Part shown: positions 1-64,000 of the stretch, one piece after another
Layout: each line of letters begins with the position of its first letter
Numbering within the stretch: the stretch's first letter is position 1
Assembly (NCBI GenBank): GCA_947503625.1
Contig: CANNEK010000004.1
Location: 310,001-374,000 of the forward strand
DNA length: 64,000 bases
Source of the DNA: an uncultured Kordiimonas sp.
GTDB taxonomy: Bacteria > Pseudomonadota > Alphaproteobacteria > Sphingomonadales > Kordiimonadaceae
Reading direction: 5' to 3'
Position numbers and translations under genes: made by a program
Notes under the pieces: generated by a model
What the model was told of the DNA's origin: nothing
Database searches by the model: none
The model's input: only the letters and a program-made list of their open reading frames with translations

Positions 1-97
1 TTTGGGTCGCCGGCCACTGCAAACATACCGCTGCAGAATTCAAGTTGGCTTTATTTCGGTAAGTAAGTTTCCTTAAGTAAGCACCTCCTGATTTAGT

Positions 98-895
98 TTA
101 GAACGGGAACACGATGTCATACAGCTGGGTCCCATAACGAGGCTGTTGGACATCGGTAATTTGCCCTTTACCACCGTAGGAAATTCTAGCCTCGGCGATT
201 TGGGTGTGGGCTATTGTGTTCGTGGAAGAAATGTCTTCCGGTCTCACAATTCCTGCGAGCAGGAGCTCGCGTTTTTCAAAATTGACACGTACTTCCTGAC
301 GGCCCTGAATAACCATGTTGCCGTTTGGCAATACGTCGGTAACGATTGCGGCGACTGTCATATTGATAGCCTCGCTACGGTTTACCGTACCGGTGCCATT
401 GTAGGACGTTGTGGAGTCGGCGTCGACCAGTGAGCCCGCTGAGAAGGCATCTGCGCTGGCTTGATTTGCGCCAGTGCCATCGGCACCTGGTGTTCGACCA
501 AATAGAGCACGCGGAATGGCAGCCTCAAGGCCCAGGAAATTGGTCAGTCCAGCATTCTCGGCAGTAGTTCTGGCACGCGTTGTTGTATTGCCAATCTGGG
601 CATTGTCGGAGATGGCGATGTTGACGGTAACTATATCGCCTACACGCGCAGCACGCTGGTCCTTGAAGAAAGCGCGTGCGCCCGTGCGCCACAGTGAGTT
701 GGCTTGATGGCGGGACGGTGTCATATCAGGCATCGGCAAGCTGATTGACCGTTGGGTCAACGGCGCTTTGATGTCCTTGATAGGTGTCATCTCCGGTGCC
801 TTTCCAATATTGCCTACCCGATCAATGCTTCCGCAAGCAGCGAGACTGAGCAGCGCCGTACCGGCGAACATGGACTTTACGATTCTACTGTGCAT
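98..895 (-). CDS. flgH: Flagellar L-ring protein FlgH
   Basis: FlgH is the outer-membrane lipoprotein that forms the L-ring bushing around the flagellar rod. The protein (265 aa from this start) opens with a short basic stretch, a hydrophobic segment and the lipobox LAAC, so it should be lipidated. The later part has the family pattern, with a Ser/Asn-rich middle and a C-terminus ending YGTQLYDIVFPF. I chose the ATG at 895 because AGGAGA lies just upstream; an in-frame ATG at 922 would place nine polar residues before the signal sequence. It is the last complete gene of the leftward flgF-flgG-flgA-flgH set. A strong AGGAGG follows its stop on the same strand (about 81-86), suggesting a further gene leftward, but fewer than 100 bases remain. 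Confidence 0.95.
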   Translation of the reverse strand: MHSRIVKSMFAGTALLSLAACGSIDRVGNIGKAPEMTPIKDIKAPLTQRSISLPMPDMTPSRHQANSLWRTGARAFFKDQRAARVGDIVTVNIAISDNAQIGNTTTRARTTAENAGLTNFLGLEAAIPRALFGRTPGADGTGANQASADAFSAGSLVDADSTTSYNGTGTVNRSEAINMTVAAIVTDVLPNGNMVIQGRQEVRVNFEKRELLLAGIVRPEDISSTNTIAHTQIAEARISYGGKGQITDVQQPRYGTQLYDIVFPF

Positions 896-945
896 GGCAA
901 TTCTCCTGGTGTGTTCAGTCATTGTTCAAGTACCGAATTCATGGC

Positions 946-1920
946 TTAGCGAGAACCGAGTGTAAGCGTAGGGCCTGAGACGACTTCCACCTGACCTGCT
1001 CGGACAATTTTAGCGTCAATAGTTTGGCGTGATTTCGCGTTGACGACGCGTATTGTGTCACCGATGCCACCATTTTCGAGTGCCCGGCCACTAGTGCTTA
1101 GAACCATAGCGCCGGCACGGACCATCATTGTTACTGCATCTCCCTTGGCTACTGCCACTGGGGCAACTATATCGCTTGTTGAGAGAGGCTTGTCGGTTCG
1201 CGCTGGGCGACGCACAGTCATGCCTACCAGTTGATGGCTGCTGAGAATCGCCCGGCCATTCAAACGGTTTGCCGGATATTTGATCCAGGAAAGGTCTGAT
1301 TGCATGATAATCTCGCCTGGCAATACGCTACGGCTGAAGACGGGGATCTCGCGGACCTCCTCGACCATGCCGCTGAGGCTGAGCTTCGTTGGGATATCTC
1401 CGCCAGACGGGACGCTGAGGACTGCAGAAAACCTGTCCTTGCGCTCCGACAAACTGAAGCTTTCCACTTCAAGATCGCTTAGATCAACATCGACGGGAAC
1501 AACCAGACCAGTGCTGCGACCAAACAGGCGTATCTGGCTTTCTTCATTGGCCCCTTCTTGAATTGCCTGATCCAGAAGCATTTCGGTGACATCGCTTCCG
1601 GGGATTGTCCGGGAATACCGGACAAGACTAACCCGCTTCATATAATCGGGTTTTTCCCAATCAATGTCGTGTTTACTGGCGATACGTTGCAGGTCGTTAC
1701 CTGATATTGTTTTGGATTTGCCTGGAGCAGGGGCTTCCAGAACAATAATTCCGGCCTTGTCCCCAACGTCTTCAAACAGATCGCCAAGGGAAACAGTCCG
1801 GCCGTTCACACCGATATTCTGTTTCAGGTCAGCAGCATAACAGCCGCCAGCCAGGAGCGATGACAACAACAGCGAACTGGTGAGCGTTGCCCTTATGAAA
1901 TTCGTGTGTATGCGTCTCAT
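946..1920 (-). CDS. flgA: Flagellar P-ring assembly chaperone FlgA
   Basis: FlgA is a periplasmic chaperone needed for polymerisation of FlgI into the P-ring. The 324-residue protein has an N-terminal signal peptide (about residues 1-29, ending CYAA before DLKQ). Its C-terminal half is a SAF-type domain, with the typical stretch around SRSVLPGEIIMQSDL and later VRRPARTDKPLS. It is longer than the roughly 220-residue enterobacterial FlgA because of an extra N-terminal region, common in alphaproteobacteria. GAGGA precedes the ATG. It lies 13 bases after flgG and 50 bases before flgH, so it should be in the same transcript. Confidence 0.92.
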   Translation of the reverse strand: MRRIHTNFIRATLTSSLLLSSLLAGGCYAADLKQNIGVNGRTVSLGDLFEDVGDKAGIIVLEAPAPGKSKTISGNDLQRIASKHDIDWEKPDYMKRVSLVRYSRTIPGSDVTEMLLDQAIQEGANEESQIRLFGRSTGLVVPVDVDLSDLEVESFSLSERKDRFSAVLSVPSGGDIPTKLSLSGMVEEVREIPVFSRSVLPGEIIMQSDLSWIKYPANRLNGRAILSSHQLVGMTVRRPARTDKPLSTSDIVAPVAVAKGDAVTMMVRAGAMVLSTSGRALENGGIGDTIRVVNAKSRQTIDAKIVRAGQVEVVSGPTLTLGSR

Positions 1921-1933
1921 TGGTCAGTCCTCA

Positions 1934-2719
1934 CTAGCGCAGGTTATTTGCTGCTTGCAGCATTTCATCAGCTGTCTGGATGACTTTTGAATTCAGTTCA
2001 TAGGCTCGCTGGGCAGAAATCATCGCCGTGATCTCCGAGACAGCATTCACATTTGATTGCTCGAGGAAACCCTGCATCACTGCGCCGTAGCCATTTTGCG
2101 AGGGCACGCCCAAAACGGGTGCGCCTGAAGCCTGGCTTTCGAGAAGCATGTTGCTGCCGATTGCTTCAAGGCCAACCTCGTTAGGGAAGATGACCAGGTT
2201 CAAACGCCCCGCGTTGGCGGGGGCTGTAGCGCCAGCCTCAAGGAACTCGACATCGCCTTGTTCGTTGATGCTGACATCCGTGGCAGTTTGCGGCACAACA
2301 ATAGCGGGCTGAACAACATACCCTTCAGGCGTTACCAGTTGACCGGTCTGATCAATCTGAAACGAGCCGGCTCGGGTGTACGCGTCCTGGCCGTCAGGCA
2401 ATTGAATCTGGAAGAAACCACGACCATTAACCGCAAGATCAAAAGTGTTGCCTGTGTTTTGCAGGCTGCCTTGGTCTGTTATGCGGTAAATACCTGCTGC
2501 ACGTACGCCGACACCTACCTGAATACCGCTCGGTACCACCGTGCCTGTATCTGAGGAGTTTGCACCAACTCGTTCGATGTTTTGATACAGAAGATCCTGG
2601 AATTCAGCGCGTTGGCGCTTGAAGCCGGTGGTGTTCATGTTGGCGATATTGTTCGAGACAACCTCGATATTCAGTTGCTGCGCCAACATACCCGTTGCTG
2701 CTGTATTGAGTGCTTTCAT
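1934..2719 (-). CDS. flgG: Flagellar distal rod protein FlgG
   Basis: FlgG forms the distal rod of the flagellar axle. The 261-residue length is standard. The N-terminus carries the rod-family motif NNIANMNTTGFKRQRAEF. The C-terminal signature EQSNVNAVSEITAMISAQRAYELNSK is split between the last coiled segment and the end NNLR. A good AAGGA site precedes the ATG. It follows flgF by 36 bases and precedes flgA by 13. Confidence 0.97.
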   Translation of the reverse strand: MKALNTAATGMLAQQLNIEVVSNNIANMNTTGFKRQRAEFQDLLYQNIERVGANSSDTGTVVPSGIQVGVGVRAAGIYRITDQGSLQNTGNTFDLAVNGRGFFQIQLPDGQDAYTRAGSFQIDQTGQLVTPEGYVVQPAIVVPQTATDVSINEQGDVEFLEAGATAPANAGRLNLVIFPNEVGLEAIGSNMLLESQASGAPVLGVPSQNGYGAVMQGFLEQSNVNAVSEITAMISAQRAYELNSKVIQTADEMLQAANNLR

Positions 2720-2755
2720 TGTTCCATCCTTTACTTTTCAAACCAGCGCCGGGCG

Positions 2756-3502
2756 TTATTGAACGCGGCCAAGCCGTTTGAGGGCGTCTTCACGCATATC
2801 TTCGTATCCGCCGGATTGCTTGCTTGCATTTTGGTATGCACGCATCACATCGATCATTTCCGTCATGGATTCGATGGCGTTGACGTTCGAGCTTTCGAAG
2901 GCCTTGGACCGGACAGAAACGTCAGTCAGCTCTTCTACTTCCTTCGGTGCTTCGCTGCTCTCATAGAGAGAAGTTCCTCGCCGCTTCATGCTCTGTTCGT
3001 TGGTAAATGTTGCAAGGCCGAGTTTGCCCTTTTCTCCATTGTTGCTGGAGATAGTACCATCGTCTGCAATGCTGAAATCCTGATCATCATCGTCAAACTG
3101 TATGTCCTGGCCGCTATCGTCCTGAACTCTTTCACCGCTTAACAGCGTCAGATAGTTCTCGGAATTGACTGTCATGCGGCCATTTCGGGTGTACAGCGTT
3201 TCGCCGTCGCTTCCCTTAACGGAGAGGTAGCCACGACCATTGATGAAGACATCCAGAGGGTTATTGGTTGGAACCATTGTACCCGTATCCAGATTGCGCA
3301 AGACTCCGTGATCCATCACGTAAGAAATCTTGCCACCGCTTGTTGCTGCGGCGCCCGGTGCGTCGACCAGGTGTTGTCTGAAAACGACTTTTTCTTTGTT
3401 GAACGCAGTCGTCGACATATTTGCAATGTTATGCGCTACTACATCCATGCGCCTTTTAAGCGCTGCTTTGTGAGCCAACCCGACAAAAAGTGCGGTATCC
3501 AT
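2756..3502 (-). CDS. flgF: Flagellar proximal rod protein FlgF
   Basis: FlgF is a proximal rod subunit of the basal body. At 248 residues it matches the family. The N-terminal rod motif HNIANMSTTAFNKEKVVF and a C-terminal SSNVNAIESMTEMIDVMRAY segment show rod/hook-family membership, and the shorter, more divergent sequence relative to its neighbour separates it from FlgG. CAGGAGA precedes the ATG. It is the first gene of the leftward flagellar operon, with a sigma-54 promoter about 60 bases upstream. Confidence 0.95.
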   Translation of the reverse strand: MDTALFVGLAHKAALKRRMDVVAHNIANMSTTAFNKEKVVFRQHLVDAPGAAATSGGKISYVMDHGVLRNLDTGTMVPTNNPLDVFINGRGYLSVKGSDGETLYTRNGRMTVNSENYLTLLSGERVQDDSGQDIQFDDDDQDFSIADDGTISSNNGEKGKLGLATFTNEQSMKRRGTSLYESSEAPKEVEELTDVSVRSKAFESSNVNAIESMTEMIDVMRAYQNASKQSGGYEDMREDALKRLGRVQ

Positions 3503-3911
3503 TATCTTTCTCCTGCTTTTGCAGATGACCCGCTTACCACGGGATTAGTTGCTGGAATAAAAGCAGAAACTGTGCCAATATCAATTCGTAAACAATATCA
3601 ATGTGTTATGTGATTTTTGGAAAGATGTTTCCCTGCGCATGTGACAAGAGTTGCCGGGCAAATCTTCCTACATGACGTATTCAGCTAGGCAGGATTGGCG
3701 CGGCGAGTGTTTGCAAATGACCTGGCTCCGGGATTTACCATCTTTTTGTTAGGGGGATTTCCTAAAGCTTCATGCCTTGTTAACCATATTGTCCTATCTC
3801 TAAAGAAACGGTGGACGATGAGGCGAGAAGCGATTGGCAGGCTGTTGAAGGGTACAAGGAATAAGTTGTCCCGGATATTGTTCATAATCGTCTCACGAAG
3901 GACTATGATAT
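3503..3911. other. Divergent intergenic region, flgF / fliL
   Basis: This 409-base stretch separates the leftward flgF operon from the rightward fliL operon. Apart from the sigma-54 promoter serving flgF, I see no convincing gene or RNA. Short open frames at 3685-3922 have no recognisable protein features and no good ribosome-binding site. No clear promoter for fliL could be assigned, although one should lie here. Confidence 0.6.
3562..3578 (-). promoter_or_regulatory. Sigma-54 (-24/-12) promoter of flgF operon
   Basis: On the minus strand this reads TTGGCACAGTTTCTGCT. It has the invariant GG and GC dinucleotides spaced by 10 bases and a full TGGCAC -24 element. It lies about 60 bases upstream of the flgF ATG and points toward it. 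RpoN-dependent control of flagellar structural operons is known in several alphaproteobacteria, through FlbD/FleQ-like activators. No activator gene lies in this window. Confidence 0.75.
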
Positions 3912-4484
3912 ATGGCAGATGATCTTGAGGAAACTCTCGGCGAAGCAGAGCTGGTTGAGGGGCTTGAGAAAAAAAGGTTTAGCGGCAAAACACTGGTTGT
4001 TATTGCAGCCGGCGTTATCGTTGCGCTTTTGCTGGTCGTGGGCATCAGCAGCATGTTTGGCGGAGATGACGAAGCCTCGGAGGATGATCCGGAAATAGAA
4101 CGCTTGGCTCAGGAAGCCGCTGACAGGCGTGACCAGGAAGCCCAGCTTGAAGAAGACCGCTCCAATGAAGAATTGCAGCTTCTTTTTGTTGAGCTGGATG
4201 AACAACGTTTCAATCTCAATACCGGCGGTCAAGGTAGCAGCTTTTTGAGCGCGAAGATAATCCTTGAAGTTGACCGAGAGAGCTATCGGGCAGATATCGA
4301 AGCCAAGATGCCTCGTATCCTTGATGAATTTAACACCTACATGCGCGAACTGAGGCCGGAAGACCTTGATGGTTCAGCGGGTATTTTCCGTTTGAAGGAA
4401 GAGTTGTTGATGCGGATCAATCAGGCAGTTGCTCCGACCCGCGTCAAAGACGTTTTATTCCAACAGTTTTTGGTACAGGGCTAA
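3912..4484 (+). CDS. fliL: Flagellar basal body-associated protein FliL
   Basis: FliL is a single-pass inner-membrane protein whose periplasmic part rings the stator units. The 190-residue protein has an acidic cytoplasmic head, a transmembrane helix at about residues 27-48, a charged linker rich in Asp and Glu, and a C-terminal FliL domain ending in VLFQQFLVQG. AAGGA precedes the ATG by about 11 bases. It heads the rightward operon; fliM begins 5 bases after its stop, an order conserved across bacteria. Confidence 0.93.
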   Translation: MADDLEETLGEAELVEGLEKKRFSGKTLVVIAAGVIVALLLVVGISSMFGGDDEASEDDPEIERLAQEAADRRDQEAQLEEDRSNEELQLLFVELDEQRFNLNTGGQGSSFLSAKIILEVDRESYRADIEAKMPRILDEFNTYMRELRPEDLDGSAGIFRLKEELLMRINQAVAPTRVKDVLFQQFLVQG

Positions 4485-4488
4485 TAAC

Positions 4489-5655
4489 ATGGCTGATGAG
4501 GACGAACCAGTCGACGAAGAGGCCATGATGGCCGAATGGGAGGCCATGGCGGCTGAAGACGAAGAAGGCGGCGATGGGTCTGGTGATGACAATGAAGAAA
4601 TGGCTGCCGAATGGGAAGCCATGGCTGATTCTGACACTGATGCAGACGATGACGACGACTCCCCGTCTTCCGGTCGTGTGCTTGACCAGGATGAGATCGA
4701 TAGTTTGCTTGGCTTCGATGGCGATGCAGACGCGGGTGAAACAACCGGTATTCATGCCCTGATCAATAGTGCGCTCGTTTCATACGAGCGGCTGCCCATG
4801 CTAGATATCATCTTTGACCGCATGGTTCGAATGATGTCTACTTCCCTAAGGAATTTCACATCCGACAACATTGAAGTATCGTTGGATAATATCACATCTG
4901 TCCGGTTTGGTGACTATCTGAATTCCATTCCATTGCCTGCAATGCTGGGCGTATTCCGGGCTGAAGAATGGGATAATTATGGTCTGATGACCATCGATTC
5001 CAGCCTTATTTACTCTATCGTTGATGTTCTGCTTGGCGGGCGCCGGGGTACTGCCGCAATGCGGATTGAAGGGCGGCCCTATACCACGATTGAGCAAACC
5101 TTGGTCGAACGGATGATTTCCGTTGTTCTCAAGGATATGTGCGGCGCCTTCGAGCCTTTATCGCCTGTCAACTTTACATTTGACCGGCTTGAGACAAATC
5201 CTCGCTTCGCGACAATCGCGAGACCACCAAACGCCGCCGTGCTGATCAAGCTTCGCGTCGACATGGAAGACCGCGGAGGTCGGCTTGAGGTATTGTTCCC
5301 ATATGCAACGCTGGAACCTGTCCGAGAGCTGTTGCTGCAGAGGTTTATGGGTGAGAAGTTTGGCCGCGATACGATCTGGGAAACACACCTGGCAACAGAA
5401 TTGTGGAGAGCAGATGTGGATCTCAGTGCAATTATGGATGAGGTTAGCATGTCCCTCGGAGAGGTGATGAACTTCGAGGTGGGCCAGACAATTTTGTTCA
5501 ATAAAACGCCAAATGACGAGGTTGTGCTGAAATGTGGTGAAGTGCCAATGGTGAGTGGCGCGATTGGTCGCTCCGGGCAGCATGTTGCCGTGATGGTTAG
5601 GCATACCGCAGATAGGCTGACGCTGGACGACGAACATATGACAGGTATGAGTTAA
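4489..5655 (+). CDS. fliM: Flagellar motor switch protein FliM
   Basis: FliM is the middle C-ring protein that binds phospho-CheY and switches rotor direction. The product is 388 aa from the ATG at 4489; a longer reading from 4429 would run through the end of fliL and has no support. The CheY-binding motif LDQDEIDSLLG sits at residues 65-75 instead of the extreme N-terminus. It is preceded by about 60 very acidic residues containing two copies of AEWEAMA (residues 15-21 and 40-46). The middle CheC-like domain and the C-terminal SpoA-like domain follow normally. The stop overlaps the next start by one base (TAATG). Confidence 0.95.
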   Translation: MADEDEPVDEEAMMAEWEAMAAEDEEGGDGSGDDNEEMAAEWEAMADSDTDADDDDDSPSSGRVLDQDEIDSLLGFDGDADAGETTGIHALINSALVSYERLPMLDIIFDRMVRMMSTSLRNFTSDNIEVSLDNITSVRFGDYLNSIPLPAMLGVFRAEEWDNYGLMTIDSSLIYSIVDVLLGGRRGTAAMRIEGRPYTTIEQTLVERMISVVLKDMCGAFEPLSPVNFTFDRLETNPRFATIARPPNAAVLIKLRVDMEDRGGRLEVLFPYATLEPVRELLLQRFMGEKFGRDTIWETHLATELWRADVDLSAIMDEVSMSLGEVMNFEVGQTILFNKTPNDEVVLKCGEVPMVSGAIGRSGQHVAVMVRHTADRLTLDDEHMTGMS

Positions 5656-6080
5656 TGGAATCGATACCAACAGTACTTATAGACGGCGTGCTGGCCTTTT
5701 TGTTGATTGCAGTGATTGTGGTCTGTTCCTTTGTATATCGACGACTGGGGACCATCAAGGAAGGACAGGCCGAACTTCGGTTGCTGGTAGACCAGTTGAA
5801 CAATGCGGTTGTTGAAGCTCAGCGCGGTGTTGCAAATCTCAAGCAGTCCGCCGTAGAGGTGGAGGGCAGGCTTCAGGTTGAAACCCGGAAGGCAAGTGCA
5901 CTGGCGGATGAATTGGGCCTGATAACTGAGGCCGGCAACAATTTGGCGGACCGGATTGAGCGCGGTTTAACGGGCAATGGTGATCAGATGACATCTACTG
6001 CATCCTCCACAGGTGCGGACAAGCGGTCAGAAAAAAAGCAGCAAAAGAAGATTTTATCTGCGCTGCGTGAAGCCCGATAA
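5655..6080 (+). CDS. DUF6468 membrane protein of flagellar cluster
   Basis: This 141-residue protein has one N-terminal transmembrane helix (about residues 9-28) followed by a predicted cytoplasmic coiled coil and a lysine-rich tail. It resembles the alphaproteobacterial DUF6468 family, usually found directly after fliM. Its start overlaps the fliM stop by one base, so the two are probably translationally coupled. No biochemical role is established. The position suggests a structural or regulatory part in the motor. Confidence 0.75.
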   Translation: MESIPTVLIDGVLAFLLIAVIVVCSFVYRRLGTIKEGQAELRLLVDQLNNAVVEAQRGVANLKQSAVEVEGRLQVETRKASALADELGLITEAGNNLADRIERGLTGNGDQMTSTASSTGADKRSEKKQQKKILSALREAR

Positions 6081-6114
6081 AACGGGTTGTAGGAATGGCA
6101 AAAGGAATATCGGA

Positions 6115-6798
6115 ATGAGTGCCAATGTTGTTAGTCGCCTGAGACTATTTCCACTTTTGATGATGGTGGCTCTGGTCGCTTTTGGCCTTCGTGCGTTTGA
6201 TATTTATACAGGGCTTGAGCTTCTGAACGCACCGGTGCAGGCGCAAGAGCAGGACGCGGACACAAGCGAAGCAGAGAGCGATGAGCAAACTACAGACGCA
6301 GATGGCGAGTCTGCACTCGAGCCAGCTGCGGTAGCACCAAATCGCCCTCCGATCGTAGTTGGATTGCCGGACGACGAAGAAATGGAACTCATCACCCAGC
6401 TTCGCCAACGCCGCGAAGAGCTTGAAGGCAGGGCAACGCAACTGGACTTGCAGGAACGTCTGCTGGAAAGCACTGAGGTCCGGATCAATGAGAAGATCAA
6501 CCAATTGCAGGTTTTGGAAGATCGCATAAAAAGCCATCTGCGGCTTTTTGAGGAAAAAGAGACAGAGCAGCTGCAGAGTATCGTCAGCATATATGAAACG
6601 ATGAAACCAAAAGAAGCTGCTCCGAGATTTGAGGCGCTTTCTCTGCAAACACAATTGGATTTGGTTCAGTTAATGAACCCGAGGAAGGTCGCGGCTTTGA
6701 TGGAAAAGATGACGCCTATGAAGGCGTCGGTGTTAACGACTGAACTCGCGACAAAAGCGCAACCACCCAGCATCAATGACGTGCAGAACAACGAATAA
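6115..6798 (+). CDS. MotE-like / MgtE-N-like flagellar protein
   Basis: The 227-residue product begins with a membrane segment or signal anchor (about residues 10-30). An acidic low-complexity linker and a long coiled coil (about 75-155) follow. The C-terminal part (ending around LVQLMNPRKVAALMEKMTP) resembles the MgtE N-terminal fold. This layout matches the MotE-type proteins of alphaproteobacterial flagellar clusters; in Sinorhizobium MotE is a periplasmic chaperone for MotC. I chose the ATG at 6115, which has AAAGGA upstream. An open reading extends to 6013 inside the previous gene but lacks support. Confidence 0.7.
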   Translation: MSANVVSRLRLFPLLMMVALVAFGLRAFDIYTGLELLNAPVQAQEQDADTSEAESDEQTTDADGESALEPAAVAPNRPPIVVGLPDDEEMELITQLRQRREELEGRATQLDLQERLLESTEVRINEKINQLQVLEDRIKSHLRLFEEKETEQLQSIVSIYETMKPKEAAPRFEALSLQTQLDLVQLMNPRKVAALMEKMTPMKASVLTTELATKAQPPSINDVQNNE

Positions 6799-6841
6799 CT
6801 TCAAGTTAGTCGAGCGACCAAAGATATCAGGAGGAAAGACT

Positions 6842-7492
6842 ATGGCCAAGCAGGCAGTGGCTGTCAGTATTGAAGAGCGCACGGAGAACCTTCGCAAACA
6901 ACGTGGAGACTCGGTTGCTGTCGACGATATCGGAAGCGTCGTACTTTCCCTGGTGGAAGGCACCACACAGGGCGACGAGATTGAGAAAATTGCTGTTGAG
7001 CTCCGCGATTTGCTGACCTTTATTGGCGCGGCAAAGTCTGAACTGGTTGGTATGCAGCCCAAGTCCCTCTCTCACCGTGACATACCGGATGCAGGCGAGC
7101 AGCTGGATGCAATTGTTGACGCTACGGAGGGGGCCGCATCGACGATTATGGATGCAGCAGATAGTGTTGGTGAAATAGCGGAAAATATTGCAGGCGAGCA
7201 AGGTGAACGACTTGAAGCCATTTCCACGGAGTTGTTCCAGGCCTCCAGCTTCCAGGATTTGACGGGCCAGAGGATTACCAAGGTATCACGCACACTCAAT
7301 CAACTGGAAGAGCGTTTGTCTGCCCTTGCCGACGCAATTGGAGACGATTTTATCGCGCCGGCAGAGGATGAAATCGAAGTGGATCAGGAAGGTATCGCGG
7401 TAAACGATCAGGACTTGCTGCATGGCCCTCAGCTTGAAGGTGAAGGAAACAGCCAGGACGAGATTGACGCCATCCTGGCGGCATTCGATTAG
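6842..7492 (+). CDS. cheZ: Chemotaxis CheY-P phosphatase CheZ
   Basis: CheZ speeds removal of phosphate from CheY. The 216-residue protein is mostly helical. It holds the signature FQDLTGQ at residues 137-143, whose Asp139 and Gln143 correspond to the catalytic Asp143 and Gln147 of E. coli CheZ. The last 14 residues, NSQDEIDAILAAFD, form an acidic amphipathic tail like the CheY-tethering tail of E. coli CheZ. AGGAGG stands seven bases before the ATG at 6842. The rest of the protein is divergent, so the call rests on these two motifs and on the flagellar context. Confidence 0.82.
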   Translation: MAKQAVAVSIEERTENLRKQRGDSVAVDDIGSVVLSLVEGTTQGDEIEKIAVELRDLLTFIGAAKSELVGMQPKSLSHRDIPDAGEQLDAIVDATEGAASTIMDAADSVGEIAENIAGEQGERLEAISTELFQASSFQDLTGQRITKVSRTLNQLEERLSALADAIGDDFIAPAEDEIEVDQEGIAVNDQDLLHGPQLEGEGNSQDEIDAILAAFD

Positions 7493-7520
7493 AGTGCCTT
7501 ACGATAGTAAAGTTGCCTAA

Positions 7521-8168
7521 ATGTATATTGAAGAACATCAAACTCGGAAAGTCTTTGGTAGCGATAGCACCATGGGGCTGTTTGTTGCTCTTTATTTGAT
7601 TTTGTTGGCTTTCTTTATTGTTTTGACATCGGTTTCCCAACAGTCGGCCATCCGTGCGTCCGCTGCGATGGAAAGCGTTAATACTGCTTTTAAAGAGCAG
7701 GGCGATATTCGTGACGGCGTAAGCGAAGAAGTACTCAAAAGCGCTGCAAGCGATCCGGTTCTTATAGCAATTGAGCAAGCTTTCAGTAGCGAGTTCGATA
7801 TTAAAGGTCAGTTTGCTGTTCTCGGCGGTAACGTATACCAGGTAGAAATTCCGGTTGAATATTTGTTTGAGGCCGGTTCTTTCCGGGTGAGGGCCAGTAT
7901 TCACCCTCTGCTTGACCAGTTACTGGAACTGTTAGCCAGAGCACCGGCTGGCCAGAAACAGGAAATGGCTCTGATGTTTGGACGAGGCGAGGGAACAGTC
8001 GACAGAGAAATGACTCGTTCCCAGGAGATTGCCATCAGACGTGCGGGTTCTTTCGCGCGGTATATGCAAGCGCAGGGTTTCAATAACTTTTCGTCCGGGT
8101 TTTCAGAAATTCCGACTGATAAAATTATGTTGGTTTTCCGCAATGCAGCATACAGGCGGCCATCATGA
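7521..8168 (+). CDS. MotB-like protein lacking the channel aspartate
   Basis: This 215-residue protein has one N-terminal transmembrane helix (about residues 19-39) and a C-terminal region resembling an OmpA/MotB peptidoglycan-binding fold. Aligning the helix by its AFF motif with MotB puts Ala23 where the proton-carrying aspartate should be. It therefore cannot work as an ordinary proton-conducting stator B subunit. Its stop overlaps the start of the true motB-like gene by 4 bases. The ribosome-binding site at 7521 is weak; an in-frame ATG at 7572 is a possible alternative. No motA is in the window. Confidence 0.7.
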   Translation: MYIEEHQTRKVFGSDSTMGLFVALYLILLAFFIVLTSVSQQSAIRASAAMESVNTAFKEQGDIRDGVSEEVLKSAASDPVLIAIEQAFSSEFDIKGQFAVLGGNVYQVEIPVEYLFEAGSFRVRASIHPLLDQLLELLARAPAGQKQEMALMFGRGEGTVDREMTRSQEIAIRRAGSFARYMQAQGFNNFSSGFSEIPTDKIMLVFRNAAYRRPS

Positions 8169-8899
8169 GCGGCAGTAAAAATGCATCGGGTATGGAAGGG
8201 GCTTCCAACGCAGGCTGGATGTTGACATTCGCCGATCTGTTATCCTTGATGCTGACTTTTTTTGTGCTTGTTTTTTCCATGAGTACGATTCAATTCGATA
8301 GCTGGAAAGATGTTGTCGGCACAATGCGGGATGAGTTTAACCCCAATTACCGTGCCATCACGGACCGACGCTTTGATAATACACAGGCGGTAGCTCGTAG
8401 CAGCATTCCCGGGTTGAACCTCAATTATCTTATGACGCTGATAGAACGTGATCTCTCAAGAAATGCTGGTCTTGAAGATGCCACAGTAAAACGTGAGCAG
8501 GACAGGGTCATTATTTCCGTTCCTGCAAGTCGTTTGTTTGAGAACAAAACAGGGCGCTTTCAAACAGGAGCTCCTGACATACTTGCTGAACTTGCAGGTT
8601 CCCTGTTGCAGATCAAAAACAAATTGATGATTGCAAGCCACACGAACGACCTGCCTGTATCGAATGGGCGCTTCCGTTCAAACTGGGAGCTTTCTGTGAC
8701 GCGGGCGCAATTGGTGGCTGGTGTTCTCGTCGACGCCGGATATCTTCAGCCTGTCACAGTTCTGGGGCACGGTGACAGTAAATTTATGGCAAAACAGACC
8801 GGTGCTCGCGTGACCGTTCAGGAACTGGATGCTCAGGAACGCATAGATTTTGTTATACTGGGCGAAAGTCGGACAAATGGAATACTGGATGTTTTTTAA
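8165..8899 (+). CDS. motB: Flagellar motor stator protein MotB
   Basis: MotB anchors the stator to peptidoglycan and supplies the aspartate of the ion channel. The 244-residue product has the transmembrane helix WMLTFADLLSLMLTFFVLVF with Asp24 in the conserved position. A periplasmic linker and an OmpA-like domain follow (about residues 100-235, including the SNWELSVTRAQLVAGVL segment). It begins 4 bases before the end of the preceding MotB-like gene. Its 3' end overlaps the start of the giant TPR gene. The partner MotA must be encoded elsewhere. Confidence 0.88.
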   Translation: MSGSKNASGMEGASNAGWMLTFADLLSLMLTFFVLVFSMSTIQFDSWKDVVGTMRDEFNPNYRAITDRRFDNTQAVARSSIPGLNLNYLMTLIERDLSRNAGLEDATVKREQDRVIISVPASRLFENKTGRFQTGAPDILAELAGSLLQIKNKLMIASHTNDLPVSNGRFRSNWELSVTRAQLVAGVLVDAGYLQPVTVLGHGDSKFMAKQTGARVTVQELDAQERIDFVILGESRTNGILDVF

Positions 8900-11800
8900 G
8901 TTTACATTCCGTCAGTCTAAAGCGCTTCTTGGGCTTGCCGCGTTCCTATGCGGTATAGCGGTTGCTGGTGTTACTTTTGTGCCCGAGGTTTCTGCCCAGT
9001 CGCAGGGTACCCTGCAGTTGCAAGGTGCATTGCAGGCTAATTACAGCCGGATTGTTCTCGACCTTCCGGACAATATTTCCTACACGATATCGCAACGCAA
9101 CCGTTTGCTGACAGTTTCGATTGACGGCAGGTTTGAAGTTGATTCCTCATCATTTGCCGGTGCTAACCTTCAGCGAGTTGGTAATGTTGCTGTTCGACGT
9201 TCTGCCGGTCGCACCAACCTCGTATTTGATGTTCTGCCGAATATATCGCCACGAGATTTCCGCTCTGGCGGTTTCGTCATTGTTGATGTTTATGGTGGTA
9301 ATCTGAATGCAACGCTTAGGAATGCGGCACGCAGGGCCACATCATCATCCGGTTCAGCCAACCCTCAAGCCACTGCAGGTCAGACAGGTGTCAATCCAGA
9401 AGATACCGGCACCGGTAGCAATGCAAATGCCGCCGGCACCCCCTCTACTACGCCCGTAGAGGATGGTTTGAATGCGGGAGGAACGGGCCCCGATGTCCCG
9501 AGTGCGAATGCCCAATCCGTCGAAAACTCGAGTGCGACCAATCAGTCTTCACAAGGCTCGGGACAAAACGAACCTCAAGGCAACGTATCCCAGTCCGGAG
9601 AAAATGACGGTGGCCAAGAAACCTCTTCAACGGACTCTGAACAAACTGACGACCAGTCGGCAGGTCCCGGCAATGCTTCTCCACCTATAGCTGACAATGT
9701 TTCTTCAACGACAGGTTCACCCATATCGAGTGTCGCGAATACAGAGAGGGATGAAGAACCGATTGTTGACCAGGAGCAGGCGCAAGCCGCTGCCCGACAG
9801 CAAACCGGGCCAATATCTACGGGCCCCACGGACGTGTCTGCAGATATCCGCGAGCAAGTCAGCGCAATCGAATTTGGCGAAATGGATGATGCCGGGGATG
9901 ACGCCAATACCGTTACTGTGCAAACCGAAGACTTTGAAGAAAGTGTGAAAATCAGCTTCAATATGCCCGAAGATGCTGCAATTGCGGTTTTTGAACGCGG
10001 CGGGTCTTTGTGGACGGTGTTTGACAAACCTTTCAAACTGGATACCGCAGGTCTCAGGGCTGGCGGTAATGAAGTGTCTCGTCGCATTCGCAGAATGGAG
10101 CAAAGTCCGGATCCGGATGCTTTGATTTTGCGGATGAATATTCGTGCGAACCAGAATTTTGTCGTGGAGCGGGACGAAAACACTTGGCACATCAGCCTGA
10201 AAGATACTCCTGCGAAACCCCGTTTTCCCCTTCGGCCAACAAGGCGTGATGAACCGGGGCAGGGTCAACAGATATTCATTCAGGCTTCGGACATTGGCCG
10301 AAAAGTAGAGTTCGAAGACCCCGATATTGGTGACATGCTGGTGGTGCTGCCGACGATGCGCCAAAGCACTGGAGTTGCTCAAAAGTATAGTTATGCCGCA
10401 GCGGAGGTTCTCGAAACTGCACAGGGCATAGCTATCAGCCCCTTGTCTGACAATGTGGCTATTGATCGGTTTCGTGACGGCGTCGCCATTCGGTCTACGG
10501 GCAACAGCTTGTTGTCCGCGTCGAGGTTATCAAGGGCGACCGGCATTGGTAATGATGCGCAGATAGGTTTTGCCCGCCTCATAGATTTTGAATCATGGCG
10601 TATCGGGCAACCTTGGGAGTATCGAAAGAATAAAAGCCGACTACTCTATGAGCTGTCGCTATCCAACCAGGAAAACGCAAATGATGTGCGCTGGAAATTG
10701 GCACGCTATTTTCTGGCACATGGTCGTGCTGCTGAGGCTCTTGGCGTTCTTAAAGTCATGTCGAATAACGATGAGTTGCTGGAAAAGAATGGTGAATTTC
10801 GTGCGGTTCGCGGTGTAGCGAATTTCAAGCAGGGGCGACTTGACCAGGCCGCAGCCGACTTGTCGGTCAACGAGCTTGAAGCGGAACAGGACGCCGAGTT
10901 ATGGCGTGCGGTGGTGGCGGAGGCCCGTGGGAGATTTGACGATACACTCGAATTTTACAGGCGCGGCAAAGATGTCATGGGCACATACGACGAGTATGAC
11001 CGGGCAGAACTGCAGCTGGCCGTTGTGCGTGCGGCGATCGAGACAGGTGATATCGAGCTGGCACTTGAAGAACTGGAGTTGATGAATGGTCTGACGCTGA
11101 CCGAGGGGCAGCTCTCGGAAACAGTGTATCAAAGTGCTCGCATTGCCGAGATTCAAGGACAAACTGATATTGCACAAACCCAGTTTGATGATCTTACAGA
11201 GTCGTCTGAGCGTTGGATCGCAGCCAGAGCACGATACTCGCGTACGCTGTTCGGACTGAATAACGGCGATATCGACCCGGAGACGGCAATCGATCAGCTT
11301 GAACGTCTTCGCTATGCCTGGCGTGGTGACCGATTTGAAAGCTTGCTTTTGAATGATCTTGCAGACTTGTACTTTGAAACGGGGCAATACGAAACTGGGC
11401 TGGAAACGCTGCGACAAGGTGTTTCTTACTACCCCGTGCTTGCACAGGAAAAGCGCATGTCTCAGAAAATGGGCCAGATATTTCGCTCGCTGTTTCTCGA
11501 CGGCATGGCCGAAGAAATGACGCCAATTGCCGCAATTAGCCTGTATTACAAGTTTCGGGAACTTACGCCGCTCGGCAGCGAAGGTGATTTGATGATCCGA
11601 CGTTTGGCAGACCGGCTGGTTTCCGTTGACCTTCTGGACCGGGCCGCTGACTTGCTGGATTATCAGGTAAAAGCACGTACTGAAGGGGCCGCGCGTGCTC
11701 AGATCGCTGCGAACCTGGCGAAAATCCATATTCTCAACCGGAAGCCTGAGGCCGCTCTGGAAATTCTCCGTGCAACGCGCGAACCCCGTTTACCTCAAGA

Positions 11801-12266
11801 TATCCTCGCCAATCGCCGTCACGTGGAAACACGCTCGCTCATCGAATTGGGACGGTACGAGGAAGCAGAAGTCCTGATTGAGGATGACCGCAGTGCCGAT
11901 GCGGAAACACTGCGCGCCGATATTTTTTGGGGTAGCAAGAACTGGACACAACTGGTCCCCACTATTCGTCGTTTGCTGGGCGACGGATGGCGTCGCAACG
12001 AATCCCTTACTGAATTGCAACGCCTTAATCTCACCCGTCTGGCGATATCCATGACATTCAGTGAAGACCGGGCAGGGCTTATTGAAGTGCGAAGACGGTA
12101 CGGTAACCAAATGCGGTCGGGTGATTTCGCGACGGCGTTTGAGTTGCTGACCAATGACCAGGAACTCAGCGGCCGTGAACTTGGCGCCATCGTAACCCAG
12201 ATAGCAAGTGTTGAAAAACTGCAGTCATTCATGCGTGAATATCGGGGCGATTTCACAGGCCGGTAG
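8877..12266 (+). CDS. Giant periplasmic TPR protein of motility cluster
   Basis: I do not recognise a named family. The product is about 1,129 aa. It has a signal peptide (ending SAQ about residue 42), a beta-rich N-terminal domain (about 43-140) that looks like an AMIN-type domain, and a 170-residue Ser/Gln/Asn/Gly-rich linker. A second beta-rich part follows (about 330-560). The last 550 residues are helical TPR-like repeats. The start overlaps motB; ATGs at 8877 and 8889 are both possible, neither with a strong ribosome-binding site. Being translationally linked to motB, it may be a periplasmic stator or ring scaffold, perhaps the counterpart of MotC. That is inference. Confidence 0.75.
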   Translation: MEYWMFFKFTFRQSKALLGLAAFLCGIAVAGVTFVPEVSAQSQGTLQLQGALQANYSRIVLDLPDNISYTISQRNRLLTVSIDGRFEVDSSSFAGANLQRVGNVAVRRSAGRTNLVFDVLPNISPRDFRSGGFVIVDVYGGNLNATLRNAARRATSSSGSANPQATAGQTGVNPEDTGTGSNANAAGTPSTTPVEDGLNAGGTGPDVPSANAQSVENSSATNQSSQGSGQNEPQGNVSQSGENDGGQETSSTDSEQTDDQSAGPGNASPPIADNVSSTTGSPISSVANTERDEEPIVDQEQAQAAARQQTGPISTGPTDVSADIREQVSAIEFGEMDDAGDDANTVTVQTEDFEESVKISFNMPEDAAIAVFERGGSLWTVFDKPFKLDTAGLRAGGNEVSRRIRRMEQSPDPDALILRMNIRANQNFVVERDENTWHISLKDTPAKPRFPLRPTRRDEPGQGQQIFIQASDIGRKVEFEDPDIGDMLVVLPTMRQSTGVAQKYSYAAAEVLETAQGIAISPLSDNVAIDRFRDGVAIRSTGNSLLSASRLSRATGIGNDAQIGFARLIDFESWRIGQPWEYRKNKSRLLYELSLSNQENANDVRWKLARYFLAHGRAAEALGVLKVMSNNDELLEKNGEFRAVRGVANFKQGRLDQAAADLSVNELEAEQDAELWRAVVAEARGRFDDTLEFYRRGKDVMGTYDEYDRAELQLAVVRAAIETGDIELALEELELMNGLTLTEGQLSETVYQSARIAEIQGQTDIAQTQFDDLTESSERWIAARARYSRTLFGLNNGDIDPETAIDQLERLRYAWRGDRFESLLLNDLADLYFETGQYETGLETLRQGVSYYPVLAQEKRMSQKMGQIFRSLFLDGMAEEMTPIAAISLYYKFRELTPLGSEGDLMIRRLADRLVSVDLLDRAADLLDYQVKARTEGAARAQIAANLAKIHILNRKPEAALEILRATREPRLPQDILANRRHVETRSLIELGRYEEAEVLIEDDRSADAETLRADIFWGSKNWTQLVPTIRRLLGDGWRRNESLTELQRLNLTRLAISMTFSEDRAGLIEVRRRYGNQMRSGDFATAFELLTNDQELSGRELGAIVTQIASVEKLQSFMREYRGDFTGR

Positions 12267-12592
12267 TGCCGATGTTCCCGCACAGGCGATCACGCTTGTG
12301 TCAAATCAACCAGAGTTCAGCCGTAATTCGAGGTTTCCAGTTCACGCCGCAATTTGGCTGATGTCTGTATGGTCGACTTAAGTCTTTGAAGTATAATATG
12401 ATTACATGACTGACGAGCGACTCACCAACTCGTGATTGGCATATTATTTTTAATGTGGCTCATCAGGAGTAATATGTTGTCAGACGGGACAGGCCGTCCT
12501 CCCCAACGGCATTGAGATTTGGGGGTGTAATGATGGGGCCGCAATATTATTGGCCACAATGCATAATAAAGTTGAACAGAAGGACTGGGATT
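12267..12592. other. Intergenic region upstream of bufferin operon
   Basis: This 326-base gap holds no supported gene. Just after the TPR gene, an imperfect hairpin CACAGGCG/CGCTTGTG (about 12275-12300) lacks a T-tract and is at most a weak terminator. Further on, GCCGT/ACGGC flank a pyrimidine-rich loop around 12490-12510. The regulator that answers copper or another metal should act in this gap, but I could not match a known operator. Confidence 0.5.
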
Positions 12593-12871
12593 ATGAAATT
12601 CAATCGTATCGCAAAAACAGCAGTAGCAACAACAGGTGCAGTTGCATTTGCAATGACTGTTATTTCGGGCGCTGCTGTCGCTCAAGATAAAAAAGCAAAA
12701 AAAGAGAAATGCTTCGGTGTCGTAGCAAAAGGCATGAATGACTGCGCGACATCAACTCATAGCTGTGCTGGTCAGGCGAAAGTCGACAACCACGGTGAAG
12801 AGTGGATCTATGTGACTGCAGGTCTGTGTGACCGCATTGCAGGTTCGTCCAAGTCTGCGAAAAAAGCATAA
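12593..12871 (+). CDS. bufA1: Bufferin precursor, DUF2282 family (BufA1-like)
   Basis: The 92-residue product has a clear signal peptide (about 1-30, cleavage after AVA) and a small Lys-rich domain with four cysteines at 40, 51, 58 and 79. These lie in the KCFG, DCAT, SCAG and LCDR contexts typical of DUF2282. In Caulobacter, bufferins of this family are ribosomal peptides whose cysteines are converted to thiooxazoles by a DUF692 enzyme and bind copper in the periplasm. The next genes supply that enzyme and its partner. The ATG at 12593 follows AAGGA. The name is by family and synteny; the metal is not shown by sequence. Confidence 0.88.
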   Translation: MKFNRIAKTAVATTGAVAFAMTVISGAAVAQDKKAKKEKCFGVVAKGMNDCATSTHSCAGQAKVDNHGEEWIYVTAGLCDRIAGSSKSAKKA

Positions 12872-12879
12872 ATAGATAA

Positions 12880-12935
12880 CGGACCCCGGAGCCTGTTATG
12901 ACGAATACACACTCGTATAACCCTTCCGGGGTCCG
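12880..12935 (+). promoter_or_regulatory. Hairpin covering bufB ribosome-binding site
   Basis: CGGACCCCGGA (12880-12890) and TCCGGGGTCCG (12925-12935) are perfect 11-base inverted repeats. The left arm contains the GGAG-like ribosome-binding site of bufB, and the ATG at 12898 lies in the 34-base loop. In mRNA this GC-rich stem should limit translation of bufB relative to bufA1. There is no T-tract, so it is not an ordinary terminator. The repeat is seen directly; the control role is inferred. Confidence 0.65.
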
Positions 12936-13782
12936 CCATCCTGTTGGTGTCGGGCTCAAAGCTCAGCATTATCAAGAAGTTTTGGAAAGTCAGCCGGAGC
13001 TGGCTTTTTTTGAGGTCCATGCAGAAAATTATATGATGCAAGGGGGCAATCACCTCAGGTTTCTGGAAGCGATTGCCGAAAATCACCCTTTGTCTGTGCA
13101 TGGGGTCGGGATGTCTTTGGGGTCTGCAGAAGGCTTGAACACGCAACATTTGGCGAAGTTCAGAAAGGTTGTCGACGAATTCAATCCCTGGCTGATTTCT
13201 GAACATTTGGCATGGTCAGTTCATGATGGTCACTATTTGAATGATCTGCTGCCTCTACCTCTAAATGCGACCACGCTGACTGTGGTTGCCGACAACATCA
13301 GGCATATGCAGGATACCATTGGCAGGCGGATTCTTGTAGAGAATCCATCTACCTATGTGTCTTTCAATGCGACGGATATTCCTGAACCTGAATATCTCGG
13401 GCTTCTGGCAGAACGGAGCGGGTGCGGTATTCTGCTGGATGTGAACAACATCTACGTTTCTGCCAAAAACAACTGTTTTGATGCTCATGAATACGTTGAT
13501 GCAGTTCCATCAGCCCATGTAGGTGAAATACACTTGGCCGGTCATACGGTGAAGGATGTTGACGGGAGTGAATTGCGTATCGATGATCATGGTAGTGAAG
13601 TTACAGACGCTGTCTGGTCTTTGTATGATTATACCATACGCAGGATTGGCGAGCGGCCAACACTCATTGAGTGGGACACTGAAATACCTGAATTTAACGT
13701 GCTGGTTTCTGAGGCGGACAAAGCCAGAGAGGTCATGCAGAAAGCAACCTCCACTGAGGAGGCTGTAGATGGAGCCGCATGA
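12898..13782 (+). CDS. bufB: DUF692 multinuclear iron oxidase (BufB-like)
   Basis: DUF692/MNIO proteins are TIM-barrel iron enzymes that modify cysteines in small peptides. This 294-residue protein matches the family in length and order: GVGLKAQHYQE near the N-terminus, FFEVHAENYM, LSVHGVGMSLG, a central ENPSTYVSF, GILLDVNNIYVSA and late IHLAGHT and LIEWDTEIP. These stretches hold the His, Glu, Asp and Asn residues that ligate iron in characterised members. It lies 26 bases after the DUF2282 gene and overlaps the next gene by 14 bases, so it should act on that precursor. Confidence 0.9.
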   Translation: MTNTHSYNPSGVRHPVGVGLKAQHYQEVLESQPELAFFEVHAENYMMQGGNHLRFLEAIAENHPLSVHGVGMSLGSAEGLNTQHLAKFRKVVDEFNPWLISEHLAWSVHDGHYLNDLLPLPLNATTLTVVADNIRHMQDTIGRRILVENPSTYVSFNATDIPEPEYLGLLAERSGCGILLDVNNIYVSAKNNCFDAHEYVDAVPSAHVGEIHLAGHTVKDVDGSELRIDDHGSEVTDAVWSLYDYTIRRIGERPTLIEWDTEIPEFNVLVSEADKAREVMQKATSTEEAVDGAA

Positions 13783-14485
13783 ATTCCAAGCATTTCAGGC
13801 AGAAATGAAAACTGCCGTCTTGAAGGGTGAGGCTGAGCCCGCGCTTATCGCGCGACTATCGAATGCAAATGGTGTTGCAGCCGAGGCCAGATTGCAAATT
13901 CATCATAATAACTACCGCGAGACATTGTCCGACGGCCTTTTGAGCATTTTTCCTGCCCTTGAGGCATTTGTGGGTACAGTGTTTGTGAAGGGCGCGCTTT
14001 CGGAATATTGCCTTGCTCATCCTCCAGAAGAAGCTGCTCTTTCGGGTTACGGTTCCGGTTTTGCTTCATTTTTGGCGGAGCATAAAGCAAGCGAACAACT
14101 CCCCTATGTAGTTGATATTGTTCGTCTGGAATGGGCATTGCACGAGTTGCAGCTCGTTGAAGAAACCAAATACGCCGATCCGGAGATGAACCAGGAAAAC
14201 TGGTCGTTGAGTTCAAATGCACGTATGATCAACAGCGAGTTCCCGCTCATGAGCCTCTGGAGTGTTGCTGCTGGTCAGATACCGCCAGAGGCGGTTCATC
14301 TTGAGCAGGGCGGGCAAACGGTCGTCGCTTTGTTGAGAGGTGGAGCAATTGGTTTAATTGCTCTGGATCCTTTGGAAGCATCGATTGTCACGGGCATGGA
14401 AATTGGAAAGCCGCTGCATGGTCATGGCGAGGATACGGCTTCTGTTCAAAGTTTAATCAATAAAGAAATACTGGTTCCGGTATAA
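13769..14485 (+). CDS. bufC: DUF2063 partner of the MNIO enzyme (BufC-like)
   Basis: DUF2063 proteins pair with DUF692 enzymes and are thought to present the precursor peptide. The 238-residue sequence has the family's helical N-terminal part (about 1-110, with LQIHHNNYRETLSDGL and YPALEAF-like SIFPALEAF) and a smaller alpha/beta C-terminal part that resembles a recognition domain. Its start overlaps the DUF692 gene by 14 bases, implying coupled translation and a fixed ratio. The assignment rests on the family resemblance and on the gene order. Confidence 0.88.
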   Translation: MEPHEFQAFQAEMKTAVLKGEAEPALIARLSNANGVAAEARLQIHHNNYRETLSDGLLSIFPALEAFVGTVFVKGALSEYCLAHPPEEAALSGYGSGFASFLAEHKASEQLPYVVDIVRLEWALHELQLVEETKYADPEMNQENWSLSSNARMINSEFPLMSLWSVAAGQIPPEAVHLEQGGQTVVALLRGGAIGLIALDPLEASIVTGMEIGKPLHGHGEDTASVQSLINKEILVPV

Positions 14486-14540
14486 TCCTACTTCGTTGGA
14501 GCAAAGGTGGCTCCGACCACGTCAAAAGGACTATTTTTAG

Positions 14541-14981
14541 ATGATTCAGGCAATTAAAAACATTTATGCGAAGATGAGTGTGATGCTCAATATAGAAGAC
14601 CTTATGCTTCTTTGGTTGAGACTCTGGATAGCAGGTATATTCTACAAATCAGGGCGGACGAAGGCTGGAGAGGGCTATTTGGAACTGAACAGCTTTGCTC
14701 CGGATCTTTTCGAATACGAGCACCCGGTTCCCGGACTTGAGGCTGAAACCGCGGCACAGCTTGCACTTTACGGTGAAACACTCTTGCCTCTTTTATTGAT
14801 CTTCGGTCTTGCTTCCAGGTTTGCCGCAGCTGGTCTTTTGGTGATGGCGCTGGTTATACAAATGGTGATGCCGCAACTTTGGCCAGATCATATTGTGTGG
14901 GCTGCCGCTCTCGTTGGACTTCTCATGATCGGCCCTGGTAAAGTGTCTCTGGACCGAATTATCGGTACCAAATTAGACTAG
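14541..14981 (+). CDS. DoxX-family membrane protein
   Basis: A 146-residue protein with four predicted transmembrane helices and the DoxX-type start MLNIEDLMLLWLRLWIAGIFY followed by KSGRTK. DoxX proteins close many DUF2282-DUF692-DUF2063 operons, such as the gold-induced gig genes of Cupriavidus, where the role is unclear. It lies 55 bases after the DUF2063 gene and before a good terminator, so it ends this operon. Confidence 0.85.
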   Translation: MIQAIKNIYAKMSVMLNIEDLMLLWLRLWIAGIFYKSGRTKAGEGYLELNSFAPDLFEYEHPVPGLEAETAAQLALYGETLLPLLLIFGLASRFAAAGLLVMALVIQMVMPQLWPDHIVWAAALVGLLMIGPGKVSLDRIIGTKLD

Positions 14982-15012
14982 TCCGATTAACCGTTAGAAT
15001 CTGGGTAGTATG

Positions 15013-15049
15013 AAGCCGGGCCCCAAAAAAGGGTTCGGCTTTTCCTTTT
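15013..15049 (+). terminator. Rho-independent terminator of bufferin operon
   Basis: AAGCCGGGCCC and GGGTTCGGCTT pair over 11 positions, two of them G-U, around a short A-rich loop and are followed by TTTTCCTTTT. It sits 32 bases after the DoxX gene and before the Lrp regulator. Confidence 0.8.
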
Positions 15050-15113
15050 CTTATTGAGAATTTCTGCTAATAAATAAGCTGCTATTGGGTAAAAGTTTCG
15101 TAAAAGGCTGAAA

Positions 15114-15605
15114 ATGGACGATATTGATCGAAAAATACTCGGGTTATTACAAAAAGATGCTACGCTGAGTACTGCTGAGATTGCCGAAATAGTCGGCTTG
15201 TCAACAACGCCTTGTTGGCGCCGCATTCAGATTCTGGAACAAGAAGGTTACATCACCCGGCGGGTCGCGCTTGTTGACCGGAACAAGGTCAACGTGCCTC
15301 TTGATGTCTTTGTGGCCATCAGGACCAACGAACATAATTTTGAATGGCTGGATGAATTTGCGCGCATTGTATGTGAATTCCCTGAAGTCGTGGAACTGTA
15401 TCGCATGAGCGGCGAGGTCGACTATCTGATGCGCGTCGTTGTGCCGGACATGACTGCCTATGACAGCTTTTACAAGCAGTTAATCAAGAAGGTTCAGCTA
15501 ACAGATGTCAGCTCCTCGTTCGCGATGGAGAGGATCAAATACACGACGGCGCTTCCATTGGAATATGCTTCCGATAGTGGTCGTCAGCGCCGGCGGAGAA
15601 GCTAG
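15114..15605 (+). CDS. Lrp/AsnC-family transcriptional regulator
   Basis: The 163-residue protein has an N-terminal helix-turn-helix (about residues 1-60: DDIDRKILGLLQKDATLSTAEIA, then GLSTTPCWRRIQILEQEGYI). A C-terminal RAM ligand-binding domain follows, including the segment EVVELYRMSGEVDYLMRVVV. Such proteins usually sense amino acids. It lies only 3 bases before pepN, so the two may be co-expressed; which amino acid it answers to cannot be told. A short arginine-rich tail ends the protein. Confidence 0.93.
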   Translation: MDDIDRKILGLLQKDATLSTAEIAEIVGLSTTPCWRRIQILEQEGYITRRVALVDRNKVNVPLDVFVAIRTNEHNFEWLDEFARIVCEFPEVVELYRMSGEVDYLMRVVVPDMTAYDSFYKQLIKKVQLTDVSSSFAMERIKYTTALPLEYASDSGRQRRRRS

Positions 15606-15608
15606 CGT

Positions 15609-18266
15609 ATGGACACACGATTTACGGATGGACAGCCGAAGCAGGAAATAAAACTATCTGACTATCGACCATCAGGCTTCTCAATTCAGTCGGTTGATCT
15701 GACATTTGATGTTGGAGACGAGGAAGTCACCGTCAAAGCACGCAGTCATTTCAAGCGACAGGTGAAGAGCGAAGCGGAGCTTGTCCTGAATGGCGGACCC
15801 TTTATGACGCTGACGTCTGTTGTAATTGATGGCGTACAGCTGACCCAGGACAAATACCATTTATCGTCGGATACGTTGACAATTCCCGGTGTCCCTGACG
15901 ATTTCGTGCTTAATATTGAGACTAGGCTGAAACCACACGAAAACACCCGTTTGGAAGGGCTTTATGCGTCTGGCGGCAACCTCTGCACACAATGTGAGGC
16001 AGAGGGCTTTCGACACATTACATATTTTCTGGACCGTCCAGATGTGTTGGCTGTCTATACAGTACGCATTGAAGCTGACGAAAAAAAATATCCGGTTTTA
16101 CTGTCGAACGGGAATTTGCAGTCGGAAGGCGCAATGGAGCAGGGGCGCCATTTCGCTGTATGGCATGACCCACACCCCAAGCCCTGTTATCTATTCGCGC
16201 TGGTAGCTGGAAATTTGGCTGTTGTTTCAAATCACTACAGAACACAGAGTGGCAGGAATGTCGCCTTGAACATCTATGTTCGCGAGCATGATCTCGACAA
16301 GTGTAACTATGCCATGCAGTCCTTGAAACGGTCCATGAAATGGGACGAAGAGACTTATGGCCTCGAATATGACCTCGATGTCTACAACATTGTAGCCGTG
16401 TCCGATTTCAACATGGGAGCAATGGAAAACAAGGGCCTCAATATCTTTAACACAAAGTATGTGCTCGCGAGTGAAGCGACGGCAACAGACAGTGATTTTG
16501 ATCATGTGGAAGGTGTTATAGGACACGAGTATTTTCATAACTGGACTGGAAACCGTGTGACCTGCCGCGATTGGTTTCAGTTAAGCCTCAAGGAAGGTTT
16601 GACCGTATACAGGGACCAGGAATTTTCCAGCGATATGACCTCCCGACCAGTAAAACGCATTGAAGATGTTAAGCTGCTTCGTATGCTTCAGTTTCCGGAA
16701 GATGCCGGGCCGCTCGCCCACCCTATTCGTCCCGAAAGCTATGTAGAGATCAACAATTTTTACACCACAACCGTCTACAACAAAGGGGCGGAAGTGATCA
16801 GAATGATGAGCAGGGTACTCGGCGAAGAGACTTTCAGGGAAGGCGTTCGCCACTATCTTTCAAAACACGATGGGCAGGCCGCGACATGTGAAGATTTTGT
16901 GCAAGCCCACGAAGCAGTGAGCGGGGCTGATCTTTCGCAATTTCGACTTTGGTACTCTCAGGCTGGCACACCGACGATAAAATGTGAGTACATCTTCGAA
17001 AATGGTGAAATGAAGCTGACATTACAACAAAACTGCCCGGCCACACCGGGGCAACCCCATAAAATGGCGATGCAAATTCCCGTCGTCATTGGCTGGCTGG
17101 ATAAAAGCGGGAAGCCACTTAACACGATATGCGACCAAGACGCAGAAGAGACGCCAGCAGGGACGTTGCTGCACCTGACGCAGCAAGAGCAAACCTTTGT
17201 GTTTCAGGGCTGTACAGAAGATGCAGTACCAAGCCTGCTGCGTGGCTTCAGTGCCCCGGTGAAACTGGAGGCAAACTTGAGCGGGCATTCACTGGCCATG
17301 TTGTTCAGTTGCGACCCGGATCCTTTCGCTCGCTGGCAGGCGGGGCAGGATATTTTCACGAATTACCTGCTATCAAGCTTGTCATCTGATTGGCAGTTTG
17401 CGAGCCAGGCGAATGATAACCTCGACCTAATACAATCTGCTGTTAAATCGATTTTGCAGGATGTAGCTCTTGATCCCGCCTTTGCGGCGGAGCTGTTGTC
17501 AGTTCCGAACGAAGTGTATTTGGGTCAGATGCAAACAATCCGGGACCCGGATGGCGTCCATCGTGTTCGCAATCAACTGCTTGAAGACATTGCCAACAAC
17601 CACTGGAATTTGATCAGGAGCCGTTATCAGGACCTGCACGGGAAGTCTCAGGGGCAAAGCCAGCTAGCCAAAGCCAGCCGAAAACTGAGGAACTTGTTAT
17701 TGGATCTGATCGCACGTGCATCTGATTTTCAGAGTGAAGCGAAACAGGTCGTGTTGCAGCATTTCGAAGTTGCAGATAATATGACAGACCAGTTTGCCGG
17801 ATTGTTGGTCGTATGTCAGACCGATTTGCCTGAGCGGGAAGTGGTGCTGGAGCAGTTTTATGAGCGCTGGAAGGCGGAAGAACTTGTTGTAGACAAATGG
17901 TTTGCTGCTCAGGCTCAGGCCGCCGGTGCCGACGCCCGACATGTTGTGCCCCGCCTGATGGACCACCCGGCATTTTCTATTTCAAACCCCAATCGACTGC
18001 GTTCCGTGGTCTCAACCTTTGCACTTATGAATCAGGTTAATTTTCACGCCAGCGATGGTAGTGGGTACAACCTTGTGGCGCAAACAATCGCTGAGGTTGA
18101 TAAACTGAATCCTCAAACCGCTGCCAGGATGGTTGCGCCGCTTGGGCGCTGGGCAGCATTGGATGACAATAGAAAATCTCTTATGAAGAACAGCCTGGCC
18201 AGTCTGCTTGAGTGCGACGGACTTAGCGACGACGTGAGAGAATTGGCAGAGAAATCATTAAGGTAG
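15609..18266 (+). CDS. pepN: Aminopeptidase N (M1 family)
   Basis: PepN is a zinc aminopeptidase that removes N-terminal residues from peptides in the cytoplasm. At 885 aa it matches the alphaproteobacterial and E. coli length. The substrate-anchoring GAMENKG lies at about 270-276. The zinc site HEYFH is at 306-310, with the third ligand Glu329 in LKEGLTVY. The DUF3458 Ig-like and C-terminal helical domains follow. It starts 3 bases after the Lrp gene; the ribosome-binding site would sit inside that gene's end. Confidence 0.97.
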   Translation: MDTRFTDGQPKQEIKLSDYRPSGFSIQSVDLTFDVGDEEVTVKARSHFKRQVKSEAELVLNGGPFMTLTSVVIDGVQLTQDKYHLSSDTLTIPGVPDDFVLNIETRLKPHENTRLEGLYASGGNLCTQCEAEGFRHITYFLDRPDVLAVYTVRIEADEKKYPVLLSNGNLQSEGAMEQGRHFAVWHDPHPKPCYLFALVAGNLAVVSNHYRTQSGRNVALNIYVREHDLDKCNYAMQSLKRSMKWDEETYGLEYDLDVYNIVAVSDFNMGAMENKGLNIFNTKYVLASEATATDSDFDHVEGVIGHEYFHNWTGNRVTCRDWFQLSLKEGLTVYRDQEFSSDMTSRPVKRIEDVKLLRMLQFPEDAGPLAHPIRPESYVEINNFYTTTVYNKGAEVIRMMSRVLGEETFREGVRHYLSKHDGQAATCEDFVQAHEAVSGADLSQFRLWYSQAGTPTIKCEYIFENGEMKLTLQQNCPATPGQPHKMAMQIPVVIGWLDKSGKPLNTICDQDAEETPAGTLLHLTQQEQTFVFQGCTEDAVPSLLRGFSAPVKLEANLSGHSLAMLFSCDPDPFARWQAGQDIFTNYLLSSLSSDWQFASQANDNLDLIQSAVKSILQDVALDPAFAAELLSVPNEVYLGQMQTIRDPDGVHRVRNQLLEDIANNHWNLIRSRYQDLHGKSQGQSQLAKASRKLRNLLLDLIARASDFQSEAKQVVLQHFEVADNMTDQFAGLLVVCQTDLPEREVVLEQFYERWKAEELVVDKWFAAQAQAAGADARHVVPRLMDHPAFSISNPNRLRSVVSTFALMNQVNFHASDGSGYNLVAQTIAEVDKLNPQTAARMVAPLGRWAALDDNRKSLMKNSLASLLECDGLSDDVRELAEKSLR

Positions 18267-18313
18267 AAGGGTGATTCGGTAAAAATCGGCTCATAGCTTA
18301 TGAAGTTGATTGG

Positions 18314-18338
18314 TATTCCGGCGTTTCCGGTATTTTTT
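18314..18338 (+). terminator. Likely terminator after pepN
   Basis: ATTCCGG and CCGGTAT pair with one mismatch around a CGTTT loop and run into TTTTTT. It lies 48 bases after the pepN stop. Confidence 0.55.
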
Positions 18339-18531
18339 CTGTTTTCCGGGTGTTGATGAGGCCGTCTATTAAGTCTTGTTTTATCAGGGGAAATTGCCGG
18401 GTTCACTTTTTGTTTACGGAATTGTGACATTTTATGGCAGTGTACCCGATAATATACTAGAGATAGTATCGGGTGCATCTTATAAGTAAGTTTCATTTTG
18501 GCGTGGGGTTGAGTGATATGGAGAGCCGAAG

Positions 18532-18933
18532 ATGACAAATGGTCCAGATCCAATTGATATACATGTTGGTCAACGTGTCCGGGCAAGGCGTAAAATGCTG
18601 GGACTATCGCAAACCCAACTGGGTCAAGAACTGGGTGTTACGTTTCAACAAGTCCAGAAATATGAACGGGGGACCAACAGGATTGGGTCCAGCCGTCTGT
18701 TTCGGATGTCGACAACATTAGATGTTCCTGTCGCCTATTTCTTTGAAGGTGCCGAGACGAAGATGCCGGGTTATGCTTCTGCAAATGAAGCGATGTCCGA
18801 GGGTGTTTTCGAACGTGAGGAAACTCAGGAACTGGTAGACGCATATTATCGAATTGCTGATCCGAGAATTCGGAAAAAGGTTCTGGGTCTGGCGAGGCTG
18901 TTATCATCTGGCGTGGACGAATATGGCATGTAG
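18532..18933 (+). CDS. XRE-family helix-turn-helix regulator
   Basis: The 133-residue protein has a Cro/C1-type helix-turn-helix (about residues 10-66: GQRVRARRKMLGLSQTQLGQ, then VTFQQVQKYERGTNRIGSSR) and a C-terminal tail that may mediate multimerisation. It belongs to a group widespread in alphaproteobacteria, whose members include PraR of rhizobia, where they influence biofilm and quorum-sensing genes. The 265 bases before it hold the pepN terminator and presumably its own promoter. Its target here is unknown, though it sits beside the surface protein gene. Confidence 0.9.
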   Translation: MTNGPDPIDIHVGQRVRARRKMLGLSQTQLGQELGVTFQQVQKYERGTNRIGSSRLFRMSTTLDVPVAYFFEGAETKMPGYASANEAMSEGVFEREETQELVDAYYRIADPRIRKKVLGLARLLSSGVDEYGM

Positions 18934-18978
18934 CCGTTTAGCACGACCTCTCAACTAAACTTGGTTTTCAATTCCAAT

Positions 18979-19009
18979 AAAAAACCCCGACAGTAGTCGG
19001 GGTTTTTTT
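18979..19009. terminator. Bidirectional terminator
   Basis: A perfect 11-bp stem, AAAACCCCGAC (18981-18991) and GTCGGGGTTTT (18996-19006), has a 4-base loop. It has an A-run on the left and a T-run on the right, so it can stop transcription in both directions. It lies between the converging XRE gene and the PEP-CTERM protein gene. Confidence 0.92.
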
Positions 19010-19035
19010 GCGCTGTGAATGCCGAACAATTTCTA

Positions 19036-21591
19036 TCAGGCTTGCTCGGCCTTTTTCTTCTTCCGTTGCCGACGCACAACAAAGGCCAAACCCGGTGCAA
19101 GCAGCAACAAGCTTGAAGGTTCTGGTACAGTAAACAGACGGATGAGGGCTGTGTCGACACTGGTGAGATTGAAATTGCCAGGCAGTAAGAGAGAGCCACC
19201 GGTAATTAAGTTCACCAACCGGTCACCACCAATGCCACCATCATATCGAACTTCCAGAGTAACGTTATAGTTGCCTGAGGCGTTAAATAAGTCCCGATTT
19301 TCACCGGTCTCAATTAACACTGTTTCGCCTGTTCCAATCACCTCGCCATCCAGCATCCAGGTCAACGTGAAATCACTGGTATCGACAAGGTTGCAGATTA
19401 CTTCAGCTTGAAATGTGGAGCCGCAGCCATCCAATGTGAAGGATTCTCCGAGCGGAAGCGGGTCATAAACCCCCGCTTCTGCGACTAGCTTGGGCTCAGG
19501 TTCTGGTTCTGGCTCGGACGTTGGTTCCGAAGTCGGCGCTGAGGTTGGCTCTGCCGTCGGTTCTGAAGTTGGTGCCGAGGTAGGCTCGGACGTTGGCTCC
19601 GAAGTTGGTGCCGAGGTAGGCTCGGACGTCGGTTCCGAAGTTGGCGCCGAGGTAGGCTCGGACGTTGGTTCCGAAGTTGGTGCCGAGGTAGGCTCGGACG
19701 TTGGCTCCGAAGTAGGCTCGGACGTTGGCTCCGAAGTTGGTGCCGAGGTAGGCTCGGACGTTGGTTCCGAAGTTGGTGCCGAGGTAGGCTCGGACGTTGG
19801 TTCCGATGTTGGTGCTGAGGTAGGCTCTGCCGTTGGTTCCGAAGTTGGTGCCGAAGTCGGTTCGGATGTTGGTGCCGAAGTCGGAGCCGGTGTTTCATTA
19901 GGTGCGCCTAGCTGGTCGCCCACGGGGTTATCAGGCGCGGGGGCAGCTACAGGGTCATTCGATACCTGTTCATCGGGTTCGGTATTCGGCTGATTGTCAG
20001 GCTCTGTCTGTGGTTCAGGGTCAGGGTCCGTTTCCTCAACTGGTTGCGGATCAGGAATAGGTGTGGCTGCAGCCGCTTCAGTAGTCGGTAGTCCTGCCTG
20101 ATTGTCTGCAAAAACCGTAACCGGATCGATAACCGGGACATCCAGGCCTAAAATGGTCTCAGGCGTTACGTTCTGGCCAGCTGCCGGTGCAACGCGGTTA
20201 ATAAACTCTGCTACTTCTTCCGCCAATTGCTGTTCAATATCATTGTCAGGCTCAGGGTATACGATCACTGCGGTGACATAGGTGTCCTGACCACCTAACT
20301 GTCTGAAATTAATCCGTAATGTGCCGTCAACTACCTCAGCCCGTGTCACCAGAATGTGTCCTGAAGAAGGGCCTTGGCCACCGCCACCCGTTGCTTGTGC
20401 AAAAGGACTGACATCGGCAACGATGCTGGCAAAGGCTGGCTGGTTCATTGCCGCATATGACCCGGGCGTTACAGCTGCATCAATGCCATTCATTGGATGC
20501 ATAACCGGTATAATTTCGGTGCTGGCTTCGGCGTGAAGTGAAAAGCTCTCTTCACCATGATTAGCGGCGATCAAATCGTCTGGGTCGATGCCACCAGCGT
20601 CAGATAGTCTTCCAACACCTTCAGTTGAAAGCTTCATGACGGGTACCAAATCGTCGGTTGCCCGCGCATCCACCATATTGACTTTCGCGCCGTTACGCTT
20701 GAGGTCAACGCCAAACGGATACAATGGTGTTTGGCCGTTAGGGCGTGGCGCTGTCAAAATGACGACGCGGTATCTGCCATTTTTCAATCCATTAGCGACA
20801 AATTGTTCAACGTTTCGAACACCTTTTGCCATGATTGAAGGGCCGCCCTGGGCACCTTCAGACTGCATGTTTTCGCCAATTAGCATCTTGCTATCGGAAG
20901 AAACCCGGACAAAATCTGTATATGGTTTGTCCGTGCCGGGGCCTAAATCCCAACCAATTGCACCGTCCTTGAGCTCAAAGCTCTCGTCCAGAATAAAGGG
21001 TGCCATAAAGGCAGTCCAATGGGTGCGCGCACCCGCTTCAATAATAAGGTTTGCTGCGTCAGAAATTGTCGCCAGGTCATAGTCAGCTGCGGCTGCTTCA
21101 ATGCGGTAAAGCAGTGCATCCATGCGTTCTTTGAGGATGTCGCTGTCGCCCATCGCTTGGTTCAGGTAAGACTGGACAACCTGAAAACCCCATTCATCGA
21201 CGGCCAAAGCGCCTTCAACAGCTTCATCAAGAGTGACTGTAGGGAACGTCTCGATGCGTGCTTCAACAGGTGCCCGGATTAACTCGGCACTGCGTGTCCC
21301 TGTCAGGTAAAAATCTGTGTCGCTACTATCTGTAGACCCTTCAGTGGCAAGGCTGGGTCTTGCGATCTGCAAGCGTCTAATGCCCGGAATGTCTGCTGGC
21401 GGCGGCGTTGTCATGCGATAGGTTGCCGGCGGCGGCAGCAGTCCATTGCCCAAAACTGGCGGTAACGTATCGTCCAGGATAATCAGTTCTGGAGACTCAC
21501 TGTTAAACGCCCCATACATCAACGTACCGGTAGCAACAGCTGTTCCGGTTAGAAGTGTTGAAATGATAAGTGTTTTATTGCTAGATGCCAT
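19036..21591 (-). CDS. PEP-CTERM surface protein with PTS repeat region
   Basis: The 851-residue product is exported through a signal sequence (about 1-25). Residues about 120-450 form a globular part; a stretch beginning WDLGPGTDKPYTDFVRVSS looks like a galactose-binding-like fold, tentatively. Residues about 567-695 are near-perfect repeats of PTSEPTSEPTSA, then an EPEPEPEP link and a PKD-like beta domain. The C-terminus is a PEP-CTERM sorting tag: VPEPSS, a hydrophobic helix, then RRQRKKKK. Such tags are cut by exosortase, and xrtA is encoded 17 kb to the right. The protein is probably a glycosylated matrix or surface protein; its exact job is unknown. Confidence 0.85.
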   Translation of the reverse strand: MASSNKTLIISTLLTGTAVATGTLMYGAFNSESPELIILDDTLPPVLGNGLLPPPATYRMTTPPPADIPGIRRLQIARPSLATEGSTDSSDTDFYLTGTRSAELIRAPVEARIETFPTVTLDEAVEGALAVDEWGFQVVQSYLNQAMGDSDILKERMDALLYRIEAAAADYDLATISDAANLIIEAGARTHWTAFMAPFILDESFELKDGAIGWDLGPGTDKPYTDFVRVSSDSKMLIGENMQSEGAQGGPSIMAKGVRNVEQFVANGLKNGRYRVVILTAPRPNGQTPLYPFGVDLKRNGAKVNMVDARATDDLVPVMKLSTEGVGRLSDAGGIDPDDLIAANHGEESFSLHAEASTEIIPVMHPMNGIDAAVTPGSYAAMNQPAFASIVADVSPFAQATGGGGQGPSSGHILVTRAEVVDGTLRINFRQLGGQDTYVTAVIVYPEPDNDIEQQLAEEVAEFINRVAPAAGQNVTPETILGLDVPVIDPVTVFADNQAGLPTTEAAAATPIPDPQPVEETDPDPEPQTEPDNQPNTEPDEQVSNDPVAAPAPDNPVGDQLGAPNETPAPTSAPTSEPTSAPTSEPTAEPTSAPTSEPTSEPTSAPTSEPTSEPTSAPTSEPTSEPTSEPTSEPTSAPTSEPTSEPTSAPTSEPTSEPTSAPTSEPTSEPTSAPTSEPTAEPTSAPTSEPTSEPEPEPEPKLVAEAGVYDPLPLGESFTLDGCGSTFQAEVICNLVDTSDFTLTWMLDGEVIGTGETVLIETGENRDLFNASGNYNVTLEVRYDGGIGGDRLVNLITGGSLLLPGNFNLTSVDTALIRLFTVPEPSSLLLLAPGLAFVVRRQRKKKKAEQA
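19505..19890 (-). repeat. In-frame Pro-Thr-Ser minisatellite
   Basis: About 385 bases consist of a 12-base unit encoding [E/A]PTS, arranged mostly as 36-base blocks (PTSEPTSEPTSA). Several 36-base blocks are identical or nearly so at DNA level between about 19590 and 19810, which points to recent copying. Length change in steps of 12 or 36 bases would keep the frame. Confidence 0.92.
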
Positions 21592-21682
21592 GAAGGTGTC
21601 GACCTTAATTCCTGAAAAACGCCAAATAACCCACAGGTGTTTTTAAACAACTGGAGCACGCGCATTCGACCCCTAACACTCT

Positions 21683-21712
21683 TTATATGCCTGAACAAAT
21701 TAAAATAAGCAA
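21683..21712 (-). promoter_or_regulatory. Candidate promoter of PEP-CTERM protein gene
   Basis: On the minus strand TTGCTT and ATATAA are separated by 18 bases, about 90 bases upstream of the start codon, in an A+T-rich stretch. This is a plausible housekeeping promoter, not a strong match. No sigma-54 element, which PEP-CTERM genes often have, was found here. Confidence 0.35.
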
Positions 21713-21799
21713 GATTTTCAAGACTAACTTTCACATTTATAAATTCCTCGAACCAATATGAAAACTCAACCTTATCCGACGATAAAGGACCAAAAGAAC

Positions 21800-22669
21800 A
21801 TGCCTGAAAAAACGCCCTTCGACGACCTGGGGGAATTGATCGCTCAATTTCCGGGGCCTGATGAATCAAATCAGGCTGAAGTTGCAAGGAAAATGAATAA
21901 CAAGCTGGGTGTTTCCTGCGGTGGTTTTGCAGAGTTGATAGCCTGGCTCGCGGCATGGCAGGGCGCCGCCCGGCCTCAGCTCAGCGAGTCCCATATCTGT
22001 ATCCTGGTCAGTAGTTATGAAGGGGCAGGTGATATAGACTTTGTTTTATCTTTCGCGGACAGAGCTGGCAAAGGGCAAACTGCCGTAAATCATTTATGCA
22101 AGGACAGGGGCCTGGGTTTGCGGGTATTGGAGATGGCCCCGACAATCCCCCATGTGGTCAACGATGCGTGGCCGGAAAAAGACTGTATGGCTGCTTGTGC
22201 CTTTGGCATGGAAGCCACAGCTGCCGGGGGAGACCTTCTTGGCTTGTCTTCGCTCGCGCCCGGTTCAGCAGAATACTGTCAAAATCTGATTGAAAAATTA
22301 TCTTTAAAAAACAAAGATGTAGATGTTTGTGAAAGGCCAACTGCAAGACCGCTTAATGAAATGCGTTCAAGAGCAGGTCGCGAGGTAGCTGCCTCTGTAG
22401 GCGCTATTGTTGCGGCGCGCAGCCGGCGCATACCTGTTATGGTGGAAGGCTGGTCGTCTTTGGCCGCGTTGTGCATTCTTCATGAAATCAGTCCGGCAGC
22501 CACGGACCATGTTCAAGTGGCATCGATCGCTTGTGAAGACCAGCGTAAAGTAGCGATGAACATTGGCAAGCCACCGATAATTGGTCTGCCGGTTACAATG
22601 GGGCCGGGATGCGGAATAGCAGTTGCCGTGTCTTCGATCGCACCGCTATTGGCTCTTTTATCCGGATGA
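21800..22669 (+). CDS. Divergent CobT-like protein lacking catalytic Glu
   Basis: The 289-residue product resembles nicotinate-nucleotide:dimethylbenzimidazole phosphoribosyltransferase (CobT). The best match is the C-terminal half: RAGREVAASVGAIVAA, then VMVEGWSSLAALCILHEI, then the phosphate-loop region. Two residues central to CobT chemistry appear changed. The GEGTG motif with catalytic Glu317 (Salmonella numbering) reads MGPGCG here, with Pro269. The EMGIGNTT loop with Glu174 reads AFGMEATAAGG. At 289 aa it is also shorter than the usual 340-350. It may be an inactive or repurposed paralogue. AAAGGA precedes the ATG at 21800; an upstream ATG at 21758 has none. Confidence 0.65.
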   Translation: MPEKTPFDDLGELIAQFPGPDESNQAEVARKMNNKLGVSCGGFAELIAWLAAWQGAARPQLSESHICILVSSYEGAGDIDFVLSFADRAGKGQTAVNHLCKDRGLGLRVLEMAPTIPHVVNDAWPEKDCMAACAFGMEATAAGGDLLGLSSLAPGSAEYCQNLIEKLSLKNKDVDVCERPTARPLNEMRSRAGREVAASVGAIVAARSRRIPVMVEGWSSLAALCILHEISPAATDHVQVASIACEDQRKVAMNIGKPPIIGLPVTMGPGCGIAVAVSSIAPLLALLSG

Positions 22670-22876
22670 CGGGAAACAATGCTTAAGAGTTGATGTGTAA
22701 GTGTAATCCCGGGTTGCGCTTGTCTCAACAGATCACTAGTGTCTTTCGACAGCGCGGGAACACATCTCTTTTGGAAATTGGCTCGAAATTTCTATTGACT
22801 GGTTGTTCTGGTGGGGGAGTGAAGCGTTTTTGCGGTGCGTGAATGCGACTGCTGACGTCTGAAAGGGCAAGTTTTT

Positions 22877-24268
22877 ATGGCGCGAATATTTCGCCATCAT
22901 GTCTCTCCGGTAAAGCTGGCGCTGGCAGTGACAGACATTGTTTTGATTACCGGCAGCGCTTTTTTGGCTGAATGGCTACGCTGGAATGCTCTGGACCTTG
23001 AGTTGTTGCAGACCGCAACGTCCATGATCGGAAAACTGTCAATTCCCATTGTAACGTTCCCACTTTTATTGGGATTTGGATCCTATCAATCCGACGCTAT
23101 GGGCGATCTGAAGATATTTTTCTTTAGAATTGTTGCCGCGATGTCGGTCAGCGTTCTGTTACTTGCAGCACTTGCATACCTTTTACCGGCGATTCCCCTA
23201 TGGCGTTCCATCCTGCTTATGTCATTTGCGATTGCCGGCACCGCAGTTCTGATATCGCACACAGTGTTCGTGTTTTTTGCGGCAGATAGTTTTCTTGGCA
23301 AGCGTGTGATCATTCTGGGAGCCAGCAAAGATGCAATGGCCTTGAAGGATGAAGCAGAATCGACCCCCGATGCCGCACTGAAAATCATTGATGTCATTGC
23401 GCTACCCGATGGTGAGGGTAACGATGCTGACGCTTCGGTGCTTGATGATATGAACCAGTTGCCTGCATATTCTGCAGCCAAAGGGTGCGATCTGATCGTG
23501 ATCGGAGACAAATTTGAAAATCAGTCTTTACCGGTTCAGGCACTGATAGCCTGCAAGTTGGCGGGGGTTCAGATCATGGATCGTCTGGCTTTTTTTGAAG
23601 AAGTTCGCGGATACGTTAATCTGGAGTCGGTGAAAGCTGACTGGATCGTGTTTGCGGAGGGCTTTAAAGGCGGCAGTTTTCTCGAACGGGCACTCAAACG
23701 AATAATGGATTTGACCATCAGCAGCATTTTTCTGGTTCTTACATCACCCATCCTTCTCTTGTGCGCGATAGCAATCAAACTTACCAGCAAAGGCCCTGTA
23801 TTCTATCAACAAGAGCGGGTCGGATTGAATGGCGATACGTTTAATGTGCTAAAACTCCGCAGCATGCGAGTGGACGCCGAGAAATACGGCAAGCCTCAGT
23901 TTGCCGAGGAAAACGACCCCCGAATAACGGCCGTAGGGAACTTTTTGCGTCGAACCAGAATGGACGAGATACCTCAGGTCATCAATGTCTTGAAGGGTGA
24001 TATGAGTTTTGTTGGGCCGCGACCGGAAAGACCCTATTTTGTCGACCAGTTGGCTGGGCAGGTACCTTTTTATCGAGAGCGGCATTGTTTGAAGCCGGGT
24101 ATCACCGGTTGGGCGCAAATTCGCTATCCTTATGGCGCGTCGTTTGAAGACTCTCGGCGTAAACTTGAATACGATCTATATTATGTGAAGAATTACTCAT
24201 TGTTTCTGGACTTGCTCATTGTCTTGCAAACCATAAGAGTTGTTCTTTTTCCGCATGGAGTGCGATAG
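22877..24268 (+). CDS. XrtA-locus initiating sugar transferase
   Basis: This enzyme should attach the first sugar phosphate to undecaprenyl phosphate and so start the exopolysaccharide unit (TIGR03013-type EpsB). The 463-residue protein has four to five N-terminal transmembrane helices and a nucleotide-binding-like soluble part (about 145-260). The C-terminal bacterial sugar-transferase domain (about 275-463) contains RIMDLTISSIFLVLTSPI, KLRSMRVDAEK, DEIPQVINVLKGDMSFVGPR and KPGITGWAQ. It opens the rightward exopolysaccharide locus. AAAGGGCAAG lies before the ATG. Confidence 0.92.
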   Translation: MARIFRHHVSPVKLALAVTDIVLITGSAFLAEWLRWNALDLELLQTATSMIGKLSIPIVTFPLLLGFGSYQSDAMGDLKIFFFRIVAAMSVSVLLLAALAYLLPAIPLWRSILLMSFAIAGTAVLISHTVFVFFAADSFLGKRVIILGASKDAMALKDEAESTPDAALKIIDVIALPDGEGNDADASVLDDMNQLPAYSAAKGCDLIVIGDKFENQSLPVQALIACKLAGVQIMDRLAFFEEVRGYVNLESVKADWIVFAEGFKGGSFLERALKRIMDLTISSIFLVLTSPILLLCAIAIKLTSKGPVFYQQERVGLNGDTFNVLKLRSMRVDAEKYGKPQFAEENDPRITAVGNFLRRTRMDEIPQVINVLKGDMSFVGPRPERPYFVDQLAGQVPFYRERHCLKPGITGWAQIRYPYGASFEDSRRKLEYDLYYVKNYSLFLDLLIVLQTIRVVLFPHGVR

Positions 24269-24272
24269 TCAG

Positions 24273-27140
24273 ATGGTAATAATCCGAAAATCACAGTTTT
24301 CATTCTTTGTCGGCTCCTGGGGATTAGACCGTGCGGCCGGAACCTTCCGTTTAGGGGTTCTTTTGCTTTTAATGGCTATTGGTTCGGCTTTCGGACCGGT
24401 TTCCGGAGTGTTCGCTCAATCGGATTTCAAATCCCAAGTCATGACACTGATGGGTCAAAAAGAATTCGATGCCGCGCTTTCGATTATTACTAATGCCCAT
24501 GAAGACGGCCTTGCGGATGCTGAAAGTTATCTGCTTCTTGCCGATGCATATCTCAATATTGGTAGTGGTATACCGGCGGAAGCTGCAATTGACAGGGCTC
24601 GTCAACTGGGTGCTGACATTGCCTCTACAGCGGTGCAGTACGCAAAAAGCAAGCTCATTCAAGGACAGTTTTCGAGAGCACTCTCTTCGCTTCGTGGGGT
24701 CACTATTCCAGATGAATTGCGTGGTGACGCTCTGATCATAACGGCGGATGCGAATTTTGCGACGCGGAATTATGACGACGCCAAACGGATATACCAGACC
24801 GCAGTCGAGCAATACCCTGACGATTATCAAGCTTATCTTGGTCTGGCGCGACTTGCACTGAAAGACAAGCAGCTAAACGAAGCAAAGATATTGGCAGACC
24901 AAGCTTATGGGCGTGCCAACGATAACACGATGGTCCAGTATACTCGGGGCTTACTCGCGCGCTATACGGGTGATGTCGCCCAGGCAGAGGCATTTATGCT
25001 TGATGCCTTGAGGCTGTTTCCCGGTAACCTGATGGCAAACCTTGAGCTGGCAGGCATCCGCATCAATCAGCAGCGTTTCGAGGAAGCAGAACAATATCTG
25101 GATACCGTCTATGAAGCCAATCCCAAAAACCCCATGGCGCTCTATTTGTCGGGCGTTATTTTGTCCAGCCGTGGAGAATACGCTGAAGCTAATGCACTGT
25201 TAAATCGCGCACGTGTTGTAACAGAGAATTATTTGCCGGCGTTATATGTCAAGGGGCTGGTCGCTTATCAACTGGATGATAACGAAGTAGCCGTCGAACT
25301 ACTGGCGAAAGTTTTACAGGCAAGACCAGCTAATCGTACGGCAAGACTGGCGCTTTCAGGTGCTTATTTGAAACTTCAGCAGCCGACCAATGCCTACAAC
25401 ACGTTGTTACCTTTGATAGAGCAGGGTCAGGACGACGCCAATGTGCTTGCAATGGCTGCCGCTATCCTGATTGCGCGAGGGGAGACTGAACGCGGTAGAG
25501 CTATGTATGAACGTGTTGCCGAATTGCAAGGGCGCCAGAGTGCACCGGTTGTACAGGATTTGGACACCAAGGTTGCAATGGCGCAATTTGTGGCTGGTGA
25601 TACCGAGCAGGCCCTTTCAACCTTGTCAGTGGTAACAGCAGCTGAAGAGTCACAGATACGAGACCTTGGTATCATGGGAAGCATGCAATTGCGGACTGAA
25701 GACTTTGAGGGTGCGCAGATCACGATCAATAAAATTATTGAAGCGGATCCAAACCGGGCCTTGGGATATAATATGAGAGGCACTCTCGAATTCAAACTGA
25801 ACGACTTTGAAGGTGCCATGCAATCCTATACCCAGGCTCTAACCCGGCAATCAGACTATTACACAGCGCTGAGAAACAGGGCACTGGCAGCAATGAACCT
25901 GGAGCGGTACGACCGCGCAGAAACTGACCTGAAGCGCTTGTTGGAAGAGCAGCCGAGCGACACACGTGCAAAAGCAGCACTTGGGAAAGTTTTGCTTGAA
26001 AACGGAAAGGCAGAGGAAGCCGTTCCTTACTTCCGGGAGGCAGTTCGGTTGATCCCGTCATCTCTTGAGCTATGGGCCGATTATTCGCAGGCGCTTGCCG
26101 ACGCGGGCAACACGACCCGAGCCATTGAGGAGGCGCGAGCCACGGCTATCAGAGGCGAAGATAACCCGGAAATATTACGCCGAATGGGATTGCTTCTGCT
26201 GTCTTTGGGGCAGGCGCGTGCGGCTGAAAGGCCGCTCTCTCGCTACGCCGCATACCGTTATGACAATGGTGAGGCCAATGTTCTTCATGGCCGCGCACTG
26301 CTTCAGACAGGTTTGTTTTCCGGGGCACGGCTGGCTTTCCAGAGGGCCGCGCAGGCAAGCAATCAAACGGTAGACCCGGAAGTTATCAACTGGTACCTGT
26401 TTGCGACCGAGGCCAAGGGACAAAAACTGGAAGAAGCCGAGAAACGCTTGCCTACGCTTCAAGTCTTGAAGCGCCCTGAAGATGTTTCCGCCAATCTGAT
26501 TGGTCAGGTGTTCCTTGATAAAGGCGAACCTGAACTAGCGGCGACAGCGTTCCGCGAAGCCATGGCCTCTGAACCCACCGACGAACTGGCAATCGGTTTA
26601 TCAAGGTCTCTGTTTGCTCTTGGAAACCCGGAGAGCGGGGTGCAGCAACTTGAGCAGTTCCTGATTGGAAATGATACTTCACGGTTGGTCCGTGTAGAGC
26701 TCGCGCGGCGCTATGAACAGCTCGAACGTTATGACGACGCAGGGCTGCAATATGAGCAATTGCTGCGGTCTGGCGTGGCGGACGCTGTTGTCGTTTCGAA
26801 ACTGGCTATGATTTATTTCCGCCAGGGCAACAGGTCCAGTGTTCAGTTAGCAGAGCGTGCTTTTCTGATGGCCCCTGAAAATCCGGCAATTCTGGATGTG
26901 GCAGGCTGGATTGCATTACAGGCAGAAGACAACAAAACCAACCAGGCCGTTGAGTATCTTGAAAAAGCCACGCGTCGAGCTCCATCAGAAGCGCTCTACA
27001 AATACCATTTGGGAATGGCTTATATTAAAAAGGGTGACCGACGCTCGGCACGCCGCGTTTTGCAGCAGGCTCTAAATCTCGATTCAGATTTTGAAGGTGC
27101 GGAGGACGCGCGCAGACAGTTGCTTGATCTGATGTCATAA
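24273..27140 (+). CDS. prsT: PEP-CTERM system TPR protein PrsT
   Basis: PrsT-type proteins are large secreted TPR proteins found in XrtA loci, with an unknown role in matrix assembly or lipoprotein handling. The 955-residue product starts with a long basic leader and signal peptide (about 1-50, ending VFAQSD). About twenty helical TPR repeats cover the rest, with recurring G.(A/S)..Y..A patterns. The ATG at 24273 lies just after the stop of the sugar-transferase gene; ATGs at 24240 and 24255 inside that gene are less likely. No catalytic domain is visible. Confidence 0.85.
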   Translation: MVIIRKSQFSFFVGSWGLDRAAGTFRLGVLLLLMAIGSAFGPVSGVFAQSDFKSQVMTLMGQKEFDAALSIITNAHEDGLADAESYLLLADAYLNIGSGIPAEAAIDRARQLGADIASTAVQYAKSKLIQGQFSRALSSLRGVTIPDELRGDALIITADANFATRNYDDAKRIYQTAVEQYPDDYQAYLGLARLALKDKQLNEAKILADQAYGRANDNTMVQYTRGLLARYTGDVAQAEAFMLDALRLFPGNLMANLELAGIRINQQRFEEAEQYLDTVYEANPKNPMALYLSGVILSSRGEYAEANALLNRARVVTENYLPALYVKGLVAYQLDDNEVAVELLAKVLQARPANRTARLALSGAYLKLQQPTNAYNTLLPLIEQGQDDANVLAMAAAILIARGETERGRAMYERVAELQGRQSAPVVQDLDTKVAMAQFVAGDTEQALSTLSVVTAAEESQIRDLGIMGSMQLRTEDFEGAQITINKIIEADPNRALGYNMRGTLEFKLNDFEGAMQSYTQALTRQSDYYTALRNRALAAMNLERYDRAETDLKRLLEEQPSDTRAKAALGKVLLENGKAEEAVPYFREAVRLIPSSLELWADYSQALADAGNTTRAIEEARATAIRGEDNPEILRRMGLLLLSLGQARAAERPLSRYAAYRYDNGEANVLHGRALLQTGLFSGARLAFQRAAQASNQTVDPEVINWYLFATEAKGQKLEEAEKRLPTLQVLKRPEDVSANLIGQVFLDKGEPELAATAFREAMASEPTDELAIGLSRSLFALGNPESGVQQLEQFLIGNDTSRLVRVELARRYEQLERYDDAGLQYEQLLRSGVADAVVVSKLAMIYFRQGNRSSVQLAERAFLMAPENPAILDVAGWIALQAEDNKTNQAVEYLEKATRRAPSEALYKYHLGMAYIKKGDRRSARRVLQQALNLDSDFEGAEDARRQLLDLMS

Positions 27141-27188
27141 TAATCCCGTCAAGTCCCATAATTCTTCCCGTTTCGAGAGAGAAAGCCA

Positions 27189-28418
27189 GTGCAGGGCGAC
27201 AGTACATCAAGACCTATACGCGTTTTACTTTTCTCGTCGCTATTTCCCCATGAAGGTGAACCCACACTGGGTGTGTTTGTGCAAAACCGATTGCGGCATT
27301 TGCTCAAAGACCAGCACGTGGAAGCAACAGTGGTGGCGCCAGTGCCCTGGTTTCCGTTGCCGTGGAAGATTTTTGGACGATACGGACGTGCAGCGAAAGC
27401 GAAACCCGTATCCTTCGTTGACGGTGTAACTGTTTATCATCCCAGATATATCGTTGTTCCCAGAATAGGTATGATGTTGGCGCCCTACACCATGGCGTGG
27501 TCCGCCTCTCGGTTAATTCGTAGACTGATAGGTAAAGGCGCAGTATTTGATTTGCTGGATGCTCACTATCTGTATCCCGATGGTGTTGCGGCCATGCATA
27601 TTGCCCGGAAGCTCAATCTTCCTTTCGTTGTTACAGCAAGAGGTAGTGATGTGACGCAAATTGCGCTTATGCCCGGCCCGAAAAGGCGCGTGTTACATGC
27701 CTGCAAGGCTGCAAGCCATGTCATCACGGTCAGCCAGTCCCTAAAGGGCAAATTGAATGCACTTGGAGTAAATGAAGCGCACATAACGAGTGTCAGGAAC
27801 GGGATAGACCATGATCGTTTTAGCCCCGTTGATGGCGCCCGGGCGACTATATGTCAAAAAACCAATTTGGATCCCAAACGTTCCATTGTTCTGTTTGCAG
27901 GTTGGCTCATTCAACGAAAACGTGTGGATATTCTGCTGGATGCATTGGTTTTTATACCGGAAATGCAGGCTGTTATAGTTGGTGATGGTGATTTGCGATC
28001 AAAACTGACGATCAGGGCACAGGATCTGGGTATCGAAAAACGTGTTGTTTTTGTTGGGCAACAATCACCTGCCGACATGCCGACTTTTTTCTCCGCAGTG
28101 GATGTGTTTTGTTTGCCATCCGAGCGGGAGGGATGGGCCAACGTTATGTTGGAGGCAATGGCATGCGGCACGCCGTTGGTGGCAAGAGGCGTCGACGGTG
28201 CATTGGAACTGGTGAAAACAGATGATGTGGGTCAACTGGTAGACGGTAATGATCCCGAAAAATATGCTGATGCCATAATCAGAGTGTTGGAAGCCAATCT
28301 GGACCGGCACTATATCAGGGAGTATGCAAAAGGCTACGGTTGGGCGACAACTTCTGCCACACAAGCTCGAATATTCAAGGAAGCAATTTTATCAAAAGGT
28401 GTTGAAATTGAACGATAA
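27189..28418 (+). CDS. Family 4 glycosyltransferase
   Basis: A 409-residue retaining GT-B glycosyltransferase. The N-terminal domain has the acceptor-side start VLLFSSLFPHEGEPTLGVFVQNR. The C-terminal GT4 domain has FAGWLIQRKRVDILLDAL, the E-x7-E-type motif in PSEREGWANVMLEAMACGTP and a following RGVDGALEL. It resembles TuaC-type sugar transferases. The start is GTG at 27189, 48 bases after prsT. It should add one sugar of the exported polysaccharide; donor and linkage cannot be told. Confidence 0.88.
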   Translation: MQGDSTSRPIRVLLFSSLFPHEGEPTLGVFVQNRLRHLLKDQHVEATVVAPVPWFPLPWKIFGRYGRAAKAKPVSFVDGVTVYHPRYIVVPRIGMMLAPYTMAWSASRLIRRLIGKGAVFDLLDAHYLYPDGVAAMHIARKLNLPFVVTARGSDVTQIALMPGPKRRVLHACKAASHVITVSQSLKGKLNALGVNEAHITSVRNGIDHDRFSPVDGARATICQKTNLDPKRSIVLFAGWLIQRKRVDILLDALVFIPEMQAVIVGDGDLRSKLTIRAQDLGIEKRVVFVGQQSPADMPTFFSAVDVFCLPSEREGWANVMLEAMACGTPLVARGVDGALELVKTDDVGQLVDGNDPEKYADAIIRVLEANLDRHYIREYAKGYGWATTSATQARIFKEAILSKGVEIER

Positions 28419-29418
28419 GGCAAAACAATTGTCAGATAACCCTCGCGGACCAGTGCTGGTTACAGGTGGTGCAGGCTACATTGGCGGACACATGGTTTTG
28501 GCACTTCAGGATGCAGGCCTTGAGGTTTGTGTGCTGGACGACCTGAGCACAGGCGCACAGCGCCCTTTTCACGCGGACGTTCATTTTTATGAGGGAAAGA
28601 TACACGACGGTGATCTGGTTCGCTCCATTCTTGAACGTCATGAAGTGCGTTCAATTTTGCATTTCGCCGGCTCAATAAAAGTCGATGAGTCAGTCGTTAA
28701 CCCTTTGAAATATTACCATAATAATACGGAAGGTAGCCGGGTTCTTATCGAGGCGGCTGTTGCAGGCGGTGTTGCCGAATTTATATTTTCCTCCACCGCG
28801 GCTGTTTATGGTGAAACCGGTGATCACCCGGTGAACGAAGAAGCAACGCCTGTTCCGCTCAATCCGTATGGTGCATCAAAACTATTTACTGAGCAGCAAC
28901 TGAAAGATGTCTGTGCTGTTTCCGACATGAAATTTGGTATTTTCCGATACTTCAATGTAGCAGGAGCCGATCCTGCATTGCGGCACGGGCAATTTCTCGA
29001 ACAACCAACCCATCTGATTGGGCGGGCAATAGATGCCATGCTGGAAAAAGCACCGGCGCTGACCGTGTTTGGTAAGGAGCTGCCGACTGCTGACGGAACC
29101 GGTGTCAGGGACTACATTCATGTTAGTGATGTGGCTTCAGCCCATCTGGCTCTGCTGAAACACATGCAGAGCAACCAACAATCCTGTATGATAAATCTTG
29201 GATATGGTCGTGGTAGTTCCGTTTTGGACGTTATTGCAGCGCTGGAAGCCGAAATAGGGCAGAAAGTACCACATGAGTTTGGGCCGCCACGACAAGGTGA
29301 GGCACCGTCTGTTATAGCTGATATTGAGCGGCTTGAAGCGACGCTTGATTGGCAACCGCGGTACGGAGAGTTGGCGCAGATGCTAAGGTCCTCGTATGAT
29401 TGGGCTAAATCACTTTAA
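28399..29418 (+). CDS. galE: UDP-glucose 4-epimerase-like GalE
   Basis: An extended short-chain dehydrogenase that would interconvert UDP-glucose and UDP-galactose (or their N-acetyl forms) for polysaccharide synthesis. It has the NAD motif GGAGYIGGH near the start and catalytic SSTAAVYG with NPYGASK. The GalE-typical FRYFNVAGADP and DGTGVRDYIHVSDVA are also present. The open frame extends upstream to 28324, but that lies in the glycosyltransferase gene. I prefer GTG at 28399 (339 aa), though nearby TTG codons are also possible. It overlaps the upstream gene's end. Confidence 0.9.
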   Translation: MLKLNDKAKQLSDNPRGPVLVTGGAGYIGGHMVLALQDAGLEVCVLDDLSTGAQRPFHADVHFYEGKIHDGDLVRSILERHEVRSILHFAGSIKVDESVVNPLKYYHNNTEGSRVLIEAAVAGGVAEFIFSSTAAVYGETGDHPVNEEATPVPLNPYGASKLFTEQQLKDVCAVSDMKFGIFRYFNVAGADPALRHGQFLEQPTHLIGRAIDAMLEKAPALTVFGKELPTADGTGVRDYIHVSDVASAHLALLKHMQSNQQSCMINLGYGRGSSVLDVIAALEAEIGQKVPHEFGPPRQGEAPSVIADIERLEATLDWQPRYGELAQMLRSSYDWAKSL

Positions 29419-29428
29419 GGAGTGAATA

Positions 29429-29617
29429 GTGGACAGTATCTATTTCTTTGTTTGTTGCGTTGGGATAGCGGGAATTATCTTTTGGGCGTACCGCAATGAC
29501 GACTTTGAGGAGTTCAACGATAGCAAAGAGAAGAAAAAGTTCTCAATCCAGAAAAAGAAAACCGAGCCAAGTGTCGACCATGACGATAATGACACACCTC
29601 AGGCTAATCTTCTGTAA
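29429..29617 (+). CDS. Small single-pass membrane protein, unknown
   Basis: The 62-residue product starts at GTG with an excellent AAGGAG site six bases upstream. It has one hydrophobic helix (about residues 4-20) followed by a charged Lys/Asp-rich cytoplasmic tail. I recognise no family. It sits 10 bases after galE, so it is likely the last gene of that transcript. The spacing and ribosome-binding site are the reasons to accept it as real. Confidence 0.6.
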   Translation: MDSIYFFVCCVGIAGIIFWAYRNDDFEEFNDSKEKKKFSIQKKKTEPSVDHDDNDTPQANLL

Positions 29618-29653
29618 TTATTACCATAATTAACCAAGGAATTATGTTAATTC

Positions 29654-29683
29654 TTGATTTACCTTGGTATTCAAGGGCATATT
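29654..29683 (+). promoter_or_regulatory. Candidate promoter of export/chain-length operon
   Basis: TTGATT and CATATT are separated by 18 bases in the 134-base A+T-rich gap before the export lipoprotein gene. The match is modest. This gap is the widest inside the exopolysaccharide locus and is a natural place for a second promoter. Confidence 0.3.
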
Positions 29684-29751
29684 ACCAGATATATAGAGAT
29701 ATATGTTAATTTGGCGCGCCGGGGGCCGCGGCAAAAACTAGAGTAGGTTTG

Positions 29752-30387
29752 ATGACGCGTATTCTGTTTCTTCGGCTCTTGGCATGCGTTTTTTTGGGCG
29801 TGGGCCTGGCAGGTTGTGATGTGTTCCGATCATATGATCGATTACCGCCAGCACCGTTTATTGCTCCCAATGAAGGGCCTGGCCCAAGCTATCTTATTGG
29901 TCCGCTCGATTCCTTGAATGTTTTCGTCTGGCGAAATCCGGAGCTGACCGTTGGCGTGACTGTTCGACCGGATGGTCGCTTGTCTATGCCGCTTATTGAT
30001 GACTTGCCAGCGACAGGCAAGACACCAAGTGATTTGGCCCGCGATATTGAGGAAGAACTCAGTGTTTATATCCAGGGGCCTGTCGTCACAGTTGTTGTGA
30101 GTGGTTTTAATGGGCCATTCTCTCAGCAGGTCCGTGTTCTTGGTGAGGCTGGCACACCACAAGCGATCCCTTACCGGGCTAACATGACGTTACTTGATGT
30201 CATGATACAGGTCGGGGGGCTTACCGAATTTGCCGCCGGCGATCGTGCTACCCTGGTTCGTTTCGAAGACGGCGAACAAAGGGAGTATCGAGTTAAGATT
30301 GAAAGTTTGATTAAAGACGGCGATATTAATGCGAATATTAAGATTCTGCCAGGTGACGTACTGATCATTCCTGAGAGCTTCTTGTAA
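29752..30387 (+). CDS. XrtA-system polysaccharide export lipoprotein
   Basis: An outer-membrane polysaccharide export protein (Wza/KpsD superfamily, TIGR03027-like). The 211-residue product has a signal peptide with lipobox LAGC near residue 23 and a polysaccharide biosynthesis/export domain (YLIGPLDSLNVFVWRNPEL, then VRPDGRLSMPLIDDLPATGKTP). A SLBB domain follows (about 130-205). At this length it lacks the Wza C-terminal helix that crosses the outer membrane, as usual in XrtA loci, so a separate barrel is needed; the gene at 33230 may supply it. Confidence 0.92.
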   Translation: MTRILFLRLLACVFLGVGLAGCDVFRSYDRLPPAPFIAPNEGPGPSYLIGPLDSLNVFVWRNPELTVGVTVRPDGRLSMPLIDDLPATGKTPSDLARDIEEELSVYIQGPVVTVVVSGFNGPFSQQVRVLGEAGTPQAIPYRANMTLLDVMIQVGGLTEFAAGDRATLVRFEDGEQREYRVKIESLIKDGDINANIKILPGDVLIIPESFL

Positions 30388-30434
30388 ATTCACAAGAGCC
30401 TACAGGCGGAATTATTTGGTAGCGGAGACGAAAA

Positions 30435-32060
30435 ATGGCATCGGCCACATTCGGATTACATGAGGTTTATCAACAGATTAAATCTGTTGCCTACGGTATT
30501 TGGCGGAAGCGCTGGTACATGATGGCAACAACTTGGTTGATTTGCCTGGTGGGCTGGGGTGCGGTGTCCACGATGCCTTATCGCTACGAATCAAGTGCGC
30601 AAATTTACGTTGATACCGAAACCATTCTGCCGACCATTGTTCGTGGCTTTGGTATTGATATCGACGTTACACGTAGAATTGATGCGGTTAAAAACCAACT
30701 GGTTACCAGGCCCAACCTCGAAAAAATCATTCGCCGGTCTGAGTATCTGGAAAGACTGGCAAATAATGATGCAGCGCTCAATTCGCTTGTGGCAGAAATG
30801 CAGGGCGACATTCGTGTGACGGCCCTTCAGGGCAGCATGTATCGCATCCAGTATGAAATTTCGGATGGCAGGTTAAGTGACAGGCAGCGCGCGGAAGTCG
30901 CTCGCAATGTTGTCAATAACCTGCTGTCTTTCTTCCTTGAAGGTGGGGCTGAAGGTGCCAACGGGAATAATAACGAGAATGCTCAGGATTTTCTTGATCA
31001 GCAGATCAAGGACTATGAAGAGCGTTTGAGCGCCGCCGAAACGATTCACGCCAAATTCAAGCAGGACAATATCGAATATATTGGCGGTCAAAGCAGCTTC
31101 TTGTCTCGCCATGATGAGGCTAAGGAATCTTTGCGGGAAACCCGGAACAAAATTGGTGAATTGAATGTCACGTTGTCCACATTGCAGGAGCAGATTCAGA
31201 ATGTTCCCGCAACCATTCGGGAGGCCAAGTCATCCCGGGTGAGAGGCGGAGGTGACGACGACCCCTTGCAATCAAGAATCACCGAACTTCAGAAAAAACT
31301 CGATAGCTTGCGCACATTTGGTTACCGGGACAAGCACCCTGATGTCGTGAACGTGAGCCGGCAGATAGAAGCACTACAAGCGGAGTTCAAGCAACAGCAG
31401 GATGATATTGCGAAAGAACTCTCGGCGTCTGCAGAGGCAGGCAAGAACTCCAACTTTACCACCGAAACGCCCAATCGCCTGTACGAGCAATTGATGTTTA
31501 ACATTATCGACACACGCACTCAGGTGAGGACGCTGGAGCAGCGAGAACTTGAACAGCAGAAACTGGTTGCTGAAATGGAAGAGAAAGCAAAACGGGTTCC
31601 GGAAATTGAAGCGCGCGAAAGCCAGCTTCAACGTGATTTTGCTCAACTTCGAAGCTTTTATAACGATCTTCTGGAAAAGAAACAGGATTTGGATTTGCGG
31701 GCCGACGTGGAGAATGCGGATGGTTCCGTGAGCTTGAGGGTGGTCGAGCAACCAAACCTTCCAACGCGCCCAAGTGGTCCACCACGACTGTTGTTCATGA
31801 GCGGAATGCTGGTCTTCGCTCTTATGTCAGGCGTAGGATTTGCACTTGTTTTGTCTGTTTTGAGACCTGTAGTGCTGACAGTCGAGCAATTGCGATCACA
31901 ATTTGATTTGAATATTTTGGGTAACGTTTCTCGCTCTCTTTCAGAAGAAGAAACTCGTCAACGCAGCATGGAGCTGTTGATGTTTGCTGGCGCCACGGCG
32001 GCACTCTTTACGGTGTTTGCCGGGTTTGTGGTGTTCGACATGATTGGGGGACCAGGCTAG
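30435..32060 (+). CDS. XrtA-system chain-length determinant (Wzz type)
   Basis: A polysaccharide co-polymerase that sets chain length and couples synthesis to export (TIGR03007-like). The 541-residue protein has transmembrane helices at about 28-47 and 448-468 bracketing a periplasmic part with long coiled coils. A third C-terminal helix (about 515-537) is visible. Near its end the PNLPTRPSGPPR proline-rich motif typical of Wzz precedes the second helix. It has no kinase domain; the kinase is the next gene. Confidence 0.92.
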   Translation: MASATFGLHEVYQQIKSVAYGIWRKRWYMMATTWLICLVGWGAVSTMPYRYESSAQIYVDTETILPTIVRGFGIDIDVTRRIDAVKNQLVTRPNLEKIIRRSEYLERLANNDAALNSLVAEMQGDIRVTALQGSMYRIQYEISDGRLSDRQRAEVARNVVNNLLSFFLEGGAEGANGNNNENAQDFLDQQIKDYEERLSAAETIHAKFKQDNIEYIGGQSSFLSRHDEAKESLRETRNKIGELNVTLSTLQEQIQNVPATIREAKSSRVRGGGDDDPLQSRITELQKKLDSLRTFGYRDKHPDVVNVSRQIEALQAEFKQQQDDIAKELSASAEAGKNSNFTTETPNRLYEQLMFNIIDTRTQVRTLEQRELEQQKLVAEMEEKAKRVPEIEARESQLQRDFAQLRSFYNDLLEKKQDLDLRADVENADGSVSLRVVEQPNLPTRPSGPPRLLFMSGMLVFALMSGVGFALVLSVLRPVVLTVEQLRSQFDLNILGNVSRSLSEEETRQRSMELLMFAGATAALFTVFAGFVVFDMIGGPG

Positions 32061-32100
32061 TGAAAACGGCCTTGTTCTATTCAAGTGAGTTTATTGTCGT

Positions 32101-33219
32101 ATGGACCTGATTGAACGCGCGGCGAAGAACGCCAAGAAGAAAGACGAAGAGGGTAGTTCTCTGGTAGAACGGGCCGCCAAGAAGTCTGGCGAAAGTCCTT
32201 TTGATCGCGCTGCTGGCAGCGGTATAGGTAACCCCGAGAATCGTAAGGCCGACCCGTCGTCTCTCAATCCGACACTGACGGAAAATGAGAAACCGAAACC
32301 TTTTAAAGGTATTGGCGCTCCCGGCGCAAAGCCAAAGCCGAAGGCAGCCAACGAAGATCCGGCTCCCAACACAGGTAAACTGGCTGCGAAAGACAATGAC
32401 AACGACAGCTCACCAAGATCTCTGGCCATTGGTGATACGGCGGGCTCACTGTCCACGCCCAAAAAGGCGCGCAAGCGAAAACCTCCTGAAGAGATCGACC
32501 TCGTTGCCCTCAGGGAAGCCGGGTATATAACCCCGGATATGCCGCCCAATCTGATGTCTGAAGAATTCAGGATTATCAAGCGCTCTCTGTTGCTGAACGC
32601 GTTTTCCAAAAACGAGAAGAAGCAAGATGGCGTTAACAACAACGTTATACTCGTGACAAGTTCAAACCCGAGTGAGGGTAAAACATTTTGCACCATTAAC
32701 CTCGCTTTATCGATCGCGACAGAGCAGGACGTGACGGTGTTGCTCGTTGACGCAGATTTCTCGAAACCGGAGATTTTAAACCGTCTTGGCGTTAAAGGCG
32801 GGCGCGGTCTTATGGATGTAGTTGCTGATGGAAACATGGACGTTGGGGATTGCCTGGTTCGCACGAACATTCCTAATCTGGTCTTGTTGCCTGCCGGGCG
32901 TCAGCACAATTTGACAACTGAACTTCTGGCCAGTGATCGCATGGCTAAGATGGTTACTGAAATATCCTCTCGCTATTCTGATCGTATAGTTATTTTTGAT
33001 TCTCCACCCGTGCTTGCAAGTTCTGCAGCGTCGGTACTCGCGCTTTATATGGGACAGATCGTTTTTGTTATTGAAGCTGAAAAAACTACAGAGCCTCAGA
33101 TCAAAGAGAGCATCGGAATGATCAGCGCGTGCGAGAATATCAATCTTTTGTTGAACAAAACTCGTTATAACGGCTCCAATAAGAAGTTCGCATCTTACTA
33201 CGGCTACGGCGGACGATAA
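32101..33219 (+). CDS. XrtA-associated tyrosine autokinase
   Basis: A cytoplasmic BY-kinase that partners the chain-length protein (TIGR03018-like). The 372-residue protein starts with repeats of the form (I/V)ERAAKK. A basic, proline-rich linker precedes the kinase domain: Walker A SNPSEGKTFCT (about 191-201), Walker A' VLLVDADFSKP and Walker B VIFDSPPV. The C-terminus has a tyrosine group, ASYYGYGGR, the likely autophosphorylation site. Cycles of this phosphorylation usually control polymer length. It follows the chain-length gene by 40 bases. Confidence 0.93.
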   Translation: MDLIERAAKNAKKKDEEGSSLVERAAKKSGESPFDRAAGSGIGNPENRKADPSSLNPTLTENEKPKPFKGIGAPGAKPKPKAANEDPAPNTGKLAAKDNDNDSSPRSLAIGDTAGSLSTPKKARKRKPPEEIDLVALREAGYITPDMPPNLMSEEFRIIKRSLLLNAFSKNEKKQDGVNNNVILVTSSNPSEGKTFCTINLALSIATEQDVTVLLVDADFSKPEILNRLGVKGGRGLMDVVADGNMDVGDCLVRTNIPNLVLLPAGRQHNLTTELLASDRMAKMVTEISSRYSDRIVIFDSPPVLASSAASVLALYMGQIVFVIEAEKTTEPQIKESIGMISACENINLLLNKTRYNGSNKKFASYYGYGGR

Positions 33220-33229
33220 AGGACCGCCG

Positions 33230-34729
33230 GTGTCAGTCTCCTATTCCTTTTGCAGAGCAACGAAAGCTGGTCTGACCCCAGGCCTTAGAGCTTCGCTTGG
33301 TTTTATCTTGTTTGCCTTTTGGGTTTCAGGCGCCGTTTCTGCACAGCATATTTATATTGACCCTCGCGCTGAAGTTCGGGTTACGGGGACCGACAATGCC
33401 AACCTGACCGAGACCAACAGAGAATATGATGGTGTCTTGAATTCAGCCATCGGTCTTAACGCAAGGATTGATGGAAACAGAATTAACGTGGCGCTGGACT
33501 ACTCGCTGGATCACTTTTTGTTTTTGTCGGATGGCGGTGACGAGTTCAGGCAAAACATGTTTGGTACACTGGATGCGGAGGTTTGGGAGGACCATTTGAC
33601 GTTGAATGGTCGTGCGAGTATGCGGCAGCAATTCCTTGATCAACGAGGCAGTCTGTCAGGTAGTGCGGCCAACAGAACCGCTAACCGGCGATTGGTCCAA
33701 GGGTATACAGGTACCGCCATATTCCGTACTGGCATACGGGATTTTGCAGATTTGCGGGTCAACTACAGAATTGGCATACAGCGAAGCCCCGCGGATGACC
33801 TTAACGACGACACCTTGCCGATTAACTTCTCTGATTCCACCACCCACGAAATATCTGCCTCCATCGATTCTGGCGATCGTTTCCGTAATCTGCAATGGCG
33901 CCTGTTCGCAGATACATCTCGCGTCACGCGCTCGCTCGATGTCAATGATTTCAGGCGAGAGCGTGCAGGGGCAGAACTCACGTTCAAGATGAATCGTTTC
34001 CTGCAGCTGTTTGGCAATGTGAACGTGTCCGGCAACGACTTTCAGAATTCTGTCCTCGCGGAAGATGGCTTTGGCTGGGAAAGTGGATTTCGCTGGACGC
34101 CGGGGCCAAAGCTGGACCTCAGCGTGGCATATGGTCGCGAAGGTGCCAGAGAAATATGGTATGCGTCTCTACAACATTTCTTTTCGGCAAGGTTTAACTT
34201 TTCCGGCAGTTACACAGATAGAATCACCGCTAACTCTATAGTTTCAAACGATAATTTAAACAACCTCTCTTTTAACAATGAATTCGGTATTGTTAATCAG
34301 GAGAATTTGCCAATTGACGAAACGGACCCCAATTTTTCCTTCTCTGACGTAGACTTTCGCCAGCGATCAGCTGTTGGTACACTAACGCTTCAACAAAAGC
34401 GTACAAGAAGCTATATTAGTGGTGACTATGAGTGGCGAACATTTGACGACGACTCAGGAACAGGGGAATCCTGGGGGGTATCAACCGGGGTTGATCATGA
34501 AATTAACGAAAATACCTCATTAAGTGCTCGACTTAGCTTTCGCCAAAGTCTATTTGAAGATGGGGTCCGAGTGGATGAAATTGTAGTGGGTAATTTGAGC
34601 TGGACGAGAACAGTTTCAAAATACTTTAGGTTTGCGCTTTCCTATGATCGCTCTCAGCGTTTTTCAAACGCTGATGGAGAGAACCTGACGGAAAATGCGA
34701 TAACACTATACCTAAGAGGGACGTTTTAG
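33230..34729 (+). CDS. PEP-CTERM-associated outer-membrane barrel protein
   Basis: The 499-residue product has a long signal peptide (about 1-38, ending VSAQ) and then alternating polar/hydrophobic beta strands rich in Asn, Ser, Thr and aromatic residues. It ends TLYLRGTF, with the terminal phenylalanine typical of outer-membrane barrels. This matches the TIGR03016 family of XrtA loci. It may be the outer-membrane channel or surface anchor for the polymer. The start is GTG at 33230 with AAAGGA upstream. Confidence 0.85.
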   Translation: MSVSYSFCRATKAGLTPGLRASLGFILFAFWVSGAVSAQHIYIDPRAEVRVTGTDNANLTETNREYDGVLNSAIGLNARIDGNRINVALDYSLDHFLFLSDGGDEFRQNMFGTLDAEVWEDHLTLNGRASMRQQFLDQRGSLSGSAANRTANRRLVQGYTGTAIFRTGIRDFADLRVNYRIGIQRSPADDLNDDTLPINFSDSTTHEISASIDSGDRFRNLQWRLFADTSRVTRSLDVNDFRRERAGAELTFKMNRFLQLFGNVNVSGNDFQNSVLAEDGFGWESGFRWTPGPKLDLSVAYGREGAREIWYASLQHFFSARFNFSGSYTDRITANSIVSNDNLNNLSFNNEFGIVNQENLPIDETDPNFSFSDVDFRQRSAVGTLTLQQKRTRSYISGDYEWRTFDDDSGTGESWGVSTGVDHEINENTSLSARLSFRQSLFEDGVRVDEIVVGNLSWTRTVSKYFRFALSYDRSQRFSNADGENLTENAITLYLRGTF

Positions 34730-34735
34730 CTCCGT

Positions 34736-35773
34736 ATGTACGAAAGCTTTTACAATCTGCAGGGTCGCCCGTTCCAGTTAACGCCGGATCCCCGTTTTTA
34801 TTTCAGTTCGCGGACGCACAAGAAAGCGATGGCGTACCTTACCTATGGTTTGAACCAGGGCGAGGGTTTCATTATTGTTACCGGCGATATCGGTACCGGT
34901 AAAACCACGCTGGTACGCCATCTGTTTGATACACTTGATCGCAACGAGTTTATTGCAGCGATGATTGTGAGCACGCAGTTGAGTGCTGAAGACCTCCTTC
35001 GAAGCGTTGTCGCGGCTTTTGGTCTTGATGCTCAGGCGGAAGACAAAGGCCAATTGCTGGCGAGGCTCGAAAAACATCTCCGTGAACAATTTGCTCGTGG
35101 CAGGAGAGCGCTTCTTGTCGTTGATGAAGCTCAAAACCTTTCAAACGCGGCATTGGAAGAAATGCGCATGCTGTCCAATTTCCAGGATGGTGACAAAGCG
35201 CTTGTTCAAAGCTTTCTCGTGGGCCAGCCTGAATTTCGGGAACGTGTGTTTTCTGCGCCGGAGCTGGAGCAGCTTCGCCAGCGTGTCATCGCAACCCACC
35301 ATCTGGAGCCAATGGAGCAGGAAGAACTCGCTGATTACATCCAGCATCGGTTGAGCCTTGTGGGCTGGGACAACGATCCCTGCTTTACGGCAGACGCCGT
35401 CGAGGCGATTTACAAACATTCTGCAGGTGTTCCTAGACGACTAAACACTCTTTGTTCTCGCGTACTGCTATATGGTTCTCTGGAAGAGTTACACAATATT
35501 GACGGCGATACGATCGCAGCTGTTGTTGCCGATATGACCAGCGATACGCGCCCGGTTACGGCAACCTCTTCTGCGGTCGTCATGCCACCGCCAACCCCGC
35601 AAAACGACTCTACAGTGCCATTGGAGGCATCTAAGCCTACAAAAAGCGATAAGGTTATGGACGACCGCATCAGTCAGCTTGAAACCATGATGAAGTCTCA
35701 GGACCAAACACTTCAGCAATTAACCCAACTTATGGCCAAGCTTGCTGGTGGTGACAAGAAAGACGACGGGTAG
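34736..35773 (+). CDS. XrtA-associated AAA ATPase
   Basis: A 345-residue ExeA/GspA-like ATPase (TIGR03015). It begins MYESFYNLQGRPFQLTPDPR. Walker A GDIGTGKTTL is at about 51-60, Walker B LLVVDEAQN at about 122-130, and sensor and arginine-finger regions follow (GVPRRLNTLC). The C-terminal tail (about 265-345) is low-complexity ending in a short coiled coil. It probably gives energy or regulation to secretion of the polymer. It begins 6 bases after the barrel gene. Confidence 0.93.
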   Translation: MYESFYNLQGRPFQLTPDPRFYFSSRTHKKAMAYLTYGLNQGEGFIIVTGDIGTGKTTLVRHLFDTLDRNEFIAAMIVSTQLSAEDLLRSVVAAFGLDAQAEDKGQLLARLEKHLREQFARGRRALLVVDEAQNLSNAALEEMRMLSNFQDGDKALVQSFLVGQPEFRERVFSAPELEQLRQRVIATHHLEPMEQEELADYIQHRLSLVGWDNDPCFTADAVEAIYKHSAGVPRRLNTLCSRVLLYGSLEELHNIDGDTIAAVVADMTSDTRPVTATSSAVVMPPPTPQNDSTVPLEASKPTKSDKVMDDRISQLETMMKSQDQTLQQLTQLMAKLAGGDKKDDG

Positions 35774-35776
35774 CGC

Positions 35777-36691
35777 ATGCTCTCGACGATTCTGGATGAC
35801 GTTGCTGAGGTGCCTCGCCGCGTTGGAAGTCAGTCCGGGCAGCCGTTAAATGTTTTTTCTGTCGATGTTGAAGAGTGGTTTCAGGTAGGGGCATTTGAAA
35901 ACACGCTGGATAGAGGCGATTGGAACAGCCTCGAAAGCCGCGTTGAACATCAGACCGAACAGGTTCTTGATTTACTAAAGCGGCACAGCGTCAGCGCAAC
36001 TTTTTTTTGCCTTGGATGGGTGGCCGAACGATTTCCAAGCCTGCTACGCAAGATAGCAGACAACAACCACGAAATTGCCTGCCATGGCATGGACCATCAG
36101 CGTATTTTTTCCATGGCCCCAGAGCAGTTCTCCAAAGACATTCAAAAAGCCAAGTCTCTTCTGGAGGAAGCGTCCGGCTGTGAAGTTGTTGGCTATAGAG
36201 CTCCAAGCTTTTCCCTGACATTTGAGGTTTGGAACTTTTATTCTATTCTGGATGCGACTGGATTTCATTATTCGTCAAGCGTGGTGCCGGCCAAGACAGA
36301 CCACTATGGATCGGAAGGTGTTCCAAGGCTGCCGTTTTACCCACTGCAGAACTGCGACATCATAGAGGTGCCAATGACAGTAGTTCGTATTCCCGGTCGG
36401 ATGCTGCCTGCCTCCGGAGGCGGATATTTCAGGCTGTTACCTCAGACACTGTCGCACTGGTTGATGAATAAAGCACTTAAGCAAACCGGCATTGGCACGA
36501 TATTTTACATGCATCCATGGGAAATAGACCCTGAGCAGCCATATGTGGCCAGCGCTCCTGTTTTGTCTCGTTTCAGGCACTATACAGGCCTGAAGAAAAT
36601 GGAAACGAAACTGGACAGACTACTGCAAAACGGCCGTTTTAATCGTGTGGATCATTTTCTTGCAACAGAGTTCGAACAGAGGCAAAGCTAA
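35777..36691 (+). CDS. XrtA-system polysaccharide deacetylase
   Basis: A NodB-fold metal-dependent deacetylase (TIGR03006-like, with a DUF3473 C-terminal part) that should remove acetyl groups from the polymer. The 304-residue sequence shows FSVDVEEWFQ with the catalytic and metal-binding acidic residues near 29-32. The metal motif HGMDH is at about 99-103, GYRAPSFS follows, and the C-terminal histidine is in FYMHPWEID. No signal peptide is visible, so it is likely cytoplasmic. It lies 3 bases after the ATPase gene. Confidence 0.93.
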   Translation: MLSTILDDVAEVPRRVGSQSGQPLNVFSVDVEEWFQVGAFENTLDRGDWNSLESRVEHQTEQVLDLLKRHSVSATFFCLGWVAERFPSLLRKIADNNHEIACHGMDHQRIFSMAPEQFSKDIQKAKSLLEEASGCEVVGYRAPSFSLTFEVWNFYSILDATGFHYSSSVVPAKTDHYGSEGVPRLPFYPLQNCDIIEVPMTVVRIPGRMLPASGGGYFRLLPQTLSHWLMNKALKQTGIGTIFYMHPWEIDPEQPYVASAPVLSRFRHYTGLKKMETKLDRLLQNGRFNRVDHFLATEFEQRQS

Positions 36692-36692
36692 A

Positions 36693-37733
36693 ATGGCGCT
36701 AACCGTTAAGCAACTTGATGCCGCAGAGTTCGATGCTTGGGATGCATTCGTGACAAGCCAGCCTGCAGCAACCTTTTGCCATCTTGCCGGTTGGAAGACA
36801 GTGATAGAGCAGGGTGCTGGTCAAGACTGCCCCTATTTGCTCGCGTTGCAGGATGGTTCCGTCGTTGGTGTTTTACCATTGTCGGTTAAAAAACACCCCA
36901 TATTCGGCAAGGCGTTGATATCAAACATGTTCTGTGTCTATGGCGGGGCAGTTGCTGTCGACAAGGACGTGGAACGTGCTCTGTATGACGGTGCTTGGGC
37001 CATCACCCAGCAGTTGGGTCTGACCATGTTTGAAAACCGGTCTGTGATCCGGCATCATGCAGATGACGAAAACTGGATTGAAGCAGCACAATCGGCGACC
37101 TTCTCGCGTGACCTTGATGAGAACGACGAAGCTCAGTTGCTTGCCGTTCCAAGGAAACAGCGAGCCGTCATTCGAAAAAGCCTCAAGAATGAACTGCAGA
37201 CAGACTGGAACGGAAACTTAAACGTTTTCTACGATCTGTATGCCCACAGTGTTCTTTCTTTGGGTACACCTGTGTTCCCCAGGAAATTGTTTGCGGCAAT
37301 GGTTGACGTATTCGGGGATGCCGTGGAAACCCAGATTACGAGAACAGCCGATGGCACCGGGGTAGCAAGCCTGATGAGCTTCTACTTTAGAGATACGGTT
37401 ATGCCTTACTACGCAGGGGGAACAAGCGAAGTTCGGCGGCTGGCTGCTCATGACTTTATGTACTTCCAACTGATGTTGCATGCTCGTGAACGGGGTTTTT
37501 CAAAGTTCGATTTTGGCCGCAGCAAGATTGATAGCGGGCCCTATAAATTCAAGAAAAACTGGGGATTTGAACCGGTTGAACTGGGATACGAAATTCGACT
37601 GAAACCCGGTGCTGAAGCTCCCAACCTGTCGCAGCAGTCCGGCCCTTTTGCGATATTGAGCAAGATATGGAAAAAGCTGCCGTTAGGCGTTTCAAAAATA
37701 CTTGGCCCACCACTTGCGCGCCACTTGGGATAA
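36693..37733 (+). CDS. FemAB-family XrtA-associated protein
   Basis: A 346-residue GNAT-fold protein of the FemAB type (TIGR03019), related to enzymes that transfer amino acids from aminoacyl-tRNA. The C-terminal half includes YAGGTSEVRRLAAHDFMYFQLM and FDFGRSKIDSGPYKFKKNWGF, typical of this group. In XrtA loci its substrate is unknown; it may decorate the polymer or a protein. The ATG at 36693 is one base after the deacetylase stop; an open frame to 36645 overlaps that gene. Confidence 0.9.
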   Translation: MALTVKQLDAAEFDAWDAFVTSQPAATFCHLAGWKTVIEQGAGQDCPYLLALQDGSVVGVLPLSVKKHPIFGKALISNMFCVYGGAVAVDKDVERALYDGAWAITQQLGLTMFENRSVIRHHADDENWIEAAQSATFSRDLDENDEAQLLAVPRKQRAVIRKSLKNELQTDWNGNLNVFYDLYAHSVLSLGTPVFPRKLFAAMVDVFGDAVETQITRTADGTGVASLMSFYFRDTVMPYYAGGTSEVRRLAAHDFMYFQLMLHARERGFSKFDFGRSKIDSGPYKFKKNWGFEPVELGYEIRLKPGAEAPNLSQQSGPFAILSKIWKKLPLGVSKILGPPLARHLG

Positions 37734-37739
37734 TCTGTC

Positions 37740-38972
37740 ATGGCACGTATCCTTTTTTTGGCACACAGAATTCCATATCCACCCAATAAAGGGGACAAAA
37801 TCAGGTCCTGGAACTTTTTAAAGCACCTTCTTGATGCCCATGAAGTCCATGCCGCTTTTTTTGTCGATGACAAGCAAGACCTTGAACACCTTCCATTTCT
37901 TGAGGAAAGGTGTGAGAGCGTGTGTCACCAGTTTGCTTCGCCGTTGTTCCAGAAAATGATGTCAATCAGGGGAATGCTGCGGGGAACGTCACTAACAGAA
38001 AACGCGTACCCGTCGCCCTTGCTTCGGCGCCATGTTGCCAGACTAATTGAAGGAAACAAGGTTGATCTTGTTTTCTGCTATTCTGCCGCCAGTTTTGGGT
38101 TTCTGCCGGCGGACTTGTGCGGCATTCCGGTGATAACTGATTTGGTCGATGTGGATTCTGCCAAGTGGATGGCATACGCGCAGAATAGTAGCGGCATCAA
38201 GCGCGCATTGTTTGCCAGGGAAGCACGAACACTTGCCCGGTTTGAAGCTGGTGTTGTTCAGTCAAGCAATGCCAGCCTGCTTGTTAGTGAGGATGAGGCC
38301 ACACTGATGCGGAATAATCTGAAAAAGATTGGTTCGCAGAGCGAGAGTGTCTCGGGGATATCAAATGGGGTCGATTGCGACGCATTTTCGCCGGACCGCT
38401 ACCAGGCCCCAATTAAAGGGAAGCGTCTGATTTTCACTGGTGCCATGGATTATCAACCAAATGTGGACGCTGTGGTATGGTTTGCCGAAAATGTTATGCG
38501 ACAGCTTCGGATTGATATGCCAGATGTGAAATTCATTATTGCCGGCCGACCGGTCGCCCAAGCGGTCCGCAACCTCGATGCGATTGATGGGGTCAATGTC
38601 CTGGGGGGTGTTGAAGATATGGCAGCCGAGATAGCAAAAGCAGATATTGTTTTGGCACCCTTGCAGACCGCAAGAGGCATTCAAAACAAGGTTCTAGAGG
38701 GGATGGCTATGCAAAAGCCCGTGGTCGCAACGTGGGCTGCTAATGAAGGAATTAATGCACCAGACAGAGAAGCGGTTTGGATCGCGGAAACGCCAGATGA
38801 CTATATTAATGCTATAAAAAAACTATTGGGTCCAAGCTGCGATAATACGCTTGGCAATAATGCCCGGCGGTTTGTTCTGGATAGTTTTACATGGTCATCA
38901 AGCTTCAAGAAGCTTGATAACATACTCAATCGTCTTCTCCTTCAATCGGCTGCCAGGGAGAAGGTTTCATGA
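37740..38972 (+). CDS. XrtA-system glycosyltransferase (TIGR03087 type)
   Basis: A 410-residue GT-B glycosyltransferase. It starts MARILFLAHRIPYPPNKGDKIR, the usual opening of the TIGR03087 group. The C-terminal GT1-like domain has IFTGAMDYQPNVDAVVWFAENV, FIIAGRPVA and PLQTARGIQNKVLEGMAMQKPVVAT. It is expected to add a sugar to the lipid-linked repeat unit. Its stop overlaps the start of xrtA (ATGA), so the two are translationally coupled. Confidence 0.93.
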   Translation: MARILFLAHRIPYPPNKGDKIRSWNFLKHLLDAHEVHAAFFVDDKQDLEHLPFLEERCESVCHQFASPLFQKMMSIRGMLRGTSLTENAYPSPLLRRHVARLIEGNKVDLVFCYSAASFGFLPADLCGIPVITDLVDVDSAKWMAYAQNSSGIKRALFAREARTLARFEAGVVQSSNASLLVSEDEATLMRNNLKKIGSQSESVSGISNGVDCDAFSPDRYQAPIKGKRLIFTGAMDYQPNVDAVVWFAENVMRQLRIDMPDVKFIIAGRPVAQAVRNLDAIDGVNVLGGVEDMAAEIAKADIVLAPLQTARGIQNKVLEGMAMQKPVVATWAANEGINAPDREAVWIAETPDDYINAIKKLLGPSCDNTLGNNARRFVLDSFTWSSSFKKLDNILNRLLLQSAAREKVS

Positions 38973-40501
38973 CCCTCGGCATGCGACACCATATCGCCAC
39001 CTTCTCCGTTGGTTTTGTTTTGCTGATTGTTTCGTGGTGGGACGCTGTCGATCACATGGTTGGCATTCTATGGAACGTAGATGTGTTCGCTCATGGTTTG
39101 CTCGTGCCATTTGTCAGTTTGGCTATCATTTGGTCCCGCCGTGAAGACTTGTCGCATATTCCAGCTCGTTTTTCACTGCTTGGAGTGCCTGTTCTGGTCG
39201 TTGCATGCATGCTGTGGATTCTGGGTTCACTGCTGGAGGCAAAACTGTTTGCCCATGTTGCACTGCTGATTGCAGTACAGGGTTTGGTCATCATGTCTCT
39301 CGGTCGAGAGATTTACATTAAAATACTGTTCCCCATGCTGTTTCTCTTTTTGACGATTCCCTTCGGCTACGAGCTTGTCGGGCCGCTTCAAACCATGACT
39401 GCGAGCATGGTTATCTGGGTGTTGGAGCTGCTGGGGGCCAACTATACCGTTGAGGGCATGGTCATCGGCTTGCCGAGTGGCTACTTTGAAGTTGCAGAAG
39501 CATGCGCAGGGGTCAAGTTCCTCTTTACCAGCTTGGTTATGGGTATCTTGTTGTCCAACCTGATTTTTAAAAGCTGGGTCCGTAGAGTAACGATTGTCAT
39601 CGTGAGTATTTTGCTTCCAATTCTTGCCAATGGACTGCGTGTCCTGGGTATTTTGGGAATTTCTGAGCTGACAGACCAGAATTTTGCAAAAGGTGTAGAC
39701 CACATCGTTTATGGATGGGTGTTTCTTTCCATCGTACTTTTCGCCTTGATCGCTGTAGCATATCGTTTTTCCGACAAAACCATGGGTGATTCCGAGCCAC
39801 CTCGAAAATCCGATGCAAGTGTGCCATCACCCGGTCTGGCAAAAAATGCCACTGTGTTTGTGTCGTTGCTGTTACCTGTTTCGGCATATTGGGTCGCGCC
39901 CAATGGCCCGCCTTCAACCCTTTCTCATGTCGAAAGTTCACTAACTCAGTTGTTTTCGGCTGCGCCAACCGGCTACCGGCTTTTAACCAACACTGGATTA
40001 ATCTCGCAACCCTATGCGTTGAATTCAAAATCCCAGTCCAGAAGCCTGCTACGTCGGCGGGGGACGGTTTTCAATGTTTACCGCGCGGAATACAGCGAGC
40101 TGGGGCCGGGAACAAGACTGTTTCAACCTGCCAACAGCCTCGCTGGCCCTAATTGGAAGGAAATGAAGAGTGCGGGAGAAGCGATGCAGCTTAGCTGCGG
40201 TGTTCAGATCGAAGAGAAACTGTTTCGCCGCGGTGACGAGCGTATGTTGATATGGCCGGTTTATTTGGTCGAAGGACTACCTGTCAGGAGTGGCCTGCAG
40301 GAAAAACTCAATACGGCCCGCCTTCTTTTGACGAAAGAAAAAGCCCGCGGCACGATTCTGGTTCTAAGTACCTTTGTTGGAGATGATACTGCTGCACCTC
40401 GCGAAGTTTTTTCAGAATTCTTATCGACTTTTTGGTCAGATAGTTCTTTATGGGGGGATGGGGGTCCAAGCGAAAAAGGCATGAATCTATGTGCGGAATA
40501 A
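38969..40501 (+). CDS. xrtA: Exosortase A fused to EpsI domain
   Basis: Exosortase A is a multi-spanning transpeptidase-like protease that cuts PEP-CTERM tags and probably attaches proteins to a surface anchor. The N-terminal 270 residues have about eight transmembrane helices. The catalytic triad candidates are Cys179 (EACAGVKF), Arg224 (NGLRVLGI) and His245 (VDHIVYGW). The rest (about 290-510) is an EpsI-like periplasmic domain with YRAEYSELGPGTRL and later LIWPVYLVEG. Total length 510 aa is typical for XrtA. The candidate substrate is the PEP-CTERM protein at 19036-21591. Confidence 0.95.
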   Translation: MTLGMRHHIATFSVGFVLLIVSWWDAVDHMVGILWNVDVFAHGLLVPFVSLAIIWSRREDLSHIPARFSLLGVPVLVVACMLWILGSLLEAKLFAHVALLIAVQGLVIMSLGREIYIKILFPMLFLFLTIPFGYELVGPLQTMTASMVIWVLELLGANYTVEGMVIGLPSGYFEVAEACAGVKFLFTSLVMGILLSNLIFKSWVRRVTIVIVSILLPILANGLRVLGILGISELTDQNFAKGVDHIVYGWVFLSIVLFALIAVAYRFSDKTMGDSEPPRKSDASVPSPGLAKNATVFVSLLLPVSAYWVAPNGPPSTLSHVESSLTQLFSAAPTGYRLLTNTGLISQPYALNSKSQSRSLLRRRGTVFNVYRAEYSELGPGTRLFQPANSLAGPNWKEMKSAGEAMQLSCGVQIEEKLFRRGDERMLIWPVYLVEGLPVRSGLQEKLNTARLLLTKEKARGTILVLSTFVGDDTAAPREVFSEFLSTFWSDSSLWGDGGPSEKGMNLCAE

Positions 40502-42387
40502 CCGGCTATATGACGCACGACGGATCTCCGGTTGATGAGGGTCTCTTAAGGCGGATGAACGACCAGATTAATCACCGGGGCCCGGATGGCGACGGTTATT
40601 TTTTTGGTAGCAGTATTGGGCTCGGCCACAAGCGTTTGTCGATTATTGATATCGCCGGTGGACATCAGCCGATGTACAGCCCCGGTAAAGAATGCGTACT
40701 GACGTATAACGGTGAAATATATAATTTCCAGTCACTGCGCCGCGAACTCGAAGGCCTGGGACACAAATTTTCCACGCAGTCTGATACTGAAGTTCTCATG
40801 ACGAGCTACATTGAGTGGGGAGAAGCGTGTGTCGAGCGACTGCGGGGCATGTTTGCCTTTGCCATATGGGACGGTCCAAAGCGCAAGTTGTTTCTGGCAC
40901 GAGACAGACTGGGCATCAAACCCCTCTACTATGCATTTATGCCGAATGGCGACTTTTTCTTTGCTTCGGAGCTGAAAGCTCTTCTTGTTAACCCGGCATT
41001 GCCAAGAAAGCTCAGAATAGATGCTTTGGAAGACTATCTGACTCTTGGCTATGTACCAGACCCCAAATCAATCGTTGAAGGCGTGATGAAGTTGCCACCG
41101 GCAACGACGATGACAATTGAAAAGGGTAGTAAAAACCCTCGCATGACTTGCTATTGGCAACCGGGTATCGGCGTTGCTGGCCTGACGGTTTCACGGTCGG
41201 AAGATTTGATGGCGCGGCTCGAGGATGCTGTAAAAATGCGCATGATTGCGGATGTGCCGCTTGGTGCGTTTTTGTCAGGCGGTGTCGACTCTAGCGCTGT
41301 GGTCGGATTGATGGCCGGCTTGGGCTCGGCGCCGGTAGAAACCTGTGCGATCGGTTCAGAAGACCCGAATTTTGATGAAAGTGGGTATGCCCAGTTGGTC
41401 GCAGACCATTTTGAAACAAGTCATCGCTGGCGATTGGTATCCGCAACAGACCGGTCTCTGATTGATCGCATTGCTGATGTTTATGACGAACCGTTTGCGG
41501 ACCCGTCTGCCTTGCCGACGTACAGAGTGTGCGGTTTAGCAAGAGAGAAGGTGAAGGTTGCTTTGTCCGGCGACGGCGGAGATGAATTGTTTGCCGGATA
41601 CCGGCGTCATCGCTTCCACATGGCGGAAGAATCTCTTCGCGGCAGGCTGCCGATGCTTATGAGGCGTGCTGTTTTCGGACCTCTCAGTGTTCTGTACCCG
41701 AAACTTGATCGCGCACCACAGTTTTTGCGTGCAAAATCAACTTTCGAGGCCCTTGCGCGGACGTCAGCCCAGGCTTACTGCCAGAGCGTCAGTCGCACTC
41801 CTGACCGCGACCGGAAGCGTTTGCATTCGCGCCGTATGCGTAAGTTGCTGGCGGGATATCATCCACATGACCGCTTCACGGAACTTGCTGACGAGGTTAA
41901 AGGTGCAGACCCGCTTTCAGTCATCCAATACATTGATATAAAAACCTATCTTAGCGGTGACATCCTGACCAAAGTGGATCGCGCAAGCATGTCTCATAGT
42001 CTGGAGGTTCGTGTACCGCTTCTTGATCACAAGTTTGTGGAATGGGGTTTGAGGGTTCCTGCTCGCGAACGCATTGTCGACGGCGAAGGAAAAGCAGTTT
42101 TCCGAGATGCTCTGAAGGGCTTTTTGCCGGACGAAACCTTGAACCGTCCAAAGAAAGGTTTTGATGTACCTACTGTGAGCTGGCTTCGAAATGAACTTGC
42201 AGACGATACAATGTCGCTCGGTGAAAGCGAGATTTTTGCTGATAGTGGTTTGTTCAATATGTTCGGTATTCAGCAAATGGCTGAAGAACATGTCATAGGT
42301 TCAAGAGATCACCATACCAGTCTATGGTCTTTGATCATGTTGGAACGGTCTCTCAGGAAATTGAACCTGGAGATGCCAACAGCTTAA
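40489..42387 (+). CDS. XrtA-system amidotransferase (AsnB-like)
   Basis: A glutamine-dependent amidotransferase of the asparagine synthase type (TIGR03108-like). The 632-residue product starts MCGITGYM, so Cys2 is the glutaminase nucleophile. The synthetase half has the PP-loop SGGVDSSAVVGLMAG and later VALSGDGGDELFAGYRRH and the DHKFVEWGLRVP region. In XrtA loci it probably amidates a sugar or protein of the system and does not make free asparagine. The ATG at 40489 overlaps the xrtA end by 13 bases. It converges with phoB, one base away. Confidence 0.93.
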   Translation: MCGITGYMTHDGSPVDEGLLRRMNDQINHRGPDGDGYFFGSSIGLGHKRLSIIDIAGGHQPMYSPGKECVLTYNGEIYNFQSLRRELEGLGHKFSTQSDTEVLMTSYIEWGEACVERLRGMFAFAIWDGPKRKLFLARDRLGIKPLYYAFMPNGDFFFASELKALLVNPALPRKLRIDALEDYLTLGYVPDPKSIVEGVMKLPPATTMTIEKGSKNPRMTCYWQPGIGVAGLTVSRSEDLMARLEDAVKMRMIADVPLGAFLSGGVDSSAVVGLMAGLGSAPVETCAIGSEDPNFDESGYAQLVADHFETSHRWRLVSATDRSLIDRIADVYDEPFADPSALPTYRVCGLAREKVKVALSGDGGDELFAGYRRHRFHMAEESLRGRLPMLMRRAVFGPLSVLYPKLDRAPQFLRAKSTFEALARTSAQAYCQSVSRTPDRDRKRLHSRRMRKLLAGYHPHDRFTELADEVKGADPLSVIQYIDIKTYLSGDILTKVDRASMSHSLEVRVPLLDHKFVEWGLRVPARERIVDGEGKAVFRDALKGFLPDETLNRPKKGFDVPTVSWLRNELADDTMSLGESEIFADSGLFNMFGIQQMAEEHVIGSRDHHTSLWSLIMLERSLRKLNLEMPTA

Positions 42388-42388
42388 C

Positions 42389-43075
42389 CTATTGGTTGTT
42401 GTCCAGAGCGTAGCCCGCAGACCTTACAGTGCGGATGTAGTCTTTTCCGCCAGCGTTCATCGCTTTGCGAAGCCGTCTGATGTGGACATCAACCGTTCTT
42501 GGTTCAACATACACATCATGGCCCCAAACCGAATCGAGCAATTGCTCCCGAGAAAAAACCCGGCCGGGGTTTTCCATAAAATGACGCAACAGGCGATATT
42601 CGGTTGGTCCCAGATGAATTGATGTGCCGTTTCTGGTGACCCGGTGGGAAACATTATCAAGGCGAATATCTTCGAAAGAGAGTTCCTTTCCTGCCAGGGC
42701 AGGGCGAACCCGTCTGAGAACAGCCTGAATACGTGCGATCAATTCCTTGGGCGAGAAAGGTTTGACAACATAGTCATCAGCACCGGTTTCAAGGCCTCGA
42801 ACCCGATCAGGTTCGTCGGCACGTGCAGTCAGCATAATGATGGGTACATTGGCAGTTTCGCTATTGCGACGTAGCTGGCGGCATATCTCCAGGCCGGAGA
42901 GGTTGGGTAGCATCCAGTCCAGCAAGATAACATCAGGTGTATCTTGTGCGGCGAGATAAAGGCCTTCTTCACCATCGGCAACCGCATCGACTTTATAGTC
43001 CGCGCGCTCAAGATTGTAGCGCACCAACTCAGTGATATTCAGATCATCTTCAATCAGTAATACTCTGGTCTTCAC
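42389..43075 (-). CDS. phoB: Phosphate-response regulator PhoB
   Basis: An OmpR-type response regulator: receiver domain (1-120) with acidic pocket ED at 9-10 and phospho-acceptor Asp53 in ILLDWMLPN, and a winged-helix domain (about 130-228) with FSREQLLDSVWGHDVYVEPRTVDVHIRRLRKA-type residues. The 228-residue length equals PhoB. I chose GTG at 43075, which has AGAGGA upstream; an in-frame ATG at 43105 lacks one. It lies downstream of phoR's partner role but is transcribed first here toward the left; the gap to phoR is 169 bases. PstSCAB and phoU are not in the window. Confidence 0.9.
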   Translation of the reverse strand: MKTRVLLIEDDLNITELVRYNLERADYKVDAVADGEEGLYLAAQDTPDVILLDWMLPNLSGLEICRQLRRNSETANVPIIMLTARADEPDRVRGLETGADDYVVKPFSPKELIARIQAVLRRVRPALAGKELSFEDIRLDNVSHRVTRNGTSIHLGPTEYRLLRHFMENPGRVFSREQLLDSVWGHDVYVEPRTVDVHIRRLRKAMNAGGKDYIRTVRSAGYALDNNQ

Positions 43076-43244
43076 AGCGCAGGTTCCTCTATTCCCATTG
43101 TACACACTAGCTATTGTTAACGAGCAATGTCATGGCCTTTGATGGCATACAGATACTGGCCCTATGTTACATTTTAATGGCGTGCCTGGCGAGGAAATGT
43201 AGCTTTTGTGACACGCACTTTATCATGGTAGTCCGCCGGATGGT

Positions 43245-44525
43245 CTATTTAGCGCGCGTCAGTTTGAAGCTAAAAGTTGTCCCTTTACCCAGTTCGCTCT
43301 CAACGTCCAGTATGCTGTCGTGCCTGATCAGGATATGTTTGACGATCGCGAGCCCCAAACCGGTGCCTCCCATCTTGCGGGAACGGGCGTCGTCAACGCG
43401 GTAAAACCGCTCGGTCAGGCGAGCAAGGTGCTCTTTGGAAATTCCCGGCCCTTCATCCCTAATGGATATGCATACCTGCTTTTTATTTTTTGTCGGTTCC
43501 GCCGACACATGAACTTTCGTATCGCGGTCCGCATATTTTGCTGCATTTACAGTCAAATTGATCAGAACCTGCATCAGTTGATCCGGGTCGGCGATCACTT
43601 TTGTTGAATTATCTTCGATACTGGTTTTGAATTTGATTCCGCGTTCTTTACCGGTCGCTTCTGCGGTCATGACAACGCTCTGAATCATGGCATCCAGATT
43701 GACTATGGTTTCAGGCACCTCATGGCGGGACATTTCGATCTTCGAGAGTGATAGCAGGTCGTCAATCAAGCGGACCATGCGTTCCGCCTCTGACTGCATG
43801 ATTTTCAGGAACCGTTCGTGGGCGGGCAGGTCATCTTTTGCAGGGCCTTGAAGTGTTTCGATGAACCCGATGAGCGAGGATAGGGGGGTTCTTAGTTCGT
43901 GACTGGCATTGGCTACGAAATCGACACGCATTTGCTCAGTCTGTAACATGCTTGTAATTTCGTAAAAGAAAGCCATTGCCTGAGTAGGAACATCGTCACC
44001 TCCGGTTCCCGATACACGTGAAACTGTTACGTCAAAGCTGCGTTTCTGCTTGTTCATGTAGCGTACGACACCAGCATGTTTTTTACCCGAATCAAAAATC
44101 TGATGAATTGCGTCAACGATCTTTGATTGTCTTAGGTAGAGATAGGCATCGTTCCCAACGATATCATCGCCCAACAGTTCAAGTGCTGAATGATTAGCGA
44201 AGGAGATTTTGTGGTCTTCGCCTATAATCAAAATGGGAAGCGGTACAGCGTTAAGCGTGTTTGCTCTTACAGACTTGATACCACCCCGTTTGTTAAACTC
44301 AAGCTTCCGGGTTTCCCGTATTCGGGACCGTAGTGCCGTCCTGTGGCGCTTGAACTCAAGCCGGACAAGCAGAGCAGCAATGGTCAGGAAAATCAGAATG
44401 CCGGCAACAGTATCGACCAGTTCGATAGACCAGAAAAAGGCCAAAAGGGAAAGTAGCGCCACAATGATTGTGCGCTCACTTAGGAGAGCTTGAAGACCTG
44501 CTGTTTCTCTTGCGCTGCGTGCCAT
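43245..44525 (-). CDS. phoR: Phosphate-sensor histidine kinase PhoR
   Basis: The 426-residue kinase has two N-terminal membrane helices (about 18-55), a PAS domain (about 90-195) and a HisKA domain with His209 in ASHELRTPLSSLIGF. The ATPase domain holds N-box NLTVNAAKYA, G1 IRDEGPGIS and G2 GTGLGLAIV motifs. The architecture is that of PhoR. It is upstream of phoB on the same strand. The pair borders the exopolysaccharide locus, so phosphate status could affect the matrix; that is inference. Confidence 0.92.
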   Translation of the reverse strand: MARSARETAGLQALLSERTIIVALLSLLAFFWSIELVDTVAGILIFLTIAALLVRLEFKRHRTALRSRIRETRKLEFNKRGGIKSVRANTLNAVPLPILIIGEDHKISFANHSALELLGDDIVGNDAYLYLRQSKIVDAIHQIFDSGKKHAGVVRYMNKQKRSFDVTVSRVSGTGGDDVPTQAMAFFYEITSMLQTEQMRVDFVANASHELRTPLSSLIGFIETLQGPAKDDLPAHERFLKIMQSEAERMVRLIDDLLSLSKIEMSRHEVPETIVNLDAMIQSVVMTAEATGKERGIKFKTSIEDNSTKVIADPDQLMQVLINLTVNAAKYADRDTKVHVSAEPTKNKKQVCISIRDEGPGISKEHLARLTERFYRVDDARSRKMGGTGLGLAIVKHILIRHDSILDVESELGKGTTFSFKLTRAK

Positions 44526-44750
44526 GGGTTTTGACTGCTATTCCGGATTTTACGTGTTTATGACTTACATGAAGGCGTCGCAGTTAAAAACACCAAAGTT
44601 ACATTTCCATGACGAACAGTTTTGATGAAAGTTGATATTTTACTAGGAAAAATATAGCATTATGGCTTATATAACTTCTATCTGGTTGGGGCTTGGCTCT
44701 TTTTGAGCGCCAGTGATACGTAGTGTTATTCGCATCATAACGGAAAAATC

Positions 44751-45500
44751 GTGACTGAACGGCCAGATACATCTGATTTTGAAGACGAAGTTACCCAAAA
44801 ATTGTCTGATCGCAGGCAACTGCTTAGGCTTGGTGCCGCAGGTTTGCCGATGGTCCTGACCTTGAAGGCGTCCGCGCAACAAGCGGTTATTTCGCAGTTG
44901 CAATGTATTATAAAGATGCCTCTGCGGTTACGCTTTCTGGTGGATTGTGATGGCGCAGTCTGGGTTGGCACCAGATTCATTCGGTATGAGAATGGTAAAG
45001 GCTGGAAAGTCAGCCATATTACCCGTTTTAAAAACAATGCGTCACAGATTTTCCCGGCTGGAGCAGCCGCAAGTGCTTTTAGGCCCGTAGATTGCCCTGC
45101 CGTAGTTTGTGATGATGACGATGATGATGGTGGCAAAAACAATGACGGTGATTACACCGGCGGTGGTAATGGACTGTCAGAACTCGACAGGCTTTTGAAT
45201 TCAGGTGTACCGTCCAATGCGTCCGAGATAGCGAGCTATTCCAACAGCCGCAGTAAAGATGATGATGATGACGATGACTGTGATCCAGATTGGCAGGACA
45301 GCGGCTATGCATTTTACCAAATTAATAAGAACACGGAGATCACGCCAGGCGAGATAATTAATGGTACAGGAAGCGCTAACAATGAAGCTCAGGCTTTATT
45401 CGTTTCTTTGTCTGTTAAATACAGCCAGGACCTGGAAGGTCAGTCATCATGGCCTGGCATTTCATGTATTGTTTCTATTTTGAACTATCTAAATCCATAG
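44751..45500 (+). CDS. Secreted-looking protein with two Asp runs, unknown
   Basis: I recognise no family. The 249-residue product starts at GTG with a weak ribosome-binding site. After about 20 acidic residues comes a twin-arginine-like export signal (DRRQLLRLGAAGLPMVLTLKASAQQA in two pieces around residues 20-45). The mature part has six cysteines, at 52, 66, 115, 120, 177 and 239. Two aspartate runs touch cysteines: Asp121-126 after Cys120, and Asp170-176 before Cys177. A Gly/Asn-rich linker lies between them. It heads a set with PqqD-like, HprK-like and nucleotidyltransferase genes and is the natural candidate for their target. Confidence 0.7.
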   Translation: MTERPDTSDFEDEVTQKLSDRRQLLRLGAAGLPMVLTLKASAQQAVISQLQCIIKMPLRLRFLVDCDGAVWVGTRFIRYENGKGWKVSHITRFKNNASQIFPAGAAASAFRPVDCPAVVCDDDDDDGGKNNDGDYTGGGNGLSELDRLLNSGVPSNASEIASYSNSRSKDDDDDDDCDPDWQDSGYAFYQINKNTEITPGEIINGTGSANNEAQALFVSLSVKYSQDLEGQSSWPGISCIVSILNYLNP

Positions 45501-45532
45501 TGATCGACCCTTTAAGGCTAGAGTGCTGACAC

Positions 45533-45838
45533 ATGGCAGCAGGCCCCATTTCAAATTCCGCCAGATGGACATCGGATCCAAATAACTATCTGGTACAGGA
45601 ATTTGACGATACATTCTTTGTTTTTTTCCGACCGTCCGGCGAGACACATTTTCTCAATTTTCTATCGCACGGGGTGCTCGATTTAGTGTCATCCAAAGAT
45701 GTTGGTGTTGCAGATATCGGCACAGAAATGCGCGTCCGTTTTGGTGTTAGTGAGACCGAACTCCCTGATTCCCTGATAAAACAGACAATCGAGCAACTGG
45801 ATGAAACAGGTTTGATAGAACCTGTTGGTAGCCAATGA
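45533..45838 (+). CDS. HPr-rel-A system PqqD-like peptide chaperone
   Basis: A 101-residue winged-helix protein of the PqqD type, a family that binds leader peptides for modifying enzymes. Recognisable parts are the N-terminal strand region FDDTFFVFFRPSGETHFLN, the central helices with HGVLDLVSSKD, and the C-terminal helix IEQLDETGLIEPV. This length and the neighbours match the HPr-rel-A PqqD family (TIGR04353). It starts 32 bases after the Asp-run gene, and its stop overlaps the kinase start (ATGA). Confidence 0.85.
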   Translation: MAAGPISNSARWTSDPNNYLVQEFDDTFFVFFRPSGETHFLNFLSHGVLDLVSSKDVGVADIGTEMRVRFGVSETELPDSLIKQTIEQLDETGLIEPVGSQ

Positions 45839-46758
45839 CCCTGCGGGCGTTAAAATCATTTGATAGACGTGATCTGCACAAGGCTTTGAAACAAGGTAGT
45901 TTTACGTTGCAGCTTGGCCCGTTTTCCCACCTGATTTCAGGCTCTAGCCCGGCGTTGCTGGACTTTTTGCAGGATACCTACCGGGATTACTCTGTAGAGA
46001 TGTCGCCAAGTGATGTGACGGAGGTTTTGCTCAATATACGCGCTCCAAACCTGTTCAGGCGGTTTATCCGTCCGCAGATTATGCCGGACCCGGGTTTTGA
46101 TGTACCCGCAGTGCCTCTTCCCAAGCGTATGGCTCCTCTAGCATATGAAATGGGCATGAATCTGTCTATCGCCCTTAAATGCTGTCGGTTTGTGAATATC
46201 CATGCTGGTGTCGTCGCCGATGATCATGGTGCTATTCTGATGAGTGCTGCCTCGGGGTCAGGGAAAAGCACACTGACAGCAGCCATGATGCAGCATGGTT
46301 ATCGGCTTTTTTCCGATGAGTTTGCGTTGCTGGGCCTTGATGAGCCCCTTGTACATCCGTACCCGCGGCCAATTTCGCTTAAGCAGGAAACCATCCCGAT
46401 TGTTCGCGAACTGGTTGGGGCGGACTGGCTTAGCAAAACTGTTTCCGGAACCCCGAAGGGTGATATAGCTTATTATCGTGCTCGTCCTGAAGATCTTGCA
46501 AGAGCTCATGTCCCTGCACCTGTAAAACTGATCCTGTTTCCGAAGTTTGAGACTGGGGCCAATCCTTTTGCTCAAAGACTGAACCCGGCAGAAGCCATTA
46601 TTCGGCTGGTTCCCGCATCGACTAATTATTCGCTGCTGGGTGAAGAAGCCTATAAAACCCTGGCGAGTTTAGTCGAAAATGCGTCGGCATTTGAGTTAAC
46701 ATACGGCACAACCGAGCAAAGTATCGATCTCGTCAAACAGCTTACGGCCAGTCATTAG
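45835..46758 (+). CDS. HprK-related kinase A
   Basis: A 307-residue relative of HPr kinase/phosphorylase (TIGR04352 type). It has the P-loop ASGSGKST at 139-146, an upstream His123 in NIHAGVV, and Asp161-Glu162 in LFSDEFALL, matching the nucleotide and metal sites of HprK. The N-terminal 110 residues differ from HprK and may bind the partner. Such kinases occur beside PqqD-like proteins, also in some peptide pathways. The phospho-acceptor here is unknown. Translationally coupled to the PqqD-like gene. Confidence 0.88.
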   Translation: MTLRALKSFDRRDLHKALKQGSFTLQLGPFSHLISGSSPALLDFLQDTYRDYSVEMSPSDVTEVLLNIRAPNLFRRFIRPQIMPDPGFDVPAVPLPKRMAPLAYEMGMNLSIALKCCRFVNIHAGVVADDHGAILMSAASGSGKSTLTAAMMQHGYRLFSDEFALLGLDEPLVHPYPRPISLKQETIPIVRELVGADWLSKTVSGTPKGDIAYYRARPEDLARAHVPAPVKLILFPKFETGANPFAQRLNPAEAIIRLVPASTNYSLLGEEAYKTLASLVENASAFELTYGTTEQSIDLVKQLTASH

Positions 46759-46769
46759 GCGCATTATAA

Positions 46770-47810
46770 ATGGACACGCTCAAACAAATTGTTGGTCTGT
46801 CGGCTTTACCTGCCGCTGTCATGGATCAGATAAAGCTTCTGAATAGCGCAGATGCTAACCATGTGTTGGGGCAGATGGCATCCAGACTGAAGCATGAGGC
46901 TGACGGCAACCTCAAGGATATCTTCAACAATGCGCTTTTGCGCGCGAAACGTGATCATACGATGTTGACGTTTGAAATGAACCGAGTTGAACGAGCCTTA
47001 AGCGAGGCAGGGGTTATCCCTGTTATCCTGAAAGGGGGTGCCTACGTTGCTCGTAATATGGCTGCGGCTGCTGGCCGCAGAGTAAGCGATTTGGATATTC
47101 TTGTAGCTTTTGAAGAGCTGGAAAAGGTGGAAGAGGCCCTTCTTGCGGCGGGTTGGGAGCCAGAAGAAACCACCGACAATGAATACGATCAAGATTATTA
47201 CCGCCAGCACATGCACGAGTTGCCTCCTCTTCGCCACGCCAAGCGAGGGACAGTGCTCGACGTTCATCACGCATTGTTGCCCCGAACCTCGCGCTTTTCT
47301 GTTGATGTGAGCAAAATGATGGATGCCGCCTTGCAGTTGCCAGATCACAAACTAAAGACATTCAGTGAAATTGACATCTTTATCCATTCGGCCGTTCATG
47401 GGTTTGCAGATGGCGCTCTCGACGTTCCAATACGAACGCTGGTGGAACTGTTTTTGATTTATAATCACCTGTCTGGTGAAGACATTGACGAGATCGTATC
47501 AAGGGCAACGGACTTGGGTGCAGCAGTACCGGTTGGCATGGCCCTGTGGGCGGTCGGACGTGTGTTTGGGGTCGAACGGGCAAGCGCGTCTTCGGGCGAG
47601 TTAATAAAGCCATATCGCTATTTGATATTCAAATGGGCTGTCCTGTCGAAAACCCGAAACGATATTTCTGCTCCGTTTGCGAAAACATTTTTGTATGTGA
47701 GAAGTCATTATTTGCGGATGCCATTCTACCTGTTGTTTCCGCACCTTATAAAAAAAGCAATTGCGTGGCGACCAAACTCAAAGACACCAAGCGAGTTACC
47801 GTTTCCCTGA
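46770..47810 (+). CDS. Nucleotidyltransferase of HPr-rel-A cassette
   Basis: A 346-residue protein of the PF14907-type nucleotidyltransferase family. The active-site pattern is KGGAYVARNM (from Lys88) followed by GRRVSDLDILV, where Asp107 and Asp109 form the metal-binding pair. The helical C-terminal part is of unknown function. It lies 11 bases after the kinase gene and closes the cassette. It may transfer a nucleotide to a protein, peptide or small molecule; the substrate cannot be read from the sequence. Confidence 0.85.
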   Translation: MDTLKQIVGLSALPAAVMDQIKLLNSADANHVLGQMASRLKHEADGNLKDIFNNALLRAKRDHTMLTFEMNRVERALSEAGVIPVILKGGAYVARNMAAAAGRRVSDLDILVAFEELEKVEEALLAAGWEPEETTDNEYDQDYYRQHMHELPPLRHAKRGTVLDVHHALLPRTSRFSVDVSKMMDAALQLPDHKLKTFSEIDIFIHSAVHGFADGALDVPIRTLVELFLIYNHLSGEDIDEIVSRATDLGAAVPVGMALWAVGRVFGVERASASSGELIKPYRYLIFKWAVLSKTRNDISAPFAKTFLYVRSHYLRMPFYLLFPHLIKKAIAWRPNSKTPSELPFP

Positions 47811-47963
47811 TATAATTCTGTGCGGCCGCCATCATGTGCTGATAATCGCCATTTACACTTGCGTCTATGGCCTCGCTTGGTTTATGAGCAAAGGAAATTG
47901 CGCAAACAAGCTTTCGTTTGAAATATAGTTATAGGTTTGTTTGCTGTGAAAAAGGTGAATGTG

Positions 47964-49337
47964 ATGAGTGAATGGCGCCCCGATAGCTGGAGAACCATGC
48001 CGATAGTGCAGGTTCCAACGTACCCCGATCAAGTGGAAGTGAAGCTGGTTGAAGAGGAGCTTTCAAGTTTTCCGCCGCTGGTTTTCGCCGGTGAAGCGCG
48101 CAACTTGAAATCACAGCTCGCAGACGTTGCAGCCGGAAAGGCTTTCTTGTTGCAAGGGGGCGACTGCGCCGAGAGCTTCGCTGAATTTCATCCGAACAAT
48201 ATTCGCGATACCTTCAGGGTGCTGTTGCAGATGGCTGTCGTGCTCACATTTGCTGCGAGCTGCCCGGTTGTCAAAGTTGGCCGATTGGCGGGTCAATTTG
48301 CCAAGCCGAGGTCAAGTGATGTTGAAGTTAAAGACGGTGTAGAGTTACCAAGCTATCGCGGCGACATCATCAATGGAATTGGTTTTGATGCAGAGTCTCG
48401 TATTCCAGACCCTCGGCGCATGCAGAGAGCCTATAGTCAGGCTGCGGCCACTCTAAATCTTCTTCGGGCTTTTGCTCAGGGGGGCTATGCCAATCTTCTA
48501 TCGGTTCACAGATGGAATCTGGATTTTGTCACCCAAAGCGGCGCCGGGGAACAGTATCAGGAGCTGGCAGATCGTATCGGTGAAGCGCTTTCTTTCATGG
48601 AAGCGTGCGGTATAAATCCTGCAGACGTTCGTCAGCTTCAGGGGACGGATTTTTACACGTCCCACGAAGCACTGTTACTAGGTTACGAGCAAGCCCTGAC
48701 AAGGGTCGATAGTACATCCGGCGATTGGTATGACACTTCTGCACATATGTTGTGGGTAGGGGATCGCACCCGGCAAACCAATGGCGCTCATCTGGAGTTT
48801 TTGCGAGGGGTATCAAACCCGGTCGCCTCCAAAGTAGGGCCTACGACGGACCCGGATGATCTGATTCGTCTCATCGATATTCTAAACCCGACAAACGAGC
48901 CGGGCAGGCTCACGCTGATCACCAGATTTGGCGCTGATAAAGTCGAAGACTATCTGCCACGTCTATTGCGTAGAGTGAAATCGGAAGGCAGGAACATTGT
49001 CTGGTCGTGTGATCCGATGCACGGCAATACGTTGTCGGCTGCAAATGGCCTGAAAACAAGGCCGTTTGAGCGCATTTTGCAGGAAGTAAAACGAGTGTTC
49101 GCCGTGCATAAGGCGGAAGGAACCTATGCTGGTGGCATTCATCTGGAACTAACCGGCCAGAATGTTACAGAGTGCACTGGAGGTACTGCAGCTATCACAG
49201 AGGATGGTTTGTCATCACGGTATCATACGCATTGTGACCCGCGTCTGAATGCCAACCAGGCAATTGAACTCGCGTTTTTGGTTGCAGAGGCACTGAAAGA
49301 AGAGCGTAAGGCCCTGGTGGATGACGCTGCCGCTTGA
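47964..49337 (+). CDS. aroG: Class II DAHP synthase
   Basis: 3-deoxy-D-arabino-heptulosonate 7-phosphate synthase joins phosphoenolpyruvate and erythrose 4-phosphate to start aromatic synthesis. The 457-residue sequence is of the plant-like class II type: [19 protein letters not shown] at the start, then [18 protein letters not shown]-like [42 protein letters not shown] and [15 protein letters not shown]. The ATG at 47964 has AAAGG upstream; earlier TTG and GTG codons are possible. The 153 bases before it show no clear site. Confidence 0.95.
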
Positions 49338-49360
49338 TACTAATCGCATTTAGGGATTTG

Positions 49361-49386
49361 AAGGCGGCGTTTGCCGCCTTTTTCTT
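49361..49386 (+). terminator. Rho-independent terminator after DAHP synthase
   Basis: AAGGCGGC and GCCGCCTT form a perfect 8-bp stem with a GTTT loop, followed by TTTCTT. It lies 24 bases after the stop. Confidence 0.9.
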
Positions 49387-49424
49387 GTCTTGTGATGTAC
49401 CGCCAAGAAGAGTAAAAGCGCCTC

Positions 49425-51098
49425 ATGAATGACAGTCTTGCGATATATTTAGCACAGCTCAATCCCACAGTTGGTGCGGTTAAAGATAACTGCGAAAAGA
49501 TTTGCGCGGTTTATGCGGGCGCCGTATCTGAAGGTGCGGATCTGGTGTTAACGCCAGAACTTTCCGTTACCGGATACCCCTTGGAAGATCTGGTCCTCAA
49601 ACCATCTTTTGTTGCAACAGTACGACAGGCAGTTGAGGGACTGTCAGAACTGACACGGGGCGACGGTTCGCCCGGATTGATTATTGGCTGCCCATGGCAG
49701 GACGGTGAACACCTTAGAAATGCTATTGTTCTTCTGGAAGCGGGAGAAATCAGGGAAGTTCGTTTCAAGCACAATTTGCCAAACTATGGCGTTTTTGATG
49801 AGATACGTGTTTTCAGCGCCGGAATTCCGCCAGCTCCAATTGAGTTCCGTGATTTCAAACTTGGTGCCATGATATGCGAGGATATGTGGTATCCGGACTG
49901 TACAGCGAGCCTAACGGCAGCGGGGGCAGAAGTTTTACTTGTGCCAACATGCAGCCCCTACGAATTGGATAAACACCCTGAGCGTCAAGACTATGCCGGA
50001 GCGCGTGTCCGCGAGAGCGGTTTACCGCTTGTTTTCTGTAATCAGGTGTGCGGTCAGGACGAGCTTGTGTTTGATGGTGCAAGTTATGTGATGGCATCAG
50101 ACGGCAGTATTCCAGTTCAGATGGACGCCTTCAGGGAACAGGGCCTTTTGACGCTTTGGGAACGTAGAAATGGTGTCCTGGAGTGCATTTCAGAGCATCA
50201 GGGGTATCAGCCTGACAGATACGAAGGTATGTATCAGGCGATGATGTTGGGTCTTCGGGATTACGTTCTCAAAAACCGTTTTCCCGGCGTTATCTTGGGC
50301 CTTTCAGGCGGAATTGATAGCGCGTTGTCAGCAGCCGTTGCCGCGGACGCCCTTGGTCCGGATAAAGTGCAATGCGTTATGATGCCGTCTCAGTATACCT
50401 CTGGTGAAAGCCTGAATGATGCAGAGAAGTGTGCGCAGGCTCTGGGGGTCGACTATAGCTCAATTACGATAAAACCGGGTATTGAAGCATTTGATCAGAT
50501 GCTGGAGCCGGCTTTTGTCGATGTTCAGGCGGATACAACAGAAGAAAACATTCAGTCTCGACTGCGGGGGCTTTTGTTGATGTCGCTATCCAACAAGTTT
50601 GGCAAAATGGTCCTGACAACAGGGAATAAATCAGAGGTTTCTGTTGGATATGCAACGCTCTATGGTGACATGTGCGGTGGCTTCAATGCCTTGAAAGATG
50701 TTTACAAAACCGATGTCTTTGAGCTGTCCCGCTGGCGAAACGAATATGTGCCTGCCGGTGCACTGGGGCCATCAGGTGAAGTTATCCCAAACAATATCAT
50801 CGTAAAACCGCCGACAGCGGAATTGCGTGCGGACCAGAAAGACGAAGACAGCCTGCCGCCCTATGATGAGTTGGATGATATGCTTCGCTGTTTGGTCGAT
50901 GAAGACATGTCAGTAGCGGAGATAGTTGACAGAGGTTATGAGGCTTCTGTTGTTGCAAGAATAGAGCACCTGCTGTACATCGCCGAATATAAAAGGCGTC
51001 AAGCGCCACCCGGTGTTAAGATTACGCGCAAGAACTTTGGCCGAGATCGTCGCTATCCCATAACGAACGGATTTAGAAGTGCTCGGTTCAAAGAATAG
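49425..51098 (+). CDS. nadE: Glutamine-dependent NAD+ synthetase
   Basis: NadE amidates nicotinate adenine dinucleotide to NAD. The 557-residue enzyme has an N-terminal nitrilase-type glutaminase domain with Glu in TPELSVTGYPLEDL, Lys in RFKHNLPNYGVFDE and Cys in GAMICEDMWYPD. The C-terminal synthetase has SGGIDSALSAAVA and later TTGNKSEVSVGYATLYGD. All triad residues are present. It begins about 40 bases after the terminator, so it has its own promoter, and is followed by gltX. Confidence 0.97.
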   Translation: MNDSLAIYLAQLNPTVGAVKDNCEKICAVYAGAVSEGADLVLTPELSVTGYPLEDLVLKPSFVATVRQAVEGLSELTRGDGSPGLIIGCPWQDGEHLRNAIVLLEAGEIREVRFKHNLPNYGVFDEIRVFSAGIPPAPIEFRDFKLGAMICEDMWYPDCTASLTAAGAEVLLVPTCSPYELDKHPERQDYAGARVRESGLPLVFCNQVCGQDELVFDGASYVMASDGSIPVQMDAFREQGLLTLWERRNGVLECISEHQGYQPDRYEGMYQAMMLGLRDYVLKNRFPGVILGLSGGIDSALSAAVAADALGPDKVQCVMMPSQYTSGESLNDAEKCAQALGVDYSSITIKPGIEAFDQMLEPAFVDVQADTTEENIQSRLRGLLLMSLSNKFGKMVLTTGNKSEVSVGYATLYGDMCGGFNALKDVYKTDVFELSRWRNEYVPAGALGPSGEVIPNNIIVKPPTAELRADQKDEDSLPPYDELDDMLRCLVDEDMSVAEIVDRGYEASVVARIEHLLYIAEYKRRQAPPGVKITRKNFGRDRRYPITNGFRSARFKE

Positions 51099-51122
51099 TT
51101 TTGACCAATTGGAATTAAGATA

Positions 51123-52445
51123 ATGACTGTAAAAGTTCGCTTTGCACCGTCTCCGACGGGTAAACTTCATGTCGGCAACATCCGTGCTGCACTGGTCAAT
51201 TGGCTCTTTGCGCGTCAACAAAAGGGCACGTTCGTCCTGCGAATTGACGACACTGATGTCGCCCGGTCGACCAAAGAAAATGAAGACGCTATCAAGGCAG
51301 ACCTGAACTGGCTCGGCTTGCATTGGGACGAAACGTTTCGTCAGAGCGAGCGATTTGACCGTTACAACGAAGTAGTCGCCGATCTAAAAAAGGCAGGGCG
51401 GTTATATCCTTGCTATGAAACATCCGACGAACTGGAGATGAAGCGCAAGATCCAGATGGGCCGCGGCATGCCACCGGTGTATGACCGTGCCGCACTCTCC
51501 TTGAGTAAGGATGAAATTGCGAAGCTTGAAGCAGAAGGCCGTAAACCTCACTGGCGGTTCAAGTTGGACACGCCAGCTCGTGTTGAATGGACTGACCTTA
51601 TTCGTGGTTCGGTTTCGATTGATCTGGAGGCGCTTTCAGACCCCATTTTGATCCGGGAGGACGGCAGCTTTCTATACACACTCCCGAGTGTGATTGATGA
51701 TGTGGATTATGGCATCACGCATATTGTCCGCGGTGAAGACCATGTGACTAATTCGGCTGTTCAGGTTCAGATTTTCGAAACCGTCGGCGGTAAGGCACCC
51801 GAGATGGCGCATTTTGCGTTGATGACCGGTAAGAGTGGTGAAGGGCTTTCCAAACGTCACGGTGCCATGTCTATCGAGGAGTACCGCGAGCAATCCGGTC
51901 TGGAGCCTATGTCGATCGTTTCGCTTCTTGCTCGTGTAGGTACCAGCGAGTCCGTTGAAGCGTTCACTGAAACCGCAGCGTTGATACAGGGGTTTGATTT
52001 CAGCAAGTTCAGCCGCTCCACAGCAAAACTGGACCCTGCTGATCTTGATATGCTGAACGCCAAGATTTTGCACATGATGCCTTATGATGCAGTTAAAGAC
52101 CGGTTGGCTGGTGTAAGCGAGGCCTTCTGGCTGGCGGTTCAACCCAATCTCACCAAACTCTCCGATGTCGCTTCCTGGCAATCAATTGTTGATGGACCTG
52201 TCACGCCGATTATTGAGGATGCTGCCCATATTGCCAAGGTTGTCGAGCTTTTGCCTCAAGGCGAAATTACAGCGGGCACTTGGGGCATATGGACAAGCGC
52301 AATCAAGGACCAACTGGGTGTTAAGGGCAAGGCTCTGTTTATGCCATTGCGCCAAGCGATCACCGGTCAAAATCATGGCCCCGATATGGGAGTGCTTTTG
52401 CCTCTGATTGGTCGCGAAAAAATACTGGAACGCCTTGGTGGTTAA
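51123..52445 (+). CDS. gltX: Glutamyl-tRNA synthetase
   Basis: Charges tRNA-Glu (and possibly tRNA-Gln). The 440-residue enzyme has the HIGH-type motif as LHVGN in PSPTGKLHVGNIRAAL. The KMSKS motif appears as GLSKRHGA. This shorter form is common in alphaproteobacteria, which often carry two GltX copies; a second copy is not in this window. The ATG at 51123 follows GGAATTAAGA. It lies 24 bases after nadE and 12 before cysS, in a likely operon. Confidence 0.95.
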   Translation: MTVKVRFAPSPTGKLHVGNIRAALVNWLFARQQKGTFVLRIDDTDVARSTKENEDAIKADLNWLGLHWDETFRQSERFDRYNEVVADLKKAGRLYPCYETSDELEMKRKIQMGRGMPPVYDRAALSLSKDEIAKLEAEGRKPHWRFKLDTPARVEWTDLIRGSVSIDLEALSDPILIREDGSFLYTLPSVIDDVDYGITHIVRGEDHVTNSAVQVQIFETVGGKAPEMAHFALMTGKSGEGLSKRHGAMSIEEYREQSGLEPMSIVSLLARVGTSESVEAFTETAALIQGFDFSKFSRSTAKLDPADLDMLNAKILHMMPYDAVKDRLAGVSEAFWLAVQPNLTKLSDVASWQSIVDGPVTPIIEDAAHIAKVVELLPQGEITAGTWGIWTSAIKDQLGVKGKALFMPLRQAITGQNHGPDMGVLLPLIGREKILERLGG

Positions 52446-52457
52446 AGACGGTATTAC

Positions 52458-53795
52458 ATGATGCAAATTAGCCTTTACAATACGATCGCACGGGAAAAGC
52501 AACGGTTCGAACCCATCGATCCGAAGAATGTGCGTATGTATGTTTGCGGGCCGACCGTTTACGACTATGCGCATATCGGTAATGCAAGGCCTGTTGTCGT
52601 ATTCGATATTCTGTTTCGCCTCCTGAAGCATGTTTACGGCGCTGATCACGTAACGTATGCGCGAAATATTACGGATATTGAAGACAAGATCATGGAGCGT
52701 GCGATGGCGGAAGGTGTTGGTATCAAAACCATCACCAAACGTTACGCGAAGATTTACGCTGAAGATATGGCCCTGTTGGGCGCGCAGGAACCGAGCCTTA
52801 CGCCAAGAGCCACAGAGCACCTGCCTGAAATGATCAACATGATGCGCAAGCTGATTGACGAGGGGCACGCGTATGAGGCTGATGGCCATGTCATGTTTCA
52901 CGTTCCTTCCATGCCTGATTATGGTCGCTTGTCGCGTCATAGCCGCGACGAATTGGTGGCGGGCGCGCGGGTCGAAGTTGCACCTTATAAGCGCGACCCT
53001 GCCGACTTTGTGCTGTGGAAACCATCAACCGAAGATCAGGTTGGCTGGGGCAGCCCTTGGGGCAGGGGGCGGCCCGGATGGCATCTTGAGTGTTCATGCA
53101 TGATTGAGAAGCATCTTGGCGAAACCATTGATATCCATGGTGGCGGACAGGATTTGATCTTCCCACACCACGAAAACGAGATTGCCCAGAGCGAGTGCGC
53201 TCACGGTGCGCAATTTGTTCGCTATTGGATGCACAATGGCTATTTGACCGTGGACGGCGAAAAGATGTCCAAGTCTCTGGGGAATTTTCACACTGTTCAT
53301 GATCTGGTGCGAGACCACCCGGGGGAAGCACTTAGACTTTCACTGATGACTGCTCACTACCGCCAGCCGATAGATTTCTCACTGGAAACTGTCGCTGAGC
53401 AAAAACGGCGCCTTGACAGATGGTACCGGCTGACGGAAAGCATTGAACCTGCTGATACGGTTCCTGATGCAGTAATTGAGGCTTTAGCGGACGACCTGAA
53501 CACGCCAAAAGCGATCGCAGCACTTGATGCACTGGCATCCAGGGAGACTGCTGCAGACCTGAAAGCGGGCGCCCGATTTATGGGGCTGCTGACAAACAGC
53601 GCGTCAGAATGGTTTCAGGGAGCGTCTCCAGACGGCATATCTGCGGAAGAGATAGAGCAGGCTATTCATGAACGCCTGAAAGCCCGCGAGGCGAAAGACT
53701 TTGCCGAATCAGATCGAATCAGGGATCGACTCGTAGGTGTCGGTGTGATTCTGGAAGATGGACCTCAGGGCACTACGTGGCGCAGGGCCAACTAG
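52458..53795 (+). CDS. cysS: Cysteinyl-tRNA synthetase
   Basis: Charges tRNA-Cys. The 445-residue sequence has the zinc cysteine and HIGH motif in VCGPTVYDYAHIGNAR. Further zinc ligands are in HLECSCM and HHENEIAQSECAHG. KMSKSLGNF is the KMSKS loop. The length is standard. Starts at ATG 52458 or the adjacent ATG. It lies 12 bases after gltX and is followed closely by the methyltransferase gene. Confidence 0.97.
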   Translation: MMQISLYNTIAREKQRFEPIDPKNVRMYVCGPTVYDYAHIGNARPVVVFDILFRLLKHVYGADHVTYARNITDIEDKIMERAMAEGVGIKTITKRYAKIYAEDMALLGAQEPSLTPRATEHLPEMINMMRKLIDEGHAYEADGHVMFHVPSMPDYGRLSRHSRDELVAGARVEVAPYKRDPADFVLWKPSTEDQVGWGSPWGRGRPGWHLECSCMIEKHLGETIDIHGGGQDLIFPHHENEIAQSECAHGAQFVRYWMHNGYLTVDGEKMSKSLGNFHTVHDLVRDHPGEALRLSLMTAHYRQPIDFSLETVAEQKRRLDRWYRLTESIEPADTVPDAVIEALADDLNTPKAIAALDALASRETAADLKAGARFMGLLTNSASEWFQGASPDGISAEEIEQAIHERLKAREAKDFAESDRIRDRLVGVGVILEDGPQGTTWRRAN

Positions 53796-53797
53796 GT

Positions 53798-54520
53798 ATG
53801 GTTAACCCTGCAATTATTCTGGTGCAGCCGCAGCTCGGGGAAAATATTGGCAAGGCCGCTCGTGCAATGTTGAATTTTGGCCTCACTGACATGAGACTTG
53901 TTGCACCGCGCGACGGTTGGCCAAACCCTTCCGCCGGACCGGCAGCTTCCGGAGCGGACAGTGTTCTGGACAATGCTCAGGTTTTTGAGAGCGTGGAAGA
54001 TGCAATTGCGGATTGTCACAGGGTATATGCTTCAACGGTGCGGGATAGGGATATGCCGAAGCCGGTGGTAACGCCGAAAAAGGCAGCATGTGAAATCGTT
54101 GATTTTGCAGCAACGGAAAAGAAGGCGGCGGTTCTGTTTGGTCGCGAAGCGTCAGGTCTTTCGAATGATGATGTGGCGTATGCTGATAAAATCCTGACGG
54201 TACCTGTTAATCCTGGTTTTGGGAGCTTGAATCTTGCGCAGGCAGTTGTCCTGATCGCCTATGAGGTCTTTAACCTCAAGGACAGGACTTTGGCTGAGCA
54301 ACCCGCTCACCCTGAAGGCGTTGCCATTCAGGAAGAAATTGAGGGTTTGCACCAGCATCTTACCAGCGAACTGGAAAACCGGGGTTATTTCCGCAGTGAA
54401 GATAGACGGGCCCACATGGAACGTACGCTCAGAAACCTTGTCCTGAATGCTGAATTTTCATCACAGGAAGTTCAGACCCTGAGAGGGGTGATTAAATCTC
54501 TTTCCAGACCAAAACGTTAA
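53798..54520 (+). CDS. trmJ: TrmH-group 1 tRNA methyltransferase (TrmJ-like)
   Basis: A SPOUT-class 2'-O-methyltransferase likely acting on tRNA position 32. The 240-residue protein has PAIILVQPQLGENIGKAARAM at the start. The SAM-binding knot region is FGREASGLSNDDVAYADKILTVPVNPGFGSLNLAQAV. I chose ATG 53798, two bases after the cysS stop; GTG at 53777 inside cysS would add seven residues. The symbol follows the common annotation of this subgroup. Confidence 0.85.
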   Translation: MVNPAIILVQPQLGENIGKAARAMLNFGLTDMRLVAPRDGWPNPSAGPAASGADSVLDNAQVFESVEDAIADCHRVYASTVRDRDMPKPVVTPKKAACEIVDFAATEKKAAVLFGREASGLSNDDVAYADKILTVPVNPGFGSLNLAQAVVLIAYEVFNLKDRTLAEQPAHPEGVAIQEEIEGLHQHLTSELENRGYFRSEDRRAHMERTLRNLVLNAEFSSQEVQTLRGVIKSLSRPKR

Positions 54521-54594
54521 TCGCTGCTTCATTTGACGGCAGTATATTCTTGTTTAAAGTGATCATTCCCGCATGGGTATTGGAGGATCTGTAA

Positions 54595-55170
54595 ATGCTA
54601 TCTGCTTTGTTTGCAGCTATGTTGATGGTTCAGAACACGGACGACACTGGTATTGCGGTTGCGCAACCCGTGGGTGAAGCGGTGCTTGAACCGATCTCGG
54701 GCAGCTATTTTCAGGTTTTCGAATTTTATGGTCGCCCGCCGCATACGTGGCGACACGCAGCGCGCATGGTCAAAGGGTATCGCCATGAAGACAGAGAGGG
54801 TCATCTGGCGTTTGTCAAGGATGGCGCGACACACTTCTTTCTCGTGCTGAATTTTGACATGTTGCGTGAGCAAAAGATGTGGATTGGCCTTAGCGCCGAA
54901 TGCAATGAACAGGCTGATATGAAATGGATTGATGAAACGCCCTTGGCCGAAGGTAGTTTCAGAGCATGGAGTCCTGTTGCTCAAAAGAACATTCGCGAGA
55001 GGTGCCGTGCTTTGGAAGATACGGCTACCCAGCTTCCCATATTTTATGATCCAACGGAATTTGGTGTCCGTTGGGAAGTGGGCGACCCTCGGACGAACAT
55101 CACCCACATGATGGTTGAATTTCCGGTGCCTGCAGAGGAAGAGATGTCAGAAGAGAACGCTGGCGAGTAG
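54595..55170 (+). CDS. Stand-alone C-type-lectin-like domain protein
   Basis: The 191-residue product has a short hydrophobic start (about 1-12), perhaps a signal, and a region matching the C-type lectin fold: TWRHAARMV at 51, GHLAFV at 69-74, KMWIGLS at 94-100, MKWIDETPL at 109-117, FRAWSP at 122-127, FGVRW at 156-160 and HMMVEFPVP near the end. That order of WIGL, W-x-D and C-terminal strand signatures is typical of the fold. The calcium-binding EPN/QPD motifs are not evident, so sugar binding cannot be assumed. GGAGG stands eight bases upstream of the ATG. Confidence 0.65.
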   Translation: MLSALFAAMLMVQNTDDTGIAVAQPVGEAVLEPISGSYFQVFEFYGRPPHTWRHAARMVKGYRHEDREGHLAFVKDGATHFFLVLNFDMLREQKMWIGLSAECNEQADMKWIDETPLAEGSFRAWSPVAQKNIRERCRALEDTATQLPIFYDPTEFGVRWEVGDPRTNITHMMVEFPVPAEEEMSEENAGE

Positions 55171-55179
55171 GGTTTCTGC

Positions 55180-56169
55180 TTAGCCAGCGAGTTCCTTTGC
55201 CATTTCAAGAGCAAAGTAGGTAAGAACACCGTCGGCGCCAGCGCGTTTGAACGAAACCAAAGACTCCGCGACCACGGATTGCCGATCCAGCCAGCCATTT
55301 TGACTGGCGGCTGTCAGCATCGCGTACTCTCCAGAGACCTGATAGGCATAAGTTGGTACGCCGAACGTATCTTTTACGTCCCGGATTACATCCAGATATG
55401 GCATGCCCGGTTTTATCATTACGCTGTCAGCGCCTTCATTGATATCGAGCTCAACTTCCCGGATTGCTTCACGCCGATTGGCAGGATCCATCTGGTAGGT
55501 TTTTTTGTCGCCTTTCAGAATGCCGCCGCTGCCTACGGCATCACGGAACGGGCCGTAAAAACCCGAGGCATATTTAGCTGCATAAGCCATGATCTGCACA
55601 TGCTGATATCCAGCGCGATCAAGTTCAGCGCGGATCGCACCGATGCGCCCATCCATCATGTCAGAAGGTGCTATAATGTCTGCGCCAGCCTCGGCCTGGA
55701 TGACGGCTTGTTGTACCAGTACACCGACAGTTTCGTCATTGAGGATTTGATCGTTATCAATGAGGCCGTCCTGGCCATGGCTGGTGTATGGATCAAGAGC
55801 AACATCTGCGAGCAGACCGATATCGGGCACAGCATCCTTAATGGCGCTTAGAGCGGTATTGATGAGGTTATCTTTGTTAAGCGCTTCATCTCCTCGCTCG
55901 GTGCGCAGCGCTTTCGGAGTCGACGGGAAAAGGGCGATACAGGGTATGCCGAGATTGTGTGCCTCGCTTGCGGCCTTAACGGCGAGGTCGATGCTCAGTC
56001 GGTTAACCCCTGGCATTGAAACAACAGGATCCCGAGTGTCTTTCCCGTCGCAGACAAACAGAGGCCAAATCAGGTCGTCAACCGAAATGATGTTTTCTCG
56101 CAACATCCGGCGCGACCAGTCATGGGCTCTTGGCCGCCTCAATCTCGTTGCCGGGAAACCTTTAGACAT
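55180..56169 (-). CDS. hemB: Delta-aminolevulinic acid dehydratase
   Basis: HemB joins two aminolevulinate molecules to porphobilinogen. The 329-residue enzyme has the catalytic lysines in AYAAKYASGFYGPFRDA and VMIKPGMPYLD. The metal loop reads DVALDPYTSHGQDGL, with Asp/Ala in place of the zinc cysteines, so this is the magnesium-dependent type seen in many proteobacteria. It converges on the lectin-like gene, 9 bases apart, and is divergent from the MarR gene. hemA lies 0.9 kb to the right. Confidence 0.97.
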   Translation of the reverse strand: MSKGFPATRLRRPRAHDWSRRMLRENIISVDDLIWPLFVCDGKDTRDPVVSMPGVNRLSIDLAVKAASEAHNLGIPCIALFPSTPKALRTERGDEALNKDNLINTALSAIKDAVPDIGLLADVALDPYTSHGQDGLIDNDQILNDETVGVLVQQAVIQAEAGADIIAPSDMMDGRIGAIRAELDRAGYQHVQIMAYAAKYASGFYGPFRDAVGSGGILKGDKKTYQMDPANRREAIREVELDINEGADSVMIKPGMPYLDVIRDVKDTFGVPTYAYQVSGEYAMLTAASQNGWLDRQSVVAESLVSFKRAGADGVLTYFALEMAKELAG

Positions 56170-56395
56170 CTGAATTCTCTCTCTTTTTCATCTAAGGATG
56201 CTTTTACCTTCTTTGTCACTGAAAGGCCCCAAAAAGCAACAATTTAGCGACAATTTTATCGTTAACTAAGCGTTAGGGCTTCTGACTGAGACTGGCAAGC
56301 AATGGATTCGATGAAAAATTATATCAATTTCCGTGGTTGAAGCGGCTTTATCGATCCAAATTCGGGCAAAATTAATGTAAAAAGGGTGATGACCC

Positions 56396-56875
56396 ATGAG
56401 TGGATATGATTTTAACGACCCCAAATTTCTCTTTCTCGACATACTGTCGTTAGTTGAGCGCCTGCACCGCCGTTTGCTGGATGTGTTGAAAAACCATCTG
56501 GAGCAAATTGGCCGTAATGACCTGAACCCCGTTCAGGCACTGCTATTGCACAATATTGGCGAGAACGAAATGACCGCTGGTGAGCTAAAAACACGCGGTT
56601 ATTATCAGGGTTCAAACGTTTCCTACAATTTGAAGAAACTGGTTGAGATGGGCTATCTTCGTCACGAGCGATCAGATTATGATCGCCGTGCCGTGCGCAT
56701 CTCTTTAACCGATCAAGGGTATGAAATCAGGGACCTGATTGACAAACTTTACGTTCAACATATGCAGGAGTTAATGGCGGACGAACTTATTCCCCACGAT
56801 CAGTTGAAGCAGTTGCGAAAGAACCTTCGTAACCTTGAACGTTTCTGGTCCGACAAGATTCATTTTGGCCTTTAA
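56396..56875 (+). CDS. MarR-family regulator, LdtR-like
   Basis: The 159-residue protein has the MarR fold: N-terminal dimer helices, a winged helix (about 60-105: MTAGELKTRGYYQGSNVSYNLKKLVEMGYL then RSDYDRRAVRISLTDQG) and a C-terminal helix. The sequence resembles LdtR, an alphaproteobacterial regulator of cell-envelope and stress genes. The 226 bases between it and hemB contain a partial CtrA-like site (TTAAC and TTAG) that I do not rely on. It sits between hemB and hemA but need not control them. Confidence 0.88.
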   Translation: MSGYDFNDPKFLFLDILSLVERLHRRLLDVLKNHLEQIGRNDLNPVQALLLHNIGENEMTAGELKTRGYYQGSNVSYNLKKLVEMGYLRHERSDYDRRAVRISLTDQGYEIRDLIDKLYVQHMQELMADELIPHDQLKQLRKNLRNLERFWSDKIHFGL

Positions 56876-57102
56876 CCAATTTGCTCAATCGGTGAAATCG
56901 AAAATATCTGATGTTTTTAAGACTTGGTTAGCCTCTATAGTAAATACTGTTAATTGGCCTGATACATCGCAAAATTGACCTGCGACAATTTCGTTGCTGG
57001 ACGAAACGTGCAATATTAGGCTAATTAGCAGCGCACCAAATACTTGTTAAAGAGTGATTGGTCGTTTTTGACGAAGGCCAAATAAGTCAAGCGGACTGTC
57101 AG

Positions 57103-58320
57103 ATGGACTATGAAAAGATTTTTGCGGAGGCTATTGAAGCTATTCGCGACGAAGGTCGGTACCGGGTATTCGCAGATATCTCTCGCGAACGTGGTAATTT
57201 CCCCCGTGCTCAACGCCATGACGCAGGCGACAACGCCAAATCAATAACGGTTTGGTGCAGTAACGACTATCTGGGTATGGGCCAACACCCCAAAGTGATT
57301 GAAGCCATGCATGCCGCTCTTGATGAAACAGGGGCAGGAGCAGGTGGGACACGCAATATCGCGGGCAACAACCATTATCACGTACTGCTTGAGCAAGAGC
57401 TCGCAGACCTGCATGGCAAAGAAGCATCGCTTCTGTTCACTTCAGGCTATATTTCCAACGAAGCGACGTTGTCTACAGTGGCCAAGCTGCTACCAGGGTG
57501 CCTGGTGTTCTCCGATGAACTTAATCATGCATCCATGATTCAGGGGATTCGTCACAGTGGCGCGCGGAAGTTTATCTTCCGCCACAACGATCTTGAGCAC
57601 CTTGAAGAGCTGCTGCAACAGGCTGACCCCAAAGCGCCTAAAATTATTGCGTTCGAATCGGTATATTCGATGGACGGAGATATCGCCCCAATCGAAGCTA
57701 TCTGTGACCTTGCCGATAAGTACGGTGCCATGACCTACCTTGATGAAGTGCACGCTGTTGGCATGTATGGCCATCAGGGTGGCGGTGTTGCGGAGCGTGA
57801 CGGTGTTGCAGACAGGTTGACAATTATCGAAGGCACACTTGGTAAAGCGTTTGGTGTTATGGGCGGTTACATCGCTTCGTCAAAAGCGTTGGTAGACGTT
57901 GTTCGCAGTTATGCGTCCGGCTTTATTTTTACGACTGCGCTTAGTCCGGTTCTTGCAGCAGGCGTGTTGGCAAGTATCAAGCATTTGCGCTCGAGCAACG
58001 AAGAGCGTGTCGCGCATCAACAGCGGGCTGAAAAACTGAAAGTGCGACTGAAAAAAGCGATGCTGCCCGTGATGGAGTCTGAAAGCCACATTGTGCCTTT
58101 GTTTGTTGGGGACCCTGTTTTGTGCAAACAGGTTTCGGACATGCTTCTGGACGAGTTTGGAATTTATGTGCAGCCCATCAATTATCCAACCGTGCCCAAG
58201 GGAACAGAGCGCTTGAGGCTTACCCCAGGTCCGTTACATGACGATAAAGCCATGGACGCGCTTATGGATGCGTTGACAGCGATCTGGTCGCGGCTTGATC
58301 TCGTGCGTTCGGTCGCTTAG
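57103..58320 (+). CDS. hemA: 5-aminolevulinate synthase (C4 pathway)
   Basis: HemA makes 5-aminolevulinate from glycine and succinyl-CoA and depends on pyridoxal phosphate. The 405-residue length and the start [20 protein letters not shown] match alphaproteobacterial enzymes. [17 protein letters not shown] lies in the substrate site, [10 protein letters not shown] binds the cofactor, and Lys248 in GTLGKAFG is the Schiff-base lysine. The open frame extends upstream to 57058, but the ATG at 57103 gives the standard N-terminus. The 227-base upstream gap has no clear regulatory site. Confidence 0.97.
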
Positions 58321-58330
58321 GACATTTTGA

Positions 58331-58546
58331 ATGCCAACCAGCAGGCACGTTATCATCGAATTTGTTCCGCTGGGAAACGCGGTCAAGGTTTCGGCAATTT
58401 GTGAAAAAACCGGTCGTGAAGTTTCTATCGTTGGCGACAGGAATGCCGGAAAAGCCGAACTTGAAGCACTTGCTGTACGCAAGCTTAACTATGTGATGGC
58501 CAAAGAAGAAAAAAAACTTCCCCGGAAACGTGGGTTTGAAGTTTAG
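58331..58546 (+). CDS. Small DUF6898-like protein
   Basis: A 71-residue soluble protein with a beta-rich start (VIIEFVPLGNAVKVSAICEKTGREVSIVGD) and a basic helical end. It resembles the DUF6898 family that follows hemA in many alphaproteobacteria. Its role is unknown. It starts 10 bases after hemA, so it should share that transcript. Confidence 0.75.
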   Translation: MPTSRHVIIEFVPLGNAVKVSAICEKTGREVSIVGDRNAGKAELEALAVRKLNYVMAKEEKKLPRKRGFEV

Positions 58547-58632
58547 GTTAGGCATATTTCAGCTGCCCTGATTGCCTGTTTTTGCCAATATATGGTTTTC
58601 ACCAGAAAATAAGACACAAAATCAGCGACTCC

Positions 58633-58660
58633 TTGCTTGGGTTGCCTGTTTGAATATGAT
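58633..58660 (+). promoter_or_regulatory. Candidate promoter for rpiB-glyA
   Basis: TTGCTT (58633-58638) and TATGAT (58655-58660) are 16 bases apart, about 78 bases before the rpiB start, within a 192-base gap that holds no other visible element. Confidence 0.4.
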
Positions 58661-58738
58661 AAGACCGCAGTCTATTTTTTTGTTGGTGTGTGGGTTCATT
58701 GCAGCGCCGCCAGACTTTCAGGATTTGGGGACATTTCA

Positions 58739-59173
58739 TTGCCGGACAAAACCATTGCAATTGCGTGTGACCATGGTGGTTTCGAACTCAAAGAACATTT
58801 GAAGCCTTTGCTGGAAAACAAAGGTCTGGTTGTTTTGGACCTTGGCACCAACAGTACAGATTCTGTCGATTACCCCGAGTTTGGAAAATTGCTTGCGGAA
58901 ACTATCGCTGACAAGCGCGCAGACCTCGGAATTCTCATTTGCGGAAGCGGTATTGGTATTTCAATTGCCGCGAATCGAAACCCTGCCGTTCGGGCTGCGG
59001 TATGCCATTCCGGTCTCTCTGCACGTCTGGCGCGACAGCATAATGATGCGAACGTATTGGCTCTCGGTGCAAGACTGATTGGTGTTGAAACAGCGATCGA
59101 TTGTGTCGAGGAATTTCTAGAAACAGCCTTTGAGGAGGGGCGCCATCAAAGGCGCGTTGACCAACTGGGCTGA
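58739..59173 (+). CDS. rpiB: Ribose-5-phosphate isomerase B
   Basis: RpiB interconverts ribose 5-phosphate and ribulose 5-phosphate. The 144-residue product from TTG at 58739 starts LPDKTIAIACDHGGFELKEHL, the standard family opening. The active site is in ILICGSGIGISIAANR, and HNDANVLALGARLIG follows. GGGGA lies eight bases before the TTG. An in-frame start at 58637 would add 34 residues with no family match. The lost histidine/cysteine variants could not be judged by eye. Confidence 0.92.
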   Translation: MPDKTIAIACDHGGFELKEHLKPLLENKGLVVLDLGTNSTDSVDYPEFGKLLAETIADKRADLGILICGSGIGISIAANRNPAVRAAVCHSGLSARLARQHNDANVLALGARLIGVETAIDCVEEFLETAFEEGRHQRRVDQLG

Positions 59174-59211
59174 TCATCTGATCCAACCATACCGATTAAG
59201 GACATTGAAGC

Positions 59212-60498
59212 ATGAGCAACTTTACTCAGGACGGTTTTTTTTCTGCGGGACTTGCCGATACAGACCCGGACCTCAAAGCGTCTCTGGACGGGGAATTGGA
59301 ACGCCAGCAAAATCAGATTGAGTTGATCGCATCGGAAAATATTGTCAGCCGTGCAGTACTGGAAGCACAGGGTTCTGTCCTTACCAACAAGTATGCTGAA
59401 GGGTACCCAGGTCGCCGGTATTATCAGGGATGCCATCATGTTGATATTTCTGAAAGCCTGGCCATTGAACGAGCGAAGCAGCTTTTCAATGCCGGTTTTG
59501 TGAACGTGCAGCCACATTCAGGCGCGCAGGCAAACGGGGCAGTAATGCTTGCGCTGACGAAGCCGGGTGACACTATTATGGGCATGTCGCTTGATGCTGG
59601 CGGACACCTGACCCACGGCGCAGCGCCCGCTCAGTCCGGTAAATGGTTCAACGCCATTCAATATGGTGTGCGCCGCGAAGATGCACTGATTGACTATGAT
59701 CAGGTTGCCGATATGGCAAAAGAGCACCGACCAAGCCTGATTATTGCTGGTGGTTCGGCATATCCGCGTACAATCGATTTTGAAAAGTTCCGTGCAATTG
59801 CCGATGAAGTTGGTGCAACGTTTCTTGTCGATATGGCGCACTTTGCCGGGTTGGTGGCAGGTGGTGTGCATAGCAACCCTCTGGATTTTGCACATGTTGT
59901 CACAACCACAACACACAAGACGCTTCGTGGGCCGAGAGGGGGCATGGTCCTGACCAACGACGAAGCAATAGCAAAGAAGATCAACTCGGCGGTGTTCCCC
60001 GGCCTTCAGGGCGGGCCGTTGATGCATGTGATTGCAGCGAAGGCGGTTGCATTTGGTGAGGCTCTTCGCCCGGAATTCAAGAAGTATTCAGCGCAGGTTG
60101 TTTCAAATGCGCGCGCGCTCGCGGCTCGCCTTAAACAGAATGGTTTTGATATTGTCTCTGGCGGAACGGATACGCATGTAGTGCTTGTGGATCTGCGCCC
60201 AAAAGGGATCACCGGAAAAGCGGCAGATGAGGCGCTGGAGCGCGCCTATATGACATGCAACAAAAACGGCGTGCCGTTCGACCCGGAGAAGCCTTTTATA
60301 ACATCTGGCATTCGTTTGGGTACACCAGCAGGAACAACGCGTGGTTTTGCTGAAACTGAGTTTGAAAAAATCGCTGATCTTATTACTGAGGTGATTGACG
60401 GCCTGGCGGCCAATCCGGATGACAATTCAGTGACAGAAGCTGCTGTGAGGGAGGGAGTTGGAGAACTTTGTACACGCTTCCCCATTTACGCGGCTTAA
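59212..60498 (+). CDS. glyA: Serine hydroxymethyltransferase
   Basis: GlyA converts serine and tetrahydrofolate to glycine and methylene-tetrahydrofolate; the glycine can feed HemA. The 428-residue enzyme has the start region [34 protein letters not shown], the PLP lysine Lys236 in [13 protein letters not shown] and C-terminal [15 protein letters not shown] precedes the ATG. It lies 38 bases after rpiB, a pairing common in alphaproteobacteria, and is followed by nrdR. Confidence 0.98.
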
Positions 60499-60571
60499 GC
60501 ATCTCGTTACATATATATTCGAAGATTCATTGGGCACTACACCATATTTGGGAAAAGGGGGCTGTTAGCCA

Positions 60572-61045
60572 ATGCGTTGTCCGTTTTGTCAGAACGAAGA
60601 TACTCAGGTTAAAGATAGCAGACCTTCTGAAGATAGGGCTGCGATAAGGCGTCGGCGTTATTGCCCCGCCTGTGGTGCCCGCTTTACGACGTTTGAGCGC
60701 GTGCAACTGCGCGAGCTAACCATTGTAAAGAAAAGTGGTCGAAAAGTGCCGTTCGAGCGCAACAAGCTGGAGCGTTCACTGGACATTGCGCTCAGAAAGC
60801 GGCCGGTTGACCCGGAGCAAGTAGAGCGGATGGTGAATGGTATCGTCAGGCGGCTTGAATCAATGGGCGAAAGTGAAGTTCAGTCAGAACAGGTAGGCCG
60901 CCTTATCATGGAGGGCCTCGAAAGCCTCGATCAGGTCGCTTATGTTCGCTATGCGTCTGTCTATAGAAATTTCCGCGAGGCCTCCGACTTTGAAAAGTTT
61001 CTTGGAAAAATGACTGGGCCTGAAGACGAGTATCGGGAGGACTGA
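60572..61045 (+). CDS. nrdR: Ribonucleotide reductase regulator NrdR
   Basis: NrdR represses ribonucleotide reductase genes in response to ATP/dATP. The 157-residue protein has the N-terminal zinc ribbon (MRCPFCQ and [16 protein letters not shown]) and an ATP-cone (about 46-140: [23 protein letters not shown]). It ends one base before the TTG of ribD. The ribosome-binding site is AAAAGGGGG about nine bases upstream. Confidence 0.97.
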
Positions 61046-61046
61046 T

Positions 61047-62126
61047 TTGACAGGCAACCACGCAGACGACCCGAAATGGATGCGGGTTGCCTTGAATTTG
61101 GCTCGACGTGGAGTTGGTCAAACCGCACCAAACCCTTCCGTTGGCTGCGTCATCATAAAAAATGGAATTGTCCTGGGTCGGGGCTGGACGCAACCAGGTG
61201 GTCGCCCGCATGCTGAAACAATGGCGTTGGAGCAGGCTGGCAAGGCTGCTGAGGGTGCTGAAGTATACGTTACGCTGGAGCCTTGCGCACATACAGGTCA
61301 GACACCGCCATGCGCCGAAGCACTCGTTCGTGCCAATGTTGGTAGGGTTGTTATTGCTGTCGAGGACCCGGATAACAGAGTTTCCGGTAAAGGTATTGAA
61401 GCGCTGAAAGCCGCAGCTATCGAAACTGTTGTTGGCGTACTTGAAAAGGAAGCGGCAAGCATAAACAGAGGCTTTTTTCTGGCCAAAAATTCTGGGCGTC
61501 CCTTGTTTACGCTCAAGACCGCCGCAACAATTGATGGCAAAATTGCACTGGCAAACGGTGATAGCAAATGGATCACGGGTGCTGGTGCAAGACGTTATGG
61601 CCATATGTTGCGAGCACAACACGATGCGATTCTGGTAGGGGTCGGGACGGTTCTGGCTGACGACCCCAGTTTGAATTGTCGTATTGCGGGGCTGGATGGA
61701 AGAAATCCTGTACGGGTTATTCTGGACAGCTCACAAAGAACGTTACCTGACGCAAAAGCAGTTCGTGGTGACCAAAAGTCTCTGCTTGTGACCGGAATGG
61801 CCGGGACACAGGGAAAATACGGGGAAAATGTAGATATCATTGTCGCCAACCCGCACGAACCCGTCGACGTGGCAAAGCAACTTGCGGAACGGGGCATTAC
61901 CTCTGTCTTGATTGAAGGGGGCTCGGCTGTCGCAGCAAGTTTTCTGGAGGCCGGTTTGATAGATTGCATTGAAGCTTTTAGTACCGGTAAAATTATAGGA
62001 AACAATGGCTTATGTGCTGTAGGCGAATTAAATCTTGCCATGCTGGCGAATGCACCCCATTTCACACTCAAAGCTGTTCGGCGATTAGGACCGGATATGC
62101 TTGCATCCTATGAAAAGGCAGAGTAA
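61047..62126 (+). CDS. ribD: Riboflavin deaminase/reductase RibD
   Basis: RibD carries out the second and third steps of riboflavin synthesis. The 359-residue protein has an N-terminal deaminase domain with zinc residues in GRPHAETMAL and VTLEPCAHTGQTPPCAEAL. The C-terminal reductase domain has DGKIALANGDSKWITG, DAILVGVGTVLADDPSL and SVLIEGGSAVAASFL. The start is TTG at 61047, with GGGAGG upstream inside the end of nrdR. It is followed by ribE in 10 bases. Confidence 0.95.
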   Translation: MTGNHADDPKWMRVALNLARRGVGQTAPNPSVGCVIIKNGIVLGRGWTQPGGRPHAETMALEQAGKAAEGAEVYVTLEPCAHTGQTPPCAEALVRANVGRVVIAVEDPDNRVSGKGIEALKAAAIETVVGVLEKEAASINRGFFLAKNSGRPLFTLKTAATIDGKIALANGDSKWITGAGARRYGHMLRAQHDAILVGVGTVLADDPSLNCRIAGLDGRNPVRVILDSSQRTLPDAKAVRGDQKSLLVTGMAGTQGKYGENVDIIVANPHEPVDVAKQLAERGITSVLIEGGSAVAASFLEAGLIDCIEAFSTGKIIGNNGLCAVGELNLAMLANAPHFTLKAVRRLGPDMLASYEKAE

Positions 62127-62135
62127 CTCAGGGCC

Positions 62136-62735
62136 ATGTTTACCGGAATTGTTACAGATGTTGGCAAAGTTAAAGCCATAAGCGGCGAGGCGGACTTAAG
62201 GTTCACGTTGTCGACAGGGTATGATACCGCAACGATTGATATTGGGGCTTCCATTGCCTGCGGAGGCGTTTGTCTAACTGTCGTTGATAAAAGCGATGGT
62301 GATTTCTCCGTGGATGTTTCTCAGGAAACCCTGAAGGTCACCAGCCTGGGTACCTGGAAAGCGGGCACCGAAATCAATCTGGAGCGCTCTCTGAAGCTGG
62401 GAGATGAGCTGGGTGGTCATATCGTTACAGGCCATGTGGACTGTCTCGGAAAAATCGTACGCTTTGATGACGTCGGTGATTCGATCGATATGAGAGTGGT
62501 AGTACCCTCAGAGTTTAAACACCTCGTGGCCACCAAAGGCAGTGTAACTGTTGACGGTGCATCGCTGACAGTCAACGCCGTTGTCGACTCTGCAAACGAG
62601 AGTGTTTTTTCAATTAATTTGATCCCGCATACGCAGCAGGTCACAAGTTTTCGAAACAGCAACGCTGGTGATGCGGTGAATGTAGAATTTGATATTCTGG
62701 CGCGTTATGTCTCGCGCCTCCAGGTGAAGGGCTAG
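62136..62735 (+). CDS. ribE: Riboflavin synthase
   Basis: RibE dismutates 6,7-dimethyl-8-ribityllumazine to riboflavin. The 199-residue protein has two similar lumazine-binding domains: MFTGIVTDVGKV with CGGVCLTV, and GHIVTGHVDC with VTVDGASLTVN. It ends 4 bases before ribBA, so the genes are coupled. Confidence 0.96.
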   Translation: MFTGIVTDVGKVKAISGEADLRFTLSTGYDTATIDIGASIACGGVCLTVVDKSDGDFSVDVSQETLKVTSLGTWKAGTEINLERSLKLGDELGGHIVTGHVDCLGKIVRFDDVGDSIDMRVVVPSEFKHLVATKGSVTVDGASLTVNAVVDSANESVFSINLIPHTQQVTSFRNSNAGDAVNVEFDILARYVSRLQVKG

Positions 62736-62738
62736 CCT

Positions 62739-63839
62739 GTGCCAGAGAGATTTTTATCCAGTATTGAAGATGTTATCGAAGATGCGCGCAACGGTCGCAT
62801 GTTTATCCTGGTTGATGATGAAGACAGGGAAAACGAAGGGGATTTGATCATCCCGGCTCAGATGGCGACACCGGATGCTATCAATTTTATGGCCAAATAC
62901 GGCCGGGGCCTTATTTGTCTGCCCTTAAGCCGCCGCCGTGTCGAAGAGCTTGAGTTGCCACTGATGAGCAGCAACAATCAAGCACGTCACCAAACTGCCT
63001 TTACCGTGGCGATTGAAGCCAAAACCGGAGTGACAACCGGCATTTCGGCTGCCGACCGCGCCAGGACAATTGCCGTTGCAATTGATGCCTCGAAGGGAAA
63101 AGACGACCTGGCAACGCCTGGTCATGTGTTCCCGTTGGTCGCGCGTGATGGCGGAGTTCTTGTGAGGGCAGGTCACACTGAAGCTGCGGTTGATATATCA
63201 CGGCTCGCGGGCCTCAATCCTTCGGCAGTAATTTGCGAAATTATGAACGAAGATGGCACAATGGCGCGTTTGCCGGATCTGGTCGAGTTTGCCAAAGAAC
63301 ATGATCTGAAAGTTGCTACCATTCGCGACCTGATCGCCTATCGTCTTAAAAATGACGCTTTGGTTGAGAAGGTTCGGGAAAGCAATTTTGTTCGACAGAG
63401 CGGATGTGAATGGAAGCTTTCTGTGTATCGCTCCACGGCAGACCTTAAAGAAACCGTTGCAATTTCATATGGCGAGATCAAACCCGACAACCCTGTCGCG
63501 GTTCGCATGCATTCCTTGAACCCCTATGAAGATATTCTGGGGATGGATCACCCGCGCACCGGGCAGTTGCAGCGAGCGCTTTCGTTGATCGAAGAAGTGG
63601 GGGCAGGCGTTGTTGTTATCTTCCCGGTTCCTGTGGGTGGAGGCGCCGCAAAAATTGCGGAAGAAAAGGCTAAAAGCAAAGGGCAGGGTACGCTTCGCGA
63701 CTATGGTATTGGTGCGCAGATTCTTCGCGATCTTGGTGTGCGCCACATGATTTTGCTAACAAATTCACCCAGCCACATTGTTGGGCTTGAAGGATATGGT
63801 CTCGACGTTGTAGAACAGCGCGAAATTCCAGCGGAATAA
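62739..63839 (+). CDS. ribB: RibBA with degenerate cyclohydrolase half
   Basis: The N-terminal half (1-205) is a complete 3,4-dihydroxy-2-butanone-4-phosphate synthase, with [25 protein letters not shown] and [22 protein letters not shown]. The C-terminal half (about 215-366) has the fold of GTP cyclohydrolase II but lacks the zinc cysteines (expected C-x2-D/C-C) and the RQEGRG-type catalytic loop. It keeps [17 protein letters not shown] and LEGYGL. The protein therefore likely supplies only RibB activity, as in many alphaproteobacteria, and RibA must be elsewhere. Start GTG at 62739. Confidence 0.92.
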
Positions 63840-63861
63840 TAAGTTTTATAAGGGAGCCATA

Positions 63862-64000
63862 ATGGCTAAACCTCATTTTTTGATCGTTGAAGCCCGGTTT
63901 TATGCGGACTTGGCAGACGAACTGGTTGCGGGTGCGATCGAAGCAATTGAAGCTGCGGGCGCCACTTGGGATCGTTTGGACGTACCTGGTGCACTGGAAA
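63862..64000 (+). CDS. ribH: Lumazine synthase RibH (cut by window end)
   Basis: The first 46 residues of 6,7-dimethyl-8-ribityllumazine synthase are present: [22 protein letters not shown], then [19 protein letters not shown]. The AR-F-Y and VPGA-E motifs bind substrate. AGGGAG precedes the ATG. It follows ribBA by 22 bases and completes the ribD-ribE-ribBA-ribH order. Confidence 0.9.

Follow-up and report, generated by a model that had tools for sequence, protein, structure and literature searches.

Clusters for linear polyphosphorylated peptides (LPP), most of which are found in Bacillota, lie in capsule polysaccharide loci and encode a precursor, a discrete RRE, an HprK-like kinase and an NTP transferase, together with a leader peptidase resembling SipW and an exporter resembling MsbA; the leader is of the YxxP type, printed as YxxPxVLxHQxIxFETxxS (PMC13381572, 2026). 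The kinase, LppK, phosphorylates one Ser of the precursor, a single Ser receiving several phosphates, and the NTP transferase had no detectable effect in the host used (PMC13381572). For phosphorylated lasso peptides such as paeninodin and pseudomycoidin, a review describes PadeK as phosphorylating one Ser of a precursor and PsmN, annotated as a nucleotidyltransferase, as placing a hexose on phospho-Ser (PMC9266682). The HPr-rel-A enzymes are a widely distributed set without a described substrate: the one-line descriptions of TIGR04352 and TIGR04353 name none, and full-text searches of a literature collection listed no paper on HPr-rel-A. Here we propose a candidate, P1, which would supply such a substrate.

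An HPr-rel-A cassette in Kordiimonas

The four rightward open reading frames noticed in the preliminary description are all present on the forward strand of the 64-kb stretch of DNA analysed here (the window). P1 (44751..45500, GTG start) encodes a small, apparently exported protein of 249 aa that belongs to no known family. P2 (45533..45838) is a PqqD-like peptide chaperone (TIGR04353, 40.5 bits with a cut-off of 35), P3 (45835..46758) is an HprK-related kinase A (TIGR04352, 231.8 bits with a cut-off of 200) and P4 (46770..47810), adjoining them, is a nucleotidyltransferase-fold enzyme (PF14907, 143.9 bits with a cut-off of 31.2). We take a PF14907 gene to be part of the definition of the HPr-rel-A system, with P2 and P3 supplying its chaperone and kinase. 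Judging from these profile matches, P2–P4 are NCBI's HPr-rel-A system.

The P-loop of P3 (ASGSGKST, residues 139–146, 46249..46272) is intact, as had been claimed, and the residues that match the HprK active site are invariant in 25/25 aligned sequences. The His, P-loop and Asp region of P3 aligns with that of HPr kinase/phosphorylase (1ko7, E = 3.3e-4), although P3 has DE where HPr kinases have DD and the cassette contains no HPr-like gene. Residues 102–109 of P4 (GRRVSDLD, 47073..47096) include R103, D107 and D109, which we take to form the nucleotidyltransferase motif; these three residues, as well as G89 and D164, are invariant in 25/25 aligned sequences. Sequence searches for solved-structure relatives of P2 and P4 found none that were convincing.

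Profile matches also bear out the reported position of the cassette after an XrtA locus and phoBR. The XrtA exopolysaccharide locus (30435..42387, forward strand) has genes for a chain length determinant, tyrosine autokinase, outer membrane protein, ATPase, deacetylase, FemAB, stp1 glycosyltransferase, exosortase A and an amidotransferase of the XrtA type (TIGR03108, 857.1 bits with a cut-off of 816.9). PhoB (42389..43105; TIGR02154, 340 bits with a cut-off of 296.2) and a sensor kinase (43245..44525) follow on the reverse strand; the latter, divergent from P1 and, among the neighbours examined, the one that persists most, is best called PhoR-like, scoring 308.9 with an equivalog cut-off of 334.2. 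Downstream of P4, open reading frames for DAHP synthase, NAD synthase and glutamyl-tRNA synthetase were recognized by eye.

The pairing of a kinase with a nucleotidyltransferase, earlier thought to imply an unusual chemistry, has precedents in LPP (PMC13381572) and in the phosphorylated lasso peptides (PMC9266682). As in LPP, a kinase, a chaperone/RRE and an NTP-transferase-type enzyme accompany a candidate precursor, but here the candidate carries an RR signal, P1 proteins are about 120–320 aa long, and there is neither a SipW-like peptidase nor an exporter of the MsbA kind nor a YxxP leader. No SpI/SipW-like leader peptidase is encoded among the four genes, whose named neighbours are the amidotransferase, PhoB and PhoR upstream and, by eye, the three frames listed above downstream; P1 lacks the YxxPxVLxHQxIxFETxxS leader, and no Tyr occurs in its signal or ahead of it. 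Paeninodin and pseudomycoidin share with the cassette an HprK-like kinase and an enzyme annotated as a nucleotidyltransferase (PMC9266682), whereas the cassette lacks a B2 peptidase and a lasso cyclase: by eye, no B2 leader peptidase was recognized among the window's frames, and the nearby amidotransferase, over its TIGR03108 cut-off, scores 258.7 bits against 525 on the lasso cyclase model.

Distribution of P1, the kinase and XrtA

The TIGR04352 kinase exceeds its cut-off in 64 of 98 relatives and in 51 of 397 genomes sampled across the phylum, 15 of these 51 belonging to the same order. Among 25 loci of the family, phmmer found P1, P3 and P4 in 24 and P2 in 22, and the P1 of the remaining locus (L072) was recovered by a signal HMM. 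Searching for P1 by a forced motif is biased, and the search was repeated by signal alone and by whole-genome profiles. One of these, A3, matched 62 of the 66 kinase genomes (at least 11 of these 62 having contributed rows to the profile) and 0 of the 32 kinase-less genomes, and by the same profile the presence of P1 and the kinase splits concordantly inside three genera. With other queries, P1 was found in 26/26 kinase genomes versus 0/3 others in family f1 and in 13/13 versus 0/11 in the Sphingomonas-type family f5. The four kinase genomes missed by A3 also have P1, two (G020 and G024) by another query and two (G033, locus L082, and G058, locus L108) in the slot by the signal HMM.

Where the slot upstream of the enzymes is empty, P1 is encoded elsewhere in 12 of the 13 genomes searched; the genome of locus L185 has the kinase genes and no match to profile A2, to which at least 8 of its 13 matched genomes contributed rows. 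In genome G070, P1 lies at a distance with a TIGR04353 gene of its own behind it, and the 700 nt preceding the kinase contain no such frame: P1 has moved together with the PqqD-like P2. Thus P1, which keeps its place upstream of the enzymes throughout the genus and the family, tracks the kinase from one genome to the next and once moved with the PqqD-like gene, does belong with the cassette, as first proposed. An absent or unrelated P1 at most cassettes, which would have told against this, was not seen within the order, but outside it 16 of 34 RR-signal slot proteins lack the C-terminal motif described below; for 3 of 37 kinases there, the slot holds no protein with an RR signal.

The kinase and the exosortase co-occur among 98 genomes (62 with both, four with the kinase only, 18 with the exosortase only, 14 with neither). 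Leaving aside f5, all 34 genomes with both on one contig have the exosortase no more than 20 kb from the kinase; this linkage is seen in the window and in families f1, f4, f7 and f8, and in the f6 genome G033 both genes, each just under its cut-off, also lie within 20 kb. In f5 the two systems are unlinked (0/10), and 17 of 36 genomes outside the order have no exosortase over the cut-off, which rules out XrtA as an obligate partner. The reported XrtA connection holds for the families around Kordiimonas, but not for f5 and only partly outside the order. The resemblance to XrtA/PEP-CTERM systems lies in the nearby XrtA locus, whereas P1 matches no PEP-CTERM model.

Conserved elements of P1

The window P1 has no match in Pfam, and its NCBIfam matches lie so far below cut-off (thymidylate synthase, E = 0.056, 12.6 bits versus 108.35) that we regard them as chance. 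In its structural model, ten-residue block means of confidence are 92–97 for residues 51–110 and mostly 80–93 for residues 181–249, with one block at 65; a PDB fold search with two P1 models gave no match (best E 2.4 and 3.1).

The conserved elements of P1 are its RR signal, the Ser-x(2,3)-Cys that comes next and a C-terminal [ST]CxxS. The last, S238-C239-x-x-S242 in the window protein (45462..45476), is the candidate modification site; it occurs in 100/100 distinct slot proteins recovered by N-terminal signal, a set biased by a signal HMM trained on 90 motif-bearing sequences, versus 3.1% in shuffled mature parts. Two classes of P1 exist across Pseudomonadota, with the RR signal as the sole common element. 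In the second class CxxS is a weak unifying motif (10/16 versus 5.0 expected) and was rejected as such; C[ST]xSG occurs in 5/16 versus 0.11 expected.

The signal (residues 21–43, 44811..44879), proposed to serve for export and as a leader, shows RR-x-L-L by eye, and RR is present in 98/100 P1 signals found with a pattern that itself demanded R[RK]. A Tat signal combines a twin-arginine motif, a hydrophobic core, and a basic residue and A-x-A ahead of the cleavage site; the earlier 'Tat-like' label rests on the motif as read by eye, and P1 is absent from the 20 matches up to E = 5 that TIGR01409, the curated Tat model, gives in the genome. That model weakly matches 2/23 A3 and 1/22 A2 profile members, and a Pfam model for the Tat signal of an Fe-S protein matches 3/22 A2 members (best E = 0.0037).

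The Asp runs, D121–D126 directly after C120 (45111..45128) and D170–D176 directly before C177 (45258..45278), fall in a variable linker of low model confidence. Runs of at least five Asp occur in 14/28 family P1s versus 2/72 others, with a background of 12/677 greedy open reading frames of at least 100 aa in loci L054–L113 (P1s included), and their frequency in the family is above chance. They are a lineage-specific elaboration of the linker; as a conserved target they were rejected, [ST]CxxS being kept instead.

P1 as a candidate substrate

Since P1 is found almost wherever HPr-rel-A enzymes occur, we suggest it as their substrate, and co-occurrence strengthens the original proposal even as its emphasis on Asp runs is dropped; the modification itself is our inference. 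The gene order, the co-occurrence, the conserved motifs and the conserved enzyme residues were observed. We consider it fairly probable that P1 is the dedicated substrate of these enzymes, presented by P2, phosphorylated by P3, given a further group by P4 and sent by the Tat route to a role in the envelope or matrix. P2 would bind P1 and hand it to P3; the likeliest binding site is the conserved N-terminal segment, which doubles as the export signal. P3 would phosphorylate P1 in the cytoplasm, most likely at the invariant Ser of [ST]CxxS (S242). P4 would then perhaps attach a nucleotide- or sugar-derived group to the phosphate; the finished P1 would exit by the Tat route and act in the envelope or extracellular matrix, possibly with a disulfide between its two conserved Cys.

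The cassette is best read, by analogy, as a proteobacterial, Tat-exported counterpart of phosphorylated lasso peptides and LPP. More tentatively, the export signal might also be a RiPP leader, the PqqD-type domain reading the RR signal and the kinase and nucleotidyltransferase completing P1 in the cytoplasm ahead of Tat export, which would define a Tat-exported class of phosphorylated, nucleotide- or sugar-capped matrix proteins.

That ancestral synteny alone keeps P1, as an ordinary Tat-exported protein, beside the cassette is very improbable. The persistent PhoR-like neighbour does indicate old synteny, but co-occurrence holds with P1 outside the slot and across within-genus splits, A3 finds no genome with P1 but without HPr-rel-A genes among 32, and P1 remains while other neighbours change (DAHP synthase is a neighbour in 22/25 family loci and 0/26 other relatives). 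Equally improbable are the Asp runs beside Cys as chemically important sites: 13/28 family P1s do have a Cys within two residues of at least four Asp, yet runs of five or more are missing from 14/28 family and 70/72 other P1s, the runs lie in the low-confidence linker, and six aligned orphan paralogs have no Asp linker.

PqqD-like chaperones work in small-molecule RiPP pathways, and the core enzymes are common to lasso and LPP clusters; P1 could on these grounds be a RiPP precursor in the narrow sense, releasing a modified [ST]CxxS piece as the active molecule with the rest as carrier. We think this unlikely, as the four-gene cassette has no peptidase or exporter, and the confidently modelled parts of the window P1 and the Asp runs of family P1s, up to twelve residues long, would be needless in a mere carrier. 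Also unlikely is an unmodified P1 acting as exported adaptor or binder of the enzymes' product, such as an XrtA-matrix glycan or lipid that carries phosphate. The exosortase linkage outside f5 speaks for such a role; its failure in f5 and in many genomes outside the order, the joint relocation of P1 and a P2 in G070, and a conserved Ser/Thr-Cys-x-x-Ser that suits a modification site speak against it.

P1 as the dedicated substrate, if correct, would extend the LPP logic of RRE, HprK-like kinase and NTP transferase from Bacillota peptides to proteobacterial exported proteins and would couple recognition of the RiPP type with the Tat route. A defined partner with a single conserved Ser/Thr-Cys-x-x-Ser makes the target of HPr-rel-A directly testable.

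Finally, the gap between phoR and P1 contains a Pho-box-like site (at least 10/11 matches) in 6 of 25 family loci versus 2.4% expected from shuffling, and such sites lie upstream in 3 of 68 other regions versus 0.5%; the E. coli-type consensus gave a weaker signal. This hints at a Pho box, and the six family sites, all on the phoR strand, may serve phoR rather than P1.

The cassette and its surroundings

The preliminary description had placed four consecutive rightward genes at 44751–47810 of the window, and these coordinates were confirmed in the sequence. The genes encode P1, a 249-aa protein with an RR signal, followed by the PqqD-like P2 (TIGR04353), the kinase P3 (TIGR04352) and P4 (PF14907); P2 and P3 score above the NCBIfam cut-offs for the HPr-rel-A system, and the genome has a single match each to TIGR04352 and PF14907. 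P3 keeps H123, G141, G143, K144, S145, D161 and E162 in all 25 sequences aligned, and P4 keeps K88, G89, R103, D107, D109 and D164 in 25 of 25 as well; the invariant region of P3 can be aligned to structures of HPr kinases, with a best E of 3.3e-4. The catalytic roles of these residues we take to be those of the known families.

Upstream, at 30435–42387, lies the XrtA exopolysaccharide locus, which encodes exosortase A and its amidotransferase. The kinase has an exosortase within 20 kb in all 34 genomes outside f5 (the Sphingomonas-type family) that carry both on one contig, and in none of 10 f5 genomes; in 18 further genomes the two are on separate contigs. Outside the order, 19 of the 36 kinase genomes have an exosortase above the cut-off. 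Upstream and on the opposite strand, a PhoR-like gene was detected at 20 of the 25 family loci, in 20 of the 26 other relatives and at 58 of the 80 named loci; since the threshold was E ≤ 1e-30, some of these may be other histidine kinases. The gene upstream at L112 is PhoR/PnpS-like and falls below the cut-offs, and the upstream ORF chosen as PhoR candidate at L106 gave no match. A Pho-box-like site (10 of 11 positions) occurs at 44598–44615 (− strand), between phoR and P1, and comparable sites on the strand of phoR are present at five further family loci.

P1 and the kinase occur together

Within the order of Kordiimonas, the role of P1 as partner of HPr-rel-A is well supported, and P1 is likely the substrate of its enzymes. 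Among 98 relatives, 66 were counted as kinase genomes: 64 above the TIGR04352 cut-off and two (G024, G033) slightly short of it, where the match covers almost the full length. Profile A3, built from other alphaproteobacterial P1s, matched 62 of these 66 vs none of the 32 others (Fisher p = 9e-22, kinship ignored), at least 11 of the 62 matched genomes having contributed rows to it, none of those 11 in families f1 or f5. In f1 it matched 24 of 26 kinase genomes vs none of three others, chiefly through the signal region, and in f5 13 of 13 vs none of 11. Window P1 as query found all 26 f1 kinase genomes and none of the three others; profile A2 (sphingomonad type) found 13 of 13 in f5 vs none of 11, at least eight of those 13 having contributed rows to it. 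Three genera (g26, g29, g40) contain both states, and there P1 and kinase were concordant every time. Sequence similarity to P1 at E ≤ 0.01 extended to 29 of the 98 relatives.

The slot upstream of the enzymes was surveyed at 141 loci, some genomes being represented twice; 132 have a kinase ORF and the remaining nine are orphan P1 loci (L094–L102). A signal HMM placed P1 in the slot at 118 of the 132. At one of the other 14 (L181), P1 sits at the slot inside a longer merged frame; for the remaining 13, a whole-genome search found P1 in 12 genomes, that of L185 being the exception. At L156 P1 lies ∼ 4 kb upstream, and at L154 the contig ends just ahead of the kinase, so that the slot region is missing. 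L185 is a Rhodovibrionaceae cassette with a 227-aa RR-signal protein lacking the [ST]CxxS motif (see below), in a genome without an A2 match. At the 25 family loci (L054–L078) phmmer found P1, P3 and P4 in 24 each and P2 in 22; L072 gave no P1 or P2 match, its P1 being recovered with the signal HMM, and L054 and L059 gave no P2 match. Two copies of P1 are present at L058, L074, L076 and L080.

Of the single hints that P1 may act as a pair with P2, the strongest comes from the gene arrangement in genome G070, where P1 directly precedes a TIGR04353 gene (41.1 bits, cut-off 35) at L102, 4755–5512 (− strand), on a contig separate from that of the kinase and PF14907 gene; no TIGR04353-type ORF was found in the 700 nt ahead of that kinase.

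Conserved features of P1 and other slot proteins

Window P1 had no match in Pfam and nothing near a cut-off in NCBIfam; scans of its homologs, covering the members of A2 (22 sequences, Pfam and NCBIfam) and A3 (23, NCBIfam), gave only weak matches, including Tat-signal models. A2, A3 and A4, the last being the alignment for the Kordiimonas family, have in common the RR region, a C-terminal [ST]CxxS and, close to the mature start, a Cys with a Ser 3–4 residues ahead of it. Profile–profile comparison gave probabilities of 96.9% (A4–A2), 97.3% (A4–A3) and 98.5% (A2–A3), the alignable part of A4 being N-terminal only. The motif [ST]CxxS follows the signal in 100 of 100 distinct slot proteins vs 3.1% of shuffled mature parts, the former figure being biased upwards because the training set of the signal HMM consisted of 90 sequences that bear the motif. 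That its last serine, S242 in window P1, is the modification site is an informed guess, as is any chemistry ascribed to P4. Exactly two cysteines, in the part counted, are found in 61 of 69 non-family P1s shorter than 260 aa. Asp runs of at least five residues occur in 14 of 28 family P1s vs 2 of 72 others; those of window P1 sit in a low-confidence stretch of its structure model (mean pLDDT 74.0, pTM 0.61). The sphingomonad P1 model is weaker (69.7 and 0.52), and a PDB search gave no convincing match for either.

Across the phylum, 51 of 397 genomes have a kinase above the cut-off, 15 of them in the order of Kordiimonas. The survey outside it covered 37 kinases in 36 genomes; three further matches (G146, G196, G312) are weak. 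An RR-signal protein occupies the slot at 34 of the 37, a constancy partly built in because the filter required that signal; a slot protein without it would fall among the three kinases where the filter found nothing (G175, G183, G129). Counted by eye, 18 of the 34 have the C-terminal [ST]CxxS (mostly SCWxSF) and 16 lack it. The latter form a second class (L208, L209, L218, L227, L228 and L233–L243); five of them share C[ST]xSG close to the mature start, and SPGxW-like segments occur in some members. The RR signal is the sole element common to both classes and is therefore proposed as leader. A Thr or Ser 16 residues past the first Arg is found in 75 of 100 P1 signals vs 3 of 13 other signals. 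The latter are those of the 20 TIGR01409 matches in the Kordiimonas genome that could be read by script, and the frame is doubtful for one or more of them, L255 included.

Related systems and orphan P1 genes

In its mode of working the cassette resembles the systems for linear polyphosphorylated peptides (LPP) or phosphorylated lasso peptides; it was assigned to neither, since none of the peptidase, cyclase and leader features of these systems was found when looked for. LPP components comprise a precursor, a discrete RRE, an HprK-like kinase, an NTP transferase, a SipW-like peptidase and a transporter; several phosphates are carried on a single Ser, and deletion of LppN caused no detectable change in the host used (PMC13381572). 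LPP loci are frequently near capsule loci, and the function of LPP is not known (PMC13381572). The terms Proteobacteria, Pseudomonadota, twin-arginine, PqqD and HPr-rel are absent from the text of that paper. PadeK, ThcoK, PsmK and PsmN are treated in PMC9266682. A full-text literature search on HPr-rel-A returned no paper about the system, judging by the search results alone.

Orphan copies of P1 lie away from the cassette in several genomes, including that of the window, where the paralog is at L094, 5735–6328 (− strand; G000:C3:670737–671279). It has the signal and PG[IV]SCxxS, lacks Asp runs and adjoins an ORF that by eye resembles a sigma factor. Orphans like it are seen in several Kordiimonas genomes.
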